The translations under genes and the position numbers were made by a program. A stretch of DNA of 53,880 nt from Clostridium sp. Marseille-P2415 (GTDB lineage: Bacteria > Bacillota > Clostridia > Lachnospirales > Lachnospiraceae), in contig NZ_LT732526.1 of the NCBI RefSeq assembly GCF_900155545.1, forward strand, positions 2,097,567-2,151,446. Reading direction: 5' to 3'. The notes under the pieces are model-generated. The model was given only the letters and a program-made list of their open reading frames with translations, was not told the DNA's origin and did not search any database. This document shows positions 1 through 53,880 of the stretch, piece after piece (positions within the stretch are counted from its first letter, which is position 1; each line of letters begins with the position of its first letter).

Positions 1-1827
1 GCCAGCCGTCCCGCCACTACCCTGTTAAAAAGCGGCCGTACTACTTCCATTGAAATGTATAAAGGCAATATTTATATGGTCCGGGATTTCCCGCTGAATG
101 GAGAAAAAGGGCTTGGAACATTATTTATGAAAATGAAGCCTTCCATCCTATACGATTCCCTGGAAGGTGCACAGACATCTTTCAGCTATCTGCTGGCTTA
201 TGACAATACCTGGAATCCTCTGTTTCCAGATATGCTTGATTACAGCGTTCTGCCGGATGAAGTCATCAGGGAAATACCTTCTTTCATGGAACAGGGCAGG
301 AATACCCGGTATTTCGGGAACCGGCATTATTTCTTCTGTAAATCGGACCAGACCAACATTAATCTGGTACTGTTGGTAGATGACTTCGCTTTTATGCCGT
401 CTTCCCAGATGGTACTGATGAACTCTTTGCCTTTTTTTGCCTTGATTTTAATACTAAGTGCTCTGTTGTCAGTCTGCGTCCTTTATTTAAGCTATATGCC
501 AGTTCAAAAATTAAAGAAAATGATATCTTCCGAAGGAAGTACGGAAAACAACGAGAATACTAAGAATGAATGGGCCTATTTAACAGAAAGCTTTTTGAAA
601 ATCTCCAATCATAAGAGCCAGCTGGATTACATTTTAAGCAATATGATTCCGAAAATTTCAAAAGAATTTTATTATGATTTATTGAACGGAAAACCTATGG
701 ATCTTCCATATATCCAAAGCATTCTGGCAAATATTAACAGCCCCCTTCATGCAGAAGGGATATGCAAAACCATTGCCATAACCTTCCATGAATCCATCGA
801 ACCTTCCATAAAGGTCCGGCTTTTAGATAATCTCAACCAGGCCCTGGCCCAATTTTCAGAAGGGATCTGCCAATATGTGATGCAACAGATTGATGAATCC
901 CTTTATGCGGTCATTCTCCAATTTAACGCTGACACAGCAGCTCCTGAGATCACAGGGTTTGAAATCAAACTGGAACAGGCCTTCTTTAATGACCTGTCCG
1001 ACCCAAATGCCGCCTGGCTGGAGATGGGGCCCAAATGCTCTTCGATTCAAAACGTATCCTTCTCCTATCAGGAGAGCTTAGAACGGCTGGCCCATCGAAA
1101 ATATCCGTCAAAAAAAACGGACTTGGACTTAAATGCTTCTCATGAAGACTCTGTAACACCCAATCATCATTTCTTTCGGGTACAATTAAAGTCCATATCC
1201 GATTTAATTATGAAGGGAGAAACCGATCCGGCTCTTCAAAAAGCCCTGCATATCTGCCATACCTTATCCCGTGACGGAACTCCGGAGGAAATCTGCAGGG
1301 CTTATGAATTTTACCGGCTGGCCTTTTTGAACACCCTGGCCTCCTACCGCATAACGGATACAGAACAGGAAGAATATACTATTGTCTTCGAATCGGAACC
1401 CCATTTGGCAGCGCGCATAGGGGATCCTTCGCTGATGCAGGAATACATGGTTTCTTTCTGCACAGCGGCCATTCAACTGCTGGCAGAGAAATATCAGAAA
1501 CAGCAGCATAAATACCTGGTTCGGACAAAACGCTACATAGAAGAAAACTATACCAATCCGGACCTTTCCTTAAACCTGCTGGCCGAACAGTGTAAAACCA
1601 CCACCAGCTATTTAAGCCGGCTTTTTAAAGAAAGCTTTGGAATCAACTTTGTGGATTATTTAAACCAGTACCGGATAGAAAAAGCAAAGGAACTGCTCTT
1701 AACCACCAATAAGCCGATAAAGGAAATTGCTATAACCACAGGTTTTAACTCACAGCAAAATTTTATCCGGGTATTTAAAAAGCATGTAGGGATAACCCCA
1801 GGTCAATTTAAATCCAGCTTTTGCTAA
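1..1827 (+). CDS. AraC-family transcriptional regulator with membrane-anchored sensor region, 5' truncated
   Basis: The frame is open from the first base of the window, so the true start lies to the left; 608 residues are visible. The visible N-terminal ~140 residues look like the end of an extracytoplasmic sensor region. One strong hydrophobic helix follows (around 410-490 nt, SLPFFALILILSALLSVCVL), then ~330 residues of cytoplasmic linker, and a C-terminal AraC/XylS double helix-turn-helix (last ~100 residues; YLSRLFKESFG and the second-helix signature GFNSQQNFIRVFKK are clear). This is the architecture of YesN-like one-component regulators of Firmicutes, which usually control neighbouring carbohydrate uptake or polysaccharide genes. 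The gene points toward the glycan operon at 1934 and ends 106 nt before it, but its target could equally lie upstream of the window. The fold call is firm; the ligand is unknown. Confidence 0.9.
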   Translation, partial: ASRPATTLLKSGRTTSIEMYKGNIYMVRDFPLNGEKGLGTLFMKMKPSILYDSLEGAQTSFSYLLAYDNTWNPLFPDMLDYSVLPDEVIREIPSFMEQGRNTRYFGNRHYFFCKSDQTNINLVLLVDDFAFMPSSQMVLMNSLPFFALILILSALLSVCVLYLSYMPVQKLKKMISSEGSTENNENTKNEWAYLTESFLKISNHKSQLDYILSNMIPKISKEFYYDLLNGKPMDLPYIQSILANINSPLHAEGICKTIAITFHESIEPSIKVRLLDNLNQALAQFSEGICQYVMQQIDESLYAVILQFNADTAAPEITGFEIKLEQAFFNDLSDPNAAWLEMGPKCSSIQNVSFSYQESLERLAHRKYPSKKTDLDLNASHEDSVTPNHHFFRVQLKSISDLIMKGETDPALQKALHICHTLSRDGTPEEICRAYEFYRLAFLNTLASYRITDTEQEEYTIVFESEPHLAARIGDPSLMQEYMVSFCTAAIQLLAEKYQKQQHKYLVRTKRYIEENYTNPDLSLNLLAEQCKTTTSYLSRLFKESFGINFVDYLNQYRIEKAKELLLTTNKPIKEIAITTGFNSQQNFIRVFKKHVGITPGQFKSSFC

Positions 1828-1933
1828 AACACCTTATCGTACCCCGCCTTCTGCCATTTTCACTTTCTTTACAGGCAAACATACTATATATAAGAAATAC
1901 GTATTTCAAAAATAGCAAAAAGGGGGGGCTATT

Positions 1934-2218
1934 ATGCCTAATTACAGACCAGTTGTGAGAACAATCGGAGCTGCTTCAGCCATCTCGGCAACCATCGTTG
2001 CTGCAGATCTTACGACAACAAGCTGGGGATTGCTTTTAGTAAGAGGTTCCGCATTATTCAGCAATACAGTATTACGAAGCGGTGCAGTGGCAGTATGGGA
2101 AAGTACAAATCCGACGACTGCTTCTCCGGACCGTCAGACTTTTTCGGATGCCAACGGAACTTATGGTATCACTTGCAGAGCAGGCGTGCAGCTTCGCTTC
2201 AAGTTCTACAGCAGTTAA
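1934..2218 (+). CDS. small protein (94 aa), possible Ig/transthyretin-like member of the small-protein array
   Basis: Starts 9 nt after a G-rich ribosome binding site (AGGGGGGG). No family is recognised with certainty. The N-terminal half is rich in Ala/Thr/Ser and mildly hydrophobic but lacks a lysine-led signal peptide. The C-terminal half contains SGAVAVWES and DANGTYGITCRAGVQLRF. That resembles the beta-strand pattern of the carboxypeptidase-regulatory-like domains in the next genes (GxVY, then a D-x-x-G-x-Y turn, then a terminal strand). It is the first gene of the rightward operon and is followed by an intercistronic hairpin, so it may be made in excess of the downstream genes. It could be an abundant structural or acceptor protein; that is inference. 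Confidence 0.7.
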   Translation: MPNYRPVVRTIGAASAISATIVAADLTTTSWGLLLVRGSALFSNTVLRSGAVAVWESTNPTTASPDRQTFSDANGTYGITCRAGVQLRFKFYSS

Positions 2219-2225
2219 TTCTTTA

Positions 2226-2250
2226 AGGGTGTCTCAAATTGGGACACCCT
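2226..2250 (+). terminator. intercistronic hairpin without U-tract (attenuator or mRNA-stabilising stem)
   Basis: A 10-bp stem (AGGGTGTCTC with GGGACACCCT, one G-U pair) closes a 5-nt loop, 7 nt after the stop of the 94-aa gene. There is no run of T after it, so a partial terminator or a 3'-end stabiliser is more likely than a full stop. It would set the ratio of the first gene to the rest of the operon. Confidence 0.6.
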
Positions 2251-2289
2251 CTCCATTCGAGATCAATGTATAACAAAGGAGGCGAAGGA

Positions 2290-2637
2290 ATGATACCAAA
2301 AGTTGTTTTAACAGGCTGTCAGATCATTTGTTCCAGAATCGTGACTGCAGATGTTACCTTACCGAAAAATGCGTTTTTTTTTATAAAAGGAATCGTTTAC
2401 AGCCCAACAGGAGAACCATTGCCGAATGCCGCAGTTGAAATACGTTTGGTTGATGATTCCCATATTCCTTCTACAGAAAAAAGCCTTGGCGTGACCTTTA
2501 CGCTTCATGACGGTTCGTATGGAATATCACTGCCCAGAATCTGCGGGATGCAATATAAATTAATTGCCTATTCCCCTGTATATGCGGAAGGAAAAAGAAG
2601 CTTCGGCTGGAGCGGAGGTTATTATGAAAAAGTATAA
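2290..2637 (+). CDS. small carboxypeptidase-regulatory-like (Ig-like) domain protein
   Basis: 115 residues. The start is fixed by AAAGGAGG about 7 nt upstream of ATG 2290; the longer frame from 2239 would begin inside the hairpin region. Residues ~35-60 read FFIKGIVYSPTGEPLPNAAV, the hallmark first strands of a carboxypeptidase regulatory-like (transthyretin-fold) domain: G-x-V, then P-L-x-x-A-x-V. They are followed by HDGSYGISLP and a terminal strand YKLIAYSPVY. There is no signal peptide, transmembrane helix or LPxTG. The domain is normally a module of secreted or surface proteins; here it stands alone. The gene overlaps the Maf glycosyltransferase start by 14 nt, which points to translational coupling. 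The function is unknown; substrate or scaffold for glycosylation is a guess from context. Confidence 0.8.
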   Translation: MIPKVVLTGCQIICSRIVTADVTLPKNAFFFIKGIVYSPTGEPLPNAAVEIRLVDDSHIPSTEKSLGVTFTLHDGSYGISLPRICGMQYKLIAYSPVYAEGKRSFGWSGGYYEKV

Positions 2638-4357
2638 AACATTGGATGGATATGACGTCTATCGAATAAAAAAAGATAAAAAATTCTATTTTTTGGCGGA
2701 TAGGCTTGATTATAAAAAAGAGATCAATCAATTATCAGATACATTGGATGATCTGAAATTTGACTCCCTGATTTTTTTATTTGGAATTGATACCGGGGAA
2801 TACATCGATGAGATAAAAAAATTATTATGTAAAAAAAACAGAGTGATCATTTTTGAACCAAACCGTGCAATTTTTAAAAAATATGATCCGGATATTGCAG
2901 ATAACATAAAGCTTGTTTTGTTTGAAGAAAAACAGGTAATAAAAATATTTGCCGATACGATCAATTATAAAAATATTAATAATGTGTATTTTTATGCTTT
3001 CGGCAGCTATGGCAGGATTTACAAAAATGAATACGACTGTTTGGTCGAACATTTGGACTGGACAATAATCAATGCAGCCTCGCAGGTAGATTTAGCAAAG
3101 CGCTTTAAAAAAATATTTATTCAGAATATGATCGCGAATATGAAAATGATAAATGAGTGCACTCCCATTCACCATTATATGTTTACAAACCTCAATGTAC
3201 CGGCAATTGTGGTGTCAGGAGGCCCCTCTCTGGATTTAAATATCAAGGATATGCTTTTATACAAAGAGAAGCTTAAAAAGTGCTTTATCATTACAGGAAG
3301 CAGGACCGTCGATGCCCTGGTTAAGAATGGGATCCTGCCCGATATGATCGTATCCGTTGATCCGGTGGAGGCAAACTATGACATGATGAAGGATCATCTG
3401 GATCTGGATGTTCCGATCGCATTTTATGAATACAGCAACCGGTATTTAATAAGGGATTATAAAGGAGATAAAATTTTCATTTCCCTTCTGTTCTCTCAGA
3501 CGATCAGGGGCTTCGAGCAGTTAAAAGGGGTCTATTGCGGAGGTTCGGTGGCTCACGCCTGCATTGATATCGCAAATATGCTGGGATGTTCTCCAATTAT
3601 ATTTGCAGGCCAGGATCTTGCCCATACCTTTAATAAGCATCACGCAGACAGCGCGGTTTTTGATTATGATAAAACCCTTCACTACAGGTCTCAGATAAGT
3701 GTAAAGGATGTATATGGGAAACAAATAGGAACTACGGTAACATTGGACCATTACAGAAGAAAACTGGAGCACTATATCAATCAATACAAAGAACAAAAAC
3801 GAATCCGGTTCATCAATTGTTCCTACGGCGCCGATATCAAAGGCGCACCGCATAAAGAATTTTCAAAAGTTTTTGAACAGGAACGGTTTGATAAGCGAAA
3901 AAAGAGCTGTATCCCGATTCAGGATATTGCAGTCAACAGCAGGGAAACGGTCGGCTCGATCCTTCGATTTATTGATGAGTATTTGATAAAGGCGGGCCAC
4001 GGCCTGGAATTATGTGAAATTATTATTTCTGAAAATCAGACAAAATCGTTAATAGAGGCTGACGAGGAGGATATGGATCTGCAAAGGATTCTCTATATCC
4101 TTCAGATTGTAAATGACTTTGAAAATGCTGCGGACAGCAAATATTTAGGCGGATACTTCAGTGAATTTCTATATGAAATGAAAGAAAAAACATTTTTTAT
4201 GTATGCAAAGGATTATGAAAGACTGACTTCTGATTTGCAGCATCAGGCAGGCGCTTTTAAAGTATATTTTGAAAAGATGAAAGAAATGCTGGAAGAAGTA
4301 AAAAAGACAGCCCTGGAAACGGTAACAGAATTCTATAAACAGCATATAGTTAAGTAA
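2624..4357 (+). CDS. Maf-type (motility accessory factor, DUF115) glycosyltransferase
   Basis: 577 residues from ATG 2624, which has GGAGG 10 nt upstream; the longer frame at 2564 lacks a site. It has an N-terminal Rossmann-like part, then the DUF115/MptE-like core at residues ~190-340 with VVSGGPSLDLNI, a PDMIVSVDP strand-turn and FAGQDLAHT. These are the conserved blocks of the Maf family, which in Campylobacter, Aeromonas and Clostridium transfers nonulosonic acids (pseudaminic or legionaminic) from CMP-sugars to flagellin Ser/Thr in the cytoplasm. The C-terminal ~150 residues are helical. Seven legionaminate biosynthesis genes follow in the same operon, which fits the donor. The acceptor is not shown by sequence: it could be the flagellin at 40410-42221 or the small array proteins around this gene. 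Confidence 0.88.
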   Translation: MKKYKTLDGYDVYRIKKDKKFYFLADRLDYKKEINQLSDTLDDLKFDSLIFLFGIDTGEYIDEIKKLLCKKNRVIIFEPNRAIFKKYDPDIADNIKLVLFEEKQVIKIFADTINYKNINNVYFYAFGSYGRIYKNEYDCLVEHLDWTIINAASQVDLAKRFKKIFIQNMIANMKMINECTPIHHYMFTNLNVPAIVVSGGPSLDLNIKDMLLYKEKLKKCFIITGSRTVDALVKNGILPDMIVSVDPVEANYDMMKDHLDLDVPIAFYEYSNRYLIRDYKGDKIFISLLFSQTIRGFEQLKGVYCGGSVAHACIDIANMLGCSPIIFAGQDLAHTFNKHHADSAVFDYDKTLHYRSQISVKDVYGKQIGTTVTLDHYRRKLEHYINQYKEQKRIRFINCSYGADIKGAPHKEFSKVFEQERFDKRKKSCIPIQDIAVNSRETVGSILRFIDEYLIKAGHGLELCEIIISENQTKSLIEADEEDMDLQRILYILQIVNDFENAADSKYLGGYFSEFLYEMKEKTFFMYAKDYERLTSDLQHQAGAFKVYFEKMKEMLEEVKKTALETVTEFYKQHIVK

Positions 4358-4383
4358 AATAGGAATAAAAAGGGGAGCTATGC

Positions 4384-4629
4384 ATGGAAAAAGAGGATCA
4401 AAATGAAATCAATGATGCCAAATATAAAGAAATCAAGATAAATAAAATGATTATAAACGGAAAAGAACAGGAAGGGAACATCATCAGCGCGGAGGATACA
4501 AAGGATAAACAGGAATTAAACGTAACCGTTTATACACAGAGCATAAAAACGGCTGAAAAAAAGGGAGGGAGGCACAGTTGGATCCATGAATTGCTTCAAA
4601 AAGGCCTCTTTCATGATAAGCGGAGCTAA
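4384..4629 (+). CDS. unknown small hydrophilic protein (81 aa)
   Basis: Has a good ribosome binding site (AAGGGGAGC) and sits 26 nt after the Maf gene. It is highly charged, rich in Lys, Glu, Asn and Ile, with a middle segment INKMIINGKEQEGNI and no membrane segment or recognised motif. Its end overlaps the next reading frame (starting 4586) by 44 nt, unusually long for two genes of an operon. Either this protein or the start of the next is therefore less certain. It could be a truncated or diverged member of the array. Confidence 0.55.
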   Translation: MEKEDQNEINDAKYKEIKINKMIINGKEQEGNIISAEDTKDKQELNVTVYTQSIKTAEKKGGRHSWIHELLQKGLFHDKRS

Positions 4630-4888
4630 GCTCCATTCCTGCAGAGAAAATCATTTTAACATTCAGCTGGAAAGACAGAACTTCCAAATCATCAACGGAA
4701 CCGTTTATAACCAGAACCAGGAGCCATGCCCGGGGGCGGCTGTCCAGGTAATTCAAATAAACTGTAAGGATCATACAAGAAATCTGCTGGGATATGTTCT
4801 GACAGATGAAAACGGGCACTATTTATTTCCCATTGAAGCAAAACCTTATATGAAGTATGAATTAGCGGTCTATGCTCCGCTTCTCTGA
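4586..4888 (+). CDS. small carboxypeptidase-regulatory-like (Ig-like) domain protein
   Basis: 100 residues. The core at residues ~32-100 reads QIINGTVYNQNQEPCPGAAV, then GYVLTDENGHYLFPI and YELAVYAPL. These are the same strand-turn-strand signatures as the proteins at 2290 and 4909. The ATG at 4586 lies 13 nt after GGAGGGAGG, a long spacing; ATG 4613 is an alternative without a clear site. No export signal. The stop codon overlaps the region carrying the ribosome binding site of the next gene, so translation is probably coupled. Confidence 0.72.
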   Translation: MNCFKKASFMISGAKLHSCRENHFNIQLERQNFQIINGTVYNQNQEPCPGAAVQVIQINCKDHTRNLLGYVLTDENGHYLFPIEAKPYMKYELAVYAPLL

Positions 4889-4908
4889 TGCAAAAAGGAG
4901 GAATTCTG

Positions 4909-5208
4909 TTGAGCTGTTATACGGAAGTAACTGTAACTCCAGAGGATTTGAAGAACCGGAAGATGATACAGACAACGATTGCCATCGAACGGTCTGATGA
5001 AGTTTTATTATCGGGAACGGTCTATAATTCACGATGCGAAGCACTGGAAGGTGCCGTTGTCCTGATTATGGAAATTTACCCGGGAAAACAAAGAGTAAAG
5101 AAAGGCTATGTAATAACCAACCGGTTCGGTGAATTCGCAGTCACGGTAAGTAAAAATAAATATGTCAATTATCAGCTGGATATATATGAACCTTTTATAA
5201 CCGGTTAG
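4909..5208 (+). CDS. small carboxypeptidase-regulatory-like (Ig-like) domain protein, TTG start
   Basis: The frame is open from ATG 4888, but that ATG overlaps the previous stop and lies before the AAAAAGGAGG motif (4892-4901). TTG 4909, seven bases after that motif, is the likelier start and gives 99 residues. The core reads VLLSGTVYNSRCEALEGAVV, then GYVITNRFGEFAVTV and YQLDIYEPF, again the carboxypeptidase-regulatory-like pattern. It is closest in layout to the protein at 4586, suggesting tandem duplication followed by divergence. No signal peptide or membrane helix. Function unknown. Confidence 0.75.
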   Translation: MSCYTEVTVTPEDLKNRKMIQTTIAIERSDEVLLSGTVYNSRCEALEGAVVLIMEIYPGKQRVKKGYVITNRFGEFAVTVSKNKYVNYQLDIYEPFITG

Positions 5209-5223
5209 ATAAGGATGATCGCC

Positions 5224-5487
5224 ATGGAGCAAATTTATAATGAATATGATACAGAAAATGTCCTGATCAAAGGATGGATCCGCTATCAGGATTTCAGTCC
5301 GGTAAGAGGTGCTGTTGTCATTTTAGAAAAGATTGATTGTTTCTATAACGAAGAATTACAGGAAGAAGATTATCAGGGTATTTATCTGAATCATACTTTA
5401 ACAAATAGAAATGGAGAATTCTGTTTTATTATAACGGACAAAAAAAGCAGTTATAAAATAAAAGTTTTTGATAACCATCACAGGTAA
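5224..5487 (+). CDS. small carboxypeptidase-regulatory-like (Ig-like) domain protein
   Basis: 87 residues from ATG 5224, with AAGGA 8 nt upstream; an in-frame ATG at 5215 overlaps that site. It keeps the pattern VLIKGWIRY, then PVRGAVVILE, then LTNRNGEFCFII and YKIKVF. It has a longer acidic loop (residues ~45-60) between the second and third strands than its neighbours. It is the last of the array, 11 nt before legB, so it is co-transcribed with nonulosonate synthesis. Function unknown. Confidence 0.72.
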   Translation: MEQIYNEYDTENVLIKGWIRYQDFSPVRGAVVILEKIDCFYNEELQEEDYQGIYLNHTLTNRNGEFCFIITDKKSSYKIKVFDNHHR

Positions 5488-5498
5488 GGGGGAACAAA

Positions 5499-6479
5499 AT
5501 GAAAAAAGTTCTGGTTACAGGAGCAGATGGATTTATCGGCAGTCACTTAACCGAAACACTGATTGAACGCGGATATGATGTAAAGGCTTTTACCTTTTAC
5601 AATTCCTTCAATACCTGGGGATGGTTGGATTCCCTTCCCAGCAGTATAAAAAAAGAAATAGAAATCCAAAGCGGAGACATCCGGGACCCAAACGGTGTGC
5701 GGAATGCCATGGAAGGGGTTGAATCCGTCTTCCACCTTGCCGCATTGATTGCGATCCCCTTCAGTTATCATTCTCCGGACTCTTATGTGGATACCAATAT
5801 AAAAGGTACCTTAAATGTCTTACAGGCTGCAAGAAGCCTTGGTACCGGTAAAGTGCTGGTGACCTCTACTTCTGAGGTTTATGGCAGCGCCAGATATGTT
5901 CCCATTGATGAAAACCATCCATTTCAGGGACAGTCACCCTATTCCGCAACGAAAATAGGAGCTGACCGGTTAGCAGAGTCCTTTTACCGAAGCTTTTCCC
6001 TTCCGGTCACCATTGTCCGCCCATTTAATACCTATGGGCCAAGACAATCTGCAAGAGCTGTGATACCGGCCATTATCAGCCAGCTGTTAACCGGAATCGA
6101 AGAGATCCGGCTCGGCAGCCTGACTCCTACCAGAGATTTTAACTATGTGGGGGATACGGTAAATGGATTTATTGAAATAGAAAGATCTGATCAGACCATA
6201 GGAGAAGAAATCAATATTGCCAGCCAGAAAGAGGTTTCCATTGGGGATCTGGCATCGGAACTGATCCGCCAGATCAATCCAAAAGCCAGAATTATCTGTG
6301 ACACAAAACGTCTGCGCCCTCAAAAAAGCGAGGTAGTCCGGCTCATGGGATCAAATCAAAAACTAAAGGAGCTCACCGGCTGGAAACAGGAATATACGCT
6401 CTCTCAGGGCCTTAAAAAGACCATTGACTGGATGAGCCAAAATCTGGATCACTACAAGGCGGATATCTATAATATTTAG
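5499..6479 (+). CDS. legB: NAD-dependent 4,6-dehydratase of legionaminic acid synthesis (LegB-like)
   Basis: 326 residues, an extended short-chain dehydrogenase. The Rossmann motif TGADGFIGSH is at the N terminus, TSTSEVYGSA carries the active-site region and YSATKIGADR gives the catalytic Tyr-x-x-x-Lys. In the Campylobacter pathway LegB converts GDP-GlcNAc to the 4-keto-6-deoxy sugar. First enzyme gene of a seven-gene run in pathway-like composition, preceded by AAGGGGGGAAC. A generic UDP-sugar 4,6-dehydratase is the alternative, but the gene order legB-legC-ptmE-neuD-neuB-neuC-neuA supports LegB. Confidence 0.88.
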   Translation: MKKVLVTGADGFIGSHLTETLIERGYDVKAFTFYNSFNTWGWLDSLPSSIKKEIEIQSGDIRDPNGVRNAMEGVESVFHLAALIAIPFSYHSPDSYVDTNIKGTLNVLQAARSLGTGKVLVTSTSEVYGSARYVPIDENHPFQGQSPYSATKIGADRLAESFYRSFSLPVTIVRPFNTYGPRQSARAVIPAIISQLLTGIEEIRLGSLTPTRDFNYVGDTVNGFIEIERSDQTIGEEINIASQKEVSIGDLASELIRQINPKARIICDTKRLRPQKSEVVRLMGSNQKLKELTGWKQEYTLSQGLKKTIDWMSQNLDHYKADIYNI

Positions 6480-6506
6480 AAAGGAAATAACAATGGGGGA
6501 CCTGGT

Positions 6507-7655
6507 ATGATACCTTTGTCTGTTCCTAACTTAAAAGGAAATGAAAAAAAATATCTTCTCGATGCACTGGATAAAGGCTGGGTTTCAACCTCCGGCAGTT
6601 ATGTAACGAAATTTGAACAGGATATGGCGGCCTATTTGAATACAAAAGGCGCTGCCGCTGTTCAAAGCGGAACCGCCGCGATCCATCTGGCTCTGCTCCT
6701 TTCCGGCGTCAATTCTGAAAATGAAGTCATTGTTCCCACTCTTACTTTTATAGCCGCTGTTAATCCGGTAAAATACATAGGAGCAGAGCCTGTTTTTATG
6801 GATTGTGATGATTCTCTTAATATGGACTGCTGCAAGCTTGAGGACTTTTTAAAAAAGGAATGCCAAATGACTCCCCTGGGACTGCAAAATAAACGTACAA
6901 ACCGGATCATCAAGGCAATCATCGTAGTCCACATCTTTGGCAATATGGCGGACATGGAGCGGTTAAGAGCCTTTGCCGACGAATATGGCATCCAACTGAT
7001 CGAAGATGCTACGGAAGCTCTTGGAACCTGTTACACCCAGGGAGAATACAAAGGACAGTTTGCCGGGACGATCGGTGATTTCGGAGCCTACTCCTTTAAC
7101 GGCAATAAAATAATAACCACAGGCGGAGGCGGAATGCTGACGGCTAAGGATGACAAAGCCCTGGAAAAAGCAAAATACCTCGCGGCTCAGGCAAAAGACG
7201 ATCCTCTTCATTATACACACAATGAAATAGGCTTTAACTACCGCATGACAAATCTGCAGGCAGCGCTGGGAGTCGCCCAGCTGGAATGTCTGGAAGATTT
7301 TATTCAGATCAAGGAAAAAAATTACCAATACTACAGCGATGCAATCAAATCAATGGAAGGATTCGAATTGCTTAAGTTTCATGATAAAACACGCAGCAAC
7401 CACTGGTTTTATTCTTTGCTCATACAAAAAAGCGGATTAAGCCGGGACACTGCAATGAAGAAATTAAAAGAGGCGGATATTGAAACAAGGCCCATATGGC
7501 AGCTGATCCATACGCAGAAAATGTACCGGAACAACCAGACCTATTACATCGAAAAGGCTCCCTTTTACCGGAACAGCGTCATGAATATCCCCTGCAGTAC
7601 CAATCTTTTAAGGAAGGATATGGATCATATCATTCAAATGCTGAAAAGCTTGTAG
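6507..7655 (+). CDS. legC: PLP-dependent sugar aminotransferase (LegC-like)
   Basis: 382 residues of the DegT/DnrJ/EryC1 family. GTAAIHLALLLSG is near residue 55, IEDATEALG holds the cofactor-stacking and aspartate region, and SFNGNKIITTGGGG contains the lysine that forms the Schiff base with PLP. Its role is amination at C4 of the 4-keto sugar made by LegB. The start at 6507 follows GGGGGA by 6 nt. It lies 27 nt after legB, in one transcript. Confidence 0.88.
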   Translation: MIPLSVPNLKGNEKKYLLDALDKGWVSTSGSYVTKFEQDMAAYLNTKGAAAVQSGTAAIHLALLLSGVNSENEVIVPTLTFIAAVNPVKYIGAEPVFMDCDDSLNMDCCKLEDFLKKECQMTPLGLQNKRTNRIIKAIIVVHIFGNMADMERLRAFADEYGIQLIEDATEALGTCYTQGEYKGQFAGTIGDFGAYSFNGNKIITTGGGGMLTAKDDKALEKAKYLAAQAKDDPLHYTHNEIGFNYRMTNLQAALGVAQLECLEDFIQIKEKNYQYYSDAIKSMEGFELLKFHDKTRSNHWFYSLLIQKSGLSRDTAMKKLKEADIETRPIWQLIHTQKMYRNNQTYYIEKAPFYRNSVMNIPCSTNLLRKDMDHIIQMLKSL

Positions 7656-7676
7656 ATATCTGAAGGAAGGATAGGC

Positions 7677-8723
7677 ATGGAGGTCAGCAGATTCTTTATA
7701 TCGCCGGATATTCCGATTCGGGAGGCAATCGGACAATTGGACCGGACAGCGAAAAAAATTCTTATTGTCACAGAAGAGAAAAAGCTGGCCGGGGTCCTGA
7801 CAGATGGGGATATCAGACGGTGGATATTAAAAAATAAAGATATCTCCCTGCCGGTCCGTTTCATCATGAACCCCTCTCCCATCGTTATAAAAAAAGAAGA
7901 ACAGCACCTGGCACTGGAAATCATGAAAGAAAAGCAGATCGAAGGGCTGCCTCTGATCAATGATGACAATGAAGTTGTCGATATTCTGTTTTGGAATGAA
8001 ATCAGCGATCATGAATACAATTACGGAAAGCAGAATCCCACACCGGTCGTCATCATGGCCGGCGGAAAGGGCTCCCGGTTATATCCCTATACCAAAATCA
8101 TTCCCAAACCCCTGATTCCTGTCGGGGATATACCGATCGTAGAACGGATCATGAATCAAATCATGGAGTATGGATTTCATGAATTCTATATTACCATAAA
8201 TTATAAAAAAGAGCTCATAAAAGCTTATTTTAACGGAGATTTTCCATATCATCTGCACTTTATCGAAGAGGATAAGCCGCTGGGAACAGCCGGCTCCCTG
8301 AATCTTGCAAAAAAATATATAAACGGCAGCTTCTTTGTAAGCAACTGTGACATCCTGGTGGACATCAATTATACCAAACTGCTGGTTTACCACAAAACCC
8401 ACCAAAATAAGATCACCATTGTGACGGCTATAAAAAGCTATGAAATTCCATATGGAGTCGTTACCCTGGATAAGAACGGGAATATCGATGCCCTGAGCGA
8501 AAAACCCAGATACGAGCTGTTAGTCAATACCGGCTTGTATGTGCTGGAGGAAGAGATTTTAAAATATATCCCCCAGAATCAGTATTTTGATATGACAGAC
8601 CTGATTCGAACATGTATAAAAAACGGGGAACAGATCGGAGCCTATCCTGTTATGGACAGCACCTGGCTTGATATGGGGGAATTTAGTGAAATGAAGAAAA
8701 TGGCAGAAAGAATGAAATTATGA
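7677..8723 (+). CDS. ptmE: CBS-domain nucleotidyltransferase, PtmE-like (GlcN-1-P guanylyltransferase)
   Basis: 348 residues. Two CBS repeats fill residues ~1-115 (GVLTDGDIRRWIL and EGLPLINDDNEVVDI). They are followed by a sugar-nucleotidyltransferase domain starting PVVIMAGGKGSRLYPYTK with the downstream KPLIPVGDIPI and SNCDILVDINY. This CBS plus nucleotidyltransferase fusion is the PtmE architecture; in Campylobacter jejuni it makes the GDP-glucosamine that feeds the GDP-linked legionaminate route. Its presence argues for legionaminic rather than pseudaminic or sialic acid. The stop overlaps the next start by 4 nt. Confidence 0.85.
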   Translation: MEVSRFFISPDIPIREAIGQLDRTAKKILIVTEEKKLAGVLTDGDIRRWILKNKDISLPVRFIMNPSPIVIKKEEQHLALEIMKEKQIEGLPLINDDNEVVDILFWNEISDHEYNYGKQNPTPVVIMAGGKGSRLYPYTKIIPKPLIPVGDIPIVERIMNQIMEYGFHEFYITINYKKELIKAYFNGDFPYHLHFIEEDKPLGTAGSLNLAKKYINGSFFVSNCDILVDINYTKLLVYHKTHQNKITIVTAIKSYEIPYGVVTLDKNGNIDALSEKPRYELLVNTGLYVLEEEILKYIPQNQYFDMTDLIRTCIKNGEQIGAYPVMDSTWLDMGEFSEMKKMAERMKL

Positions 8724-9367
8724 AAGAAGAAATGATTCTGATCGGCGGCGGCGGCCATGCAGAAAGTATCATTGATACGATCCAGGCACTGGAGCAATAC
8801 GAGATCATTGGCATTCTGGATAACAATAAAAAAATCAATACGGAAATTCTGGGTGTAAAAGTCATAGGAAACGATTCGGATTTAAACGAATATTTTGAAA
8901 TGGGAATAAAAAATGCGGTCCTTGCCATAGGCAGCATGGGGAACACCGGACCAAGGCGGAAGCTTTATGACCTCTGCAAAAAAATAGGCTACAAATTTCC
9001 GAATATTATCGATAAAAGCTCCATTGTATCGGAGACCTTAAGAATCGGCGAAGGAAATTTTATTGGAAAAGGTGCCATAATCAATTCCAGGGTCACGATC
9101 GGCAATGCATGTATCATCAACACAGGATCCATTCTGGAGCACGGATGTACCCTCGGAGACTTTGTTCATATCGCACCCGGAAGCGTTCTGTGCGGAAACG
9201 TCCGGATTCAGGCGAACACACACATCGGAGCACATTCTACCATTCTGCAGAACGTGACAATCGGGAATGACACCATGATCGGAGCCGGAAGCCTGGTACT
9301 GAAAAACATATCCCCCTATCAATTGGCTTATGGTAGCCCGGTAAAGGAGGCAGCTTTGCATGAGTAA
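8720..9367 (+). CDS. legH: sugar O/N-acetyltransferase, NeuD/PglD family (LegH-like)
   Basis: 215 residues. It has an N-terminal nucleotide-sugar-binding Rossmann-like part with MILIGGGGHAESIID. Hexapeptide-repeat coils run from about residue 105 to 200 (IGKGAIINSRVTIGNACII, IAPGSVLCGNV, IGNDTMIGAGSLVL), forming the left-handed beta-helix of acetyl-CoA-dependent transferases. In this operon the expected job is acetylation of the 4-amino sugar from LegC. Starts in an ATGA overlap with ptmE and overlaps legI by 8 nt. Confidence 0.85.
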   Translation: MKEEMILIGGGGHAESIIDTIQALEQYEIIGILDNNKKINTEILGVKVIGNDSDLNEYFEMGIKNAVLAIGSMGNTGPRRKLYDLCKKIGYKFPNIIDKSSIVSETLRIGEGNFIGKGAIINSRVTIGNACIINTGSILEHGCTLGDFVHIAPGSVLCGNVRIQANTHIGAHSTILQNVTIGNDTMIGAGSLVLKNISPYQLAYGSPVKEAALHE

Positions 9368-10355
9368 AATCATGATCATTGCCGAAGCAGGAGTCAATCA
9401 CAACGGAGATTTAAATACTGCCAAACGGCTCGTAGATGCTGCAAGTACCGCAGGCGCAGATGCGGTCAAATTCCAGACGTTCAAAGCGGGACATCTGGCA
9501 GTTCCTTACGCACAGAAGGCAGACTATCAAATGCAGAACACCGGCCGGTCATCATCTCAATATCACATGCTGAAAGAGCTGGAATTGTCCTGGAACGACT
9601 TTGAGGAGCTCTACCACTACTGCTCCGTAAAAAAAATAAAATTCCTGTCCTCTCCCTTTGACGAAGAAAGTATTGATTTTTTAGACCGGCTTGGCGTTGA
9701 CACCATAAAGATCCCGTCCGGAGAGATTACCAACTATCAATATCTGCAAAAAACAGCCTCTATAAAGAAGCCGGTTATTTTATCGACCGGAATGGCAACG
9801 CTGGAGGAAATCGGCCAGGCTCTGGAGCTCTTAAATAAAAGCGGCGAGGAGATCATACTGCTTCACTGCTCCAGCGCCTATCCCGCTCCAATGAAGGAGG
9901 TCAATTTAAAGGCTATGTATACATTAAAAGAGATTTTCCATAAAAGAGTGGGGTACTCGGACCATACCCTGGGGATCGAAGTTTCCATCGCTGCTGCTGC
10001 TCTCGGTGCCTGCGTGTTAGAAAAGCATATGACTCTGGACAAAACCATGCCCGGACCGGATCATAAAATAAGCCTGGAGCCGGAGGAATTCAGGCGTCTG
10101 GTGGCCGGTGTCAGAAATATTGAGGAAGCGCTGGGAGACGGAATCAAAAAGCCGGCGGATGCTGAACAGAAGAACAGGGAGTTCGTCAGAAAATACCTGG
10201 TGGCCGCGAAGGAAATCAAAAAAGGGGAAGCATTCACCCTGGATAATCTATGCGCAAAACGCTGCGGACACGGCATCTCTCCCATGAAGATCAGGGACCT
10301 CCTGGGAAAAACGGCCCAAAAAGACTATTCAAAGGATGAGAGGATCGGGGAATGA
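9360..10355 (+). CDS. legI: N-acetylneuraminate/legionaminate synthase (LegI/NeuB)
   Basis: 331 residues. The NeuB TIM-barrel opens with IIAEAGVNHNGD and DAVKFQTF, continues with IKIPSGEI and HCSSAYPAP, and GYSDHTLGIE and EKHMTLDK hold catalytic and metal-site residues. An SAF antifreeze-like domain follows (residues ~275-331, RKYLVAAKEIKKGEAFT). It condenses phosphoenolpyruvate with the 2,4-diacetamido-6-deoxymannose product of LegG to give the nine-carbon acid. AAAGGAGG at 9344 supports ATG 9360. Confidence 0.93.
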   Translation: MSKIMIIAEAGVNHNGDLNTAKRLVDAASTAGADAVKFQTFKAGHLAVPYAQKADYQMQNTGRSSSQYHMLKELELSWNDFEELYHYCSVKKIKFLSSPFDEESIDFLDRLGVDTIKIPSGEITNYQYLQKTASIKKPVILSTGMATLEEIGQALELLNKSGEEIILLHCSSAYPAPMKEVNLKAMYTLKEIFHKRVGYSDHTLGIEVSIAAAALGACVLEKHMTLDKTMPGPDHKISLEPEEFRRLVAGVRNIEEALGDGIKKPADAEQKNREFVRKYLVAAKEIKKGEAFTLDNLCAKRCGHGISPMKIRDLLGKTAQKDYSKDERIGE

Positions 10356-11521
10356 TAAAATTATGTGTGGTGACCGGAAGCCGGGCAGAATTCGGCCTGT
10401 TAAACCCAGTTATAAAGCGGATCCATGAGGACCCGGATTGTAAGCTCCGGCTGATTGCAACCGGAAGCCATCTGGATACCCGTTATGGACTGGATTACAG
10501 GGAGATCGAAGAACAGGGGATAAGCATCGATGAAACAATTGAAATGAACCTGGCCTCCGACACCCCCCGGGGAATATGCAAATCCATGGGCTTGGAAATG
10601 ATCAGCCTGTCGGAGGCCTACGAAAGATTAAAGCCGGATATGGTACTGCTTCTCGGTGACCGTTATGAAATCTTCATGGCCGCAGCCGCCGCCGTCATCT
10701 GTAAAATCCCCATTGCCCATATCCACGGCGGGGAAATAACCCGAGGAGCTTATGATGACTGCATGAGACATGGGATCACCAAGATGAGCTACCTGCACTT
10801 TACCAGTACGGAGGAATACCGGCAGAGAGTCATCCAGTTAGGGGAAGATCCGGAAAGAGTATTTCACGTAGGTGCGCTGGGCATCGAAAATATCAAAAAC
10901 CTCCGGCTCCTGACAAAGGCGGAACTGGAAAACGCATTGAACCTGTCCTTATCCGCTCCCACCGCCCTTGTCACCTATCATCCTGCCACCCTGGAGCCTG
11001 ACACTATCTCCGGCCAGTTGGAGCCATTGTTAAAAGCCTTAAATTCCTTCCCTGATTTATTTGCGGTCTTCACAAGGAGCAATCCGGATACCGGCGGAGG
11101 GAGAATCAATGAAATGATTGAGGATTATGTGAGCAGGAATCCCCAAAGGGCGGCGGTATTCACATCTCTTGGGACGCTTCGGTATCTCAGCCTGATGAGC
11201 CACAGCCAGATGGTGATCGGAAATTCTTCCAGCGGGATCATTGAGGCGCCGTTTTTAAAGGTGCCTTCCGTTAATATCGGAAGCAGACAGGAAGGAAGGG
11301 TAAAGCCTCCATCCGTCATAAGCTGCGGCCATTCCGTAAACGGGATCATCACTGCCATGGAACAGGCACGAACCTATGACCGGACCAAGGACCATGGTCT
11401 AAATCCTTATGAAGGACACCACACCAGCCGGGAGATCCTTCGGATGATCAAGCTGGCTTTTGAAAAGGGAATCCAGCCGGAAAAAAAATTTTATGATATT
11501 GATTGGAACCGTCATGTATAA
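10352..11521 (+). CDS. legG: hydrolysing NDP-sugar 2-epimerase (LegG/NeuC)
   Basis: 389 residues of the UDP-GlcNAc 2-epimerase superfamily, hydrolysing branch. Seen: CVVTGSRAEFGLL at the N terminus, LLGDRYEIFMAAAAA, AHIHGGEITRGAYDD and the C-terminal IGNSSSGIIEAP. It removes GDP (or UDP) and epimerises C2 to give the free mannose-configured diacetamido sugar used by LegI. The start overlaps the legI stop by 4 nt and the stop overlaps legF by 8 nt, so the last enzymes are tightly coupled. Confidence 0.92.
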   Translation: MIKLCVVTGSRAEFGLLNPVIKRIHEDPDCKLRLIATGSHLDTRYGLDYREIEEQGISIDETIEMNLASDTPRGICKSMGLEMISLSEAYERLKPDMVLLLGDRYEIFMAAAAAVICKIPIAHIHGGEITRGAYDDCMRHGITKMSYLHFTSTEEYRQRVIQLGEDPERVFHVGALGIENIKNLRLLTKAELENALNLSLSAPTALVTYHPATLEPDTISGQLEPLLKALNSFPDLFAVFTRSNPDTGGGRINEMIEDYVSRNPQRAAVFTSLGTLRYLSLMSHSQMVIGNSSSGIIEAPFLKVPSVNIGSRQEGRVKPPSVISCGHSVNGIITAMEQARTYDRTKDHGLNPYEGHHTSREILRMIKLAFEKGIQPEKKFYDIDWNRHV

Positions 11522-12227
11522 AAATAAGACTTTTCTGGGGATCATACCTGCCCGAAGCGGCTCAAAGGGGATCCCGGATAAGAATATAAGGGAAATAAAC
11601 CACAAGCCTCTCATGGCATACACCATTGAAGCCGGAAAAAAATCAGGGCTGTTTGATCAGCTCCTTGTTTCAACGGATTCGGAAAATTATGCGGAAATTG
11701 CAAAACAATATGGAGCCAGCGTGCCGTTTTTAAGGCCAAAAGAACTGGCTTCCGATCAGGCGGCCACAAAGGATGTCATCCTTCATGCCATAAAGGAATT
11801 AAGTGAACAGGGGAAAACCTTTGATTACTTCATGGTCCTGCAGCCCACTTCCCCACTCAGAAATGAAACCCATATCCTGGAAAGCGCCGATCTCCTGTTA
11901 AAAAAGAATGGGGACGCTGTCATCGGCGTGTGCAGAACGGAGCCCGTCTCCCATCTGGCCGTTCCATTGACCGAAACAGGAGAAATAAAGGCCGGTTTTC
12001 CGGATAAACGGCCGGCCAGAAGACAGGATTTCCCGCCGGAATACAGGATAAACGGAGCCCTTTACCTGGTTTCGGCCAATATTTTTCTAAAATACGGAAG
12101 CTTTTACGCAGGAAGGACTTTACCCTATTTCATGAATGCCATTGATTCAATAGACATTGATGATGAATTTCAGTTAAAAATCGCGGAACTGCTTCTGATG
12201 GATCAGGCGTCCCCAACCTGCAGATAA
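11514..12227 (+). CDS. legF: CMP-nonulosonate cytidylyltransferase (LegF/NeuA)
   Basis: 237 residues from ATG 11514; the frame is open upstream to 11460, but the family starts at the FLGIIPARSGSKGIP motif just downstream. LQPTSPLR and the terminal SIDIDDEFQLKIAE with its metal-binding acidic pair are classical for CMP-sialate/legionaminate synthetases. It makes the CMP-sugar that Maf enzymes use. It is the last gene of the operon and is followed within 2 nt by a strong palindromic terminator. Confidence 0.92.
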   Translation: MYKNKTFLGIIPARSGSKGIPDKNIREINHKPLMAYTIEAGKKSGLFDQLLVSTDSENYAEIAKQYGASVPFLRPKELASDQAATKDVILHAIKELSEQGKTFDYFMVLQPTSPLRNETHILESADLLLKKNGDAVIGVCRTEPVSHLAVPLTETGEIKAGFPDKRPARRQDFPPEYRINGALYLVSANIFLKYGSFYAGRTLPYFMNAIDSIDIDDEFQLKIAELLLMDQASPTCR

Positions 12228-12229
12228 AA

Positions 12230-12261
12230 GAGGAGAAAGGAACCCGGGTTCCTTTCTCCTC
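12230..12261. terminator. 32-bp perfect palindrome, bidirectional terminator
   Basis: GAGGAGAAAGGAACCC is followed at once by its exact reverse complement, between the convergent legF (+) and M20 peptidase (-) stops. It is a near loop-less stem; no long U-run on either side, but the position and stability support termination for both genes. Confidence 0.8.
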
Positions 12262-12272
12262 ATCCGTTGATT

Positions 12273-13418
12273 CTATAAATCTTCTGCCGTTATGAGCCCA
12301 AGGGCCAGTCCGGCACCTTTTTCCAGTTCCTCTTCCGTCGTATACTCATTTGTGGTATGCACTTCATTCATTCCGCAAGCCACTACGATCCCCCGGATTC
12401 CGTTACGGACAAAGTGATTATTATCGCTGCCGCCCAGGGTGTACTGGGTGGAGCCCGAAAGCCCCAGGTTCCTGCAGACTTTTTTAAACCTTTTGACCAC
12501 TTCTTCCTCATCGCCGATCTCATAGGCTTCGATCTGTTTTTCAAAACGGATCTCACAGCCTCCCTTGGATCGGGCCGCCGTATGTTCAAAAATTTCCTTA
12601 AGCCTGTTCCATTCCTCCATGGCCCTGTGATCCTTTAAGCTCCGGATCTCTCCCCATACGGTACACTCGTCGGAAACTATGTTGGTCTGTTTTCCGCCGC
12701 TTATCTTTCCGATGTTTACGGTAGTCTCTTCATTCACCCAGCCCTGCTTTAGCTGGGATATGGCGCGGGCTGCGATCTCAATTGCATTGATCCCAAGCTG
12801 GGGGCAAAAGCCCGCGTGGGCATTTTTGCCTTTCACCTGAATCTCAAAGGAAAGAAGGGTGGGCGCTGCCGTGGCAGCCAGACCGATCTCCCCGCTTAAG
12901 TCAAATACATAAGCCAGTTTTGATTTTATTTTGGAGTAATCCACCAGCTGGCTTCCTTTTCCGTAATTTTCTTCCGCTACAGGAAACAGGACCTCGATAT
13001 CCGGGTGGGGCAGGCCGTTCTCTTTTATCACCCGGACAGACTCCAATATGGCGGCGATTCCGGAAAGGTCATCGGCTCCCAGCACCGTATCCCCTTCTGA
13101 GGTGATCCTTCCCTGCTCATCCTCTGCTGCCCGCTTCCCCTTTCCCGGCTTTACCGTATCCATATGGGCGGACAGCAATATGGGTTCCCCATCCCGGTTT
13201 CCCTTTAAAAAGCCATAGAGATTTCCGGTGGGAGCCGCGGACCCATATTCCGGTATTTTTTCTTTTAACCGGAAACCGGCGTCATCCTCCCGTACCTCAA
13301 AGCCCAGCAGTTTTAATTCGCCTGTCAAATAGTCCGCGATTTCCCGTTCTTTATAAGTTTCGGAATCAAATTCCACCATTTTCTTAAATTGGCTCACAAG
13401 CCTGCTTTTATCAACCAT
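12273..13418 (-). CDS. M20-family metallopeptidase (peptidase T-like)
   Basis: 381 residues. Metal and catalytic blocks are visible: LLSAHMDTVKPG (first zinc histidine and catalytic Asp), TVLGADDLSGIA (bridging Asp), FPVAEENYGKG (general-base Glu pair) and GGSDNNHFVRNG near the C terminus with a further metal ligand region. The inserted dimerisation domain spans residues ~185-295. The family cleaves short peptides or deacylates amino acids in the cytoplasm; peptidase-T-like tripeptidase is the best guess. Convergent with legF; leftward transcription, 31 nt downstream of cysK, which may share its transcript. Confidence 0.88.
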   Translation of the reverse strand: MVDKSRLVSQFKKMVEFDSETYKEREIADYLTGELKLLGFEVREDDAGFRLKEKIPEYGSAAPTGNLYGFLKGNRDGEPILLSAHMDTVKPGKGKRAAEDEQGRITSEGDTVLGADDLSGIAAILESVRVIKENGLPHPDIEVLFPVAEENYGKGSQLVDYSKIKSKLAYVFDLSGEIGLAATAAPTLLSFEIQVKGKNAHAGFCPQLGINAIEIAARAISQLKQGWVNEETTVNIGKISGGKQTNIVSDECTVWGEIRSLKDHRAMEEWNRLKEIFEHTAARSKGGCEIRFEKQIEAYEIGDEEEVVKRFKKVCRNLGLSGSTQYTLGGSDNNHFVRNGIRGIVVACGMNEVHTTNEYTTEEELEKGAGLALGLITAEDL

Positions 13419-13449
13419 CCTGCCACACCTGCTCTTTTCGTATCATGAT

Positions 13450-14382
13450 TTAACCAAATAACGGAGTTGATAAATACCGGTCCCCAGAGTCCGGCAACAA
13501 GACCACTATGGTTTTTCCCTTGTTTTCCGGTCTTTCTGCCAATAACTTCGCTGCTTTTAATGCCGCACCGGAAGAAATTCCCACCAGGATACCTTCTGTG
13601 ACTGCAAATGCCTTTCCTTCTTTGAATGCATCCTCGTTCTCAACGGCGATCACCTCATCGTAAATCCCGGTATCCAATACCTCCGGAACAAAGCCTGCAC
13701 CGATTCCCTGAATCTTATGAGGTCCCGGTTTGCCTCCGGAAAGCACCGGACTGCTTGCAGGTTCTACCGCCACGATTTTGACATCCGGTTTCTTTTCTTT
13801 TAAATATTCCCCGACACCGGTGATAGTTCCGCCTGTGCCTACGCCGGCAACAAAAATATCTACTTTTCCATCAGTCTGTTCCCAGATCTCCGGTCCGGTG
13901 GTTTCTTTGTGTACTTTTGGATTGGCCGGGTTTCCGAACTGTCCTAATATAACGGATCCAGGTATGCTGTCTTTCAGCTCTTCAGATTTTTCAATGGCAC
14001 CCTTCATGCCTTTTGCTCCTTCGGTCAATACCAGCTCCGCACCGTAGGCCTTTAATAGGTTTCTTCTTTCCACGCTCATGGTATCGGGGAGCGTCAAAAT
14101 GGTTCTGTAGCCTTTGGCTGCCGCAACGGCTGCCAGACCGATCCCGGTATTTCCGGATGTCGGCTCAATGATGGTGGCCCCTGGCTTTAAAATTCCCTTT
14201 TCTTCTGCATCTTCGATCATGGCCAGTGCAATCCGGTCCTTTACGGAACCTGCCGGGTTTAAGTATTCCAGCTTGGCCAGAAGCGTAACCCCTTCCACTC
14301 CTTCCTTTGCACTGTAACGGTTTAATCTGAGTACCGGTGTTCCTCCGATGAGCTCCACTGCACTTTCCTTAATTGCTCCCAT
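13450..14382 (-). CDS. cysK: cysteine synthase A (O-acetylserine sulfhydrylase)
   Basis: 310 residues from the ATG at 14382, which has GGAGGGA 8 nt upstream; an ATG at 14397 overlaps that site. PLP lysine lies in [10 protein letters not shown], the PLP-phosphate loop is [24 protein letters not shown] is the substrate loop and [11 protein letters not shown] closes the fold. It makes cysteine from O-acetylserine and sulfide. A good sigma-A promoter sits about 300 nt upstream. Confidence 0.95.
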
Positions 14383-14443
14383 ATTCTTTCCCTCCATTTT
14401 TATATGATATTTATTATTTCCTTTAATGGGTTTATATTATAAA

Positions 14444-14471
14444 GAGCAGATACCGATTATGGCACCTGCTC
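14444..14471 (-). terminator. hairpin in the cysK leader or 3' of the upstream gene
   Basis: Read leftward, GAGCAG(G)TGCC pairs with GGTATCTGCTC around a short AU-rich loop, followed by CTTTATAAT. It lies between the PatB-type gene (stop 14733) and cysK (start 14382). It may terminate read-through from the former or be a leader structure of cysK. No T-box or SAM riboswitch consensus was recognised around it. The rest of 14383-14732 is AT-rich, with two similar elements (ATAAACCTATTAAA and ATAAACCCATTAAA on the minus strand, near 14665-14678 and 14425-14438) that could be regulator sites. Confidence 0.4.
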
Positions 14472-14684
14472 CTTTGTTCCACCTTGAATATGAAAATTTC
14501 TCATATTTTGAGCTGTCAGGCATCATAATAAGCATTACAACAAAACTGTATCCCTCTTCCTGCATACAGCCTGACAACAACTTCTATTATTAAAAAATCC
14601 ATGATTTACTGCTATCCTGTTTTTTTTCATATTGATCATCTCTTTTCATTACATATATGTTTAATAGGTTTATATGTTATAATT

Positions 14685-14713
14685 ATATTAATACACGAAA
14701 AGGAATGTGTCAA
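14685..14713 (-). promoter_or_regulatory. sigma-A promoter for cysK
   Basis: On the minus strand, TTGACA (14713-14708), a 17-nt spacer and TAATAT (14690-14685). It overlaps the region just after the PatB-type stop codon and reads toward cysK, giving a leader of roughly 300 nt. Confidence 0.65.
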
Positions 14714-14732
14714 TACTTTTTTGTATTATTTT

Positions 14733-15917
14733 TTATTGTGTTTTTATCGCTTGTTCCAGACTCTGCAAAGCCCGTTCCAGAACAGGCCGCGGGCATGCGA
14801 TGTTGATCCTTTCAAATCCCTCTCCAGCCGGACCGAACATGGCACCGCTGTCCAGCCAAAGCCCTGCTTTCTTTACAATTAATGCTTCTCTCTCCTCTTC
14901 CGTAAGGCCTAATTCCCGAAAATCCAGCCAGACAAGATACGTTCCCTCCGGTTCTATGAGCTTGACCTTACGTATTTTTTCCTTTAAAAATTCCCGTACA
15001 TAAGAAATGTTTGCCCTTAAATACTCCATTAACTGGTCATGCCAGTCTTCTCCATAGCGGTATGCCGCCTCGCATGCGGTAAGGCCCAGTGTATTAAGCT
15101 GGCTGTACCCGGCTGCCCCTGCCTGCTTTCGGAATCTCCGTCTCAGCTGTGGATTGGCAATAAAAATATTGGAAACCTGTAAGCCGGCCAGATTAAAGGT
15201 CTTACTTGGCGCGGTACAGGTAATGGTCCTGTTTTTCAGTTCTTCGCTTAAATTTGCGAATACCATGTGCTGCCCCTTAAATACAAAATCCTGGTGGATC
15301 TCATCGCTGACCACAATGATGTCCCTCCTTATGCAGATCTCCCCTAACTTTTCCAGTTCTTCCCGGCTCCAGACCCTTCCCACCGGATTATGGGGATTGC
15401 ACAATAAAAATAATTTCACATGGAACTTCTCTGCCTTTCTTTCGAAATCCTCAAAATCAATGTGATACCTGCCATCCTCTCCAAGAAAAAGGGTATTGTC
15501 CACAATGATCCTGTCATTATCTTCAATGACTTCGCTGAACGGATAATAAACGGGCTGCTGGATCAAAACCCCATCCCTCGGATCCGTAAAAGCCTGGACT
15601 GCCATGGCTAAGGCAAATACAACCCCCGGTGTCTTGACCAGCCACCTGTTTTCAACATTCCAGTTATGCTTTTTCTGCATCCAGCCCCGGACCGCCTCAA
15701 AATACTCTTCCTGGACCTCACTGTAACCGAAGATCCCATGCTCGACCCGCTCATGAAGGGCATTAAGAACCTTGCCGGATACCCTGAAATCCATATCCGC
15801 CACCCATAGAGGCAGGAGGTTTTCCGGCTTTCCTCTTCGTACGGCAAAATCATATTTGATGCTGTTAGTATTTTTACGGTCAATGACCTCATCAAAATCA
15901 ATCTTTTCCTTACACAT
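14733..15917 (-). CDS. PatB/MalY-type cystathionine beta-lyase (PLP C-S lyase)
   Basis: 394 residues, class I/II aminotransferase fold. LPLWVADMDF near residue 35 is the MalY/PatB hallmark; IVVSDEIHQDFVF has the PLP-pyridine Asp, and APSKTFNLAGLQ contains the PLP lysine. It ends with RINIACPRPVLERAL (carboxylate-binding Arg). The family splits cystathionine or cysteine conjugates to a thiol, pyruvate and ammonia. It overlaps the preceding trans-sulfuration gene by 8 nt, so the two are one operon. Confidence 0.9.
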   Translation of the reverse strand: MCKEKIDFDEVIDRKNTNSIKYDFAVRRGKPENLLPLWVADMDFRVSGKVLNALHERVEHGIFGYSEVQEEYFEAVRGWMQKKHNWNVENRWLVKTPGVVFALAMAVQAFTDPRDGVLIQQPVYYPFSEVIEDNDRIIVDNTLFLGEDGRYHIDFEDFERKAEKFHVKLFLLCNPHNPVGRVWSREELEKLGEICIRRDIIVVSDEIHQDFVFKGQHMVFANLSEELKNRTITCTAPSKTFNLAGLQVSNIFIANPQLRRRFRKQAGAAGYSQLNTLGLTACEAAYRYGEDWHDQLMEYLRANISYVREFLKEKIRKVKLIEPEGTYLVWLDFRELGLTEEEREALIVKKAGLWLDSGAMFGPAGEGFERINIACPRPVLERALQSLEQAIKTQ

Positions 15918-17064
15918 AAAATATCCGCTCCAATTCCTTTATCAAATCCTCCGTATCTTCGATCCCTACCGATAATCTTAAGATCCTGTCGGTCACCCCG
16001 TTTGCCGCCAGAACTTCTTTGGGCACATCGGCATGCGTCTGGGTGATCGGGTAAGTGATCAGCGTCTCTACGCCGCCCAGACTTTCTGCAAAGTGGATCA
16101 ACCGGACCTCTTTTAAAATCCGATGGGCCAGTTCTTTCGTTTCAACTTCAAACGTAACCATACAGCCAAACCCTCTTGCCTGCTTTTTACAGACCTCATA
16201 ACCGGGATGCTCCGGCCTTCCGGGGTAATACACCTTTGTGACTTTCTGTTCCTGACACAGCCATTCCACCAGCTTCCCGGCATTCTTTTCTGCGCGCTCC
16301 ATCCGGATCGCAAGGGTTTTTATCCCTCTTAATATAAGCCAGCTGTCAAACGGAGCCAGCCCGGAACCTACCGTTTTAATAATAAATCTGAGTCTTTCGG
16401 CCAGCTCCGGTGAAGAAGTGACCAGAAAACCTGCGATGGTATCGTTATGGCCGCCAAGATATTTGGTTCCGCTATGGACAACAATATCCGCCCCCAGCTT
16501 CAGCGGATTTTGGAAATAAGGAGACAAAAACGTATTATCAACGATCAAAAGCAGATGGTGCTTCTTTGCGGTCTCTGCCAGTTTTCCAATGTCTATGACA
16601 TTCATCATCGGATTCGTCGGAGTCTCAATAAATATGGCCTTTGTGTTCTCACCTACCAGCTTCTCAAATTCTGCACAATCCCTGCCGGAGCAGTCTACGG
16701 AACTGATTAAAAGCCCGTTCTTTTTACTGATATTATCGAACAGACGGATGCTCCCGCCATATAAATCACAGTCGGTAATAATATGATCCCCCGGCTGAAA
16801 CAGTTCCATTAAGGCCGTGATCGCCGCCATTCCGCTTGAAAAAGCCAGAGCATCCACTCCATTTTCAAGGGAAGCTACCACCTTTTCCAATTGCTCTCTC
16901 GTTGGGTTCTGCAGCCGGCTGTAATCATAACCGGTGCTTTCCCCGATTCCTTTATGGGCAAAAGTGGCTGTCTGGTAAATGGGAAAACTGATCGCTCCTG
17001 ACTTGTCTGCAGAAACCTCCTCCCCATTGCCATATAAACATTTTGTAGAAATTCCGTATTCCAT
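15910..17064 (-). CDS. Cys/Met metabolism PLP enzyme (cystathionine gamma-synthase/lyase family)
   Basis: 384 residues from ATG 17064, with GGGGA 6 nt upstream; the longer frame to 17106 lacks a site. Motifs: YDYSRLQNPTREQLE, SGMAAITALMEL, DNTFLSPYFQNPL and VVHSGTKYLGGHND, where the Lys binds PLP. The C-terminal LRLSVGIEDTEDLI is typical. Sequence alone does not separate cystathionine gamma-synthase from gamma-lyase; coupling to a beta-lyase favours a trans-sulfuration route between cysteine and homocysteine. Divergent from the Rrf2 regulator across a 193-nt intergenic region. Confidence 0.88.
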   Translation of the reverse strand: MEYGISTKCLYGNGEEVSADKSGAISFPIYQTATFAHKGIGESTGYDYSRLQNPTREQLEKVVASLENGVDALAFSSGMAAITALMELFQPGDHIITDCDLYGGSIRLFDNISKKNGLLISSVDCSGRDCAEFEKLVGENTKAIFIETPTNPMMNVIDIGKLAETAKKHHLLLIVDNTFLSPYFQNPLKLGADIVVHSGTKYLGGHNDTIAGFLVTSSPELAERLRFIIKTVGSGLAPFDSWLILRGIKTLAIRMERAEKNAGKLVEWLCQEQKVTKVYYPGRPEHPGYEVCKKQARGFGCMVTFEVETKELAHRILKEVRLIHFAESLGGVETLITYPITQTHADVPKEVLAANGVTDRILRLSVGIEDTEDLIKELERIFYV

Positions 17065-17121
17065 ATTCGTTCCCCGCTTTCTTCTATCTTTCCTTAAGTA
17101 TACCAATGATGCGCGGCCGAT

Positions 17122-17223
17122 GGTTATTACTTAAAAACAATAGCCTGTTATAATTTATTCCTATCGGAGAAGAAATTTATTTCACAGGTTGAATACCTAT
17201 TCAGCCTATGATAAGATAGGAAT
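17122..17223. promoter_or_regulatory. divergent control region between the trans-sulfuration operon and the Rrf2 gene
   Basis: Holds three dyads. GGTTATT..AATAGCC spans 17122-17145 (one mismatch, 10-nt gap) and resembles the LysR-type site found upstream of the O-acetylhomoserine sulfhydrylase gene. ATTCCTATC (17157-17165) and its exact complement GATAGGAAT (17215-17223) form a widely spaced inverted repeat. Inside it CCTAT (17196-17200) and ATAGG (17216-17220) form a closer one. Rrf2/CymR-type repressors bind dyads containing GGAAT-like halves, so autoregulation and control of sulfur genes are likely. A TATAAT lies at 17149-17154. Confidence 0.5.
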
Positions 17224-17257
17224 TGATACATCAAATTATATAGTAAGGTGGTATACC

Positions 17258-17689
17258 ATGAAAATATCAACACGCGGCCGTTATTCCCTCCGGATGATGA
17301 TTGATTTAGCCGAGCATTATAACGACGATTTCATCGCTTTAAAGGATATTTCAGAAAGGCAGGATATTTCAAAAAAATATCTGGAACAGATCGTTCCGTT
17401 CTTAAACCGCAGCAATCTGCTGATCACCTACCGCGGCCACATGGGCGGTTATAAACTGGCAAAGCATCCTTCCAAGATAACCATAGGAGATATTTTACTG
17501 AGTTCAGAGGGAAGCTTAAGCCCGGTCAGCTGCATGGACAACGATCCCAATCTCTGCCCGCGAAAGGATGACTGCCTGACCCTTCCCATCTGGCAGGGCC
17601 TGTCTGAGGTCATCGAAAATTATTTAAACAGCATTACCCTGCAGGATATTCTGGACAGCCGCCTGGATTCTCCCGAATATTACATTTAA
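17258..17689 (+). CDS. Rrf2-family transcriptional regulator (CymR/IscR-like)
   Basis: 143 residues; ATG 17258 follows AAGGTGG by 6 nt. The N-terminal winged helix starts MKISTRGRYSLRMM, the recognition-helix area is ISKKYLEQIVPFL, and the wing RGHMGGYKLAK follows. Three cysteines occur late (C-x7-C-x5-C in CMDNDPNLCPRKDDC), close to the iron-sulfur ligand spacing of IscR, so the protein may bind a cluster. CymR-type members instead act with CysK as cysteine sensors. Either way the neighbours (cysK, two C-S enzymes) point to control of cysteine metabolism. Confidence 0.88.
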   Translation: MKISTRGRYSLRMMIDLAEHYNDDFIALKDISERQDISKKYLEQIVPFLNRSNLLITYRGHMGGYKLAKHPSKITIGDILLSSEGSLSPVSCMDNDPNLCPRKDDCLTLPIWQGLSEVIENYLNSITLQDILDSRLDSPEYYI

Positions 17690-17693
17690 TCAA

Positions 17694-18602
17694 TCATAGC
17701 ACCTGTTCCTCGTATTTTTTTAATTCTGCTATATATTTTTCACCAAGGATACTTAAGGGCATTTTCCTCTTCTTAATATAACCGATCCTCATTTTATCAC
17801 TGGTATCCAGAGGAATTGCCCTGTATTCATTACCGTTTAAATCTTCGCAGATGATTCCGGAGCACAGCGTATACCCATTCAGTCCGACCATGAGATTTAA
17901 GAGCGTAGCCCTGTCATCCGCCTTTATGATCTGCTTATATTCATAGGTGCTGAATACTTCCTCTGCCAGATAAAAGGAGTTGTTGGTTCCCTGTTCAAAC
18001 GACAGGCAGGGATAATTTTTCAAATCTTCAAAACCGATCCGCTTTTTCTCTGCCAAGGGATTTCCTTTCCACAAATACACATAGATCCCGCACTGGAATA
18101 ATTCAATAAACTCCAGTTCATTTTCAAGAATAATTTTCCGGATCGCCTTCTGATTAAAATCATTCAGATACAGGATGCCCAATTCGCTTTTCTGGTTTCT
18201 CACATTTTCAATCACTTCATAGGTCCTGGTCTCATGGACCGCAAATTCATAATCATCCATCCCGAATTCCTTTGCCATATGAATAAATGCCTGGACTGCA
18301 AAGGTGTAGTGCTGCATGGATACACTGAATTTCTTTTTGAACTGTTCTTTTTTTACGAACCGTTCTTCCATCAGCCGGTACTGCTCTAACATCTGTCTGG
18401 CATATCCCAGGAATTCTTCTCCCTCCGGTGTGATCACGATTCCCCGGTTCGAACGCAAAAATATCTGCAAACCGATTTCCTGTTCCAGATCCCGAATGGT
18501 ACTGGATAAACTGGGCTGCGTGATAAACAGCTCGGAAGCCGCTTTGTTCATGGATTTTTGATTTGCAATGCATATGGCATAGCGTAACTGTTGTAACGTC
18601 AT
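17694..18602 (-). CDS. LysR-type transcriptional regulator
   Basis: 302 residues. The N-terminal helix-turn-helix opens with MTLQQLRYAICIA, and ASELFITQPSLSSTIRDLE is the canonical LTTR recognition region. A two-lobe periplasmic-binding-protein-like effector domain fills residues ~90-300. The gene lies between two sulfur enzyme clusters and 108 nt downstream of the stop of the O-acetylhomoserine sulfhydrylase gene. A LysR-type palindrome upstream of that gene (20119-20141) is a plausible target. O-acetylserine-like effectors are typical for sulfur LTTRs, but the ligand is not readable here. Confidence 0.9.
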   Translation of the reverse strand: MTLQQLRYAICIANQKSMNKAASELFITQPSLSSTIRDLEQEIGLQIFLRSNRGIVITPEGEEFLGYARQMLEQYRLMEERFVKKEQFKKKFSVSMQHYTFAVQAFIHMAKEFGMDDYEFAVHETRTYEVIENVRNQKSELGILYLNDFNQKAIRKIILENELEFIELFQCGIYVYLWKGNPLAEKKRIGFEDLKNYPCLSFEQGTNNSFYLAEEVFSTYEYKQIIKADDRATLLNLMVGLNGYTLCSGIICEDLNGNEYRAIPLDTSDKMRIGYIKKRKMPLSILGEKYIAELKKYEEQVL

Positions 18603-18709
18603 ATTTTCCTCCTTCGGCTGGGCTCTCCTGACGACGAATAGCTGCCATAAGAATTATGGCAGCCCGTTTCTGGTTATGTAATAAAATATCTTATGGAACG
18701 GCGGTCCGT

Positions 18710-20017
18710 TTACTTCACTGCCTTAAATGCCTCGTCCAGATCTTCTATGATATCATCTGCATTTTCGGTTCCTATGGATAACCGGATGGTATTCGGCTTG
18801 ATTCTGGAGCCTGTTAATTCTTCCTCTGTCATCTGGGAATGGGTAGTTGACGCCGGATGAATGACCAGGGATTTAACGTCCGCAACATTGGCTAACAGGG
18901 AAAATAACTCCAGCTGATCAATGAAATCCTTTGCCTTCTGGGCATCTCCCTTGATCTCAAAGGTAAAGATAGAGCCGCCGCCGTTGGGGAAATATTTGCT
19001 GTATAACGCCTGCTGTTCGGGATCCCCGGATATGGAAGGATGATGAACCGTCTCAACCTGCGGGTGGTTTTTCAAATAATCTACAACCTTCAACGCGTTT
19101 TCTACATGCCGTTCTACTCGAAGGGACAAGGTTTCCAAGCCCTGCAGGAAGAAAAATGCGTGAAATGGGGATAAGGTAGCGCCAGTATCGCGAAGTAAAA
19201 TCGCACGGATTTTTGTTACATAAGCCGCTGCTCCTACTGCCTTCGTAAAGCTGATCCCATGATAGCTTGGATTTGGCTCTGTCAGGGAGGGGAATTTGCC
19301 GGAAGCTTCCCAATCAAATTTACCGCTGTCTACGATAACGCCGCCGATGGTTGTTCCATGACCTCCGATAAACTTTGTTGCCGAGTGTACAACAATATCC
19401 GCTCCATATTCGATCGGTCTTACCAGATAAGGGGTTGCAAAGGTATTATCAACAATTAAAGGAATTTTATGTGCATGGGCAATGTCCGCAATCTTTTCTA
19501 TATCAACCACATCGGAATTGGGATTGCCCAGGGTCTCAATAAAGACCAGCTTCGTATTATCCTGAATGGCATGTTCCAGCTCTTCATAATCAAAGGGGTC
19601 TACAAAGGTTGTTTCTATGCCATACTCAGGCAGCGTATGCTCTAATAAGTTGTAGGTACCTCCATAGATATTCTTGGCGGCAACTACATGATCTCCGTTT
19701 TTTGCTAAATTTTCAATGGAATATGTAACCGCTGCCGCGCCGGAAGCAACTGCAAGGGCAGCTTCCCCGCCTTCCAGGGCTGCTATTCTCTGCTCAAAAA
19801 CCCCCTGAGTAGGATTTGTCAGCCTTCCATAAATATTGCCGGCATCTGACAGCCCAAATCTTGCTGCTGCATGGTCACTGTTATGAAATACATAGGAAGA
19901 AGTCTGATAAATCGGAACTGCTCTTGCATCGGTAACGGAATCTGCCTGTTCCTGCCCAACGTGTAACTGTAATGTTTCAAATTTGAGATTTCTTTCTGCT
20001 CTTGTCTTCTTAGCCAT
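18710..20017 (-). CDS. metY: O-acetylhomoserine sulfhydrylase
   Basis: 435 residues, longer than cystathionine synthases and typical for MetY. Motifs: FETLQLHVGQEQ at the N terminus, YGRLTNPTQGVFEQR, EGGEAALAVASGAAA, VDNTFATPYLVRP, VVHSATKFIGGHGT (PLP Lys) and the inserted segment SLTEPNPSYHGISF that marks this subfamily. The C-terminal LVIHPASTTHSQMT is also characteristic. It makes homocysteine directly from O-acetylhomoserine and sulfide. Likely activated or repressed through the palindrome at 20119. Confidence 0.93.
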   Translation of the reverse strand: MAKKTRAERNLKFETLQLHVGQEQADSVTDARAVPIYQTSSYVFHNSDHAAARFGLSDAGNIYGRLTNPTQGVFEQRIAALEGGEAALAVASGAAAVTYSIENLAKNGDHVVAAKNIYGGTYNLLEHTLPEYGIETTFVDPFDYEELEHAIQDNTKLVFIETLGNPNSDVVDIEKIADIAHAHKIPLIVDNTFATPYLVRPIEYGADIVVHSATKFIGGHGTTIGGVIVDSGKFDWEASGKFPSLTEPNPSYHGISFTKAVGAAAYVTKIRAILLRDTGATLSPFHAFFFLQGLETLSLRVERHVENALKVVDYLKNHPQVETVHHPSISGDPEQQALYSKYFPNGGGSIFTFEIKGDAQKAKDFIDQLELFSLLANVADVKSLVIHPASTTHSQMTEEELTGSRIKPNTIRLSIGTENADDIIEDLDEAFKAVK

Positions 20018-20118
20018 TTTAATTTCCTCCTGCTTTATATACTTGTCTGTTTCATCTCTGCTTAGTTCGTATTATACCTTGTTTCCAAACGAAGTGTTAA
20101 TATTTATAAGTATTACCC

Positions 20119-20141
20119 GGTTATAGGAAAAATCTATAACC
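20119..20141 (-). promoter_or_regulatory. LysR-type operator upstream of metY
   Basis: GGTTATAG-N7-CTATAACC, a perfect 8-bp inverted repeat containing the T-N11-A core of LysR-family sites, about 100 nt upstream of the metY start codon. The LysR gene at 17694-18602 is the nearest candidate regulator. Confidence 0.6.
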
Positions 20142-20286
20142 AACTCTTCAACCAAGGGACGGCATTTTTTCCATTATACAACACTCTCCGGCTGATTACA
20201 CTAATTTTTTGATTCCCTGCTTATCCATCATATATTCCCGGCTCGTGAATATATATATTAAAAAATAATATATAGGAAATCAGCCT

Positions 20287-20925
20287 ATGAATGAACATTA
20301 TCCATTTGTGAACCCGCCGCTTCCATATGCATATGACTCACTTGAACCTTATATTGATACACAAACAATGTATGTGCACCATGACAGACTCGTACAAAGA
20401 TACGTGTTGAATCTTAATGATCTTTTGAAAGACTATCCGGAACTGCAAAATTTGTCTTTGGAAGAGATGCTTACAAACCCGGAAAGCCTTCCGGAAGAGA
20501 TACGCCAGGGCATCATAAATAATGGTGGAGGACTTTACAATCACATCATATATTTTGGCGGCATGACAAATTCCCTGACACGTTCCCAGGCAGAGGCATT
20601 GTATCCGGCCATAGTACGGGATTTCGGCACGGTGGAACATTTTTTTGATGAATTTAAAAGATATGCATTGACTATATTCGGATCCGGATATGCCTGGCTG
20701 GTCATGGACCAGAACGGCTTGCTCAGCATCCGAACAACACCGAATCAGAATACGCCCATCACAGATAATTTTTGTGTTGTTGCCGGCGTTGACGTGTGGG
20801 AACACGCATATTTTTTAAAGCGCTTTAATGACCGGGCCGCCTACCTTGAGGACTGGTTCCACGTCGTAAGCTGGGAACAGGCAGACGAGCGTTATAGAAA
20901 TTGTCTCACTGCAATAAATGCCTGA
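20287..20925 (+). CDS. Fe/Mn superoxide dismutase family protein
   Basis: 212 residues. The four metal ligands of the family can be placed: His31 in YVHHDRLVQRYV, His86 in LYNHIIYF, and Asp169 and His173 in GVDVWEHAYF. FGSGYAWLVMD is the usual C-terminal-domain strand. Two classical features differ: the HHxxHHxxYV helix has only the first pair, and the HxxFW segment reads HIIYF. The ribosome binding site is weak (AGGAAA, ~10 nt before the ATG). Either a cytoplasmic SOD or, as in some Clostridia, a SOD-like spore or surface protein. Confidence 0.85.
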   Translation: MNEHYPFVNPPLPYAYDSLEPYIDTQTMYVHHDRLVQRYVLNLNDLLKDYPELQNLSLEEMLTNPESLPEEIRQGIINNGGGLYNHIIYFGGMTNSLTRSQAEALYPAIVRDFGTVEHFFDEFKRYALTIFGSGYAWLVMDQNGLLSIRTTPNQNTPITDNFCVVAGVDVWEHAYFLKRFNDRAAYLEDWFHVVSWEQADERYRNCLTAINA

Positions 20926-20956
20926 GCACTGACCTGCAAAAGCCATATAGGTGCGG

Positions 20957-21001
20957 ACCTCCAAACTGTTGTAAAACGGAATTACCAGGTTTGGAGGTTT
21001 T
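20957..21001 (+). terminator. terminator after the SOD-family gene
   Basis: ACCTCCAAAC pairs with GTTTGGAGGT across a 22-nt loop and is followed by TTT, 31 nt after the SOD stop. Confidence 0.7.
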
Positions 21002-21059
21002 GCTGCAGCTATAAAAGCAAACATATATATTAAACTATAAAACATTTTAAGGAGCTCCT

Positions 21060-21575
21060 ATGATACTTGCAAATCAACAAATAGAGGTAATCTGCCCAAC
21101 CGAAGCAATCGTTCCTACCGAAATAAGTCAGGTAACCGATTCAAGAGGACAGCAATATACTCTGTCCCAATTATCAGACTATGCAGGTAATTTCAGTGCA
21201 CAGTTATCTCAAAAACCATTAGAAATGCAGTTTCCGTCAAGTGGACCGCCTCCCTTATTTCAAGACTGGTCAGGCCTTGCAAATGATCATGATGAACCTC
21301 AGCATTGGACAGTTCCTGTAGACGGTAACACTGAAACAGAACTTACGGCACCATGCTTATTAAATAACTGGATTCATATAGGTATCTATATCGATCCTTC
21401 ACTTCCTGCTATTTCGTTACCTTTTTACATGACGGCAATTAGTTCTGTTGGGGTTATCGGATATATATGGAGTACCGTATATTTTCCTATTCCCTCCCCA
21501 GTTCCTCCATTCCCTGTCCCATTTCCAATCTCTGTTTTTATTCCATTGTCAGTAATGACAGGTATATTATGTTAA
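21060..21575 (+). CDS. unknown protein (171 aa) with proline-rich hydrophobic C terminus
   Basis: Good ribosome binding site (AAGGAGC) 7 nt before ATG 21060; terminators on both sides make it a single-gene unit. The first ~110 residues are polar, with WTVPVDGNTETELTAPC as a possible beta segment. The rest is hydrophobic with repeated Pro-Phe/Pro-Ile steps (FPIPSPVPPFPVPFPI) and ends in ILC. No family recognised. It could be a spore-coat, exosporium or membrane-associated protein; nothing in the sequence decides. Confidence 0.65.
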   Translation: MILANQQIEVICPTEAIVPTEISQVTDSRGQQYTLSQLSDYAGNFSAQLSQKPLEMQFPSSGPPPLFQDWSGLANDHDEPQHWTVPVDGNTETELTAPCLLNNWIHIGIYIDPSLPAISLPFYMTAISSVGVIGYIWSTVYFPIPSPVPPFPVPFPISVFIPLSVMTGILC

Positions 21576-21587
21576 TAATTTTTAACG

Positions 21588-21613
21588 GGAAGGTGTTTAT
21601 ACGCCTTCCTTTT
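21588..21613 (+). terminator. terminator of the 171-aa gene
   Basis: GGAAGGTG / CGCCTTCC stem with a 6-nt loop and a TTTT tail, 12 nt after the stop. Confidence 0.85.
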
Positions 21614-21674
21614 GCAGCCGTCAGCCTTATCCATCAGCGGATGTCTCCTGCGACCGTTGTAATCATCTAAGTTT

Positions 21675-21893
21675 TCAAAGTACTTCTGCATGGGATTCCT
21701 CCTCTGGTTTCAAGGGTACTGCCGGGTACTGTTCAATGAATCGTTCCAGATCAGATCCCCTTATCTTTTTAGAACCAAGCAATAAACACGGAAGCTGCCC
21801 TTGCTTTATCAAGGCATACACGGCATCAGTATTTGTTTTTAAGATTTTAGATACCTCTTTGACGGTATAAAGCGGTTCGTAAGTTTTTACCAT
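21675..21893 (-). CDS. excisionase-like small helix-turn-helix protein
   Basis: 72 residues from ATG 21893, with AAAGGAGGG 6 nt upstream; the longer frame is not supported. YTVKEVSKILKTNTDAVYALIKQGQLPCL and KIRGSDLERFIEQY form the MerR-like winged helix of the HTH_17/excisionase family (helix 1-turn-helix 2, then wing). Last gene of a leftward small-gene operon under the 22450-22478 promoter; the setting is that of a prophage or integrative element early region. No integrase is present here. Confidence 0.8.
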   Translation of the reverse strand: MVKTYEPLYTVKEVSKILKTNTDAVYALIKQGQLPCLLLGSKKIRGSDLERFIEQYPAVPLKPEEESHAEVL

Positions 21894-22077
21894 CAGGCTC
21901 CCTCCTTTTGTAGTCTTTACATGGGTATCGTCTACTGCACTCCGGACAGCAGCTGCGGTAAGCACATGATTTGCATGAATATGTAATCATATCAGGCTTT
22001 CCCTCCATCAGTTCCGATTGAGCCTCAACCGCTATTGCTATCCAAACCATAGTGATACGCGGTTTCTTCTTTTCCAT
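21847..22077 (-). CDS. small cysteine-rich protein (76 aa), phage-like operon
   Basis: Overlaps the gene before it by 40 nt and the gene after it by 47 nt, as compact phage operons do. The C-terminal half has six cysteines in 22 residues (YSCKSCAYRSCCPECSRRYPC), a probable zinc-binding knuckle. The ribosome binding site is weak, so translation may depend on coupling. It is a real-gene candidate because the Cys pattern looks designed, but the long overlaps lower certainty. Confidence 0.5.
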   Translation of the reverse strand: MEKKKPRITMVWIAIAVEAQSELMEGKPDMITYSCKSCAYRSCCPECSRRYPCKDYKRREPDGKNLRTALYRQRGI

Positions 22078-22250
22078 CCCTCTCTTCCGTCCTCCTGATA
22101 CAATTCATTTTCCTTGGCCACTTCCAGCTTTAAAGCAAGTAACGTATTAGCGTCCCTTGTCAAAAGCCGGATACCAGTTAAGTCAAGCTGCTTCAGGACC
22201 GTAACCATGTTATTGATTTCCTGCTCTTTTTTCAGTTCCAAATTTAACAT
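22038..22250 (-). CDS. unknown small helical protein (70 aa), first gene of the phage-like leftward operon
   Basis: ATG 22250 has AGGTGAT just upstream and lies ~200 nt downstream of the leftward promoter. Predominantly helical and charged (ELKKEQEINNMVTVLKQLD), without a recognised motif. Likely an early regulatory or anti-repressor-type protein by position only. Confidence 0.6.
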   Translation of the reverse strand: MLNLELKKEQEINNMVTVLKQLDLTGIRLLTRDANTLLALKLEVAKENELYQEDGREGWKRRNRVSLWFG

Positions 22251-22449
22251 TTTATCACCTCGCTTTCTATTGCTATAATTTGTCATTCCTTCCTTTCGAT
22301 ACAGGCTCCTGCCAGAGCCGGGCACATAAGAAAGAGGATGATTTAGCGGCATACACACCACTTGAAGAAAATATATGGAGATATTTTTTCTTCCCCTCCG
22401 CCTCAGATATTTTCCTTCTCTATCTCTAACCTTATCACCACCCGGTTGT

Positions 22450-22478
22450 ATATTATCACGCCCAAATTGTTGAGTCAA
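22450..22478 (-). promoter_or_regulatory. leftward sigma-A promoter of the phage-like operon
   Basis: Minus strand TTGACT (22478-22473), 17-nt spacer, TAATAT (22455-22450). It faces the repressor promoter with the palindrome 22487-22501 between the two -35 boxes. The ~200-nt leader to ATG 22250 holds nothing recognisable. Confidence 0.75.
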
Positions 22479-22486
22479 GTATTTTT

Positions 22487-22501
22487 CACAACTTAGTTGT
22501 G
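22487..22501. promoter_or_regulatory. palindromic operator between divergent promoters
   Basis: CACAACTTAGTTGTG, a perfect 6-bp inverted repeat with a 3-bp centre. It lies 8 bp from each -35 box, so the adjacent Xre protein could repress both promoters or switch between them. A TTGT/ACAA half-site also occurs at 22468-22472. Confidence 0.7.
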
Positions 22502-22508
22502 CTTTTTA

Positions 22509-22537
22509 TTGACAATTGAAAATCCTCATGCTATATT
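22509..22537 (+). promoter_or_regulatory. sigma-A promoter of the Xre repressor gene
   Basis: TTGACA (22509-22514), 17-nt spacer, TATATT (22532-22537); start codon 22560 follows AGAAGGTG. Confidence 0.75.
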
Positions 22538-22559
22538 GATTTCAGAAAGAAGGTGTAGA

Positions 22560-22952
22560 ATGGGAGCAATTAATGAAAGAATAGGATTAGTCTTAAAAGA
22601 ACTAAATTTGACCAAGACAGAGGTTGCCAAGAAGTTAAAGGTTTCGCAACAATATATATCCAAACTTGTTGTAACAGGAAAACCAAGTGACAGACTTGTT
22701 GATGATATCTGTGAGAAATTCAATATTAGTGAAGAATGGCTCCGAACCGGAGAAGGTGAAATGTTTAAGCAACTGACAGAACAGCAGAAAGTAATGAAAT
22801 ATACTGCTATGCTCTTAAAAGATACTGATTCTGTTATTGCTGATGCAATAAAGAACTTTATTACTACTTATGAGCAGTTAGATGATGCAAGCAAAAAGGT
22901 TCTGAATGAAATAGCTTTAAAATATATGGCAAACCTGAAAAAAGACCAGTAA
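22560..22952 (+). CDS. Xre/cI-like repressor
   Basis: 130 residues from ATG 22560. A helix-turn-helix fills residues ~8-60 (LTKTEVAKKLKVSQQYISKLV). The segment ISEEWLRTGEGEMF, typical of phage and ICE repressors, follows, and a helical C terminus probably dimerises. Divergent from the small leftward operon across a promoter-operator region, the classical lysogeny-switch layout. No peptidase domain of the LexA type, so release would need a partner rather than self-cleavage. Confidence 0.88.
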   Translation: MGAINERIGLVLKELNLTKTEVAKKLKVSQQYISKLVVTGKPSDRLVDDICEKFNISEEWLRTGEGEMFKQLTEQQKVMKYTAMLLKDTDSVIADAIKNFITTYEQLDDASKKVLNEIALKYMANLKKDQ

Positions 22953-22962
22953 AATACTGGTC
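22944..22962. terminator. short bidirectional hairpin between convergent small genes
   Basis: GACCAGTA-AAA-TACTGGTC, perfect, overlapping the stop codon of the Xre gene and 9 nt from the stop of the leftward 48-aa gene. Confidence 0.65.
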
Positions 22963-22970
22963 AATTTCAC

Positions 22971-23117
22971 TTATGTAAGATAATTTCTAATGAATACCTC
23001 CAGTTCCTCTAACTGAATTAAAGTAGCAGAGCGTAGCATCTGAATAATCCTTATAATGTGCTGTTTTGTTTTGTTAGAGTCCTTACAATTTGCAGAGTGC
23101 TTTTTATCATTTGTCAT
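22971..23117 (-). CDS. unknown small protein (48 aa)
   Basis: ATG 23117 has AAGGAGA 6 nt upstream. Lys/Asn-rich start, then an amphipathic helix (IIRIIQMLRSATLIQLEELEVFI). Convergent with the Xre gene and probably part of the same small mobile cassette. No known family; could be an antirepressor or dimerisation partner. Confidence 0.55.
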   Translation of the reverse strand: MTNDKKHSANCKDSNKTKQHIIRIIQMLRSATLIQLEELEVFIRNYLT

Positions 23118-23394
23118 ATGTAAATCTCCTTCCCTTTTTTGTTGCCATGCTGCCACTCTATTATAAATAACGTTCGGTTCTGCCGAATATCACTGAATTT
23201 GGTGATACACCAAGCGCAAGGGAAGGGTTTTCAACGTTGCTTTTCCAGTATTTCACGTCTTATGGTCTTCGTCAGAAAGTCAATGACCCGACTCCCTCTT
23301 GTCCCCTTTTGGGGTCTAAGATAACGATGCTACAGAATTCACTTAATGTTATCACGGCTATCACTCGTAAGAACATGCGTCCGCCGGGCGTACT
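23118..23394. other. gene-free stretch, possible remnant of a mobile cassette
   Basis: No intact gene. On the minus strand a 31-codon open segment (about 23236-23331) reads LRPQKGTRGSRVIDFLTK and onward, between stops. It looks like protein but has no start signal, so a fossil is likely. Confidence 0.3.
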
Positions 23395-23426
23395 GAAAAA
23401 AGAGGGGCCGAAAAATCGACTCCTCT
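23395..23426 (-). terminator. terminator of the NifU-like/GGGtGRT operon
   Basis: Read leftward, AGAGGAGTCGA pairs with TCGGCCCCTCT (one A-C mismatch, one wobble) and a run of six T follows. It lies ~46 nt after the GGGtGRT stop. Confidence 0.7.
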
Positions 23427-23472
23427 TCCCTTTATCAAATAGTACTTTTCCCTGTAAAACCAAGGTTTTTCC

Positions 23473-24483
23473 TTAGAATTTACCTTCTTTTGCAGCTTCC
23501 TCGATGCCGACTGCCACAGCAACGGTAGCGCCGACCATGGGGTTGTTGCCCATACCGATAAGCCCCATCATTTCAACGTGAGCCGGAACGGAAGAAGAAC
23601 CCGCGAACTGGGCATCCGAGTGCATACGTCCCATTGTATCTGTCATACCATAGGAAGCAGGACCTGCTGCCATATTATCCGGGTGAAGGGTACGTCCTGT
23701 ACCGCCGCCGGAAGCTACGGAGAAGTATTTCCTGCCCTTTTCCGTACATTCCTTCTTATAGGTTCCTGCAACCGGATGCTGGAATCTGGTTGGATTGGTG
23801 GAGTTACCTGTGATGGAAACGTCAACGCCTTCCTTCCACATGATAGAAACGCCTTCTGTTACGTCGTTTGCACCATAGCAGTTAACCTTTGCTCTTAAAC
23901 CATCTGAGTAGGATTTTCTCCAAAGTTCCTTTACTTCGCCTGCGTAGTAATCCATCTCTGTTTCTACATATGTAAATCCGTTGATTCTGGAAATGATCTG
24001 AGCGGCATCCTTTCCTAAACCGTTTAAAATAACTCTTAATGGTTTCTGACGAACCTTGTTTGCCTTCTCAGCGATACCGATGGCACCTTCTGCTGCTGCA
24101 AAGGATTCATGACCTGCCAGGAAGCAGAAGCAGTCGGTCTCTTCTTCCAGCAACATCTTTCCTAAGTTGCCATGTCCCAGACCTACTTTACGCTGGTCAG
24201 CAACGGAACCCGGAATACAGAAAGCCTGAAGACCTTCCCCAATGGCTGCTGCCGCGTCTGCTGCTCTTCTGCAGCCTTTCTTGATCGCGATCGCTGCACC
24301 AACCGTATAAGCCCAACAGGCATTTTCAAAGCAGATCGGCTGAATCTTCTTAACCTGCTCGTATACATCCAGACCTGCATCTTTTGTAATCTTCTCAGCT
24401 TCTTCGATAGAAGCGATACCATAGCTGTTTAATACAGAATTGATTTTGTCAATTCTTCTCTCATATGATTCAAATAATGCCAT
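23473..24483 (-). CDS. GGGtGRT protein (partner of a NifU-like scaffold)
   Basis: 336 residues from ATG 24483, which has AAGGAGG 8 nt upstream. The name-giving motif SGGGTGRTLHPDN is at about residue 262; other conserved-looking blocks are CFENACWAYTVGAA, GLGHGNLGKML and MVGATVAVAVGIEEAA. Several cysteines (CFENAC, CRRAAD, CFCFLAGH, VNCYG) could serve metal or cluster chemistry. The family has no established biochemical role that I know of. Encoded 75 nt after a NifU-like protein in the same transcript, so a joint role in iron-sulfur or sulfur handling is inferred. Possibly cytoplasmic; no signal peptide. Confidence 0.88.
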   Translation of the reverse strand: MALFESYERRIDKINSVLNSYGIASIEEAEKITKDAGLDVYEQVKKIQPICFENACWAYTVGAAIAIKKGCRRAADAAAAIGEGLQAFCIPGSVADQRKVGLGHGNLGKMLLEEETDCFCFLAGHESFAAAEGAIGIAEKANKVRQKPLRVILNGLGKDAAQIISRINGFTYVETEMDYYAGEVKELWRKSYSDGLRAKVNCYGANDVTEGVSIMWKEGVDVSITGNSTNPTRFQHPVAGTYKKECTEKGRKYFSVASGGGTGRTLHPDNMAAGPASYGMTDTMGRMHSDAQFAGSSSVPAHVEMMGLIGMGNNPMVGATVAVAVGIEEAAKEGKF

Positions 24484-24558
24484 TCTCTTGTCCTCCTTAT
24501 TATTGGCCAAATATCTTCACTTTGATAACCGGATACCATCAGGCTTTTGCCGATCCGG

Positions 24559-25251
24559 TTATTCATGTCTTGGGTCAATGATCTTAGCAGCATCAGCAAC
24601 GCGGCCATACTGTCCTTTTGCCTTTTCCCAAGCCGTATTCGGATCGTCACCCTTCTTGATGAAGTCAGTCATCTTTCCAAGGCTTACAAACTGGTAGCCA
24701 ATGATCTGATCTTCTGCATCCAGTGCGATTCCGGTTACGTAGCCTTCAGCCATCTCTAAGTAACGGGGACCCTTCTTTAATGTTCCGTACATGGTACCAA
24801 CCTGTGAACGGAGACCCTTTCCTAAGTCTTCCAGTCCCGCACCTACCGGAAGTCCTTCTTCAGAGAATGCACTCTGAGTTCTGCCGTATGCAATCTGCAA
24901 GAATAATTCTCTCATTGCAGTGTTGATGGCGTCACAAACAAGATCTGTATTTAATGCTTCTAAAACGGTTAAGCCCGGCAGGATCTCTGCTGCCATAGCA
25001 GCTGAGTGTGTCATACCGGAGCAGCCGATTGTCTCTACTAATGCTTCCTGGATAATTCCCTCTTTTACGTTCAGAGTCAGCTTGCATGCACCCTGCTGCG
25101 GAGCACACCAGCCAACACCATGTGTCAAACCGGAGATATCTTTAACTTCTTTAGATTTTACCCATTTTGCTTCTTCTGGGATTGGAGCAGCGCCGTGATG
25201 AACGCCCTGTGCCACTGTGCACATCTCTTCTACTTCCTGTGAATAAATCAT
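24559..25251 (-). CDS. NifU-like iron-sulfur scaffold family protein
   Basis: 230 residues; ATG 25251 follows AAAGGAG. Resembles the IscU/NifU N-terminal fold with three spaced cysteines (GWCAPQQGAC, TIGCSGMT, LVCDAI). It is longer than classical IscU and has a C-terminal extension (MTDFIKKGDDPNTAWEKAK) typical of the variant paired with GGGtGRT proteins. No nifS/iscS desulfurase lies nearby. A cluster-assembly role rests on the family; the pairing with the next gene suggests a specialised client. Confidence 0.85.
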   Translation of the reverse strand: MIYSQEVEEMCTVAQGVHHGAAPIPEEAKWVKSKEVKDISGLTHGVGWCAPQQGACKLTLNVKEGIIQEALVETIGCSGMTHSAAMAAEILPGLTVLEALNTDLVCDAINTAMRELFLQIAYGRTQSAFSEEGLPVGAGLEDLGKGLRSQVGTMYGTLKKGPRYLEMAEGYVTGIALDAEDQIIGYQFVSLGKMTDFIKKGDDPNTAWEKAKGQYGRVADAAKIIDPRHE

Positions 25252-25461
25252 GTTAAAACTCCTTTCAAATAAGTAATAATTGTGAAAAGTACTTTGTTAA
25301 ATATATCACATCATACTTGATTATATTTTCTCACATTATGTCGATTTCCGCAAGTCTTTTTTACCTGAAACAGGAAATCGAACGGCCTTAAAACCTCCGT
25401 TTTTCCTTCTCTCCCACGGTCTTTTTCCTGCTGCTGATCCCACATTAAAAACCGCTGCAAA

Positions 25462-25515
25462 AAGCAGGATACCGGAAGGCTGAAATATTCCTTCCAGCCC
25501 TTTGGCATCCTGCTT
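25462..25515 (-). terminator. terminator of the NlpC/P60 gene
   Basis: Read leftward, AAGCAGGAT pairs with ATCCTGCTT around an inner arm (GGCTGGAAGG with CCTTCC), followed by TTTTTG; 11 nt after the stop at 25526. Confidence 0.8.
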
Positions 25516-25525
25516 TCTATATTCA

Positions 25526-26770
25526 CTATACGATTCTTCTGACTGAAAGTATGGTCCGGTAGGTAGCCGTTCCCACCTTGATCCCGGTTGACGGGGAGCT
25601 TGCATGGACAATTTGTCCATTGCCGATATAGATTCCCACATGGCCCGCATAGCAGATAATATCTCCCGGCTGTGCTTCGGAATAGGATACCTCACGGCCT
25701 GCGGAACGCTGCTCCGAAGAATTTCTTGGAACGGAGTAACCAAAATGCCTGTAAACAGACTGGACGAATCCGGAGCAATCCGTACCATTGGTCAGGCTGG
25801 TTCCCCCAAATACATAGGGGTTCCCCACGAACTGGAGTCCATAATCCGCAACCGCGCGGCCCTCTGCCGTTCCACCGCTGCTCTTGGACGCGGATGGACC
25901 GGTGTATTTGTTGTTATTACTGGAAGCCGGAGTCTTTTTGCTTGATGATGCCTTCTTTTTTGCCTCTTCCTCTGCTTTTTTCCGGGCTTCCTCGGCGGCC
26001 TTCTTTCTGGCTTCCTCTTCCTTCGCCTTGCGGATTTCCTCGTTCTTCTTTGCAACTGTCTGGGCATAAACGTTCGCATCCTGCTTTGCCTTGGCAAGCT
26101 GGCTGTCAAAATTGGAAACTTCCTTTTTCTTTGTCGCAATCAGGTCCTCAAGCTGGGTCTGCTGCTCCTTGTACTCCAGCTCCATAACCTCCATCTCAGC
26201 CTTGTCCTCCTCCAGGTCAGACTTATAATCAGCCACTTTCTGCTTCGTCTCCTGGAAAGTTACCAGCATGTTCCGGTCATATGTATAAATTCCCTCAACA
26301 TACTCTGCCTTGTTAAGAAGGTCCGACATGTTCTTTACCTGAAGGAAAATGTCCAGATATTCCGTATCTCCCTTTTCGTACATGTACTGGATTCTCTTTT
26401 TCATGGCAGCGTACTGCTTTTCCTCCTCTTTCTTAGCCGCTTCATAATCGGATTCGGCCTTCTTGATCTCCACTTCCTTGTTGGCCATATCGGTCTCCAG
26501 TATTTTAATATCCGATAAAAGAGCCGTTAAATCGGAAGACAGCTTGGACACCTGATTCTGGGCAGCGCTCTTATTGTTTTCCGCTTCCTGGGCCTTTTTA
26601 TTGGCCTCCTCCAACTTTTTCTGCGCTTCCTGCTTCTCTTTCTCCGCCTTTGATGTAGCCCAGGCCGGTACGCTCTGGCTGCAGACCATAGTGCCCACCA
26701 GCAGGCCACAAAGCAGTTTTCTGAGTACCCCTGCATTTCTTCTATTAATAATCTGTATTTTTCGTTTCAT
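25526..26770 (-). CDS. secreted coiled-coil NlpC/P60 peptidoglycan endopeptidase
   Basis: 414 residues. A lysine/arginine-led signal peptide (LLCGLLVGTMVCSQSVPAWA, cut near residue 39) is followed by long Glu/Lys/Ala coiled coils (~40-255), a Ser/Lys/Thr linker, and a C-terminal NlpC/P60 domain. That domain has the catalytic Cys in GTDCSGFVQSVY, His in CYAGHVGIYIG and the third polar residue in IVHASSPSTG. This is the PcsB/CwlO-like architecture: a D,L-endopeptidase for cell elongation or separation, usually regulated by FtsEX through the coiled coil. Followed by a clear terminator. Confidence 0.93.
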   Translation of the reverse strand: MKRKIQIINRRNAGVLRKLLCGLLVGTMVCSQSVPAWATSKAEKEKQEAQKKLEEANKKAQEAENNKSAAQNQVSKLSSDLTALLSDIKILETDMANKEVEIKKAESDYEAAKKEEEKQYAAMKKRIQYMYEKGDTEYLDIFLQVKNMSDLLNKAEYVEGIYTYDRNMLVTFQETKQKVADYKSDLEEDKAEMEVMELEYKEQQTQLEDLIATKKKEVSNFDSQLAKAKQDANVYAQTVAKKNEEIRKAKEEEARKKAAEEARKKAEEEAKKKASSSKKTPASSNNNKYTGPSASKSSGGTAEGRAVADYGLQFVGNPYVFGGTSLTNGTDCSGFVQSVYRHFGYSVPRNSSEQRSAGREVSYSEAQPGDIICYAGHVGIYIGNGQIVHASSPSTGIKVGTATYRTILSVRRIV

Positions 26771-26867
26771 CGTCCGTTCCTTTTTACAGTATTTTCTAAT
26801 CCTAACCTATATGTTAACGTAAAACAGGGGTAAAATTCAAGTCCTATTTTAGAAATTTTAGAATTTT

Positions 26868-28259
26868 TTAATACCCGTCCGGAACTTTATCCGTTTCCAC
26901 CCGGATTGCATTTCCAGCCTGAGGCAGCTTATCCGCCACCTTTATGAAACAGAAAAAGAACAGAATCCCCTTGATGACACTGGAAACGGTAAAAGCCCAC
27001 CAGATTCCGTCAAGCCCAAGAGCCGTACCGCTTAAGACCATGGCAAGAGGTATTCTGGCTGTAGTGAACACGATGCTTATGACCGAACATAAAAGGGTTT
27101 TTCCCAGGCCGGAAAGGGCCCCTACCGTTGTTAACTCAATGCACATGAACATCTGGGAAAAGCCCAGAATCACCAGATAACGCACTCCCATGGGAATCAC
27201 ATCCGCTTCATGGATGAACAATCCGAATATCTGTTCCGGAAGACCGATTAACAGGGCCGAGCTGAATAATCCCCAGACAAACATAACTCCTGACGCTGTG
27301 AAATATCCCTTTTTCACCCTGTCATATTGTCCTGCTCCGTAATTTTGTCCGCTAAAGGAATTGATCGCAGCCCCAAATCCATCCGCTGTCATCCAGGAGA
27401 TGGATTCGATCTGGCCCCCCACACGCAGAACCGCTACCGCCGTATCTCCAAATCCGGCCACGAAACGGGTTAATACCATGGAAATGCTGGTGTAGATAAG
27501 ATTCTGTACGGAAGCAGGAAAACCGATCCGGATCATGGTCTTTATATGAGTCCATGAAACCTTATGAAGTACCTTCACCTTATGGAAAAGCATCCGGTCT
27601 TTTCTTATTGCTGCCAGAAACACCGCAGTCACAACGGCCTGAGCCATGACAGTTGCAGCAGCAGCCCCCAATACTCCGAAACCTTTTATCGGGCCAAAAC
27701 CAAAAATCAGGAGCGGGTCCAGAATCATATTCAAAGCCAGACCGGCCACATTGGCAAACAGCGGAGTCCTGCTGTCTCCCATAGCCGTCAGGATCCCGGT
27801 GATAATCGAATTTAAAAAGGAGAACAGGATCAGGCCGCAGGTAACTTTTAAATAAACCTGGGCATTCTGGATGATGACAGCATCGCTTAATCCAAAAAAT
27901 CCGATCAAAGGCCTTGCTCCAAAAATCGCCGCCGCCCCATACAGGAAAGCAAACAGTATCCCCATCTGTATCGAACCGGAAGCGTATTTTGCCGCTTCCT
28001 CAATATTTCCGCTTCCCAAAGCATGTGCCACCTTTACCTGGCCGCCCATCTTTGCCAGGGCGACAACGCCCTGGGAAAGCCAGACATACATGCCTCCCGC
28101 CCCGACCGCAGCAACGGCCGGAGAACCGACGAAGCCGATCCAGGCCATATCCGTTAAGTTGTAGGCCATCTGGACCAGAGCCGTTACCATGATCGGCAGC
28201 GCCAGGCCAGTTAAAGATGTAAAAATATGCCCTCTTAATAAATCAACTTTTTTGCTCAT
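26868..28259 (-). CDS. MATE-family efflux transporter
   Basis: 463 residues with about twelve hydrophobic helices in two related halves (ALPIMVTALVQMAYNLTDM in the first; IGFPASVQNLIYTSISMVL in the second), the arrangement of Na+/H+-coupled MATE antiporters such as NorM/DinF. Substrate cannot be read. A hairpin of the form GGGCTGCC/GGCAGCCC just upstream (28286-28309) separates it from the nfn genes and may end their transcription. Confidence 0.92.
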   Translation of the reverse strand: MSKKVDLLRGHIFTSLTGLALPIMVTALVQMAYNLTDMAWIGFVGSPAVAAVGAGGMYVWLSQGVVALAKMGGQVKVAHALGSGNIEEAAKYASGSIQMGILFAFLYGAAAIFGARPLIGFFGLSDAVIIQNAQVYLKVTCGLILFSFLNSIITGILTAMGDSRTPLFANVAGLALNMILDPLLIFGFGPIKGFGVLGAAAATVMAQAVVTAVFLAAIRKDRMLFHKVKVLHKVSWTHIKTMIRIGFPASVQNLIYTSISMVLTRFVAGFGDTAVAVLRVGGQIESISWMTADGFGAAINSFSGQNYGAGQYDRVKKGYFTASGVMFVWGLFSSALLIGLPEQIFGLFIHEADVIPMGVRYLVILGFSQMFMCIELTTVGALSGLGKTLLCSVISIVFTTARIPLAMVLSGTALGLDGIWWAFTVSSVIKGILFFFCFIKVADKLPQAGNAIRVETDKVPDGY

Positions 28260-28319
28260 AAATAAGTGTACTCCGTCCCAAAAGGGCTGCCAGAAAACCG
28301 GCAGCCCTTACTATATGGA

Positions 28320-29708
28320 TCATTCCTTTGCAGAAAGGTATTCATGGATTCCTCTTGCACCGGCCCGTCCGGCTTCCATAGCCAGAATAACGGTTGCGGC
28401 TCCTGTCACCGCATCCCCTCCGGCATATACGCCTTCCTTGCTGGTCTTTCCTGTGGATTCCTCAGCAATGATGCATCTGCGCTTATTAATATCCAGTCCC
28501 TTGGTGGTGCTTGATATCAGCGGATTCGGTGAAGTACCTAAGGACATGATAACCGTGTCCACGTCAATGACAAATTCAGATCCTTCTACCTCTACCGGTC
28601 TTCTTCTGCCGGAAGCATCCGGTTCGCCAAGTTCCATTCTGATGCATTTCATTCCCTTTACCCAGCCCTTTTCATCCGTGAGGATCTCCACCGGGTTGGT
28701 TAAAAGGTTAAAAATAATTCCTTCTTCTTTTGCATGGTGAACCTCTTCTGCTCTTGCAGGAAGCTCTGCCTCACTTCTTCTATAGACAACATGCACTTCC
28801 GCTCCGAGACGAAGAGCGGTTCTGGCCGCATCCATGGCAACGTTTCCGCCGCCTACGACTGCTACCCTCTTACCGGCTACGATCGGGGTATCATAATCCT
28901 CGCGGAATGCCTTCATCAGATTGCTTCTGGTCAAATATTCATTTGCGGAGAACACGCCGTTTGCATTCTCTCCCGGAATTCCCATGAACATTGGCAGACC
29001 TGCTCCGGAACCGATGAAAACGGCCTGGAAGCCTTCCTCATCAAAAAGTTCATCAATGGTCACGGACTTGCCAACGATCACATTGGTCTCAATCTTAACG
29101 CCAAGCTTTCTCACGTTGTCGATCTCCGGCTGAACCACAGCCTCCTTAGGAAGACGGAATTCCGGAATGCCGTAGGTCAATACACCGCCCGGCTCATGAA
29201 GGGCTTCGAAAATCGTGACCTCATAGCCCATCTTGGCCAGATCGCCGGCACAGGTAAGTCCGGAAGGACCGGAACCAATGACAGCTACCTTTTTACCGTT
29301 GGTCTTCTCCGGTGCAGCCGGAACAAATCCGTGCTCTCTGGACCAGTCTGCTACGAAACGCTCCAGCTTTCCAATGGAAATCGGCTCCCCTTTGATTCCG
29401 CGGATACACTGGCCTTCGCACTGGCTCTCCTGAGGACATACACGGCCGCAGACTGCCGGAAGGGCAGAGGATTCCGCAATGACCTTGGCAGCATCCTCAT
29501 AATTTCCTTCCTCCACTTCCTTAATAAATCCGGGTATGTTAATGGATACCGGACAACCGGCCACACATTTGGGATTCTTGCACTTAATGCAGCGGCTGGC
29601 TTCTTCCATTGCCTCTTCTTCATTATATCCAAGACAAACCTCTTTAAAGTTCGTCGCTCTGACCTTTGGGTCCTGTTCTCTAACTGGTACTTTCTTTAAT
29701 ACATCCAT
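28320..29708 (-). CDS. nfnB: NfnB / GltA-like NADPH-binding oxidoreductase subunit
   Basis: 462 residues of the glutamate synthase small-subunit family. Two cysteine clusters for [4Fe-4S] centres are near the N terminus (CIKCKNPKCVAGCP and CGRVCPQESQCEGQC); the FAD motif is VIGSGPSGLTCAGD and the NADPH motif VVGGGNVAMDAA. Located directly after an NfnA/SudB-like gene (TAATG, 1-nt overlap). That pair is the NADH-dependent reduced ferredoxin:NADP+ oxidoreductase (electron-bifurcating), or in some organisms sulfide dehydrogenase SudAB. No glutamate synthase large subunit is adjacent, which favours Nfn. Confidence 0.88.
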   Translation of the reverse strand: MDVLKKVPVREQDPKVRATNFKEVCLGYNEEEAMEEASRCIKCKNPKCVAGCPVSINIPGFIKEVEEGNYEDAAKVIAESSALPAVCGRVCPQESQCEGQCIRGIKGEPISIGKLERFVADWSREHGFVPAAPEKTNGKKVAVIGSGPSGLTCAGDLAKMGYEVTIFEALHEPGGVLTYGIPEFRLPKEAVVQPEIDNVRKLGVKIETNVIVGKSVTIDELFDEEGFQAVFIGSGAGLPMFMGIPGENANGVFSANEYLTRSNLMKAFREDYDTPIVAGKRVAVVGGGNVAMDAARTALRLGAEVHVVYRRSEAELPARAEEVHHAKEEGIIFNLLTNPVEILTDEKGWVKGMKCIRMELGEPDASGRRRPVEVEGSEFVIDVDTVIMSLGTSPNPLISSTTKGLDINKRRCIIAEESTGKTSKEGVYAGGDAVTGAATVILAMEAGRAGARGIHEYLSAKE

Positions 29709-30598
29709 TACTTGTCACCTCCACACAGTCCGCATCCGCCATGATGAGTATCGCCTTCACGGGCTTTTAAAGCCGCGCGCCCCTCTTCTGATTTATACAT
29801 CATCTGGCGCTTCATGGCTTCGTCAAAATTAACCAGGTGTCCGTCAAACTCCGGTCCATCCACACAGGCAAATTTTACTTCATCGCCAACCGTGATACGG
29901 CAGGCACCGCACATGCCGGTTCCGTCTACCATGACCGGATTTAAGCTGACAATGGTCGGAATGTCCAATTCTTTGGTCAGGAGACAGGTGAACTTCATCA
30001 TGATCATCGGTCCGATGGCTACACACACATCGTATTTTTTACCCTGATTCTGAACCAGGTCCTTAATTACCTCAGTTACCATGCCCTTTCTTTCATAAGA
30101 GCCGTCATCCGTAGTTACATATAAATTACCGGCCTGTCCTCTCATGGCATCTTCCAGGATCAATAAATCCCTGGTCTTTGAACCCATGATAACATCAACA
30201 TCTATGCCGTGTTCTCTCATCCACTTTACCTGGGGATAAACAGGAGCAGTTCCAACACCCCCGGCTACAAACAGATATTTTCTTTTCTTTACTTCTTCTA
30301 TGCCGTCATGTACGAATTCAGACGCATTGCCTAAAGGACCGACCACATCTTCAAAGCTGTCTCCTGTTTTTAACCCGGCCATCTTTTCCGTACTGGCCCC
30401 CACTGTCTGAAATACAATGGTTACGGTACCCTTCTCACGGTCATAATCACAGATGGTAAGCGGAATTCTCTCTCCTCTGTCATCCATCTTAACGATAACA
30501 AATTCTCCAGGCTGGCAGGCTTTGGCAATCCGGGGTGCTTCCACATCCATCAGATAGATCTTGTCAGCTAACATCTCTGCTTTTAAAATCTTGTACAT
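29708..30598 (-). CDS. nfnA: NfnA / SudB-like FAD- and [2Fe-2S]-containing subunit
   Basis: 296 residues from ATG 30598, with AGGAGG 6 nt upstream. A ferredoxin-NADP reductase-like FAD domain (RIPLTICDYD) and NAD domain (FVAGGVGTAPVYPQ) are followed by a C-terminal 2Fe-2S cysteine set in DGTGMCGACRITVG plus KFACVDGP. It binds NAD(H) and bifurcates electrons with NfnB. The ~100-nt region upstream has no recognised regulator site; a GCCGATAA box at 30705-30698 is noted elsewhere. Confidence 0.88.
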   Translation of the reverse strand: MYKILKAEMLADKIYLMDVEAPRIAKACQPGEFVIVKMDDRGERIPLTICDYDREKGTVTIVFQTVGASTEKMAGLKTGDSFEDVVGPLGNASEFVHDGIEEVKKRKYLFVAGGVGTAPVYPQVKWMREHGIDVDVIMGSKTRDLLILEDAMRGQAGNLYVTTDDGSYERKGMVTEVIKDLVQNQGKKYDVCVAIGPMIMMKFTCLLTKELDIPTIVSLNPVMVDGTGMCGACRITVGDEVKFACVDGPEFDGHLVNFDEAMKRQMMYKSEEGRAALKAREGDTHHGGCGLCGGDK

Positions 30599-30760
30599 CT
30601 TTATCCTCCTAATGTCTTTGTGAATATACCTATACACCATTCCTGATAGCCTTCCCCAACAATCAGATGAAATGGCACTTATATCATCTTATCATTTTTA
30701 TCGGCGGCTGACAATATTTATCGAAAAATATCATTAAATTTTTATCGATTTATTATTTTA

Positions 30761-31267
30761 TTATCTTTTACCAGCGGCTTCTTTCCGCCGGTACATGCGA
30801 AAGGTATAGCATAAATCAAAATAAGTCTTCTCGTCACTTTCTGCCGCCATCGCCCACGACGGATCCTGATCCAGATTGGGGAAGCAGGTATCTGCGCTGT
30901 ACGAATAGTCGATATAAGTTACATGCGCCGCATCACAATAGGGAAGGAATTGTTCATAAAGGCTTTGCCCGCCAATGATAAAACAGTCCTCATCAGAATA
31001 CTTGCGAAGTTCTTCCAGAGCTTCCGGAAGGCTGTGGCAGACAACCGCTCCCTTTACTTTATAATCCGGGTTCTTAGTCAGCACGATATTGGTTCTTCCG
31101 TATAACGGCTGCTTTCCGGGAAAGCTCTCCAATGTCTTCCGTCCCATGACAATTACTTTCCCAAGGGTTTCCTCCCGGAACAATTTCATATCCTCAGGAA
31201 TGGAAACGAGAAGCTGGCCCTGATTGCCGATGGACCAGTTTTTATCCACTGCAACAATGATATTCAT
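30761..31267 (-). CDS. folA: dihydrofolate reductase
   Basis: 168 residues. MNIIVAVDKNWSIGNQGQL, then VIVMGRKTLESFPG and CFIIGGQSLYEQFLP are the folate- and NADPH-binding blocks; the catalytic acid is the Glu or Asp in PEDMKLF. It lies 21 nt after the ThyX-like gene, so dTMP and tetrahydrofolate metabolism may be linked. An AT-rich imperfect dyad (ATCGATAAAAAT..ATTTTTCGAT, about 30717-30748) after the stop may terminate it. Confidence 0.95.
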   Translation of the reverse strand: MNIIVAVDKNWSIGNQGQLLVSIPEDMKLFREETLGKVIVMGRKTLESFPGKQPLYGRTNIVLTKNPDYKVKGAVVCHSLPEALEELRKYSDEDCFIIGGQSLYEQFLPYCDAAHVTYIDYSYSADTCFPNLDQDPSWAMAAESDEKTYFDLCYTFRMYRRKEAAGKR

Positions 31268-31288
31268 AGGTCAACTCATCCCTTTCCT

Positions 31289-31912
31289 TTATTCTTCTTC
31301 CGCAAGGATCAGTTCTTTTGCATAGGGAAGGCTCTCGATCCACCGGCAGAAAGCATGCCATTCCTCAAGCTTATGATTACGCCTTGAAAAATATATATTG
31401 ATCAGCGTTTCATAATTCAAAGTGCATGTCCTCATCTGATTGTAGCCGGATGGGAGGAGCTGGATCAAATCGTACCAGTCTTCTTTATTCTTTGTCTCTA
31501 TGTAACGGAGACGGATCTTCTCCAGTTGTGCTACCACCGTTTCCATAAATGCCAGAGTCTGTTCTGTCATATGGTCATGGCTGAAATCTTCCATTTCAAA
31601 GGGCTTGCTGTGGATTTTGTGCATGGTGCTCGTAGAATTCGCTACGGTAGACACTTTATAGGTATCGTATTCTTTCCACCAGTATATGGGTGCCGTGATA
31701 TCCACTGACACAAAAATCTGCCGGATGTATTTGCGGTGATCGCTTCCTGCCTTTCTCAAACGCTTTGCAAGACCCAGATCATTGGGGCCCAGGATGTATT
31801 CCCCTTCTTCGTTATAACTGCTGTCCATACGGTCCCAGCTGTTCATGGGATTTCTCGCACCCCGAATGGCATTTTCTATGTTCATGACACTGGTTCTTTC
31901 ACATTTTAACAT
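31289..31912 (-). CDS. ThyX-like protein with degenerate signature
   Basis: 207 residues; AAGGAG 6 nt before ATG 31912. The segment RKYIRQIFVSVDITAPIYWW and the following YKVSTVANSTSTM sit where flavin-dependent thymidylate synthase ThyX has its RHRxxSxNExSxR signature. Here only the Asn and the second Ser keep their spacing; the arginines and the Glu are gone. Length fits ThyX (about 210-250). The partner gene is folA, common near thymidylate synthases. It may be a divergent enzyme or a ThyX-fold protein with another job; the assignment is tentative. Confidence 0.6.
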   Translation of the reverse strand: MLKCERTSVMNIENAIRGARNPMNSWDRMDSSYNEEGEYILGPNDLGLAKRLRKAGSDHRKYIRQIFVSVDITAPIYWWKEYDTYKVSTVANSTSTMHKIHSKPFEMEDFSHDHMTEQTLAFMETVVAQLEKIRLRYIETKNKEDWYDLIQLLPSGYNQMRTCTLNYETLINIYFSRRNHKLEEWHAFCRWIESLPYAKELILAEEE

Positions 31913-31947
31913 GGTATCTCCTTTCTTTTCGCTGATTCCTCTTGTTT

Positions 31948-32955
31948 TTACAGGCTTAAAATTTTGTTCCAGATACTGTCATCCACGTAAATGCCGTTTT
32001 CATCATGGTCCTTATGAAATCTCTCAAGCCCTTCTCCCGGCACATGGATATCGCTGCCCGGTTCTGCCGGTTCCGAGGTTTTTAAATACCCGGAAGCTTC
32101 CTTCACCTTTTCCCTGATTGCTTCTGCATCGCTGTAAGTGTCAGGATTGATTACAATAAAGACCTGGGAACAGCCGGTACAGCTTTCCCGGTCCTCTTCG
32201 TCCATGTTTTTGGCCGATTTCCCCTCAGTCAGGGCGGCTCCCAGCACGTCCAGCATAAATGCAAAGGCAGAGCCTTTCCAATATCCCATCGGAAGAATCC
32301 GTCTGCTCTTCTCAATATCTCCCGGAACATCCGTTAAATTCCCTTCCTCATCATATCCGCCCGGATAGGGAAGCTTCTTTCCCGCCAGTCTGGTCACCTG
32401 AAGTTTTCCATAAGAATACTGGGAAATGGCCATGTCCATAAACAGCGGCTTTCCATCCTCCCCCGGCATAGCAAAGATAATGGGGTTATTGCCGATTCTT
32501 GGATCCTTACCTCCCCACGGGGGCATAACGGACTCGGTATTGGTCCATAGGATCCCAATGTATCCTCTTTCAGCCAGGTATTTCCCATAGGAACCGCCGC
32601 GCATCCAGTGGGTGGTATTCCGGATTCCCACCATGCCGATTCCATACCGGTCCGCCAGTTCCATCGCTCTTTCACAGCAGAATAAGGAATTGGTAATTCC
32701 CGGCCCTAAGTTTCCGTCATAAATCCGGATGGCTCCAAATTCTTTTTTAAGCTCCGGCTCTCCATCTTTTTTCACCCAGCCCCGGTCCAGGTAACCGCAA
32801 AAACGCGCTACCCGGTTGGTCCCGTGAGAATAAACACCATCATAAGTGGTTTCAGTGTGTATTTTTGCACAAATCTCCGCTTTTTCTTCTGACAGGCCAT
32901 GCTTTATAAAGGCACGTTTTATTGCTGCTTTCATTTCATCATAGGATACCCTCAT
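31948..32955 (-). CDS. Ldh-family (malate/L-lactate/2,3-diketogulonate) NAD(P)H dehydrogenase
   Basis: 335 residues from ATG 32955, 6 nt after GAGGTG; a GTG at 32964 overlaps that site. SHGTNRVARFCGYL, ITNSLFCCERAMELA, GMVGIRNTTHWMRGG (catalytic His) and GNNPIIFAMP mark the type-2 malate/lactate dehydrogenase family, which is unrelated to classical LDH. The protein is closest in feel to 2,3-diketo-L-gulonate reductase (YiaK/DlgD). No sugar-acid genes surround it, so the substrate is open. Confidence 0.82.
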   Translation of the reverse strand: MRVSYDEMKAAIKRAFIKHGLSEEKAEICAKIHTETTYDGVYSHGTNRVARFCGYLDRGWVKKDGEPELKKEFGAIRIYDGNLGPGITNSLFCCERAMELADRYGIGMVGIRNTTHWMRGGSYGKYLAERGYIGILWTNTESVMPPWGGKDPRIGNNPIIFAMPGEDGKPLFMDMAISQYSYGKLQVTRLAGKKLPYPGGYDEEGNLTDVPGDIEKSRRILPMGYWKGSAFAFMLDVLGAALTEGKSAKNMDEEDRESCTGCSQVFIVINPDTYSDAEAIREKVKEASGYLKTSEPAEPGSDIHVPGEGLERFHKDHDENGIYVDDSIWNKILSL

Positions 32956-33202
32956 TGTATTCACCTCGGTACTTTTCTGTTATTGAGTTATATAACCTTC
33001 TATCATTATATCGGAAATTTGAATTCCTGTAAACAAGACCGGTCCTGTTCCGCTCATGAAATAGGGGCATATCGCTGCAGATCCCTTTGATGCAATACAA
33101 TAATAGTAGTTTTCATCTATTATTTTAGTTATAATACTCTTGTATAATTGGCAATTATAACTCTTGTATGGATTAAAATTTATGAAAAGGAGATTAATAC
33201 CA

Positions 33203-33526
33203 ATGGATGAAAATTACATACCAGAGAGACTGGCACAGCTTCGGACACAAAAGGGCTTATCGGCCAGGGATATGAGCCTGTCCATGGGACAGGCAGATAA
33301 CTATATTAACAATATTGAAAACAGAAAATCCATGCCGTCCATGCAGAATTTCCTGTCCATCTGTGAATTTCTGAATGTGACTCCCAGGGAATTTTTCGAT
33401 GAAGACAATTCAAATCCTGTACTTCTGAATGAACTGATCTCAGAGCTGAAGCCATTAAACGGCAAGGCGCTTGAAAACCTGCTGAGCCTGTTATTGGACC
33501 TGCAGGGGAAAATTAAGAACGGCTGA
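33203..33526 (+). CDS. Xre-family regulator
   Basis: 107 residues from ATG 33203 (AAAGGAG about 10 nt upstream). Helix-turn-helix LRTQKGLSARDMSLSMGQADNYINNIEN, then MPSMQNFLSICEFLNVTPREFF, the usual pattern of small Xre proteins. Single gene, convergent with sbcC over a strong hairpin. The target is unknown. Confidence 0.88.
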   Translation: MDENYIPERLAQLRTQKGLSARDMSLSMGQADNYINNIENRKSMPSMQNFLSICEFLNVTPREFFDEDNSNPVLLNELISELKPLNGKALENLLSLLLDLQGKIKNG

Positions 33527-33534
33527 TGCCGGCC

Positions 33535-33585
33535 GGAGCGTGCGTATTCTAAGAGAATGGAACTTCCTGCGGATACGCACGCTCC
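33535..33585. terminator. long bidirectional terminator hairpin
   Basis: GGAGCGTGCGTAT pairs exactly with ATACGCACGCTCC around a 25-nt loop, between the convergent Xre gene and sbcC. Confidence 0.8.
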
Positions 33586-33588
33586 AGG

Positions 33589-36500
33589 TTAAATGCCGCC
33601 CGGTATATCTAAGTCCCACTGTATCCTGCTTCCCTTTTCCGTCTTTCTCACCAGCAGCTTTTTTCCGATCTGTTCTTTTAATTCCGTCACATGAGATATG
33701 ATCCCGATGAGTCTGCGTCCGCCTGCAAGTTCCTTTAGAATGAGGACTGCCTTAAGCCTGGCTTCTTCATCCAGAGAGCCAAAGCCCTCATCAATAAACA
33801 TGGCATCCATGCACACATTCCCCGCCGTCCGCTGAATGATATCAGCCATGCCAAGTGCCATGGCCAGAGCTGCCAGAAAGGATTCTCCGCCGGAAAGGGT
33901 CTTTACATCCCGGATCTTATCCGTAGCCATGCTGTAAACATCCAGATCCAGGCCCACCTCTCCCTGCTTCCCAAGGGAATCCAGTTCCCTGCACTGAAGC
34001 AGGAACTGGCCGTCCGTCATCACCTTCAGCCGTTTGTTTGCCGCCTGAATCATCTGGTTGAAATACTGCCGCTGGACATAGGTCTGAAAGTCCAGACTGA
34101 CGGAACCGGCCATTTTCCCGTTGGCAGTCTGAAATAAGGTGTGGTAAAGACGGTACTCCTCTTCCAGCTGTTCCCGCTCCGTCCACAGCCGTTTTAAATT
34201 TTCTTCCGCCTGAACCGTCCTGCTGCGGATTCCGGTGAGCCTTGCCTCCTCATTCTGAAGCTGCTTCTGTTCCTCTTTAAGCACTGCCGCCTGTTCGGCC
34301 CATTGATTTGTTTCTATCTTCTCCCGTCCCTCCGTCTGTTCTCTGTACTGGCTGTAAATGGTCCTGGCCTTTAACAGCGCCCTTTCGTAGTCCAATACCT
34401 CTTCTTCCCATTGCTTCATGGTTTCCGGTGCCTGCTTTGCCCTTTGGTAATCCTCCTCTGAGGAAAATCCCAGCTCTGCTGCGGCTGATTGAAAAGCTTT
34501 ATATGCATGTTCCATGGCGAACCGGCCTTCCTGGGCATTTTCCTGTTCGGAAGCCAGACGTCCTTTTTTCTCCTTTTCCTCTTCCGAAATACGCTTAAAC
34601 CGTTCCTCTGCCTGCTCCTCTGCCTTTAACAGCTCCTCTTTTCTCCTTTCGCAGCAATCCAGTTCTCTTATGGCCTCCTTTTCATCGGGTTTAGGAAGAC
34701 GTGCCTTCAAATGTTCTGCCTCCGTGAAAAGGGCAGCGGCTGTCAGTTTCCTCTCCTGCCAGGCGCTTAATGCCTTCTCCCTTTCAGGCTCCAGCTCTTC
34801 CTGCTTTTTCCGGTCCGCTTTTCGGACCTCCAGAATTTCCCTTAGAAGGCGGTCCGCTTCCGAAGCTTCCTTTTCTTCCTTCTCTATATCCATTAATAAA
34901 TTCCTGCAAGACTGCAGTTCTTCGGACAGACTGACTTTCAACTGTTCCGGATGGAACGGATCACCAAGCCATTTCCGGACTTCTTTTTCGATCTGCTCTT
35001 CCTGATGCCGGCAGCTTTCAAATGCCATGATGCCGGCCTCTGCTGCCCTGGACCGCTGTTTTTCCGCCTGATTCCGGGCTTCCTTTGCCTGCTCCACATT
35101 ATCCTGAGTGACAGCCCCCTCTTTAAGTTCCGCTTTTTGGGGATGATGCGTGGAGCCGCAGACCGGACAGGGCCATCCCTCTGTCAGCTTGTCCGCCATG
35201 ATCCCGGCCTGCAGAGCCAGAAACTCCCGATACATGTCATTATAAGCCTTTTCGGCCTGCTCATAGCTCCTCTGGGCATTTATGGCTGCCGTCTGGATTT
35301 CCTCTTTTTTCTCAGTATCAGACTCCAGACGCTTTACGGCATCATAAAGACCATTGAGTGCCTGCTGCCTGTCCATGAGCACGGCCTTCTTCTGCTTTAT
35401 TTCAGGCAGATGTCCTGACTGCTCCTCCAGCTGTTCCTGTCTCGCTTCGCTGGCTGACAGACGTTCTTTTAAATCCGCCAGTTCTGTCTCTATGTTTTTT
35501 AGATGCTTGCCAGCTTCCTCTTCTTCCAGCTTCTTTTCACGGTAAGCTTCTTTTCCGGCTTTCCACTGGTCATAAAGCGGCATGGCCTCATTCAGCCGGG
35601 TAATGCGGACTGACAGCTCCGGAACCTCCCTTGTTTTGGCTTCTCTGCCGGCCTCCGCCGCCTTTTTCGCAGCCGCAAGGGCCAGATTCAAGTCACCCAG
35701 TTCCTTCTCCAGCCGTTCCAGCCTCAAAGTGGCAGTCTCATACTCCCTTTTTTTATCCAGAAACCGGGTCTCCGGCACGTTTGCTTTATCCGCCTGTCTG
35801 GCCGCATTTAACCGTTCCATCGCCTCCAGCCATTTTTCCTTCTGTTCTTCCAGAACTTTTAAGCCGGCGGCCGCCTGTTCCAGACCGTAAAAAAGCCTGT
35901 TAACCTCTTCTGCCCGGCTCAAGCGGCCTTCCACCTCAGAAAGAAGCCTTCCCCTGCGGTCCTTTTCCTCGTGAAGCTTCTGCTCCTTCTCTCTTATCTC
36001 ATCCAGGACAGAAGCCAGAAGCCTTCTGATATCTTGTGTCCTTGTTTCCTTAAATTCCAGGAGTTCCCGCCAGTCCCCCGCATATGGACTTTCCTCTAAA
36101 AGCTCCATGTTCTGAAGCTCATGAAAGCACAGCTTCCGGTTATCCTCAAGCCTGCCGTAAAGTTCGTTGTTCCGTTCCTTTAATTTCATCTGGATCCTGC
36201 TGTATATCCCTGTATTGAAAATTCTGGAGAATATTTCCTTCCGCTCTCTGGAGGAGGCATGGAGAAGCTTTAAATAATCGCCCTGGGCGATCATGGCGAT
36301 CTGGGAAAACTGGTTCTGGTCCACGCCTACGATTTCCTGGATTTTCTGATTGATATCCCGGAGGCTGCCTGCAAACTCGGTTCCGTCAGGCAGGAAAAGA
36401 TTTGCTTTTGCAGGAACCAGAATGGCTGGATATTCTCCGTTTTTATTCTTTCTTTTACTGACCCGGGTATATGCAGGACTTCTCCTGATTTCATAGCTTT

Positions 36501-36759
36501 CTCCCCGTTCGGAAAACGTTAAGGAAACATAAGTTTCCTCATCATCCTCCGCATACTGGCTTCGCATCATGGAAGGTTCCCGCTTCTGTCCGCTGGTTTC
36601 TCCGAACAGCGCAAATGCCACGGCATCAAAAATAGTCGTCTTCCCTGCTCCCGTATCTCCGGTAATCAGGAAAACCCCATGGCCGATCTTTTCAAAATCC
36701 ACCTCCACGCTTCCGCCATAGGAACCGAATGCAGACATGGTCAGCTTACGTGGCTTCAT
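33589..36759 (-). CDS. sbcC: SbcC, ATPase subunit of the SbcCD nuclease
   Basis: 1056 residues. Walker A GDTGAGKTTIFDAVA is near residue 35, long Glu/Lys-rich coiled coils follow, and the zinc-hook motif WPCPVCGSTHHP sits at mid-protein. The ABC signature TLSGGESFLAALAMAL and Walker B MFIDEGFGSLDEE are near the C terminus. With SbcD it cuts hairpins and blocked DNA ends. Translation is coupled to sbcD by an ATGA overlap. Confidence 0.97.
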   Translation of the reverse strand: MKPRKLTMSAFGSYGGSVEVDFEKIGHGVFLITGDTGAGKTTIFDAVAFALFGETSGQKREPSMMRSQYAEDDEETYVSLTFSERGESYEIRRSPAYTRVSKRKNKNGEYPAILVPAKANLFLPDGTEFAGSLRDINQKIQEIVGVDQNQFSQIAMIAQGDYLKLLHASSRERKEIFSRIFNTGIYSRIQMKLKERNNELYGRLEDNRKLCFHELQNMELLEESPYAGDWRELLEFKETRTQDIRRLLASVLDEIREKEQKLHEEKDRRGRLLSEVEGRLSRAEEVNRLFYGLEQAAAGLKVLEEQKEKWLEAMERLNAARQADKANVPETRFLDKKREYETATLRLERLEKELGDLNLALAAAKKAAEAGREAKTREVPELSVRITRLNEAMPLYDQWKAGKEAYREKKLEEEEAGKHLKNIETELADLKERLSASEARQEQLEEQSGHLPEIKQKKAVLMDRQQALNGLYDAVKRLESDTEKKEEIQTAAINAQRSYEQAEKAYNDMYREFLALQAGIMADKLTEGWPCPVCGSTHHPQKAELKEGAVTQDNVEQAKEARNQAEKQRSRAAEAGIMAFESCRHQEEQIEKEVRKWLGDPFHPEQLKVSLSEELQSCRNLLMDIEKEEKEASEADRLLREILEVRKADRKKQEELEPEREKALSAWQERKLTAAALFTEAEHLKARLPKPDEKEAIRELDCCERRKEELLKAEEQAEERFKRISEEEKEKKGRLASEQENAQEGRFAMEHAYKAFQSAAAELGFSSEEDYQRAKQAPETMKQWEEEVLDYERALLKARTIYSQYREQTEGREKIETNQWAEQAAVLKEEQKQLQNEEARLTGIRSRTVQAEENLKRLWTEREQLEEEYRLYHTLFQTANGKMAGSVSLDFQTYVQRQYFNQMIQAANKRLKVMTDGQFLLQCRELDSLGKQGEVGLDLDVYSMATDKIRDVKTLSGGESFLAALAMALGMADIIQRTAGNVCMDAMFIDEGFGSLDEEARLKAVLILKELAGGRRLIGIISHVTELKEQIGKKLLVRKTEKGSRIQWDLDIPGGI

Positions 36760-37925
36760 ATTCCTTCTTCCTCCTTTGCTTCCTGTACGATCCGCTCCAT
36801 GGCCTCTTCCGCCGCTTTCGTCATCTCCTCGCCTTTTACTGCCTTATAAAATTGCCGGAAAGCCTCTAACGGCTTTAAAACCGGAACCGGCTCTCCCCCT
36901 TCCATAAGCTTTTTCCTGGTCCGCTCATTATCCACCCTTAGCTCCAGCAGATGGTCGAATACTTCTTCCAAACGCTCCCTGACCCGGTAAGGCTCTTCCT
37001 CATCGGTAAGTGTAATGCTGACAAAATCATGGCGGTTCTCCTCTGCTGCCCTTGACAGGATTTCCTCCAGGCTTCCTCTTTCCCGTCTGACATCCTGGAT
37101 CCCCCTTAAAGGGAGAAATTCGACTTCCGGCTCCTCACCTTTTCTTCCCATCTTCACAACGGTGACAGACTTCTGATGGTATTCCTCGCTGACCGAATAT
37201 TTGTAAGGAGTTCCGCAATACCGGACCGACCCCCTTCCTACCTTTTGCGAACCGTGAAGATGCCCCAGGGCAACATAATCAAATCCGGATAAAACCGACA
37301 CATCCACCCGGTCCAGGCCGCCTGCCATGATGACCGCCTGTTCCGATTCGCAGGTTTCCGGTTCCCTGCCGCCGGATGTATAAAACTGATGGGATAACAG
37401 GACGTTGCGCTGTTCTGCATCCAGGGTTTCCCGCTCCAAAACAGCCCTTACGGCGCTCTCATACCCATCCGGCTGGTTTTCCGCAAAAAGCTGTCTGACA
37501 TACCCGGGCTTTAAAAAGGGCAGAAGATAGAAATTCACCGGGCCGTATTCATCCTCTAACACCACCTTTTTCAAGTGTTCCTCCGGGCTCTGGGGCGGAA
37601 ATACCGATAAATGGATGCGGTGCTTTTCCAGAAAAGGACTTGCATAGGAAAGCCGTTCCGGAGAATCGTGATTTCCTGCAATAATCAGAACTGATATCTG
37701 AGGCTTTATCTCAGAGAGAGCTTCCAGAAAATTGCCGAATATAGTGTAGGCCTCCCCCGAAGGCGCCGTTTTATCATAGATATCGCCGCAGATCAGGATC
37801 GCTTCCGGATGAATAGCGGCCGCATAATCCACGATCTGTACAAGGACTGCTTCCTGATTTTCCTTTAAGCTGTAGCCGTTTAACTGCTTTCCGATGTGTA
37901 AATCAGACAAATGAAACATCTTCAT
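36756..37925 (-). CDS. sbcD: SbcD, nuclease subunit of SbcCD
   Basis: 389 residues. Metallophosphoesterase motifs in order: FHLSDLHIGK, ICGDIYDK, IAGNHDSPERL, LLSHQFY and ALGHLHGSQ, giving the di-manganese site. First gene of the sbcDC operon. Confidence 0.97.
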   Translation of the reverse strand: MKMFHLSDLHIGKQLNGYSLKENQEAVLVQIVDYAAAIHPEAILICGDIYDKTAPSGEAYTIFGNFLEALSEIKPQISVLIIAGNHDSPERLSYASPFLEKHRIHLSVFPPQSPEEHLKKVVLEDEYGPVNFYLLPFLKPGYVRQLFAENQPDGYESAVRAVLERETLDAEQRNVLLSHQFYTSGGREPETCESEQAVIMAGGLDRVDVSVLSGFDYVALGHLHGSQKVGRGSVRYCGTPYKYSVSEEYHQKSVTVVKMGRKGEEPEVEFLPLRGIQDVRRERGSLEEILSRAAEENRHDFVSITLTDEEEPYRVRERLEEVFDHLLELRVDNERTRKKLMEGGEPVPVLKPLEAFRQFYKAVKGEEMTKAAEEAMERIVQEAKEEEGI

Positions 37926-38090
37926 GATCTTTCCTCCTGCTCCCTCCTGCTTTCTGTACTTTTTTCAATGATACCATAATTCAAAGGGACTGAACAGAGA
38001 CTCCATCCAAAAAGTGCAGAGAGGATAATGGTAAGCCGTTGATTTTTCTGTACAGTTTTACTACAATAGGTTTCATAGGGAGGATCTCTC

Positions 38091-39686
38091 ATGAAAGAAA
38101 AACCATTGGAACATCAAATCTATATATCCCAGATATTCGGGATCACGCTGGCAATCCTGTTGTCTCTCGGCGTATCCCTGTATTATAACCTGGTTACGAA
38201 ACAGAATTCTCTGGATATGAATATCCGCAATATTGGCATTCTCCTCTCAGAGACTCCGGAAGTTGTGGATATCTTAAAAAAGGGATCCTCCTCTCCGGAA
38301 TTTAACCGGTATCTGGATCATCTGGTCGAAAAGCTGGATTATATTGATGTTGTTACCATCTGCAATACAAAGAGCATACGCTTTTATCATAATAACAAGG
38401 ACTTAATAGGAAAGTCCTTTACAGGCGGCGATGAAGCAGACATCCTAAACGGTGCCGAACCTTATATCACAAACGGAAAAGGTACCCTGGGAAAACAGCG
38501 GCGCGCTTTTTTTCCTGTTAAGGATGAGGATCGGAAAATCATAGGATTTGTCATGGTATCCGTGCTGACCACCAGCATTATGCAGCTGACAAAAAACATC
38601 CTGTCCATTTTTATGCTCCTCGCCGCGGTATTAATTTTCATAGGATTCCTGACCTCCGGTATGCTCTATAACCGGCTGCGGAAAATTTTGTTTGGTTACC
38701 GGCCGGAGGAATTCCGAAAAATACATATCGAGGGAAAAGAAGTTCTCGATGCGCTGGAAGAAGGCATTTTTGCGATCAATACCGGCGGCGAGCTGATTCT
38801 CATCAATGAATCCGCAAAAAAAATCCTTGACTTAAGCGAAATGCCGGAATACGGCACCAGACTTACGGATATCTATCCGGAAACCAGGCTTCCGGAAGTT
38901 CTTCGCACTTCTGTGCCTGAATACAACATAAGCCTCATGATACGCGGCAAGCACATCATGTCCAGCCTCATTCCAATCATTGAACAGGACAAAACCATAG
39001 GCGCTGTTTCCATATTCCGAAACAAAACAGAAGTGACTAAAATGGCAGAAGAACTGACCGGTGCCCGCTATATGGTTGAAACGCTCCGGGCATTTAATCA
39101 TGAATTCAAAAACAAACTGCATGTAATTCTTGGATATATTGAGATGGGAGAACTTAAGAAAGTTACCGACTTTATTCGTAATACCAGTATGGTTTCCACC
39201 CAGGCGGTCAGTGAGGTCACACGGAAAATCCAGGTCTCCAGCATTGCCGCCCTGCTCATAGGCAAAATCATTCGGGCCGGTGAATTGGGTATCAGCCTGA
39301 CTCTGAAACCGGACAGTTCCTGCCGGGAGGATCATTTAAACCTGCCGGCCGATCTCTATATTACGATTCTTGGGAACCTGATTGAAAATGCCATTGAGGA
39401 ATTAAATCACGAAAACAGAGCGATGAAAGAAATTGAGATCGGAATCAATATCTGGAAATCCGGCAGCATTCTTTCCGTAGATGACACAGGAAAAGGAATT
39501 CCGCCTGAGATTCAAAGCAGGATATTTGAAAAAGGATTCTCCACGAAAGGCAGCGGCCGCGGTTCCGGCATGTATCTGATCAAAAGTCTGGTTGAACGGT
39601 ACCACGGGGTGATCGAGATGGAATCAGAAGAAGATGCAGGCACTTCTTTCGTCATCACCTTTACAGAGGAGGAACACCATGTATAA
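38091..39686 (+). CDS. CitA/DcuS-type sensor histidine kinase
   Basis: 531 residues; GGGAGGAT 6-8 nt before ATG 38091. First TM helix at residues ~12-32 (FGITLAILLSLGVSLYY), then a periplasmic single-PDC/Cache sensor (~35-165), a second TM (~168-192, ILSIFMLLAAVLIFIGFL), a PAS domain (~215-310) and a kinase core. The core has the HPK7-type H-box FNHEFKNKLHVILGY and ATPase boxes ILGNLIENAIEE, DDTGKGIP and GRGSGMYL. The family senses citrate, malate or C4-dicarboxylates outside the cell. Overlaps the response regulator gene by 8 nt. Confidence 0.93.
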   Translation: MKEKPLEHQIYISQIFGITLAILLSLGVSLYYNLVTKQNSLDMNIRNIGILLSETPEVVDILKKGSSSPEFNRYLDHLVEKLDYIDVVTICNTKSIRFYHNNKDLIGKSFTGGDEADILNGAEPYITNGKGTLGKQRRAFFPVKDEDRKIIGFVMVSVLTTSIMQLTKNILSIFMLLAAVLIFIGFLTSGMLYNRLRKILFGYRPEEFRKIHIEGKEVLDALEEGIFAINTGGELILINESAKKILDLSEMPEYGTRLTDIYPETRLPEVLRTSVPEYNISLMIRGKHIMSSLIPIIEQDKTIGAVSIFRNKTEVTKMAEELTGARYMVETLRAFNHEFKNKLHVILGYIEMGELKKVTDFIRNTSMVSTQAVSEVTRKIQVSSIAALLIGKIIRAGELGISLTLKPDSSCREDHLNLPADLYITILGNLIENAIEELNHENRAMKEIEIGINIWKSGSILSVDDTGKGIPPEIQSRIFEKGFSTKGSGRGSGMYLIKSLVERYHGVIEMESEEDAGTSFVITFTEEEHHV

Positions 39687-40353
39687 CGTAATTATTATTG
39701 AGGACGACCCCATGGTCGCATCCATAAACAGACAATATGTTGAGCTGAATAAATATTTAAAAGTTGCCGGACACTTTTCCAACGGTCAGGAAGCCCTGGA
39801 ATACTTACATGACCACTCTGCGGACTTAGCCATCCTTGACGTCTATATGCCGGTTATGGATGGGGTGGAGCTGCTGACGGAAATCCGCAAGCTTCAAAAA
39901 CAGACCGATGTGATCATGGTCACGGCTGCCAGTGACGCTGCCCATGTAAAACAGTTATTATCCTTAGGCGTTATCGACTATCTTGTAAAGCCATTTGAAT
40001 ATGTCCGCTTCAATCACGCGCTTGCAAGATTCATGGAACATCAGGAATTATTAAATCAGGAGAATTTTTCCCAACAGCAGCTGGATTCCCTTTTCGAATC
40101 TCCAGCGTTTTCATCTCCCCAGCAGGATGTACTCCGTAAAGGGCTGCAGGAAAAGACGCTGGATACGATTCTAAACTATATGAAGCTGCACCGTTTGGAG
40201 GCTCTTACCAGTGAAAAAATTGCGGAAGAAGTCCACCTCTCCCGCGTCACGGTACGGAGATATATGAATTACCTTTTAGATAAAAAGGAAATCATGAGCG
40301 ACATTGATTATACGACCGGCGGGCGGCCTTCTATTATTTACCGCTATGTATAA
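39679..40353 (+). CDS. CitB/DcuR-type response regulator
   Basis: 224 residues from ATG 39679 (GAGGAGG upstream). Receiver domain: VIIIEDDP, phospho-Asp in LAILDVYMPV, Thr in MVTAAS and Lys in YLVKPFEY. A linker and a C-terminal helix-turn-helix follow (LTSEKIAEEVHLSRVTVRRYM), as in DcuR/CitB. Targets are usually organic-acid transport or fermentation genes; the TRAP receptor at 43102 is the only such gene in view. Confidence 0.93.
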   Translation: MYNVIIIEDDPMVASINRQYVELNKYLKVAGHFSNGQEALEYLHDHSADLAILDVYMPVMDGVELLTEIRKLQKQTDVIMVTAASDAAHVKQLLSLGVIDYLVKPFEYVRFNHALARFMEHQELLNQENFSQQQLDSLFESPAFSSPQQDVLRKGLQEKTLDTILNYMKLHRLEALTSEKIAEEVHLSRVTVRRYMNYLLDKKEIMSDIDYTTGGRPSIIYRYV

Positions 40354-40371
40354 GCCCAGGCGCACTCAAAA

Positions 40372-40401
40372 GGGGCCGCCGCACATTTGTGCAGCGGCCC
40401 C
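40372..40401. terminator. bidirectional terminator between response regulator and flagellin
   Basis: GGGGCCGC / GCGGCCCC with an inner GCACA-TTTGTGC arm; in the leftward direction it is followed by TTTT, so it chiefly ends the flagellin message. Confidence 0.88.
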
Positions 40402-40409
40402 AATATTGA

Positions 40410-42221
40410 CTACTGTAACAATTGAAGCACACCCTGGGGAATCTGATTTGCCTGAGCAAGCATTGCCTGGGATGCCTGAACAAGAATCTTATTCTTGGTT
40501 AATCCCATCATCTCCTGTGCCATATCAACATCACGGATCCGGCTTTCTGCTGCTGTCATATTCTCTGAGGTCACGCTTAAGTTATTGATGGTATGCTCCA
40601 GACGGTTCTGAAGAGCTCCTAAGTCACCGCGGGTGGAAGATACGGAATTAATAGCATTTTTAATTAAATCAACCGCACTCTTTGCTCCTGCCTGTGTGCC
40701 GATATCAATGCCGGCAATGCCTAAGGTTTTTGTATCCACGCTTCCTACAGAAACCGTCATCTGGTTGAACTCCTGTGCTGATTCACCAATCTGGAGAGTC
40801 AGGCCTGCCCCCTTTTTCTTTGCAGGATCAATGGTTGTGTCAGCTTTGAATTCGAAATGAGAGGCTACTGCAGTGCTGGGAGATGCCGATTTATCGCCGG
40901 CGCCCCCAACAAATGCCACATTCATGCCAAGGGCCTTTCCGAGAGCCACTGCAATGGCATCTCCCTGAAGCTTTGCCGCATCATTCTTCTTATCGTTACC
41001 GGAAGCAGCGGAATCGTCTACATCTAATTTAAGTGACCCGTCTCCGGCGGTTGCAAATGTACCATTGGTATCATCTACGGAGCTTACCTTAATAATTTCC
41101 AGACCTGCATCAGATGCCTTTTTAACCAGTTTGGCAGTATCTTCAGAATCAGACTGTTCTACAATAATTGCAAATTTTTTATCATTGATGGTCAGTACGG
41201 TTTGGTCTGTGCCATCATATTCTTTGCCTGTAAACTGAGAACCATCGATCGTCTGATAAGCATCTGCTCCTTTTGTATAGGTCAAAGATTTCGTAGCCTG
41301 GCTTTTCATGGTACCGTCAGCATTTTTAATGGTAGCATTAAAATTTGCCAGTACCTGCGGTGCGTCAGCACCTGCCACCTTATTGGTCAGTGTAAAGGTA
41401 CCGTCTCCATTATCCGCAACCTTAAAATCTTTACCGATATCACTATCTCTCAGAGCACCCGTTAACGCTTTTCCGAGCTCGACAGCTGTTGGTCCAGTGG
41501 TTCCGCCAGCTGCATATTTTCCATAAACAGAGCCATCTGAACCGACCAGTTCTCCACCGGCCGTACCGTCCGTATAATCCCTGGCAGTCAGTGAAACCTT
41601 TACATTTTTGCCATTGTTCAAAGTGGTTGTCAATTCCAGCGTCTCACCATTTTTTATATCGCCATTGCTGAATGCAGCGTTAGTATAGCTGCCCTTTGTG
41701 GCTGCAACATCAACAATGGTTAATTCTCCACCGTTAAATTCCGTACTGAGACCAGCCGCTGCTTTTGCTGCGGAGGATGCGGTAGAGCCGGAGGCAGACA
41801 GGGAACCGTCAAGAAGCGTAATGCCGTTATAGTTCGTTCCTTCGGAAATACGGTTAATTTCATCCTTTAATGAAGTAACTTCTTTCTGCAGATTCTCACG
41901 GTCTACATTATCCTGATAAGTACCATTGGCTGACTGGTCTGCCAGCTCCACCATACGGTTTAACATGGAATGAACTTCAGTTAATGCGCCTTCTGTTGTC
42001 TGAATTAAAGAAATACCGTCGTTTGCATTCTTCTTGGCAGTATCAAGACCAGTGATTTGGGCTCTCATCTTTTCGGAAATAGCAAGACCCGCTGCATCAT
42101 CGCCTGCCCGGTTGATCCTATAACCAGAAGACAGCTTCTCCAGGTTCTTAGATACGGAATTGTTGTTTCCTGTTAAATTTCCGTAAGCGTTTAAAGCCGT
42201 AATGTTGTGTTGAATTCTCAT
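40410..42221 (-). CDS. hag: flagellin (large, variable central domain)
   Basis: 603 residues. Conserved D0/D1 N terminus (MRIQHNITALNAYGNL, KLSSGYRINRAGDDAAGLAI) and C terminus (TAAESRIRDVDMAQEMM, ILVQASQAMLAQANQ) are intact, with a Ser/Thr/Ala/Gly/Asp-rich central domain of ~330 residues. Clostridial flagellins are often ~270-400 residues, so the exposed domain is large and rich in possible O-glycosylation sites. AAGGAGG lies 9 nt before the ATG and is itself one of two likely CsrA sites. No other flagellar structural gene is in the window. Confidence 0.97.
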   Translation of the reverse strand: MRIQHNITALNAYGNLTGNNNSVSKNLEKLSSGYRINRAGDDAAGLAISEKMRAQITGLDTAKKNANDGISLIQTTEGALTEVHSMLNRMVELADQSANGTYQDNVDRENLQKEVTSLKDEINRISEGTNYNGITLLDGSLSASGSTASSAAKAAAGLSTEFNGGELTIVDVAATKGSYTNAAFSNGDIKNGETLELTTTLNNGKNVKVSLTARDYTDGTAGGELVGSDGSVYGKYAAGGTTGPTAVELGKALTGALRDSDIGKDFKVADNGDGTFTLTNKVAGADAPQVLANFNATIKNADGTMKSQATKSLTYTKGADAYQTIDGSQFTGKEYDGTDQTVLTINDKKFAIIVEQSDSEDTAKLVKKASDAGLEIIKVSSVDDTNGTFATAGDGSLKLDVDDSAASGNDKKNDAAKLQGDAIAVALGKALGMNVAFVGGAGDKSASPSTAVASHFEFKADTTIDPAKKKGAGLTLQIGESAQEFNQMTVSVGSVDTKTLGIAGIDIGTQAGAKSAVDLIKNAINSVSSTRGDLGALQNRLEHTINNLSVTSENMTAAESRIRDVDMAQEMMGLTKNKILVQASQAMLAQANQIPQGVLQLLQ

Positions 42222-42229
42222 AAGTATAA

Positions 42230-42265
42230 CCTCCTTGAATTATGGCGGGGACTTCCTTTTCCCCC
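42230..42265 (-). promoter_or_regulatory. CsrA-binding leader of the flagellin mRNA (two GGA sites)
   Basis: On the minus strand, GGGG-GAAAAGGAAGT-CCCC (42265-42247) presents AGGA in the loop of a short G-C hairpin. The flagellin ribosome binding site AAGGAGG (42236-42230) is the second GGA element, about 20 nt downstream. Bacillus subtilis hag has this same two-site arrangement, where CsrA binding hides the ribosome binding site. Confidence 0.7.
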
Positions 42266-42339
42266 AAGTTTCTTTTTGTTCTATTTATTTCAAACTCTCC
42301 ATTCGGGCCCTGAATGAAAAATTGAAATCAGTTCTCATC

Positions 42340-42543
42340 TCACCATCTCATACTCTTTTCCTTCAGGCGCTTTAAACACTGGGGAACAGCATGACATTCT
42401 TCATAAATTTCACCTCTTACAATAGAAATTTCTTTTGGAGCATCAATAGCGAGCCGTAAGTCCCCGTCTACGGAGACCACCTGGATAATAATATTATTGT
42501 TGATAACAAGATATTGACCCGGATTCCTTCCCAAAGATAACAT
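42340..42543 (-). CDS. csrA: CsrA translational regulator
   Basis: 67 residues from ATG 42543 (AAGGAGGTG 6 nt upstream). LSLGRNPGQYLVINNNIII, then LRLAIDAPKEISIVRGEIYEE, matches the CsrA fold, including the RNA-contact strand at the start and the ..APKxxxxxRxEIY helix region. The usual MLIL(T/S)RK opening is changed to MLSLGRN, and the protein has a short C-terminal tail (CLKRLKEKSMRW). It sits 118 nt upstream of flagellin in the same orientation. FliW, its usual antagonist, is not in the window. Confidence 0.88.
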   Translation of the reverse strand: MLSLGRNPGQYLVINNNIIIQVVSVDGDLRLAIDAPKEISIVRGEIYEECHAVPQCLKRLKEKSMRW

Positions 42544-42552
42544 TCGCTTCAC

Positions 42553-43038
42553 CTCCTTGTTCGCAAACTAAGAATTAGTAAAAAAATCATATATTTACAA
42601 TTCTTCCCACAATGTATATTTAACAAGCTATTGATTTGTATCAGAATTGCCTTTTTGTAGGGAAATAAAAGAATTTTTTTTAAAAAACTTATGTAATAAT
42701 ATTTTTTGCCGATATGAAAAATAGAATGTAAATCAAGTATTTATAAGGCTGGAACTGTGTATAAACTAAAGTTCCTATGTTCCTATAATATACATTATAA
42801 GAACATGAAAAGCTTGCCATATCCCATTTGTATCGGTAATTGGAGACATGGCAGGCATTTTTTTATAGAACAAGCGCAGCACCTTGACGATATTTTGTCA
42901 CGACGCTGCGCCTTATATTTTTCTTTATCGTATTATAATTTTATCAATCATATTTCAATGCCCTTTTGCAAGCCTTCCTAGATAAATGCATGTGGCTTCA
43001 ATGCTTTCGTACCCCATTTTTCGTTTGTTAAATGGAAG
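42553..43038. other. AT-rich intergenic region with candidate small RNA and hairpins
   Basis: No convincing protein gene. It contains GCCGATAT (42708-42715, plus strand, like a sigma-D -10 but without a good -35) and a dyad GTTCCTATAAT..ATTATAAGAAC (42779-42804). A terminator-like TTGCCAT..ATGGCA stem with seven T follows (42813-42864), and a G-C-rich hairpin GCGCAGC..GCTGCGC (42874-42911). These could bound a plus-strand RNA of ~70-140 nt opposite to csrA. The csrA promoter was not identified. Confidence 0.35.
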
Positions 43039-43090
43039 AAGAGCCTTGCAGAATGACCGGGGTTCACCGTTCATTCTGCAAGGCCCTCTT
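43039..43090. terminator. strong hairpin terminator of the TRAP receptor gene
   Basis: GAGCCTTGCAGAATGA pairs with TCATTCTGCAAG(GC)CCTC around an inner CGG/CCG arm, 12 nt after the stop codon at 43102. Confidence 0.75.
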
Positions 43091-43101
43091 AATGAAAATG
43101 G

Positions 43102-44193
43102 TCATTTTTGAACTTCAATGATCTTATACAGCAAAGCTTCCAAACCCGGGGTAAAGCTAACCCGTACGATATCTGTGTCTTCCCGGGCTTCGGCCTCTTC
43201 CTCCGGCGTCATCTCAATAACAGTAACTCCTAAATCGTTCAGTTGCTTACGAAGTGTTTCCTCTTCCGTCACAATCGCGTTCTTATTCCATTCAGATGCC
43301 ATCCTTCCGGCTTCCATCAGGATGTTCTTGTCTTCATCACTTAAAGCATTCCACTTTTCTTCTGCCATCAGCACGATGCCTGGGCTGAATACATGTTCGC
43401 TTAATAAGTAATAAGGAGCAACCTCATAAAATCTATTCGAAATATATGCCGGTAACGGGTTTTCCGCGCCATCTACAGCCCCAGTCTGCAAAGAACCGTA
43501 AAGCTCGCCGTAAGGCATAGGTATGGGTTCTGCGCCAAAAGCAGATATGGTATCCATCATCAGAACTGATTCCGGAACACGGATTCTCTTATTCTTAATG
43601 TCGTCTAATCCGTTAATTTCCTTTGTAGTAAACAGATTGCGTGCGCCTTCATCCGTATAGAATAATCCGACCATTCCGGCGCCTATCTCAGCCCCTTCCG
43701 ATAAAAATGCCTGTCCAAGGTCCTCATTTTCCAGAACCTTCCACATACCCTCACGGCTATTAAAAATGTATGGAAGACCAAACATATTGAGCTTTTGAAA
43801 TCCATAACCGGTTAAAGCGTTGGTATTTCCCCTGTACATATCGATGGTTCCTCCGCCCTTCTGTAATGTTTGCAGAGAGGTTCTTTCATCACCCAGGGCA
43901 GCACTGGGATATACTTCGATCTTAATGCGTCCGTTGGACAATTCATCCACGTACTCCGCAAATTTGTAACCTACTCTGGTAATGATATTGTCATCACCAT
44001 TTACCTCCCCGTACTTAAAAATCAGTTCCGGCTCTGCGGAATCGGATCTTGCTGCAGATGCCGATGCCTGTGCCGCAGCCGCTTCCTTCGTCTCCGCTGA
44101 CGGTGCTTCGGTTGTTACCCTGTCAGCAGCTCCACAGCCTGCCAGGCTCACAGCCATAGCGGATATGAGTATCAAAGCCAGTGATTTTTTCAT
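43102..44193 (-). CDS. TRAP transporter solute-binding lipoprotein (DctP family)
   Basis: 363 residues; AGGAGGAAC before ATG 44193. Lipoprotein signal peptide with lipobox SLAGC (Cys at residue 20) and a Ser/Ala/Glu linker, then a DctP fold: NGRIKIEVYPSAALGDE, KNKRIRVPESVLM (the conserved substrate-carboxylate Arg) and GAVDGAENPLPAY. Binds small organic acids outside the cell. The membrane subunits DctQ/DctM are absent on both sides, so the receptor is an orphan. It may serve another TRAP system or feed the CitA-type sensor nearby. Confidence 0.93.
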   Translation of the reverse strand: MKKSLALILISAMAVSLAGCGAADRVTTEAPSAETKEAAAAQASASAARSDSAEPELIFKYGEVNGDDNIITRVGYKFAEYVDELSNGRIKIEVYPSAALGDERTSLQTLQKGGGTIDMYRGNTNALTGYGFQKLNMFGLPYIFNSREGMWKVLENEDLGQAFLSEGAEIGAGMVGLFYTDEGARNLFTTKEINGLDDIKNKRIRVPESVLMMDTISAFGAEPIPMPYGELYGSLQTGAVDGAENPLPAYISNRFYEVAPYYLLSEHVFSPGIVLMAEEKWNALSDEDKNILMEAGRMASEWNKNAIVTEEETLRKQLNDLGVTVIEMTPEEEAEAREDTDIVRVSFTPGLEALLYKIIEVQK

Positions 44194-44390
44194 GATTGTT
44201 CCTCCTGAATCGTAATAAAATATGGTTTATCCCAGTTCCTGTGACCGGAAAGACCATGTCGCCGCGCATAATGCGGGAAATTGTATTTTTATTATACCCA
44301 GAAATGAAAATTTATTATTACGATTATAAAAGAAGAATCATTTTATATAATGTGATTGGTGAGGCTGGCTCAGGGTAACGTAAATAATTT

Positions 44391-46229
44391 TCAAACAAAA
44401 TTAATGATCTCCAAAAACCTCTCCCCATACTTTTCAAACTTAAATTCTCCAACCCCGGACACTGAAAGCATGTCCTTTTTCGTCTTCGGCTTTGTCACAG
44501 ACATATGTACCAGTGTCTTGTCAGAAAATACAATATAAGGCGGTACTTTTTCCTCTCTGGCGATCTCCAGTCTCAGCGTCCTCAGCTTTTCAAACAGCGC
44601 CTCGTCAGCTTCCGTTAACTCCACTGCAGCTGCATTGGATTTCTTTGATTTCTTACTGCCCTTTTCTTTTGCCGCAGGTTCCTGTTCCTTGGCCATCTTC
44701 ATGAATATAGCCTCATCCTCTTCCAGCACTGCCATGGACTTCCCGGTCAGCTTTACAACGGCATATTCATCATTGGTCACCGCAAGGTAATCATTAAGGA
44801 ATAAGTGATTCATCACCTGCCGCAGCTTATAGACCGGCACCTTAGCCAGAACACCGTAATGGGGATTCTCATCCATCCGGTAGTTTCGGATCTTTGCCGT
44901 ATTAGCCCCATGGACCGTATCAATGATAACCGTAGTTCCATACCGCTGCCTGCTTGTCTCTATACAGCCGATCAGTTCTTTTGCAATATCCGTCACATCA
45001 ACAGTCTCAAACTGGCTTAAACAGTTGGAACAATTCCCGCAGTAATTCTCCCCATACACTCCAAAGTACCGCAGAATGTAATCCCTGAGACATTCGTTGG
45101 TAAAACAGTAGTAGGTCATCTTTTTCAGCCGTTCCCGATCCCGTTCCATAACGATCCGGCGGGTAAGCGGATCCAGCTCCTGGTTGTCCTGATTGTTGTC
45201 AATAAACATCTGATTGGTCACTACATCCTGGCCGCTGTAAAGCAGGATGCATTCTCCAGGTTCCCCGTCTCTGGAGCATCTTCCTACCTCCTGATAGTAG
45301 GATTCCAGGTTCTTCGGCATGTTATAATGGATGACAAAGCGCACGTTGGATTTATCGATTCCCATGCCGAATGCATTGGTTGCCACCATGATCTGGCTTC
45401 TGTCATATATAAAATCATCCTGGTTCTTCCGCCGCTCTGCGTCACTTAACCCTGCATGGTATCTGGTAGCCGAAAATCCGTCCCGGTTCAGCTTGTCACA
45501 GACCTCCTCCACCAGCTTTCTGGTCAGGCAGTAAATGATTCCGCACTGATCCGGATGGCACTCCACATAATTCCTCAAAGTGGCATACTTATCCTTCGGG
45601 GATTGGACGCCTAAATAAAGGTTGGGCCTGTCATAGCCGGTAGTTACTACCGCAGGCTCCCGAAGCATGAGAATATCGATGACATCCTCCCGGACTTCTT
45701 TTGTTGCGGTAGCTGTAAAAGCGCTGATGACCGGACGTTTGGGAAGCTTATCAATGAAATCTATGATTTTTAAATAGCTGGGCCTGAAATCCTGTCCCCA
45801 CTGAGAGACACAGTGAGCCTCATCCACTGCTACCATGGATATCTTCGAATGCAATGCAAAATCCAGAAAATCATCCGTCACAAGACGCTCCGGAGCTACA
45901 TAAATAATGGGGTATCGCCCTTCCCGTGCATAGGACAGGGCCTTATAATACTGACTCGCAGTCAAAGAACTGTTAAGATATGCGGCGTGAATGCCTGCCT
46001 GATTGAGAGTTGCCACCTGATCTTTCATCAGGGAAATCAGAGGGGAAATGACCAGTGTGATTCCCTCCATCATGAGAGCCGGAATCTGAAAGCACAGGGA
46101 CTTTCCGGAACCGGTCGGCATGATTCCAAGGGCATCTTTACCGGACAGAATGCTGTCGATGAGCATTTCCTGCCCCTCCCGGAAACTGTCGTAACCGAAA
46201 TAGTGCTTTAATGCTTGAAATTTGTCCAT
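44391..46229 (-). CDS. recQ: RecQ-family ATP-dependent DNA helicase
   Basis: 612 residues from ATG 46229 ([13 protein letters not shown]); an in-frame ATG at 46256 is possible. An extended -10 (TGGTATAAT) sits only ~10 nt before the upper ATG, which would make it nearly leaderless, while AAGGAG is 16 nt from the lower one, so the start is uncertain. Motifs: [60 protein letters not shown], the zinc cluster CGNCSNC and a C-terminal HRDC domain (~535-612, [16 protein letters not shown]). Acts in recombination and fork repair. Confidence 0.95.
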
Positions 46230-46420
46230 ATAACGTTTATTTCTGCTCCTTATCATTTGCTTTTCCCATATTATACCACTCTGCTTTCAAATATTCCACA
46301 CCCAATGCAGACTTTATATAATTTTTATTTATTAAAAACGGGAAATCTCTCATAGCTGTCCTGAATTAATGAACCTGTTTTCCGCGCTTAAAAGCCGGGT
46401 AATGATATGCTCTACCGTAA

Positions 46421-46472
46421 AAGGGCGTATGATAATCCAACTATAAAAGTCAGATTAATAATACGCCCTTTT
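46421..46472. terminator. terminator hairpin between recQ and a small membrane-protein gene
   Basis: AAGGGCGTAT pairs with ATACGCCCTT; T-rich on both strands. The rest of 46257-46612 holds no gene that I can support. Confidence 0.75.
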
Positions 46473-46612
46473 TATAAATCACTATATGTTTACTTCTTTC
46501 TTTATATTATTTAAAACCACACTTCTTCATTCCCCTGACCGTATTTCCATTGTCAATCTTATTTATATTTTATTCAGCCACTTGGAAACCGGGTGTATTC
46601 CATTGGTCCGTA

Positions 46613-46804
46613 TTAAAATTCACTCATCATAATGAATGCTACAAACAGACCGCAAAGCAGAACAAAGCCACCCGCAACTTTAACTAAAATTTTCGACTTA
46701 GCGGCTGGAAAAATCGACTGAAATTTCTCATATGGCATAAATAGAAGAAACATACCTATCGCACAAACAAGAATAATCTTCAAAATATTAATTGCATTTC
46801 TCAT
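46613..46804 (-). CDS. small two-helix membrane protein (63 aa)
   Basis: AGGAGG lies 11 nt before the ATG. Two hydrophobic helices (IIKIIL... region residues ~7-24 and VAGGFVLLCGLFVAFIMM at ~44-61) are joined by a basic, Pro-containing loop (FPAAKSKILVK). Single gene followed by a terminator. No family recognised; could be a peptide toxin-like or membrane-stress protein. Confidence 0.6.
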   Translation of the reverse strand: MRNAINILKIILVCAIGMFLLFMPYEKFQSIFPAAKSKILVKVAGGFVLLCGLFVAFIMMSEF

Positions 46805-47258
46805 ACTGTCTTAATCCTCCTAAATAATTCAAGTGTTTTTCCTTGTTTTTCAAGGCTTTTGAATCTGGTTTTCTGCCAATTCCTGCAATTTATTTGTGAT
46901 AAACCTGACTTATATATGTAATTCATATTTCATTAAATGCAGCAGTTATAAAATAAAATTTATACCATTTTCTATCTTTCGGCCCTGATTACAAACACTT
47001 AATATAATACTGCAAAATTCGACATAAATTTTATCATGTAACAATTAACCGTTTATTTGTAACTTTTGGTAACTCCCAGAATAATGTGAGCCGAATTTTT
47101 ACCTTTTGAAAGTCTTCAGAATTCTGTTTTATGATTTGCTTTTGATCAAATCTGCCCCGGCCGTTTAATATTTTAATTGAACAAATTCATGAAACTGGAT
47201 TATACAAACTTCGGCCTTTCACTGAGCGTTTGGCTATGATCATGCTTGAGTCATAAAA
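46805..47258. other. 454-nt gene-free AT-rich region
   Basis: No reading frame with a ribosome binding site and no strong repeat seen on either strand. It may hold the promoter of the 63-aa gene. Confidence 0.5.
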
Positions 47259-47300
47259 GTACAAGACGCTGAAATCTTAATAGAATGCAACGTCTTGTAC
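47259..47300 (-). terminator. terminator of the Xre/DUF3169 operon
   Basis: GTACAAGACG pairs exactly with CGTCTTGTAC; leftward it is followed by TTTTATG. It lies 24 nt after the stop at 47324. Confidence 0.85.
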
Positions 47301-47323
47301 GGTATCAAATTTATATTTGATTA

Positions 47324-48115
47324 TTATTTTAATGAATTTTTTGACTGACGAATCGCTTCCATACAGTAACTGGATACCTGAACAAGCCATATAACCGTAA
47401 TTACAGTAACAGGCATCAGACCAAAATTCCAGATATTTGCTCCAATCACACAAAATAACCATAATATCAGACAGGTTACAGTCACAGCTTGAAAGGACCT
47501 GTATGCGGATTTATAAATTGTCATCCGTTCTGCCTCATCACAGCTTTCCTCCCATTTTTTTGCAAACTTTTGATCAAATACACTTCCCTGTTTTTCAGGA
47601 TTGATTTCCTTTTCAAAATTAACAATCTTTTGCTGCGCTATAATGGTACAAACTATTGCAGCTAAGAATCCTGTAAACCAGCATATCTTATCCGCTCTGC
47701 TTAAATACTCAGAAGCATCATAGATATTAATATAGAAGCCTACGGAAAAAAAGAAAAACGATAATACAAGTAATATAGAGGTAAACCATAGTGCATAGCT
47801 TAAATTAATTTCAACCTGATTGATTTCCCCTTCGCTTTCTCCATCCCATGCCTGATAGAGTTTACGGCTTTTTTTATAAAGATAAATAACTGGGAGCATC
47901 AATACAATTGTGATAACAATATTAGCAACCGGATAAAATCTCTCTAAAAAAACCAGCAAATTCCCGGCTATCCATTCAGCGGCATTTCCCTCCAGAATAT
48001 TGGATAAAAAACCAATGATTAAACCAACGAGCAACGCAATTATCATAATAATGATGTACTTATGCAGAGCCCTTTTATCTTCTGTTCTGATCTCACGAAT
48101 TTTTTCATTGTTCAC
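47324..48115 (-). CDS. DUF3169-like membrane protein paired with an Xre regulator
   Basis: 263 residues from GTG 48115, 9 nt after GAGGAGG; in-frame ATGs at 48145 and 48133 lie before that site. About six hydrophobic helices (YIIIMIIALLVGLIIGFL, VITIVLMLPVIYLY, WFTSILLVLSFFFFSVGF, then IVCTI, TCLILWLFCVIGA and TVITVIWLVQ), with a cytoplasmic loop containing EINPEKQGSVFDQKFAKKW. That layout matches DUF3169 proteins, which in Clostridia commonly follow a small Xre gene. Overlaps that gene by 11 nt. Role unknown; control of the regulator through the membrane is one possibility. Confidence 0.8.
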   Translation of the reverse strand: MNNEKIREIRTEDKRALHKYIIIMIIALLVGLIIGFLSNILEGNAAEWIAGNLLVFLERFYPVANIVITIVLMLPVIYLYKKSRKLYQAWDGESEGEINQVEINLSYALWFTSILLVLSFFFFSVGFYINIYDASEYLSRADKICWFTGFLAAIVCTIIAQQKIVNFEKEINPEKQGSVFDQKFAKKWEESCDEAERMTIYKSAYRSFQAVTVTCLILWLFCVIGANIWNFGLMPVTVITVIWLVQVSSYCMEAIRQSKNSLK

Positions 48116-48323
48116 CTGACTTTTCCTCCTCATAATGAAATACATCCTCTACTGCAACGTCAAAAACCTTTGCTATTTTAAGCGCTAATGTCACAGACGG
48201 AGAATAATCGCCACGCTCAATCTGGCTGATTGTTTGTCTTGATACTCCGACCAGTCTTCCCATTTCATATTGGTTTATCTTAAGATTTGACCGGTATTCC
48301 TTTAAATGATTGTATAATGGCAC
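48105..48323 (-). CDS. small Xre-family regulator
   Basis: 72 residues, GTG start after GGAGAGG. Almost entirely helix-turn-helix: LKINQYEMGRLVGVSRQTISQIERGDYSPSV is in the family's standard position. The C-terminal VFDAVEDVFHYE-like tail is that of the immR/YozG group paired with membrane proteins. Two TTGACAAC..GTTGTCAA palindromes in its own promoter make it a likely autorepressor. Confidence 0.9.
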   Translation of the reverse strand: MPLYNHLKEYRSNLKINQYEMGRLVGVSRQTISQIERGDYSPSVTLALKIAKVFDVAVEDVFHYEEEKSGEQ

Positions 48324-48354
48324 ATTGACCTCTCCTTATGAAATGTATTAGTAT

Positions 48355-48374
48355 TTGACAACTATTCTTGTCAT
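48355..48374. promoter_or_regulatory. second operator of the Xre gene
   Basis: TTGACAACTATTCTTGTCAT, the same sequence as the upstream 20-bp palindrome with three changes. It lies just downstream of the predicted transcription start, where binding would block elongation. Confidence 0.7.
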
Positions 48375-48383
48375 TACTGTCTT

Positions 48384-48412
48384 ATTATACCATTGACAAC
48401 TATAGTTGTCAA
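48384..48412 (-). promoter_or_regulatory. sigma-A promoter overlapped by a perfect 20-bp palindrome
   Basis: Minus strand TTGACA (48412-48407), 17-nt spacer, TATAAT (48389-48384). The perfect palindrome TTGACAACTATAGTTGTCAA (48393-48412) covers the -35 box and most of the spacer, so binding of the small Xre protein would exclude RNA polymerase. Confidence 0.85.
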
Positions 48413-48436
48413 TAGGTGTGATGGGAGGGTTTACTA

Positions 48437-48563
48437 TGAACCATGGAGCAAAAATGATGCAGGTTAAAGAGCCGGGGTCAAAAACTTCCCCGGCTCCGCT
48501 TACATCAGCCTGCAACCCGGACTGAGAGGATTTTTACATCAGAGTCGGATTCCTGGCATTGGA
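48437..48563. repeat. ~127-bp repeat, copy 1 (3' end of a small gene plus terminator)
   Basis: Nearly the same sequence as 52929-53056, running from TGAACCATG to GGCATTGGA, mostly identical with scattered substitutions. On the minus strand it encodes the tail CQESDSDVKILSVRVAG-stop and then a hairpin AGCCGGGG..CCCCGGCT. The two copies flank the kinase and MarR-MFS cassettes. Confidence 0.85.
48470..48495 (-). terminator. terminator of the viroplasmin-like small gene
   Basis: AGCCGGGG pairs exactly with CCCCGGCT (10-nt loop), 10 nt downstream of the minus-strand stop; followed leftward by CTTTAACC. A matching hairpin lies at 52963-52988 in the second copy. Confidence 0.7.
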
Positions 48564-48723
48564 AGTAATCCAGTGACCTTGAGTGTCTCCGTAACCATTC
48601 GTTCGCTTCTTCAAACGTTGCATACTTCTGATACTTTGGGTATGGGTAAATCGCTAAAATGGTATTTAGCTCTCTCTGCATTTTACATATAGTCTATATA
48701 CCATTAGCTGCTACCGCAAACAT
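48505..48723 (-). pseudogene. small viroplasmin/RNase H1 N-terminus-like gene, interrupted by an in-frame TAG
   Basis: Read from ATG 48723 (GGAGGGA upstream) the frame gives MFAVAANGI, then TAG at 48696-48694, then TICKMQRELNTIL and continues in the same frame to TGA 48505: YPYPKYQKYATFEEANEWLR and the tail SVRVAG. The pattern G-I-Y-(17-19)-Y-P-x-x-K-Y-x-x-F/Y-x-T-F-E-E-A-x-x-W-L is that of the caulimovirus-viroplasmin-like domain found at the N terminus of RNase H1. The stop replaces the Tyr of GIY. Reinitiation at ATG 48681 would give 58 residues. The total intact length would be 72 residues. Confidence 0.6.
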
Positions 48724-48843
48724 GCTCCCTCCATATCTTTGTATTAAAAAAGCACCATGAAAATACACGGTACCCTTTTAAACATTATTAATTAACAACA
48801 CTAGAAGCTCATACGTCAGCGCATTGTTTTATCATTCTATAAA

Positions 48844-49641
48844 TTAGTTGCTGTTCAGCTTTATTAATCTTGTCACATTAGGTAACCATTCGGTTAATAT
48901 TGTTTCTTTACTCTTAATCACATTCTCCGGATAAAACTCTCTGACACGGTACAGTTCTTTCTTTAAAGAACTTAAATCTATACCACTTAAATCAAATGGG
49001 CATACCCGTATTTCAGAATACCAACGCACAGCATCAGCAACACCTATATCAAATGGTTGCAACCTAACATTGGCTATGATCTTCTCCATGTTATCAAAAT
49101 CAACATTGTTATGAAAAGCCAACCAACTATTTCCAAAGTCAAAATAAGGAGATAATCTGGTACCCTCGATGTCCATAATCAACACTAGGTTTCCTAAATG
49201 TCTGTCATCATTCAAATTAATCAAATCTTCCCATAAAAGATTAATTATATAATCTTTCGCATCCGCAATACCCGCGCTTTCCAGATAGTGGACTAATTCG
49301 TTAAACATCTTATTGAATTCAGTCTCGTTTGGATTACTCGCATTCACAATATCTAAGAGCTCAGAAACGTTCCTGTCACATGCCAGGTTTACCAAGCTTA
49401 CCTGATTGATACCCGCAGGAGTAAAGTTTCGGCTTCTTACTACTGCCACGCTTCTTTCATTCTCTTTTTCCACAATTTCATATTCTAGATGTCTCAAAGA
49501 CCTCAGCTGAACAGACAACTTATAGGCCAGATACTCTGATAAGCTATGGTATACCTCTGGTCTACGTAATACATCGAACTTGTATACGTAACCACCAGAC
49601 ACTTCTTTATCCTGCACACCATCCGGCAATGAACTACTCAT
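48844..49641 (-). CDS. HipA/CtkA-like protein kinase
   Basis: 265 residues; GGAGGTGG 6 nt before ATG 49641. The kinase core is recognised from NLNDDRHLGNLVLI (catalytic Asp with the N-D-R-H-x-x-N loop) and SPYFDFGNSW (metal-binding Asp), as in HipA and the stand-alone CtkA family. The N-terminal third is shorter than in full HipA (about 440 residues), so the N-subdomain is missing. Members phosphorylate aminoacyl-tRNA synthetases or other proteins and act as toxins. Overlaps the partner gene upstream by 8 nt. Confidence 0.78.
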   Translation of the reverse strand: MSSSLPDGVQDKEVSGGYVYKFDVLRRPEVYHSLSEYLAYKLSVQLRSLRHLEYEIVEKENERSVAVVRSRNFTPAGINQVSLVNLACDRNVSELLDIVNASNPNETEFNKMFNELVHYLESAGIADAKDYIINLLWEDLINLNDDRHLGNLVLIMDIEGTRLSPYFDFGNSWLAFHNNVDFDNMEKIIANVRLQPFDIGVADAVRWYSEIRVCPFDLSGIDLSSLKKELYRVREFYPENVIKSKETILTEWLPNVTRLIKLNSN

Positions 49642-49981
49642 TTACTACCACCTCCAAAGTAATGCAGTCTATCGGAGTTTTCGTTCCGGTCTTATTTATA
49701 TAACCTACCCAGTCATTCACATCGGCTAAACGAAGCAGGTCAGGACTAAGCCTCTTCCTGTCTCGTTCTAGTGGAAGTCTCCGAAGTAACTGCACTTCAA
49801 CCTTTTGAGCGGATAAGACAGAGCCGTCTGGCATCGGATACATCAAATCATTTTTTATGTACTTCAATGCTACGGCTTTATAGTGGTTTCCTGATTTCAC
49901 ATATTTCATAATTCTTTCATTGTCTGCTAACCAGTATATTGTTATATCCTTTTCTTCAAGTAATTGACGACAGCTAAACAC
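49634..49981 (-). CDS. unknown 115-aa partner of the HipA-like kinase
   Basis: GTG start with GAGGAGG 7 nt upstream and a strong promoter. The sequence is alpha/beta-like (ITIYWLADNERIMKYV, KVEVQLLRRLPLERDRKRLS, WVGYINKTGTKTPIDC) with no helix-turn-helix. HipB-type antitoxins are helix-turn-helix proteins, so if this is an antitoxin it is of another kind; it could be analogous to HipS or to the missing HipA N-subdomain. It is translated first, and translationally coupled to the kinase, as antitoxins often are. Confidence 0.75.
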   Translation of the reverse strand: MFSCRQLLEEKDITIYWLADNERIMKYVKSGNHYKAVALKYIKNDLMYPMPDGSVLSAQKVEVQLLRRLPLERDRKRLSPDLLRLADVNDWVGYINKTGTKTPIDCITLEVVVNE

Positions 49982-50010
49982 AACAACTCCTCCTCTCCGA
50001 TATACTCTTG

Positions 50011-50038
50011 ATTATAGCATACGTAACAACTCTGTCAA
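50011..50038 (-). promoter_or_regulatory. promoter of the HipA-like operon
   Basis: Minus strand TTGACA (50038-50033), 16-nt spacer, TATAAT (50016-50011), 30 nt before the GTG start. Confidence 0.75.
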
Positions 50039-50211
50039 CGATTGACTTGCTTGAGTTTCCGCAGATTTATCCACAGCACCTTCACTTCATGGGTATTATA
50101 ATAAACAACTTTAAGAAAATGCCTAAAATACCGTTAGTCCCTTTCACTTATCTGTATTGCTTAGCCGTTTTGACTACTTATACAATGCAATAAAATATTT
50201 TAGACAGTATA

Positions 50212-50265
50212 TTGACAATTGAAAGAAACGGTGTTATAGTCCTTTTAGACAATATAATGTCTTAA
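50212..50265 (+). promoter_or_regulatory. MarR-gene promoter and operator
   Basis: TTGACA (50212-50217), 17-nt spacer, TATAGT (50235-50240). Directly downstream lies the near-palindrome TTAGACAATATAATGTCTTAA (50245-50265). A related half, TTTTAGACA, lies at 50198-50206 just before the -35. Two TTAGACA elements flanking the promoter suit autorepression by the MarR protein. Confidence 0.7.
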
Positions 50266-50283
50266 TGAAAGGAGTTGTATTAT

Positions 50284-50826
50284 ATGGATTTGCAACGGGA
50301 TTTATTTTTTTCACAGTACGCTCTTACAGCATTGTTTTCCGTAGCCAATAAACTGCAAGTACGGGGAGATCAATATTTGGGGGAGTTTACCATTCGCCAA
50401 ATGCTGGCAATATCGGCAATTATCCATGCACCTGATGGAAAAGCGACAATCAATCATATCGCACGAAAACTAGGGACTACCAAGCAAAGCGTGAAGCAGA
50501 TTGTTGATGTTATGGAAAAAAAGAAATATCTATCTGTCATGCCAAGCGAACGGGATAAACGTGCGGTTAATATCACTATTACAGCCGAGGGTGAGAAAGC
50601 TTTTAAAACGTGTTCAGAGAGCACAGATGTATTTTTAGCGGATATCTTCCATGATTTTACGACGGAAGATTTAGAATTATTGTGTACGTTTCTGAAAAAG
50701 CTGTATAGCTTCGACGGCGTAGCCCCAGAAAGTTTTAACGAAGACCACCCTAATACAAGCACAGCAGATGAAATACTAAGACACCATCAAAATTTCGTAA
50801 AAAGGAGAACCCATCATCATGAATAG
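50284..50826 (+). CDS. MarR-family transcriptional regulator
   Basis: 180 residues from ATG 50284 (AAAGGAG 9 nt upstream). Winged helix: INHIARKLGTTKQSVKQIVDVMEKKKYL, with the wing SERDKRAVNITITAEGEKAF. Its stop overlaps the transporter start by 8 nt, so it probably senses and controls the exporter's substrate. The His-rich C terminus (RTHHHE) is unusual but short. Confidence 0.92.
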   Translation: MDLQRDLFFSQYALTALFSVANKLQVRGDQYLGEFTIRQMLAISAIIHAPDGKATINHIARKLGTTKQSVKQIVDVMEKKKYLSVMPSERDKRAVNITITAEGEKAFKTCSESTDVFLADIFHDFTTEDLELLCTFLKKLYSFDGVAPESFNEDHPNTSTADEILRHHQNFVKRRTHHHE

Positions 50827-52108
50827 AAAAACTATATTATCAAAAGATTTTATACTTGTTATAATCGGCAGGATTGTTTCCGCATTCGGGAACCAAATAT
50901 TGAGGTATGCCCTTCCACTTTACTTGCTGATTCAGACAGGTTCATCCGCTTTATTCGGGTCAATTATGGCAGTCTCTTTTATCCCCATGCTTTTACTGTT
51001 CCCGGTCGGTGGCATTATAGCCGACCGCATGAATAAGCGGAATATTATGCTCGTTCTGGATTTTTGCACAGCAATCCTAATTGCTTTGTTTTGCTTACTG
51101 TCAGGAAAAATAGATATTGTTCCACTTATGACAATCACAATTATTATTTTGTATGGTATAGATGGAGTGGACAGACCAACAGTTAAAGCAAGCGTACCTG
51201 CGTTGGTAGAGCCTGAACATATTATGAAGGCAAACTCTATTGTAGATATGATTGATTCCGCAGCCAGTATGGCGGGGCCTGTAATCGGAGGGCTTTTGTT
51301 TTCCGTTTTTGGATTAACGCCTATTCTATATGTAAGTATCTTCTGTTTTTTCGTATCTGTGGTGCTGGATGCTTTTATCCACATTCCATTTGATAAGCAG
51401 GCGCCAACCGGTAACATATTTAAAACTGGCACGGATGACATGAAAGAAAGCTTTAGCTTTATGCTTAGGGAGCGACCTGTACTCTGGAAGGTATCTTTAA
51501 TATTTGCTTCATCCAACTTATTACTAACGACACTAATTACAATCGGACTTCCGGTTATAATCACGCAGCATTTAGGGTTCGACCCAGACACCGCCAATCG
51601 ATTATACGGTTACGCACAAGGCGGAGCTGCGGCAGGGGCAATATTGGGCGGTTTATTGGCTGGGGTGTTATCAAACAGGCTAAAATCAAAAGCATGTCCT
51701 ATACTGTTGATTGGGTGTTCTTTGTTCATACTCATAGGCGGGGTTGCGTTGCAAGCGCTGAGTGCGGGGATGAGCGTTTATCTTGTCTTGACCATTGGGT
51801 GCGGTTTGCTACTGACACTGCATACCTTATTCCAAATTCAGATTGTGAGCAGTTTGCAACTTTTAACGCCGATAAATTTAATCGGAAAGGTAATCTCTTG
51901 CTTTATGTGTGTTGCCATGTGTACAAATCCTCTAGGACAGTTCATTTATGGGCTTGTGTTTGAAAATATTGGAAGCAACGTATATTTTCCGTTCTATGTG
52001 GCAGGGGTGATTATGATAGTAATAAGCCTACTTACCCGCCGCATTTTCTATCAGATTGACCTTCAAATAAAAGAACAAATAAGAAAGCGGGTGGCTGATA
52101 GTGATTGA
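50819..52108 (+). CDS. major facilitator superfamily exporter
   Basis: 429 residues with about twelve TM helices. GGIIADRMNKRNIMLVLDF is the MFS loop 2-3 signature and VDRPTVKASVPALVEPEHIMKANSI follows the pattern of MFS_3/macrolide-efflux-like (Mef) and enterobactin-exporter-like proteins. No ABC partner. Cargo of an accessory region, coupled to MarR; drug or peptide efflux is the likely job, substrate unknown. Confidence 0.92.
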   Translation: MNRKTILSKDFILVIIGRIVSAFGNQILRYALPLYLLIQTGSSALFGSIMAVSFIPMLLLFPVGGIIADRMNKRNIMLVLDFCTAILIALFCLLSGKIDIVPLMTITIIILYGIDGVDRPTVKASVPALVEPEHIMKANSIVDMIDSAASMAGPVIGGLLFSVFGLTPILYVSIFCFFVSVVLDAFIHIPFDKQAPTGNIFKTGTDDMKESFSFMLRERPVLWKVSLIFASSNLLLTTLITIGLPVIITQHLGFDPDTANRLYGYAQGGAAAGAILGGLLAGVLSNRLKSKACPILLIGCSLFILIGGVALQALSAGMSVYLVLTIGCGLLLTLHTLFQIQIVSSLQLLTPINLIGKVISCFMCVAMCTNPLGQFIYGLVFENIGSNVYFPFYVAGVIMIVISLLTRRIFYQIDLQIKEQIRKRVADSD

Positions 52109-52289
52109 GGAGAAATGGATGTTCTGTCCTATCTGCAAGAATAAAACCCGGCTTAAAGTCCGAGAAGATACTATACTTGAAAACTTTCCACTATTCTGTC
52201 CCAAATGCAAACATGAAACGTTAATCAACGTAAAACAACTAAATATGTCAGTTATCAAAGAGCCAGACACACAGACGCAGAGCCGATAA
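52101..52289 (+). CDS. cysteine-rich KTR-type small zinc-ribbon protein
   Basis: 62 residues. Starts with GTG in an 8-nt overlap with the MFS stop; ATG 52116 is the alternative. Two CxxC knuckles (FCPICKNKTRL and FCPKCKHETLI) form a zinc ribbon; NKTRLKVREDT and VIKEPDTQTQS are typical of the KTR family carried by Tn916-like and other conjugative elements. Its stop lies inside the terminator. Function unknown. Confidence 0.85.
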   Translation: MIEEKWMFCPICKNKTRLKVREDTILENFPLFCPKCKHETLINVKQLNMSVIKEPDTQTQSR

Positions 52290-52326
52290 TCGTGAGTAAA
52301 TCACAATTGTCGGCTCTCTTTTCTTT
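52280..52326 (+). terminator. terminator of the MarR-MFS-KTR operon
   Basis: GAGCCGATAATCGTGA pairs with TCACAATTGTCGGCTC (5-nt loop, one mismatch) and is followed by TCTTTTCTTT. Confidence 0.92.
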
Positions 52327-52346
52327 ATGATAACTATTTCAGTTAT

Positions 52347-52601
52347 GTGATACTGACATTCTTAACAACGAATATAAAACCGTTGTTTAGTGTGTGTCGC
52401 ATACATAGAAAAACGGCGGTTTTGAAGAATTTCAAGGCCGCCGTATTCTGTGCCAACATTGAGGAAAGTGCAATTTCCTTCGACTTAACAGTGATGGCGG
52501 TTAAAGCGGAGGAACCATATGAATTTAAAGTTGCTATTGTCTATTGGGGAGTAACCGTTGCTTTATTCACCATGAAACATGGGGGTAGGCAGTTATTATA
52601 A
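52347..52601 (+). CDS. doubtful 84-aa reading frame in an element remnant
   Basis: No good ribosome binding site before ATG 52347. The middle (TAVLKNFKAAVFCANIEES, FDLTVMAVKAEEPYEFK) reads like real protein, so this may be a gene remnant of the integrated element. The region from 52602 to 52928 shows only short frames and nothing that I can name. Confidence 0.3.
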   Translation: MILTFLTTNIKPLFSVCRIHRKTAVLKNFKAAVFCANIEESAISFDLTVMAVKAEEPYEFKVAIVYWGVTVALFTMKHGGRQLL

Positions 52602-52928
52602 ATCAATGGCAATGCAGAATTGATGTACCATTCTCGTTTAGCCCTGTGTCGCAAAATATCGCCCTTGTGTGGCCTTTGAAACCGATGATGGAACATGTAT
52701 GCCATTCAGGCAATATAAAAGCCTTGTCGGGCAAATATGAAAAAGAAAGGATTTTTCCTTTTCCCTGATAACTGTTTGAGTTGCTGTTGCCACCTATTCT
52801 TCTTTCTGCTACTTTAAAAAAAGTCGCATCTATGGCTGTTTTTTTATATGGCTCAAGTCGCATACTTGCAGCTATTTAAAAATCTGGCTGAGGAATATTT
52901 CCGCTCATTTCCTGCACTAAAACAGGGG

Positions 52929-53056
52929 TGAACCATGAGGGCGAAAATGATGCAGGTTAAAGAGCCGGGGTCAAAAACTTTCCCGGCTCCGCTTACATCA
53001 GCCCGCAATGCGGACTGAAAGGACTTTTTCATCGGGGTCGGATTCTTGGCATTGGA
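52929..53056. repeat. ~128-bp repeat, copy 2
   Basis: Second copy of 48437-48563. On the minus strand it encodes only the tail CQESDPDEKVLSVRIAG-stop (stop 53000-52998) and the AGCCGGG..CCCGGCT hairpin (52963-52988). Upstream of the Gln-Cys the sequence no longer matches copy 1, so this gene copy is 5'-truncated. Confidence 0.8.
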
Positions 53057-53373
53057 GTCGTGATCGGGGTCGCACTTGCAGGGAATGCCAATTTATGCGG
53101 AAGAGTTACGGGATCATGAGCGACTCCAGTTAAATCGTAACCAGCCAAACAAGTTAATAAGAAGTCTGTAAAGCCGTTTGATCTATTTCTCAAGTTTAAA
53201 GCACTTATTTTTAGTAGTTTATGGTATCGACTTCCTGTGACAATTCGAGTATCGTATGTTTTCAAAGGAGGGAATGAATATTACGGCGCGGTGAAACCGC
53301 TGTTCCGGTAAGGTGGAAACCGCCTGTCCGGAACAGGGAAACCGCAGATACTCTTTTTATGTTACATGCGAGT
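53057..53373. other. IS21 end region with short repeats
   Basis: No gene. Near the istB stop it has three related GGTGAAACCGC / GGTGGAAACCGC / GGGAAACCGC units (53290-53346) and a stem CTGTTCCGG..CCGGAACAG (53300-53336). IS21-family elements carry several short repeats inside each end that bind the transposase, so this is probably the element's end or its 3' terminator. The exact terminal base could not be fixed. Confidence 0.4.
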
Positions 53374-53880
53374 TTACTCGCTTAAGGACTGATTCAGTCC
53401 ATATACCTCTCTCATGGATCTGTAGTTTCCTGGATCTGTGGGAATGATATTGATCTTATAGGCATCATGTTTGATCCTATCCAGGATTGCTTCCGCCAGA
53501 GGGCTTTCATCTCCTCCAAGCTGATCAAACCAGCCACTCTGTTCATACTGTGAGCAGAAGATGGTAGATGATTTACGGCGGCGTCTGTGAAGCAGTTCAA
53601 GGATATCATGTTGTTCCGATTCTGTTGGTTTCAAGAGAAGCCATTCATCTATGATGAGAAGAACTGGATTTGCATACTTTGCCTGGACTTTTTTATAAGT
53701 CCCATCATTCCGTGACATCTCCAACTCAAGGAGCAGGTCCGGAAGTCGGACATATCTGGTCTTATAGCGCTGCTTGCAGGCTTCCATGCCAAAAGCACAA
53801 GCCAGATAAGTCTTCCCACTGCCTGTAGCACCTGTAATAAATAGATTACGGTGTTCAGTGATATATTCGCAGCTGGCCAG
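53374..53880 (-). mobile_element. istB: IS21-family IstB-like ATP-binding helper protein, partial
   Basis: 168 residues visible; the frame stays open to the right edge, so the N terminus and any istA lie outside. Walker A GATGSGKTYLACAFG (in the part before 53787), VRLPDLLLEL, Walker B ANPVLLIIDEWLLL and ILDRIKHDAYKI are the DnaC/IstB AAA+ features. It presents target DNA to the IstA transposase. Marks the right part of the accessory region as an insertion element. Confidence 0.9.

What the first reader, a model, noticed from the sequence alone, without database searches (positions are those of the whole stretch)
1934..5487. Array of stand-alone mini Ig-like (carboxypeptidase-regulatory-like) proteins built into a nonulosonate/Maf operon
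Seen: at least four proteins of 87-115 residues (2290, 4586, 4909, 5224), probably five with 1934. Each has one G-x-V-Y / P-x-x-G-A-x-V / D-x-x-G-x-(Y/F) / Y-x-P domain and no signal peptide. They surround a Maf glycosyltransferase and precede seven legionaminate genes in one operon. Known: Maf enzymes glycosylate cytoplasmic flagellin, and this domain is normally a module of large surface proteins. Inference: the mini-proteins may be glycosylation acceptors, chaperones for the acceptor, or subunits of a glycosylated surface or spore structure. Tandem divergence suggests diversifying selection. I know of no described system of this composition.
Basis: partly seen in the sequence, partly recalled or inferred. 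Interest (0 to 1): 0.78.

Follow-up and report, generated by a model that had tools for sequence, protein, structure and literature searches.

The report
Likely sugar-coated spore-surface protein operon
A conserved set of six small proteins and a sugar-transferring enzyme of the kind that normally decorates flagella appears to have been rewired to build and sugar-coat part of the bacterial spore surface; the evidence for the gene set is strong, the evidence for the spore is indirect.

Summary
The order A-B-Maf-K-C-D-E-LegB is the same in all 19 uncut Lacrimispora loci (Maf in 23 of 25 genomes) and recurs, with some losses or rearrangement, in other Clostridia, once beside a pseudaminate-type pathway. 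The 14 cassette Mafs in the tree form one clade (100/100). Flagellin lies near 0 of 13 cassette loci but near 21 of 27 other Lachnospiraceae Mafs, none of which has the small genes. A has a sigma-K-type promoter (27 of 30 upstream regions) and a hairpin behind it. Selection is purifying.

Best reading: a late-sporulation mother-cell operon in which A, Ser/Thr-rich, is an abundant spore-surface subunit and the acceptor of a dedicated non-flagellar Maf; B-E and K are minor subunits or adaptors. Spore location, glycosylation and polymerisation are inferred. Against it: two cassettes without the promoter before A, a failed promoter control, and flagellin in every cassette genome tested.

The parts
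1860..1888 (+). sigma-K-type promoter in front of A: TCAC-N16-CATACTATA
   Evidence: 1 match in the window; shuffles mean 0.07; same place in relatives
1894..1907 (.). 14-bp perfect palindrome GAAATACGTATTTC just downstream of the -10
   Evidence: exact in 24 of 27 upstream regions, window included; 2 exact sites in the genome, the other inside a coding frame
1934..2218 (+). A: 94-aa Ser/Thr-rich small beta protein, N-terminus M[AP]NY[RK]P; proposed major subunit and acceptor
2226..2250 (+). predicted RNA hairpin directly behind A (no U-tract)
   Evidence: also predicted, with different sequences, in relatives
2290..2637 (+). B: CarboxypepD_reg-like small protein
   Evidence: E 5.1e-5, below cut-off
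2624..4357 (+). Maf-type glycosyltransferase (PF01973) of the cassette clade; only PF01973 match in the genome at E up to 0.001
4384..4629 (+).
4586..4888 (+). C: CarboxypepD_reg-like small protein
4909..5208 (+). D: CarboxypepD_reg-like small protein (TTG start)
5224..5487 (+). E: small protein of the same family (by alignment)
5499..6479 (+). LegB, NAD-dependent 4,6-dehydratase
   Evidence: TIGR04180 502.6 bits, cut-off 475
6507..7655 (+). LegC, aminotransferase
   Evidence: TIGR04181 476.4 bits, cut-off 420
7677..8723 (+). PtmE-like nucleotidyltransferase
   Evidence: best model (TIGR03992, 131.2 bits) below its cut-off of 292.1; the name PtmE is recalled
8720..9367 (+). NeuD/LegH-type acetyltransferase
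   Evidence: TIGR03570 221.6 bits, cut-off 160.8
9360..10355 (+). NeuB/LegI-type nonulosonate synthase
   Evidence: TIGR03569 481.6 bits, cut-off 399.65
10352..11521 (+). NeuC/LegG-type 2-epimerase
   Evidence: TIGR03568 446.7 bits, cut-off 235.9
11526..12227 (+). LegF/PseF-type CMP-nonulosonate synthetase
   Evidence: TIGR03584 182.5 bits, below cut-off 205.7
12230..12261 (.). terminator-like hairpin at the end of the operon (listed for the - strand)

Best explanation
This is a late-sporulation, mother-cell operon that makes a nonulosonate-decorated spore-surface protein. RNA polymerase with sigma-K transcribes it; A is made in excess, because it comes first and is followed by a hairpin. The seven enzymes make CMP-legionaminate or a related sugar. 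The dedicated Maf, working in the mother-cell cytoplasm, transfers it to Ser/Thr on A, most likely in the Ser/Thr-rich loop at residues 56-68. A then assembles on the forespore surface, possibly as a fibre held together by its conserved N-terminal segment. B-E are minor subunits (cap, anchor or branch) of the same fold family, and K is a small partner, perhaps an adaptor of Maf. No signal peptide is needed because the spore surface is built inside the mother cell. Shown here: gene set, conservation, separate Maf clade, no flagellin beside it, promoter pattern, predicted hairpin, purifying selection, Ser/Thr bias. Inferred: sigma-K use, spore location, glycosylation of A, polymerisation, excess of A, roles of B-E and K.
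For: Promoter: AC-N16/17-CATANNATA before A in 27 of 30 upstream regions; in the seven representative regions that have it, 4 to 32 of 3000 shuffles had it by chance. Most of the 30 are Lacrimispora and not independent; L039, L040, L042 and L084 are other lineages. In L083 the site lies just beyond the 140 bases tested. Published sigma-K consensus: [a/c]AC[a/c]-N16-CATA-N3-TA (passage of PMC5749712); AC marks sigma-K and ATA sigma-E at -35 (passage of PMC3789822). No sigma-70-like site on the + strand in 1800-1934. Hairpin predicted behind A in divergent sequences, also in the four cassettes where the next gene is Maf (L044, L082-L084; z -2.4 to -4.3). Flagellin in the fetched stretch at 21 of 27 other Lachnospiraceae Maf loci, small genes at 0 of 27; at the 13 cassette loci given to the script, 3-5 small genes each and flagellin at 0 (27 of the 39 other matches had been fetched, and only 4 of 21 complete unnamed Lacrimispora loci went in). 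Cassette Mafs one clade, 100/100. G144 has both: an ordinary Maf about 1 kb from a flagellin, and the cassette Maf elsewhere. The cassette stays while the sugar pathway changes: L082 has pseudaminate-type neighbours (those names are read from sequence by eye). A: 22% Ser+Thr against 9-17% in B-E and K; residues 56-68 39%. Precedents: legionaminate on the B. subtilis spore crust (PMC7439481) and putative O-glycans on clostridial F-ENA-4 spore fibres (PMC11952670).
Against: No expression or proteome data. L044 and L082 lack the promoter in front of A. The dpaA control failed: dpaA is in the sigma-K list of C. difficile (passage), but a sigma-K-type site was found before it in 0 of 12 Lacrimispora loci. 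Genome-wide, TCAC-N14-17-CATANTATA has 3 sites and its reversed control 2, so the pattern alone does not mark a regulon. With a 75-base window the hairpin passes z -2 in only 13 of 25 loci. The cassette does not track sporulation within the genus: the two genomes without it (G310, G312) have SpoIVA and DpaA. Flagellin occurs in 25 of 25 Lacrimispora and 8 of 8 other cassette genomes, and in the window genome this is the only Maf, so it may also serve flagellin. Three papers on clostridial spores or sporulation held none of the words carboxypeptidase (all three), glycosyl or legionamin-, sialic, legionaminic or neuraminate in their main text; whether those species carry the cassette is mostly unknown. 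A matches no known filament subunit.
Confidence: 0.6

Rival explanations
1. The Maf glycosylates flagellin, and the small proteins are Maf adaptors or chaperones, as GlfM is for Maf-2 (GlfM as described in a passage of PMC13317340).
For: Only PF01973 match in the window genome, which has four flagellin matches; flagellin in all cassette genomes tested; K or B-E could play the GlfM part.
Against: Flagellin near 0 of 13 cassette loci, against 21 of 27 ordinary Mafs; separate clade; G144 keeps an ordinary flagellin-side Maf as well; promoter of sigma-K type; C. botulinum Maf did not glycosylate non-cognate flagellins (passages of PMC11339370), which suggests tight acceptor pairing.
Confidence: 0.15
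2. The small proteins form a glycosylated surface layer or fibre of growing cells, not of spores.
For: The domain type is common in cell-surface proteins (recalled); the sigma-K assignment rests on sequence alone.
Against: No signal peptides or sortase signals seen by eye and no secretion gene in the operon; sigma-K-type promoter also in the f43 cassettes.
Confidence: 0.12
3. Spore-surface proteins as above, but not glycosylated themselves: they organise the layer, while Maf decorates another spore protein.
For: A Ser/Thr-rich loop is no proof of a glycan; no conserved sequon is known for Maf (passage of PMC11339370).
Against: A stands with Maf in every cassette whose A side is not cut by a contig end; no other candidate acceptor outside the small proteins is encoded in the operon.
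Confidence: 0.12

Closest known systems
Bacillus subtilis sps legionaminate pathway and spore crust (PMC7439481; outline and first part of the discussion seen)
   Same: Nonulosonate genes, late in sporulation, for a spore-surface layer
   Different: Its transferase was unknown in that paper (SpsA and SpsB excluded); here a Maf and a dedicated small-protein set sit in the same operon
Maf flagellin glycosyltransferases (PF01973)
   Same: PF01973 domain; next to nonulosonate genes; Maf acts on flagellin before export (abstract of PMC4065374 in a listing)
   Different: Separate clade, no flagellin beside it, paired with small beta proteins, sigma-K-type promoter
F-ENA endospore appendages, DUF4183 (PMC11952670; outline and sections 6, 9, 10 seen)
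   Same: Small beta proteins (96 aa in B. thuringiensis) with a conserved N-terminus, also in Clostridia; putative O-glycans in F-ENA-4; M-P-x-x-polar-P resembles MPNYRP of A
   Different: No DUF4183 match in A; N-Y instead of small hydrophobics in the hook; no fold match listed
Clostridium taeniosporum appendage genes (PMC5749712; passages seen)
   Same: Late-sporulation gene family with sigma-K-type promoters and a glycoprotein
   Different: DUF11 and collagen-like proteins; no Maf or nonulosonate genes in the passages seen. A K homologue from this species appears

Membership tests
Maf glycosyltransferase (PF01973) | PF01973 domain over the curated cut-off | tested here: met
   144 bits against 34.6
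Maf glycosyltransferase (PF01973) | Lies with flagellin genes (typical, not strictly defining) | tested here: not met
   flagellin at 0 of 13 cassette loci and 21 of 27 others; in the window the flagellin is at 40410-42221
Maf glycosyltransferase (PF01973) | Transfers a nonulosonate to flagellin | not testable with these tools
   needs mass spectrometry
CarboxypepD_reg (PF13620) | Score over Pfam's cut-off of 32.3 bits | tested here: not met
   B 24, C 24.8, D 14.8 bits; A and E none
CarboxypepD_reg (PF13620) | Prealbumin-like beta-sandwich fold | tested here: inconclusive
F-ENA (DUF4183) | DUF4183 domain (PF13799) | tested here: not met
   A matched 0 Pfam families at E up to 1
F-ENA (DUF4183) | F-ENA fold | tested here: inconclusive
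   no F-ENA entry among the 50 listed matches of either method
F-ENA (DUF4183) | N-terminal hook M-P-small-small-polar-P-large | tested here: not met
   A has M[AP]NY[RK]P: same frame, but N-Y at the two small hydrophobic positions
Legionaminate pathway (GDP type) | LegB and LegC models over cut-off | tested here: met
   TIGR04180 and TIGR04181
Legionaminate pathway (GDP type) | CMP-transferase model over cut-off | tested here: not met
   only PseF scored among specific models, 182.5 against 205.7 bits
Legionaminate pathway (GDP type) | Product is CMP-legionaminate | not testable with these tools
   needs chemistry
Sigma-K regulon | AC-N16/17-CATANNNTA promoter | tested here: met
   window and 26 of 29 relatives
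Sigma-K regulon | Loss of expression in a sigK mutant | not testable with these tools
   needs an experiment

The most novel reading that the evidence does not exclude
A new class of nonulosonate-coated endospore fibre: A polymerises through its MANY[RK]P N-terminus, B-E are cap or anchor subunits, and a Maf that left the flagellum is the spore's nonulosonate transferase, with the sugar (legionaminate or pseudaminate) exchangeable between lineages.
Probability: 0.3. Interest if true: 0.85.

Novelty: new variant of a known kind. Interest (0 to 1): 0.68.

Why it matters
Mafs are known as flagellin enzymes, and the enzyme that puts legionaminate on B. subtilis spores was reported as unknown in 2020 (PMC7439481). 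A Maf clade tied to spore-type promoters and a private acceptor set would widen the Maf family's role and name a testable transferase-acceptor pair. I found no description of this system; searched for it, in the held open-access papers only, and searches found no paper at all.

Tried and rejected
Diversifying selection: not supported; median dN/dS 0.07-0.18 (largest single pair 0.49) in 17 pairs for A, 18 each for B, C and E and 19 for D, from three groups of close relatives. F-ENA membership of A: no Pfam match, no sequence match in PDB, no listed fold match (absence there is not proof). Matches of the small A profile to a capsid protein (E 0.015) and to OspA (E 0.035 or worse) are gone with the larger alignment: taken as chance.

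Presence/absence within Lacrimispora as a test between spore and flagellum: uninformative, since the genomes have both (flagellin 25 of 25; DpaA 25 of 25; SpoIVA 24 of 25, the exception 67% complete). dpaA as a positive control for the genus's sigma-K promoter: failed, 0 of 12 loci. Palindrome as a regulon marker: one other exact site, inside a coding frame. Genome-wide promoter pattern: three sites against two for the reversed control; the other two stand before an S8 protease that looks Csp-like by eye and before an ABC transporter. Rfam: nothing over gathering scores in 1-13000. Intrinsic terminator behind A in the window: not listed, no U-tract.

Limits of single calls; the tree program warns of long branches (L028 above all) and odd composition of six rows, two of them cassette rows (L065, L084); few columns, bootstrap not settled, C and D not clean clades; one row (C of L082) was dropped by a coordinate slip of mine. 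L058 and L066-L068 were left out, rows near a locus end fell away, and the 75-base window misses the long-range hairpin of the L045-L051 group (seen); behind B 4 of 26, behind D 1 of 25 and behind E 1 of 24 also pass z -2.

Full report
Check. Genes A (1934-2218), B (2290-2637), Maf (2624-4357), K (4384-4629), C (4586-4888), D (4909-5208) and E (5224-5487) lie head to tail, followed by legB, legC, a ptmE-like gene, neuD, neuB, neuC and a CMP-transferase gene up to 12227, where a terminator-like hairpin stands. A-E align as one family; G34, A47 and G75 are nearly invariant over 32 sequences. Pfam scores for B, C and D are under the cut-off and A and E score nothing, but the predicted folds of C and A are small five-stranded beta proteins; all structural matches are weak to moderate.

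Conservation. The Maf is found in 23 of 25 Lacrimispora genomes. In the 19 loci not cut by contig ends the order A-B-Maf-K-C-D-E-LegB is the same; in one more genome (G322) the Maf lies in three frames while the small genes stay. Named relatives with the cassette: [Clostridium] fimetarium, Lachnotalea glycerini, Lacrimispora amygdalina, Candidatus Galacturonibacter soehngenii, an uncultured Lachnospiraceae genome and Clostridium psychrophilum. They are not all complete: no legC was seen between legB and ptmE in L039; L043 has neither E nor legB and its A is cut by the contig end (visible as an open frame in L007); L044 has the order B-A-Maf-K-C-D-like-ptmE, no E, and its other leg genes on the opposite strand. 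An A-family search found 5 of 391 evenly drawn Clostridia genomes: two Lacrimispora, two of family f43 and one of f60. In f60 the cassette (L082) stands beside enzymes that look like a pseudaminate pathway (by eye), so the sugar seems exchangeable, and the Maf plus small proteins is the constant part. The A family has 87 members at E up to 0.001 in the protein collection, among them C. kluyveri and C. beijerinckii proteins.

Not the flagellar Maf. In 299 genomes of the family, 40 have a Maf at E 1e-20 or better, 42 matches in all; only three matches (own genome, G144, G170) are of the close kind (51% identity or more, the next 30%). Loci of 27 of the other 39 were fetched: 21 have a flagellin in the stretch and none has a small gene. 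Of 13 cassette loci none has flagellin and each has 3-5 small genes (L006 and L007, run too, are copies of L042 and L043; stretches are 4-22 kb). In the tree of 41 Mafs the 14 cassette Mafs are one clade, 100/100, on a long branch. G144 has both kinds, the ordinary one about 1 kb from a flagellin. Still, flagellin exists in every cassette genome tested, and the window's genome has no other Maf.

Control elements. In front of A stands TCAC-N16-CATACTATA at 1860-1888. AC-N16/17-CATANNATA occurs in 27 of 30 upstream regions (N15 was allowed and not seen). The three without are L044, L082 and L083; L083 has it a little further up. In shuffles of the ten representative regions, 1 to 32 of 3000 contain the pattern. 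This is the published sigma-K pattern. A palindrome GAAATACGTATTTC follows in 24 of 27 regions; its function is unknown. Behind A a hairpin is predicted in every A-B gap read, weakest in L065, and also in L044, L082, L083 and L084, where A is followed by Maf; sequences differ while a stem stays. The 75 bases behind A have median z -2.26 (below -2 in 13 of 25), against medians of 0.1 to 0.65 behind the five other genes tested. Promoter and hairpin mostly travel with A, as expected for an abundant structural protein. A positive control on dpaA failed.

Protein features. A is the richest in Ser and Thr (22% against 9-17%); the stretch 56-68 has 39% over 71 sequences; T69 is invariant, S or T stands at 80 and 49 in 99% and 97%; 52 of 71 begin MANYRP or MANYKP. 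C. botulinum Maf is reported to depend on a well-placed Ser/Thr loop and not to accept non-cognate flagellins (passages of PMC11339370). dN/dS medians of A-E are 0.07-0.18.

Mechanism. Shown: an old, conserved cassette, Maf clade, promoter pattern, predicted hairpin, constraint. Inferred: mother-cell expression under sigma-K, transfer of a nonulosonate to A, assembly on the spore. Known parallels are the legionaminate-bearing crust of B. subtilis, whose transferase was not known (PMC7439481), and F-ENA fibres with putative O-glycans in Clostridia (PMC11952670). A is not shown to be F-ENA.

Noticed in passing
window 1894-1907: Perfect 14-bp palindrome overlapping the expected transcription start, exact in 24 of 27 upstream regions and with one other exact site in the genome; possible operator of an unknown regulator.
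   Followed up: partly
window 55-1827: AraC-type regulator (by eye) with a membrane-like N-terminal part; seen upstream of the cassette in several Lacrimispora loci, not in L039, L040, L042 or L044 (many loci were too short to tell).
   Followed up: partly
window 40410-42221 (-): A 603-aa flagellin gene about 36 kb from the Maf; one of four flagellin matches in the genome.
   Followed up: partly
L082 6763-8457: A 564-aa protein of repetitive, beta-rich appearance sits between the small genes B and A in this distant cassette.
   Followed up: no
L083, L084: Extra genes in these cassettes (a PIG-L-like deacetylase in L083; aminotransferase-like, FemAB-like and acetyltransferase-like genes), named by eye, suggest a further modified nonulosonate.
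   Followed up: no
L066-L068: In one Lacrimispora genome (G322) the cassette Maf lies in three reading frames while the small genes are present; sequencing error and decay were not told apart.
   Followed up: no
L044 11687, L082 10659: In the two cassettes without the promoter before A, a sigma-K-like AC-N16/17-CATAATATA lies at the end of Maf, in front of K.
   Followed up: no
P0145: A K homologue is listed for Clostridium taeniosporum, known for ribbon-like spore appendages.
   Followed up: no
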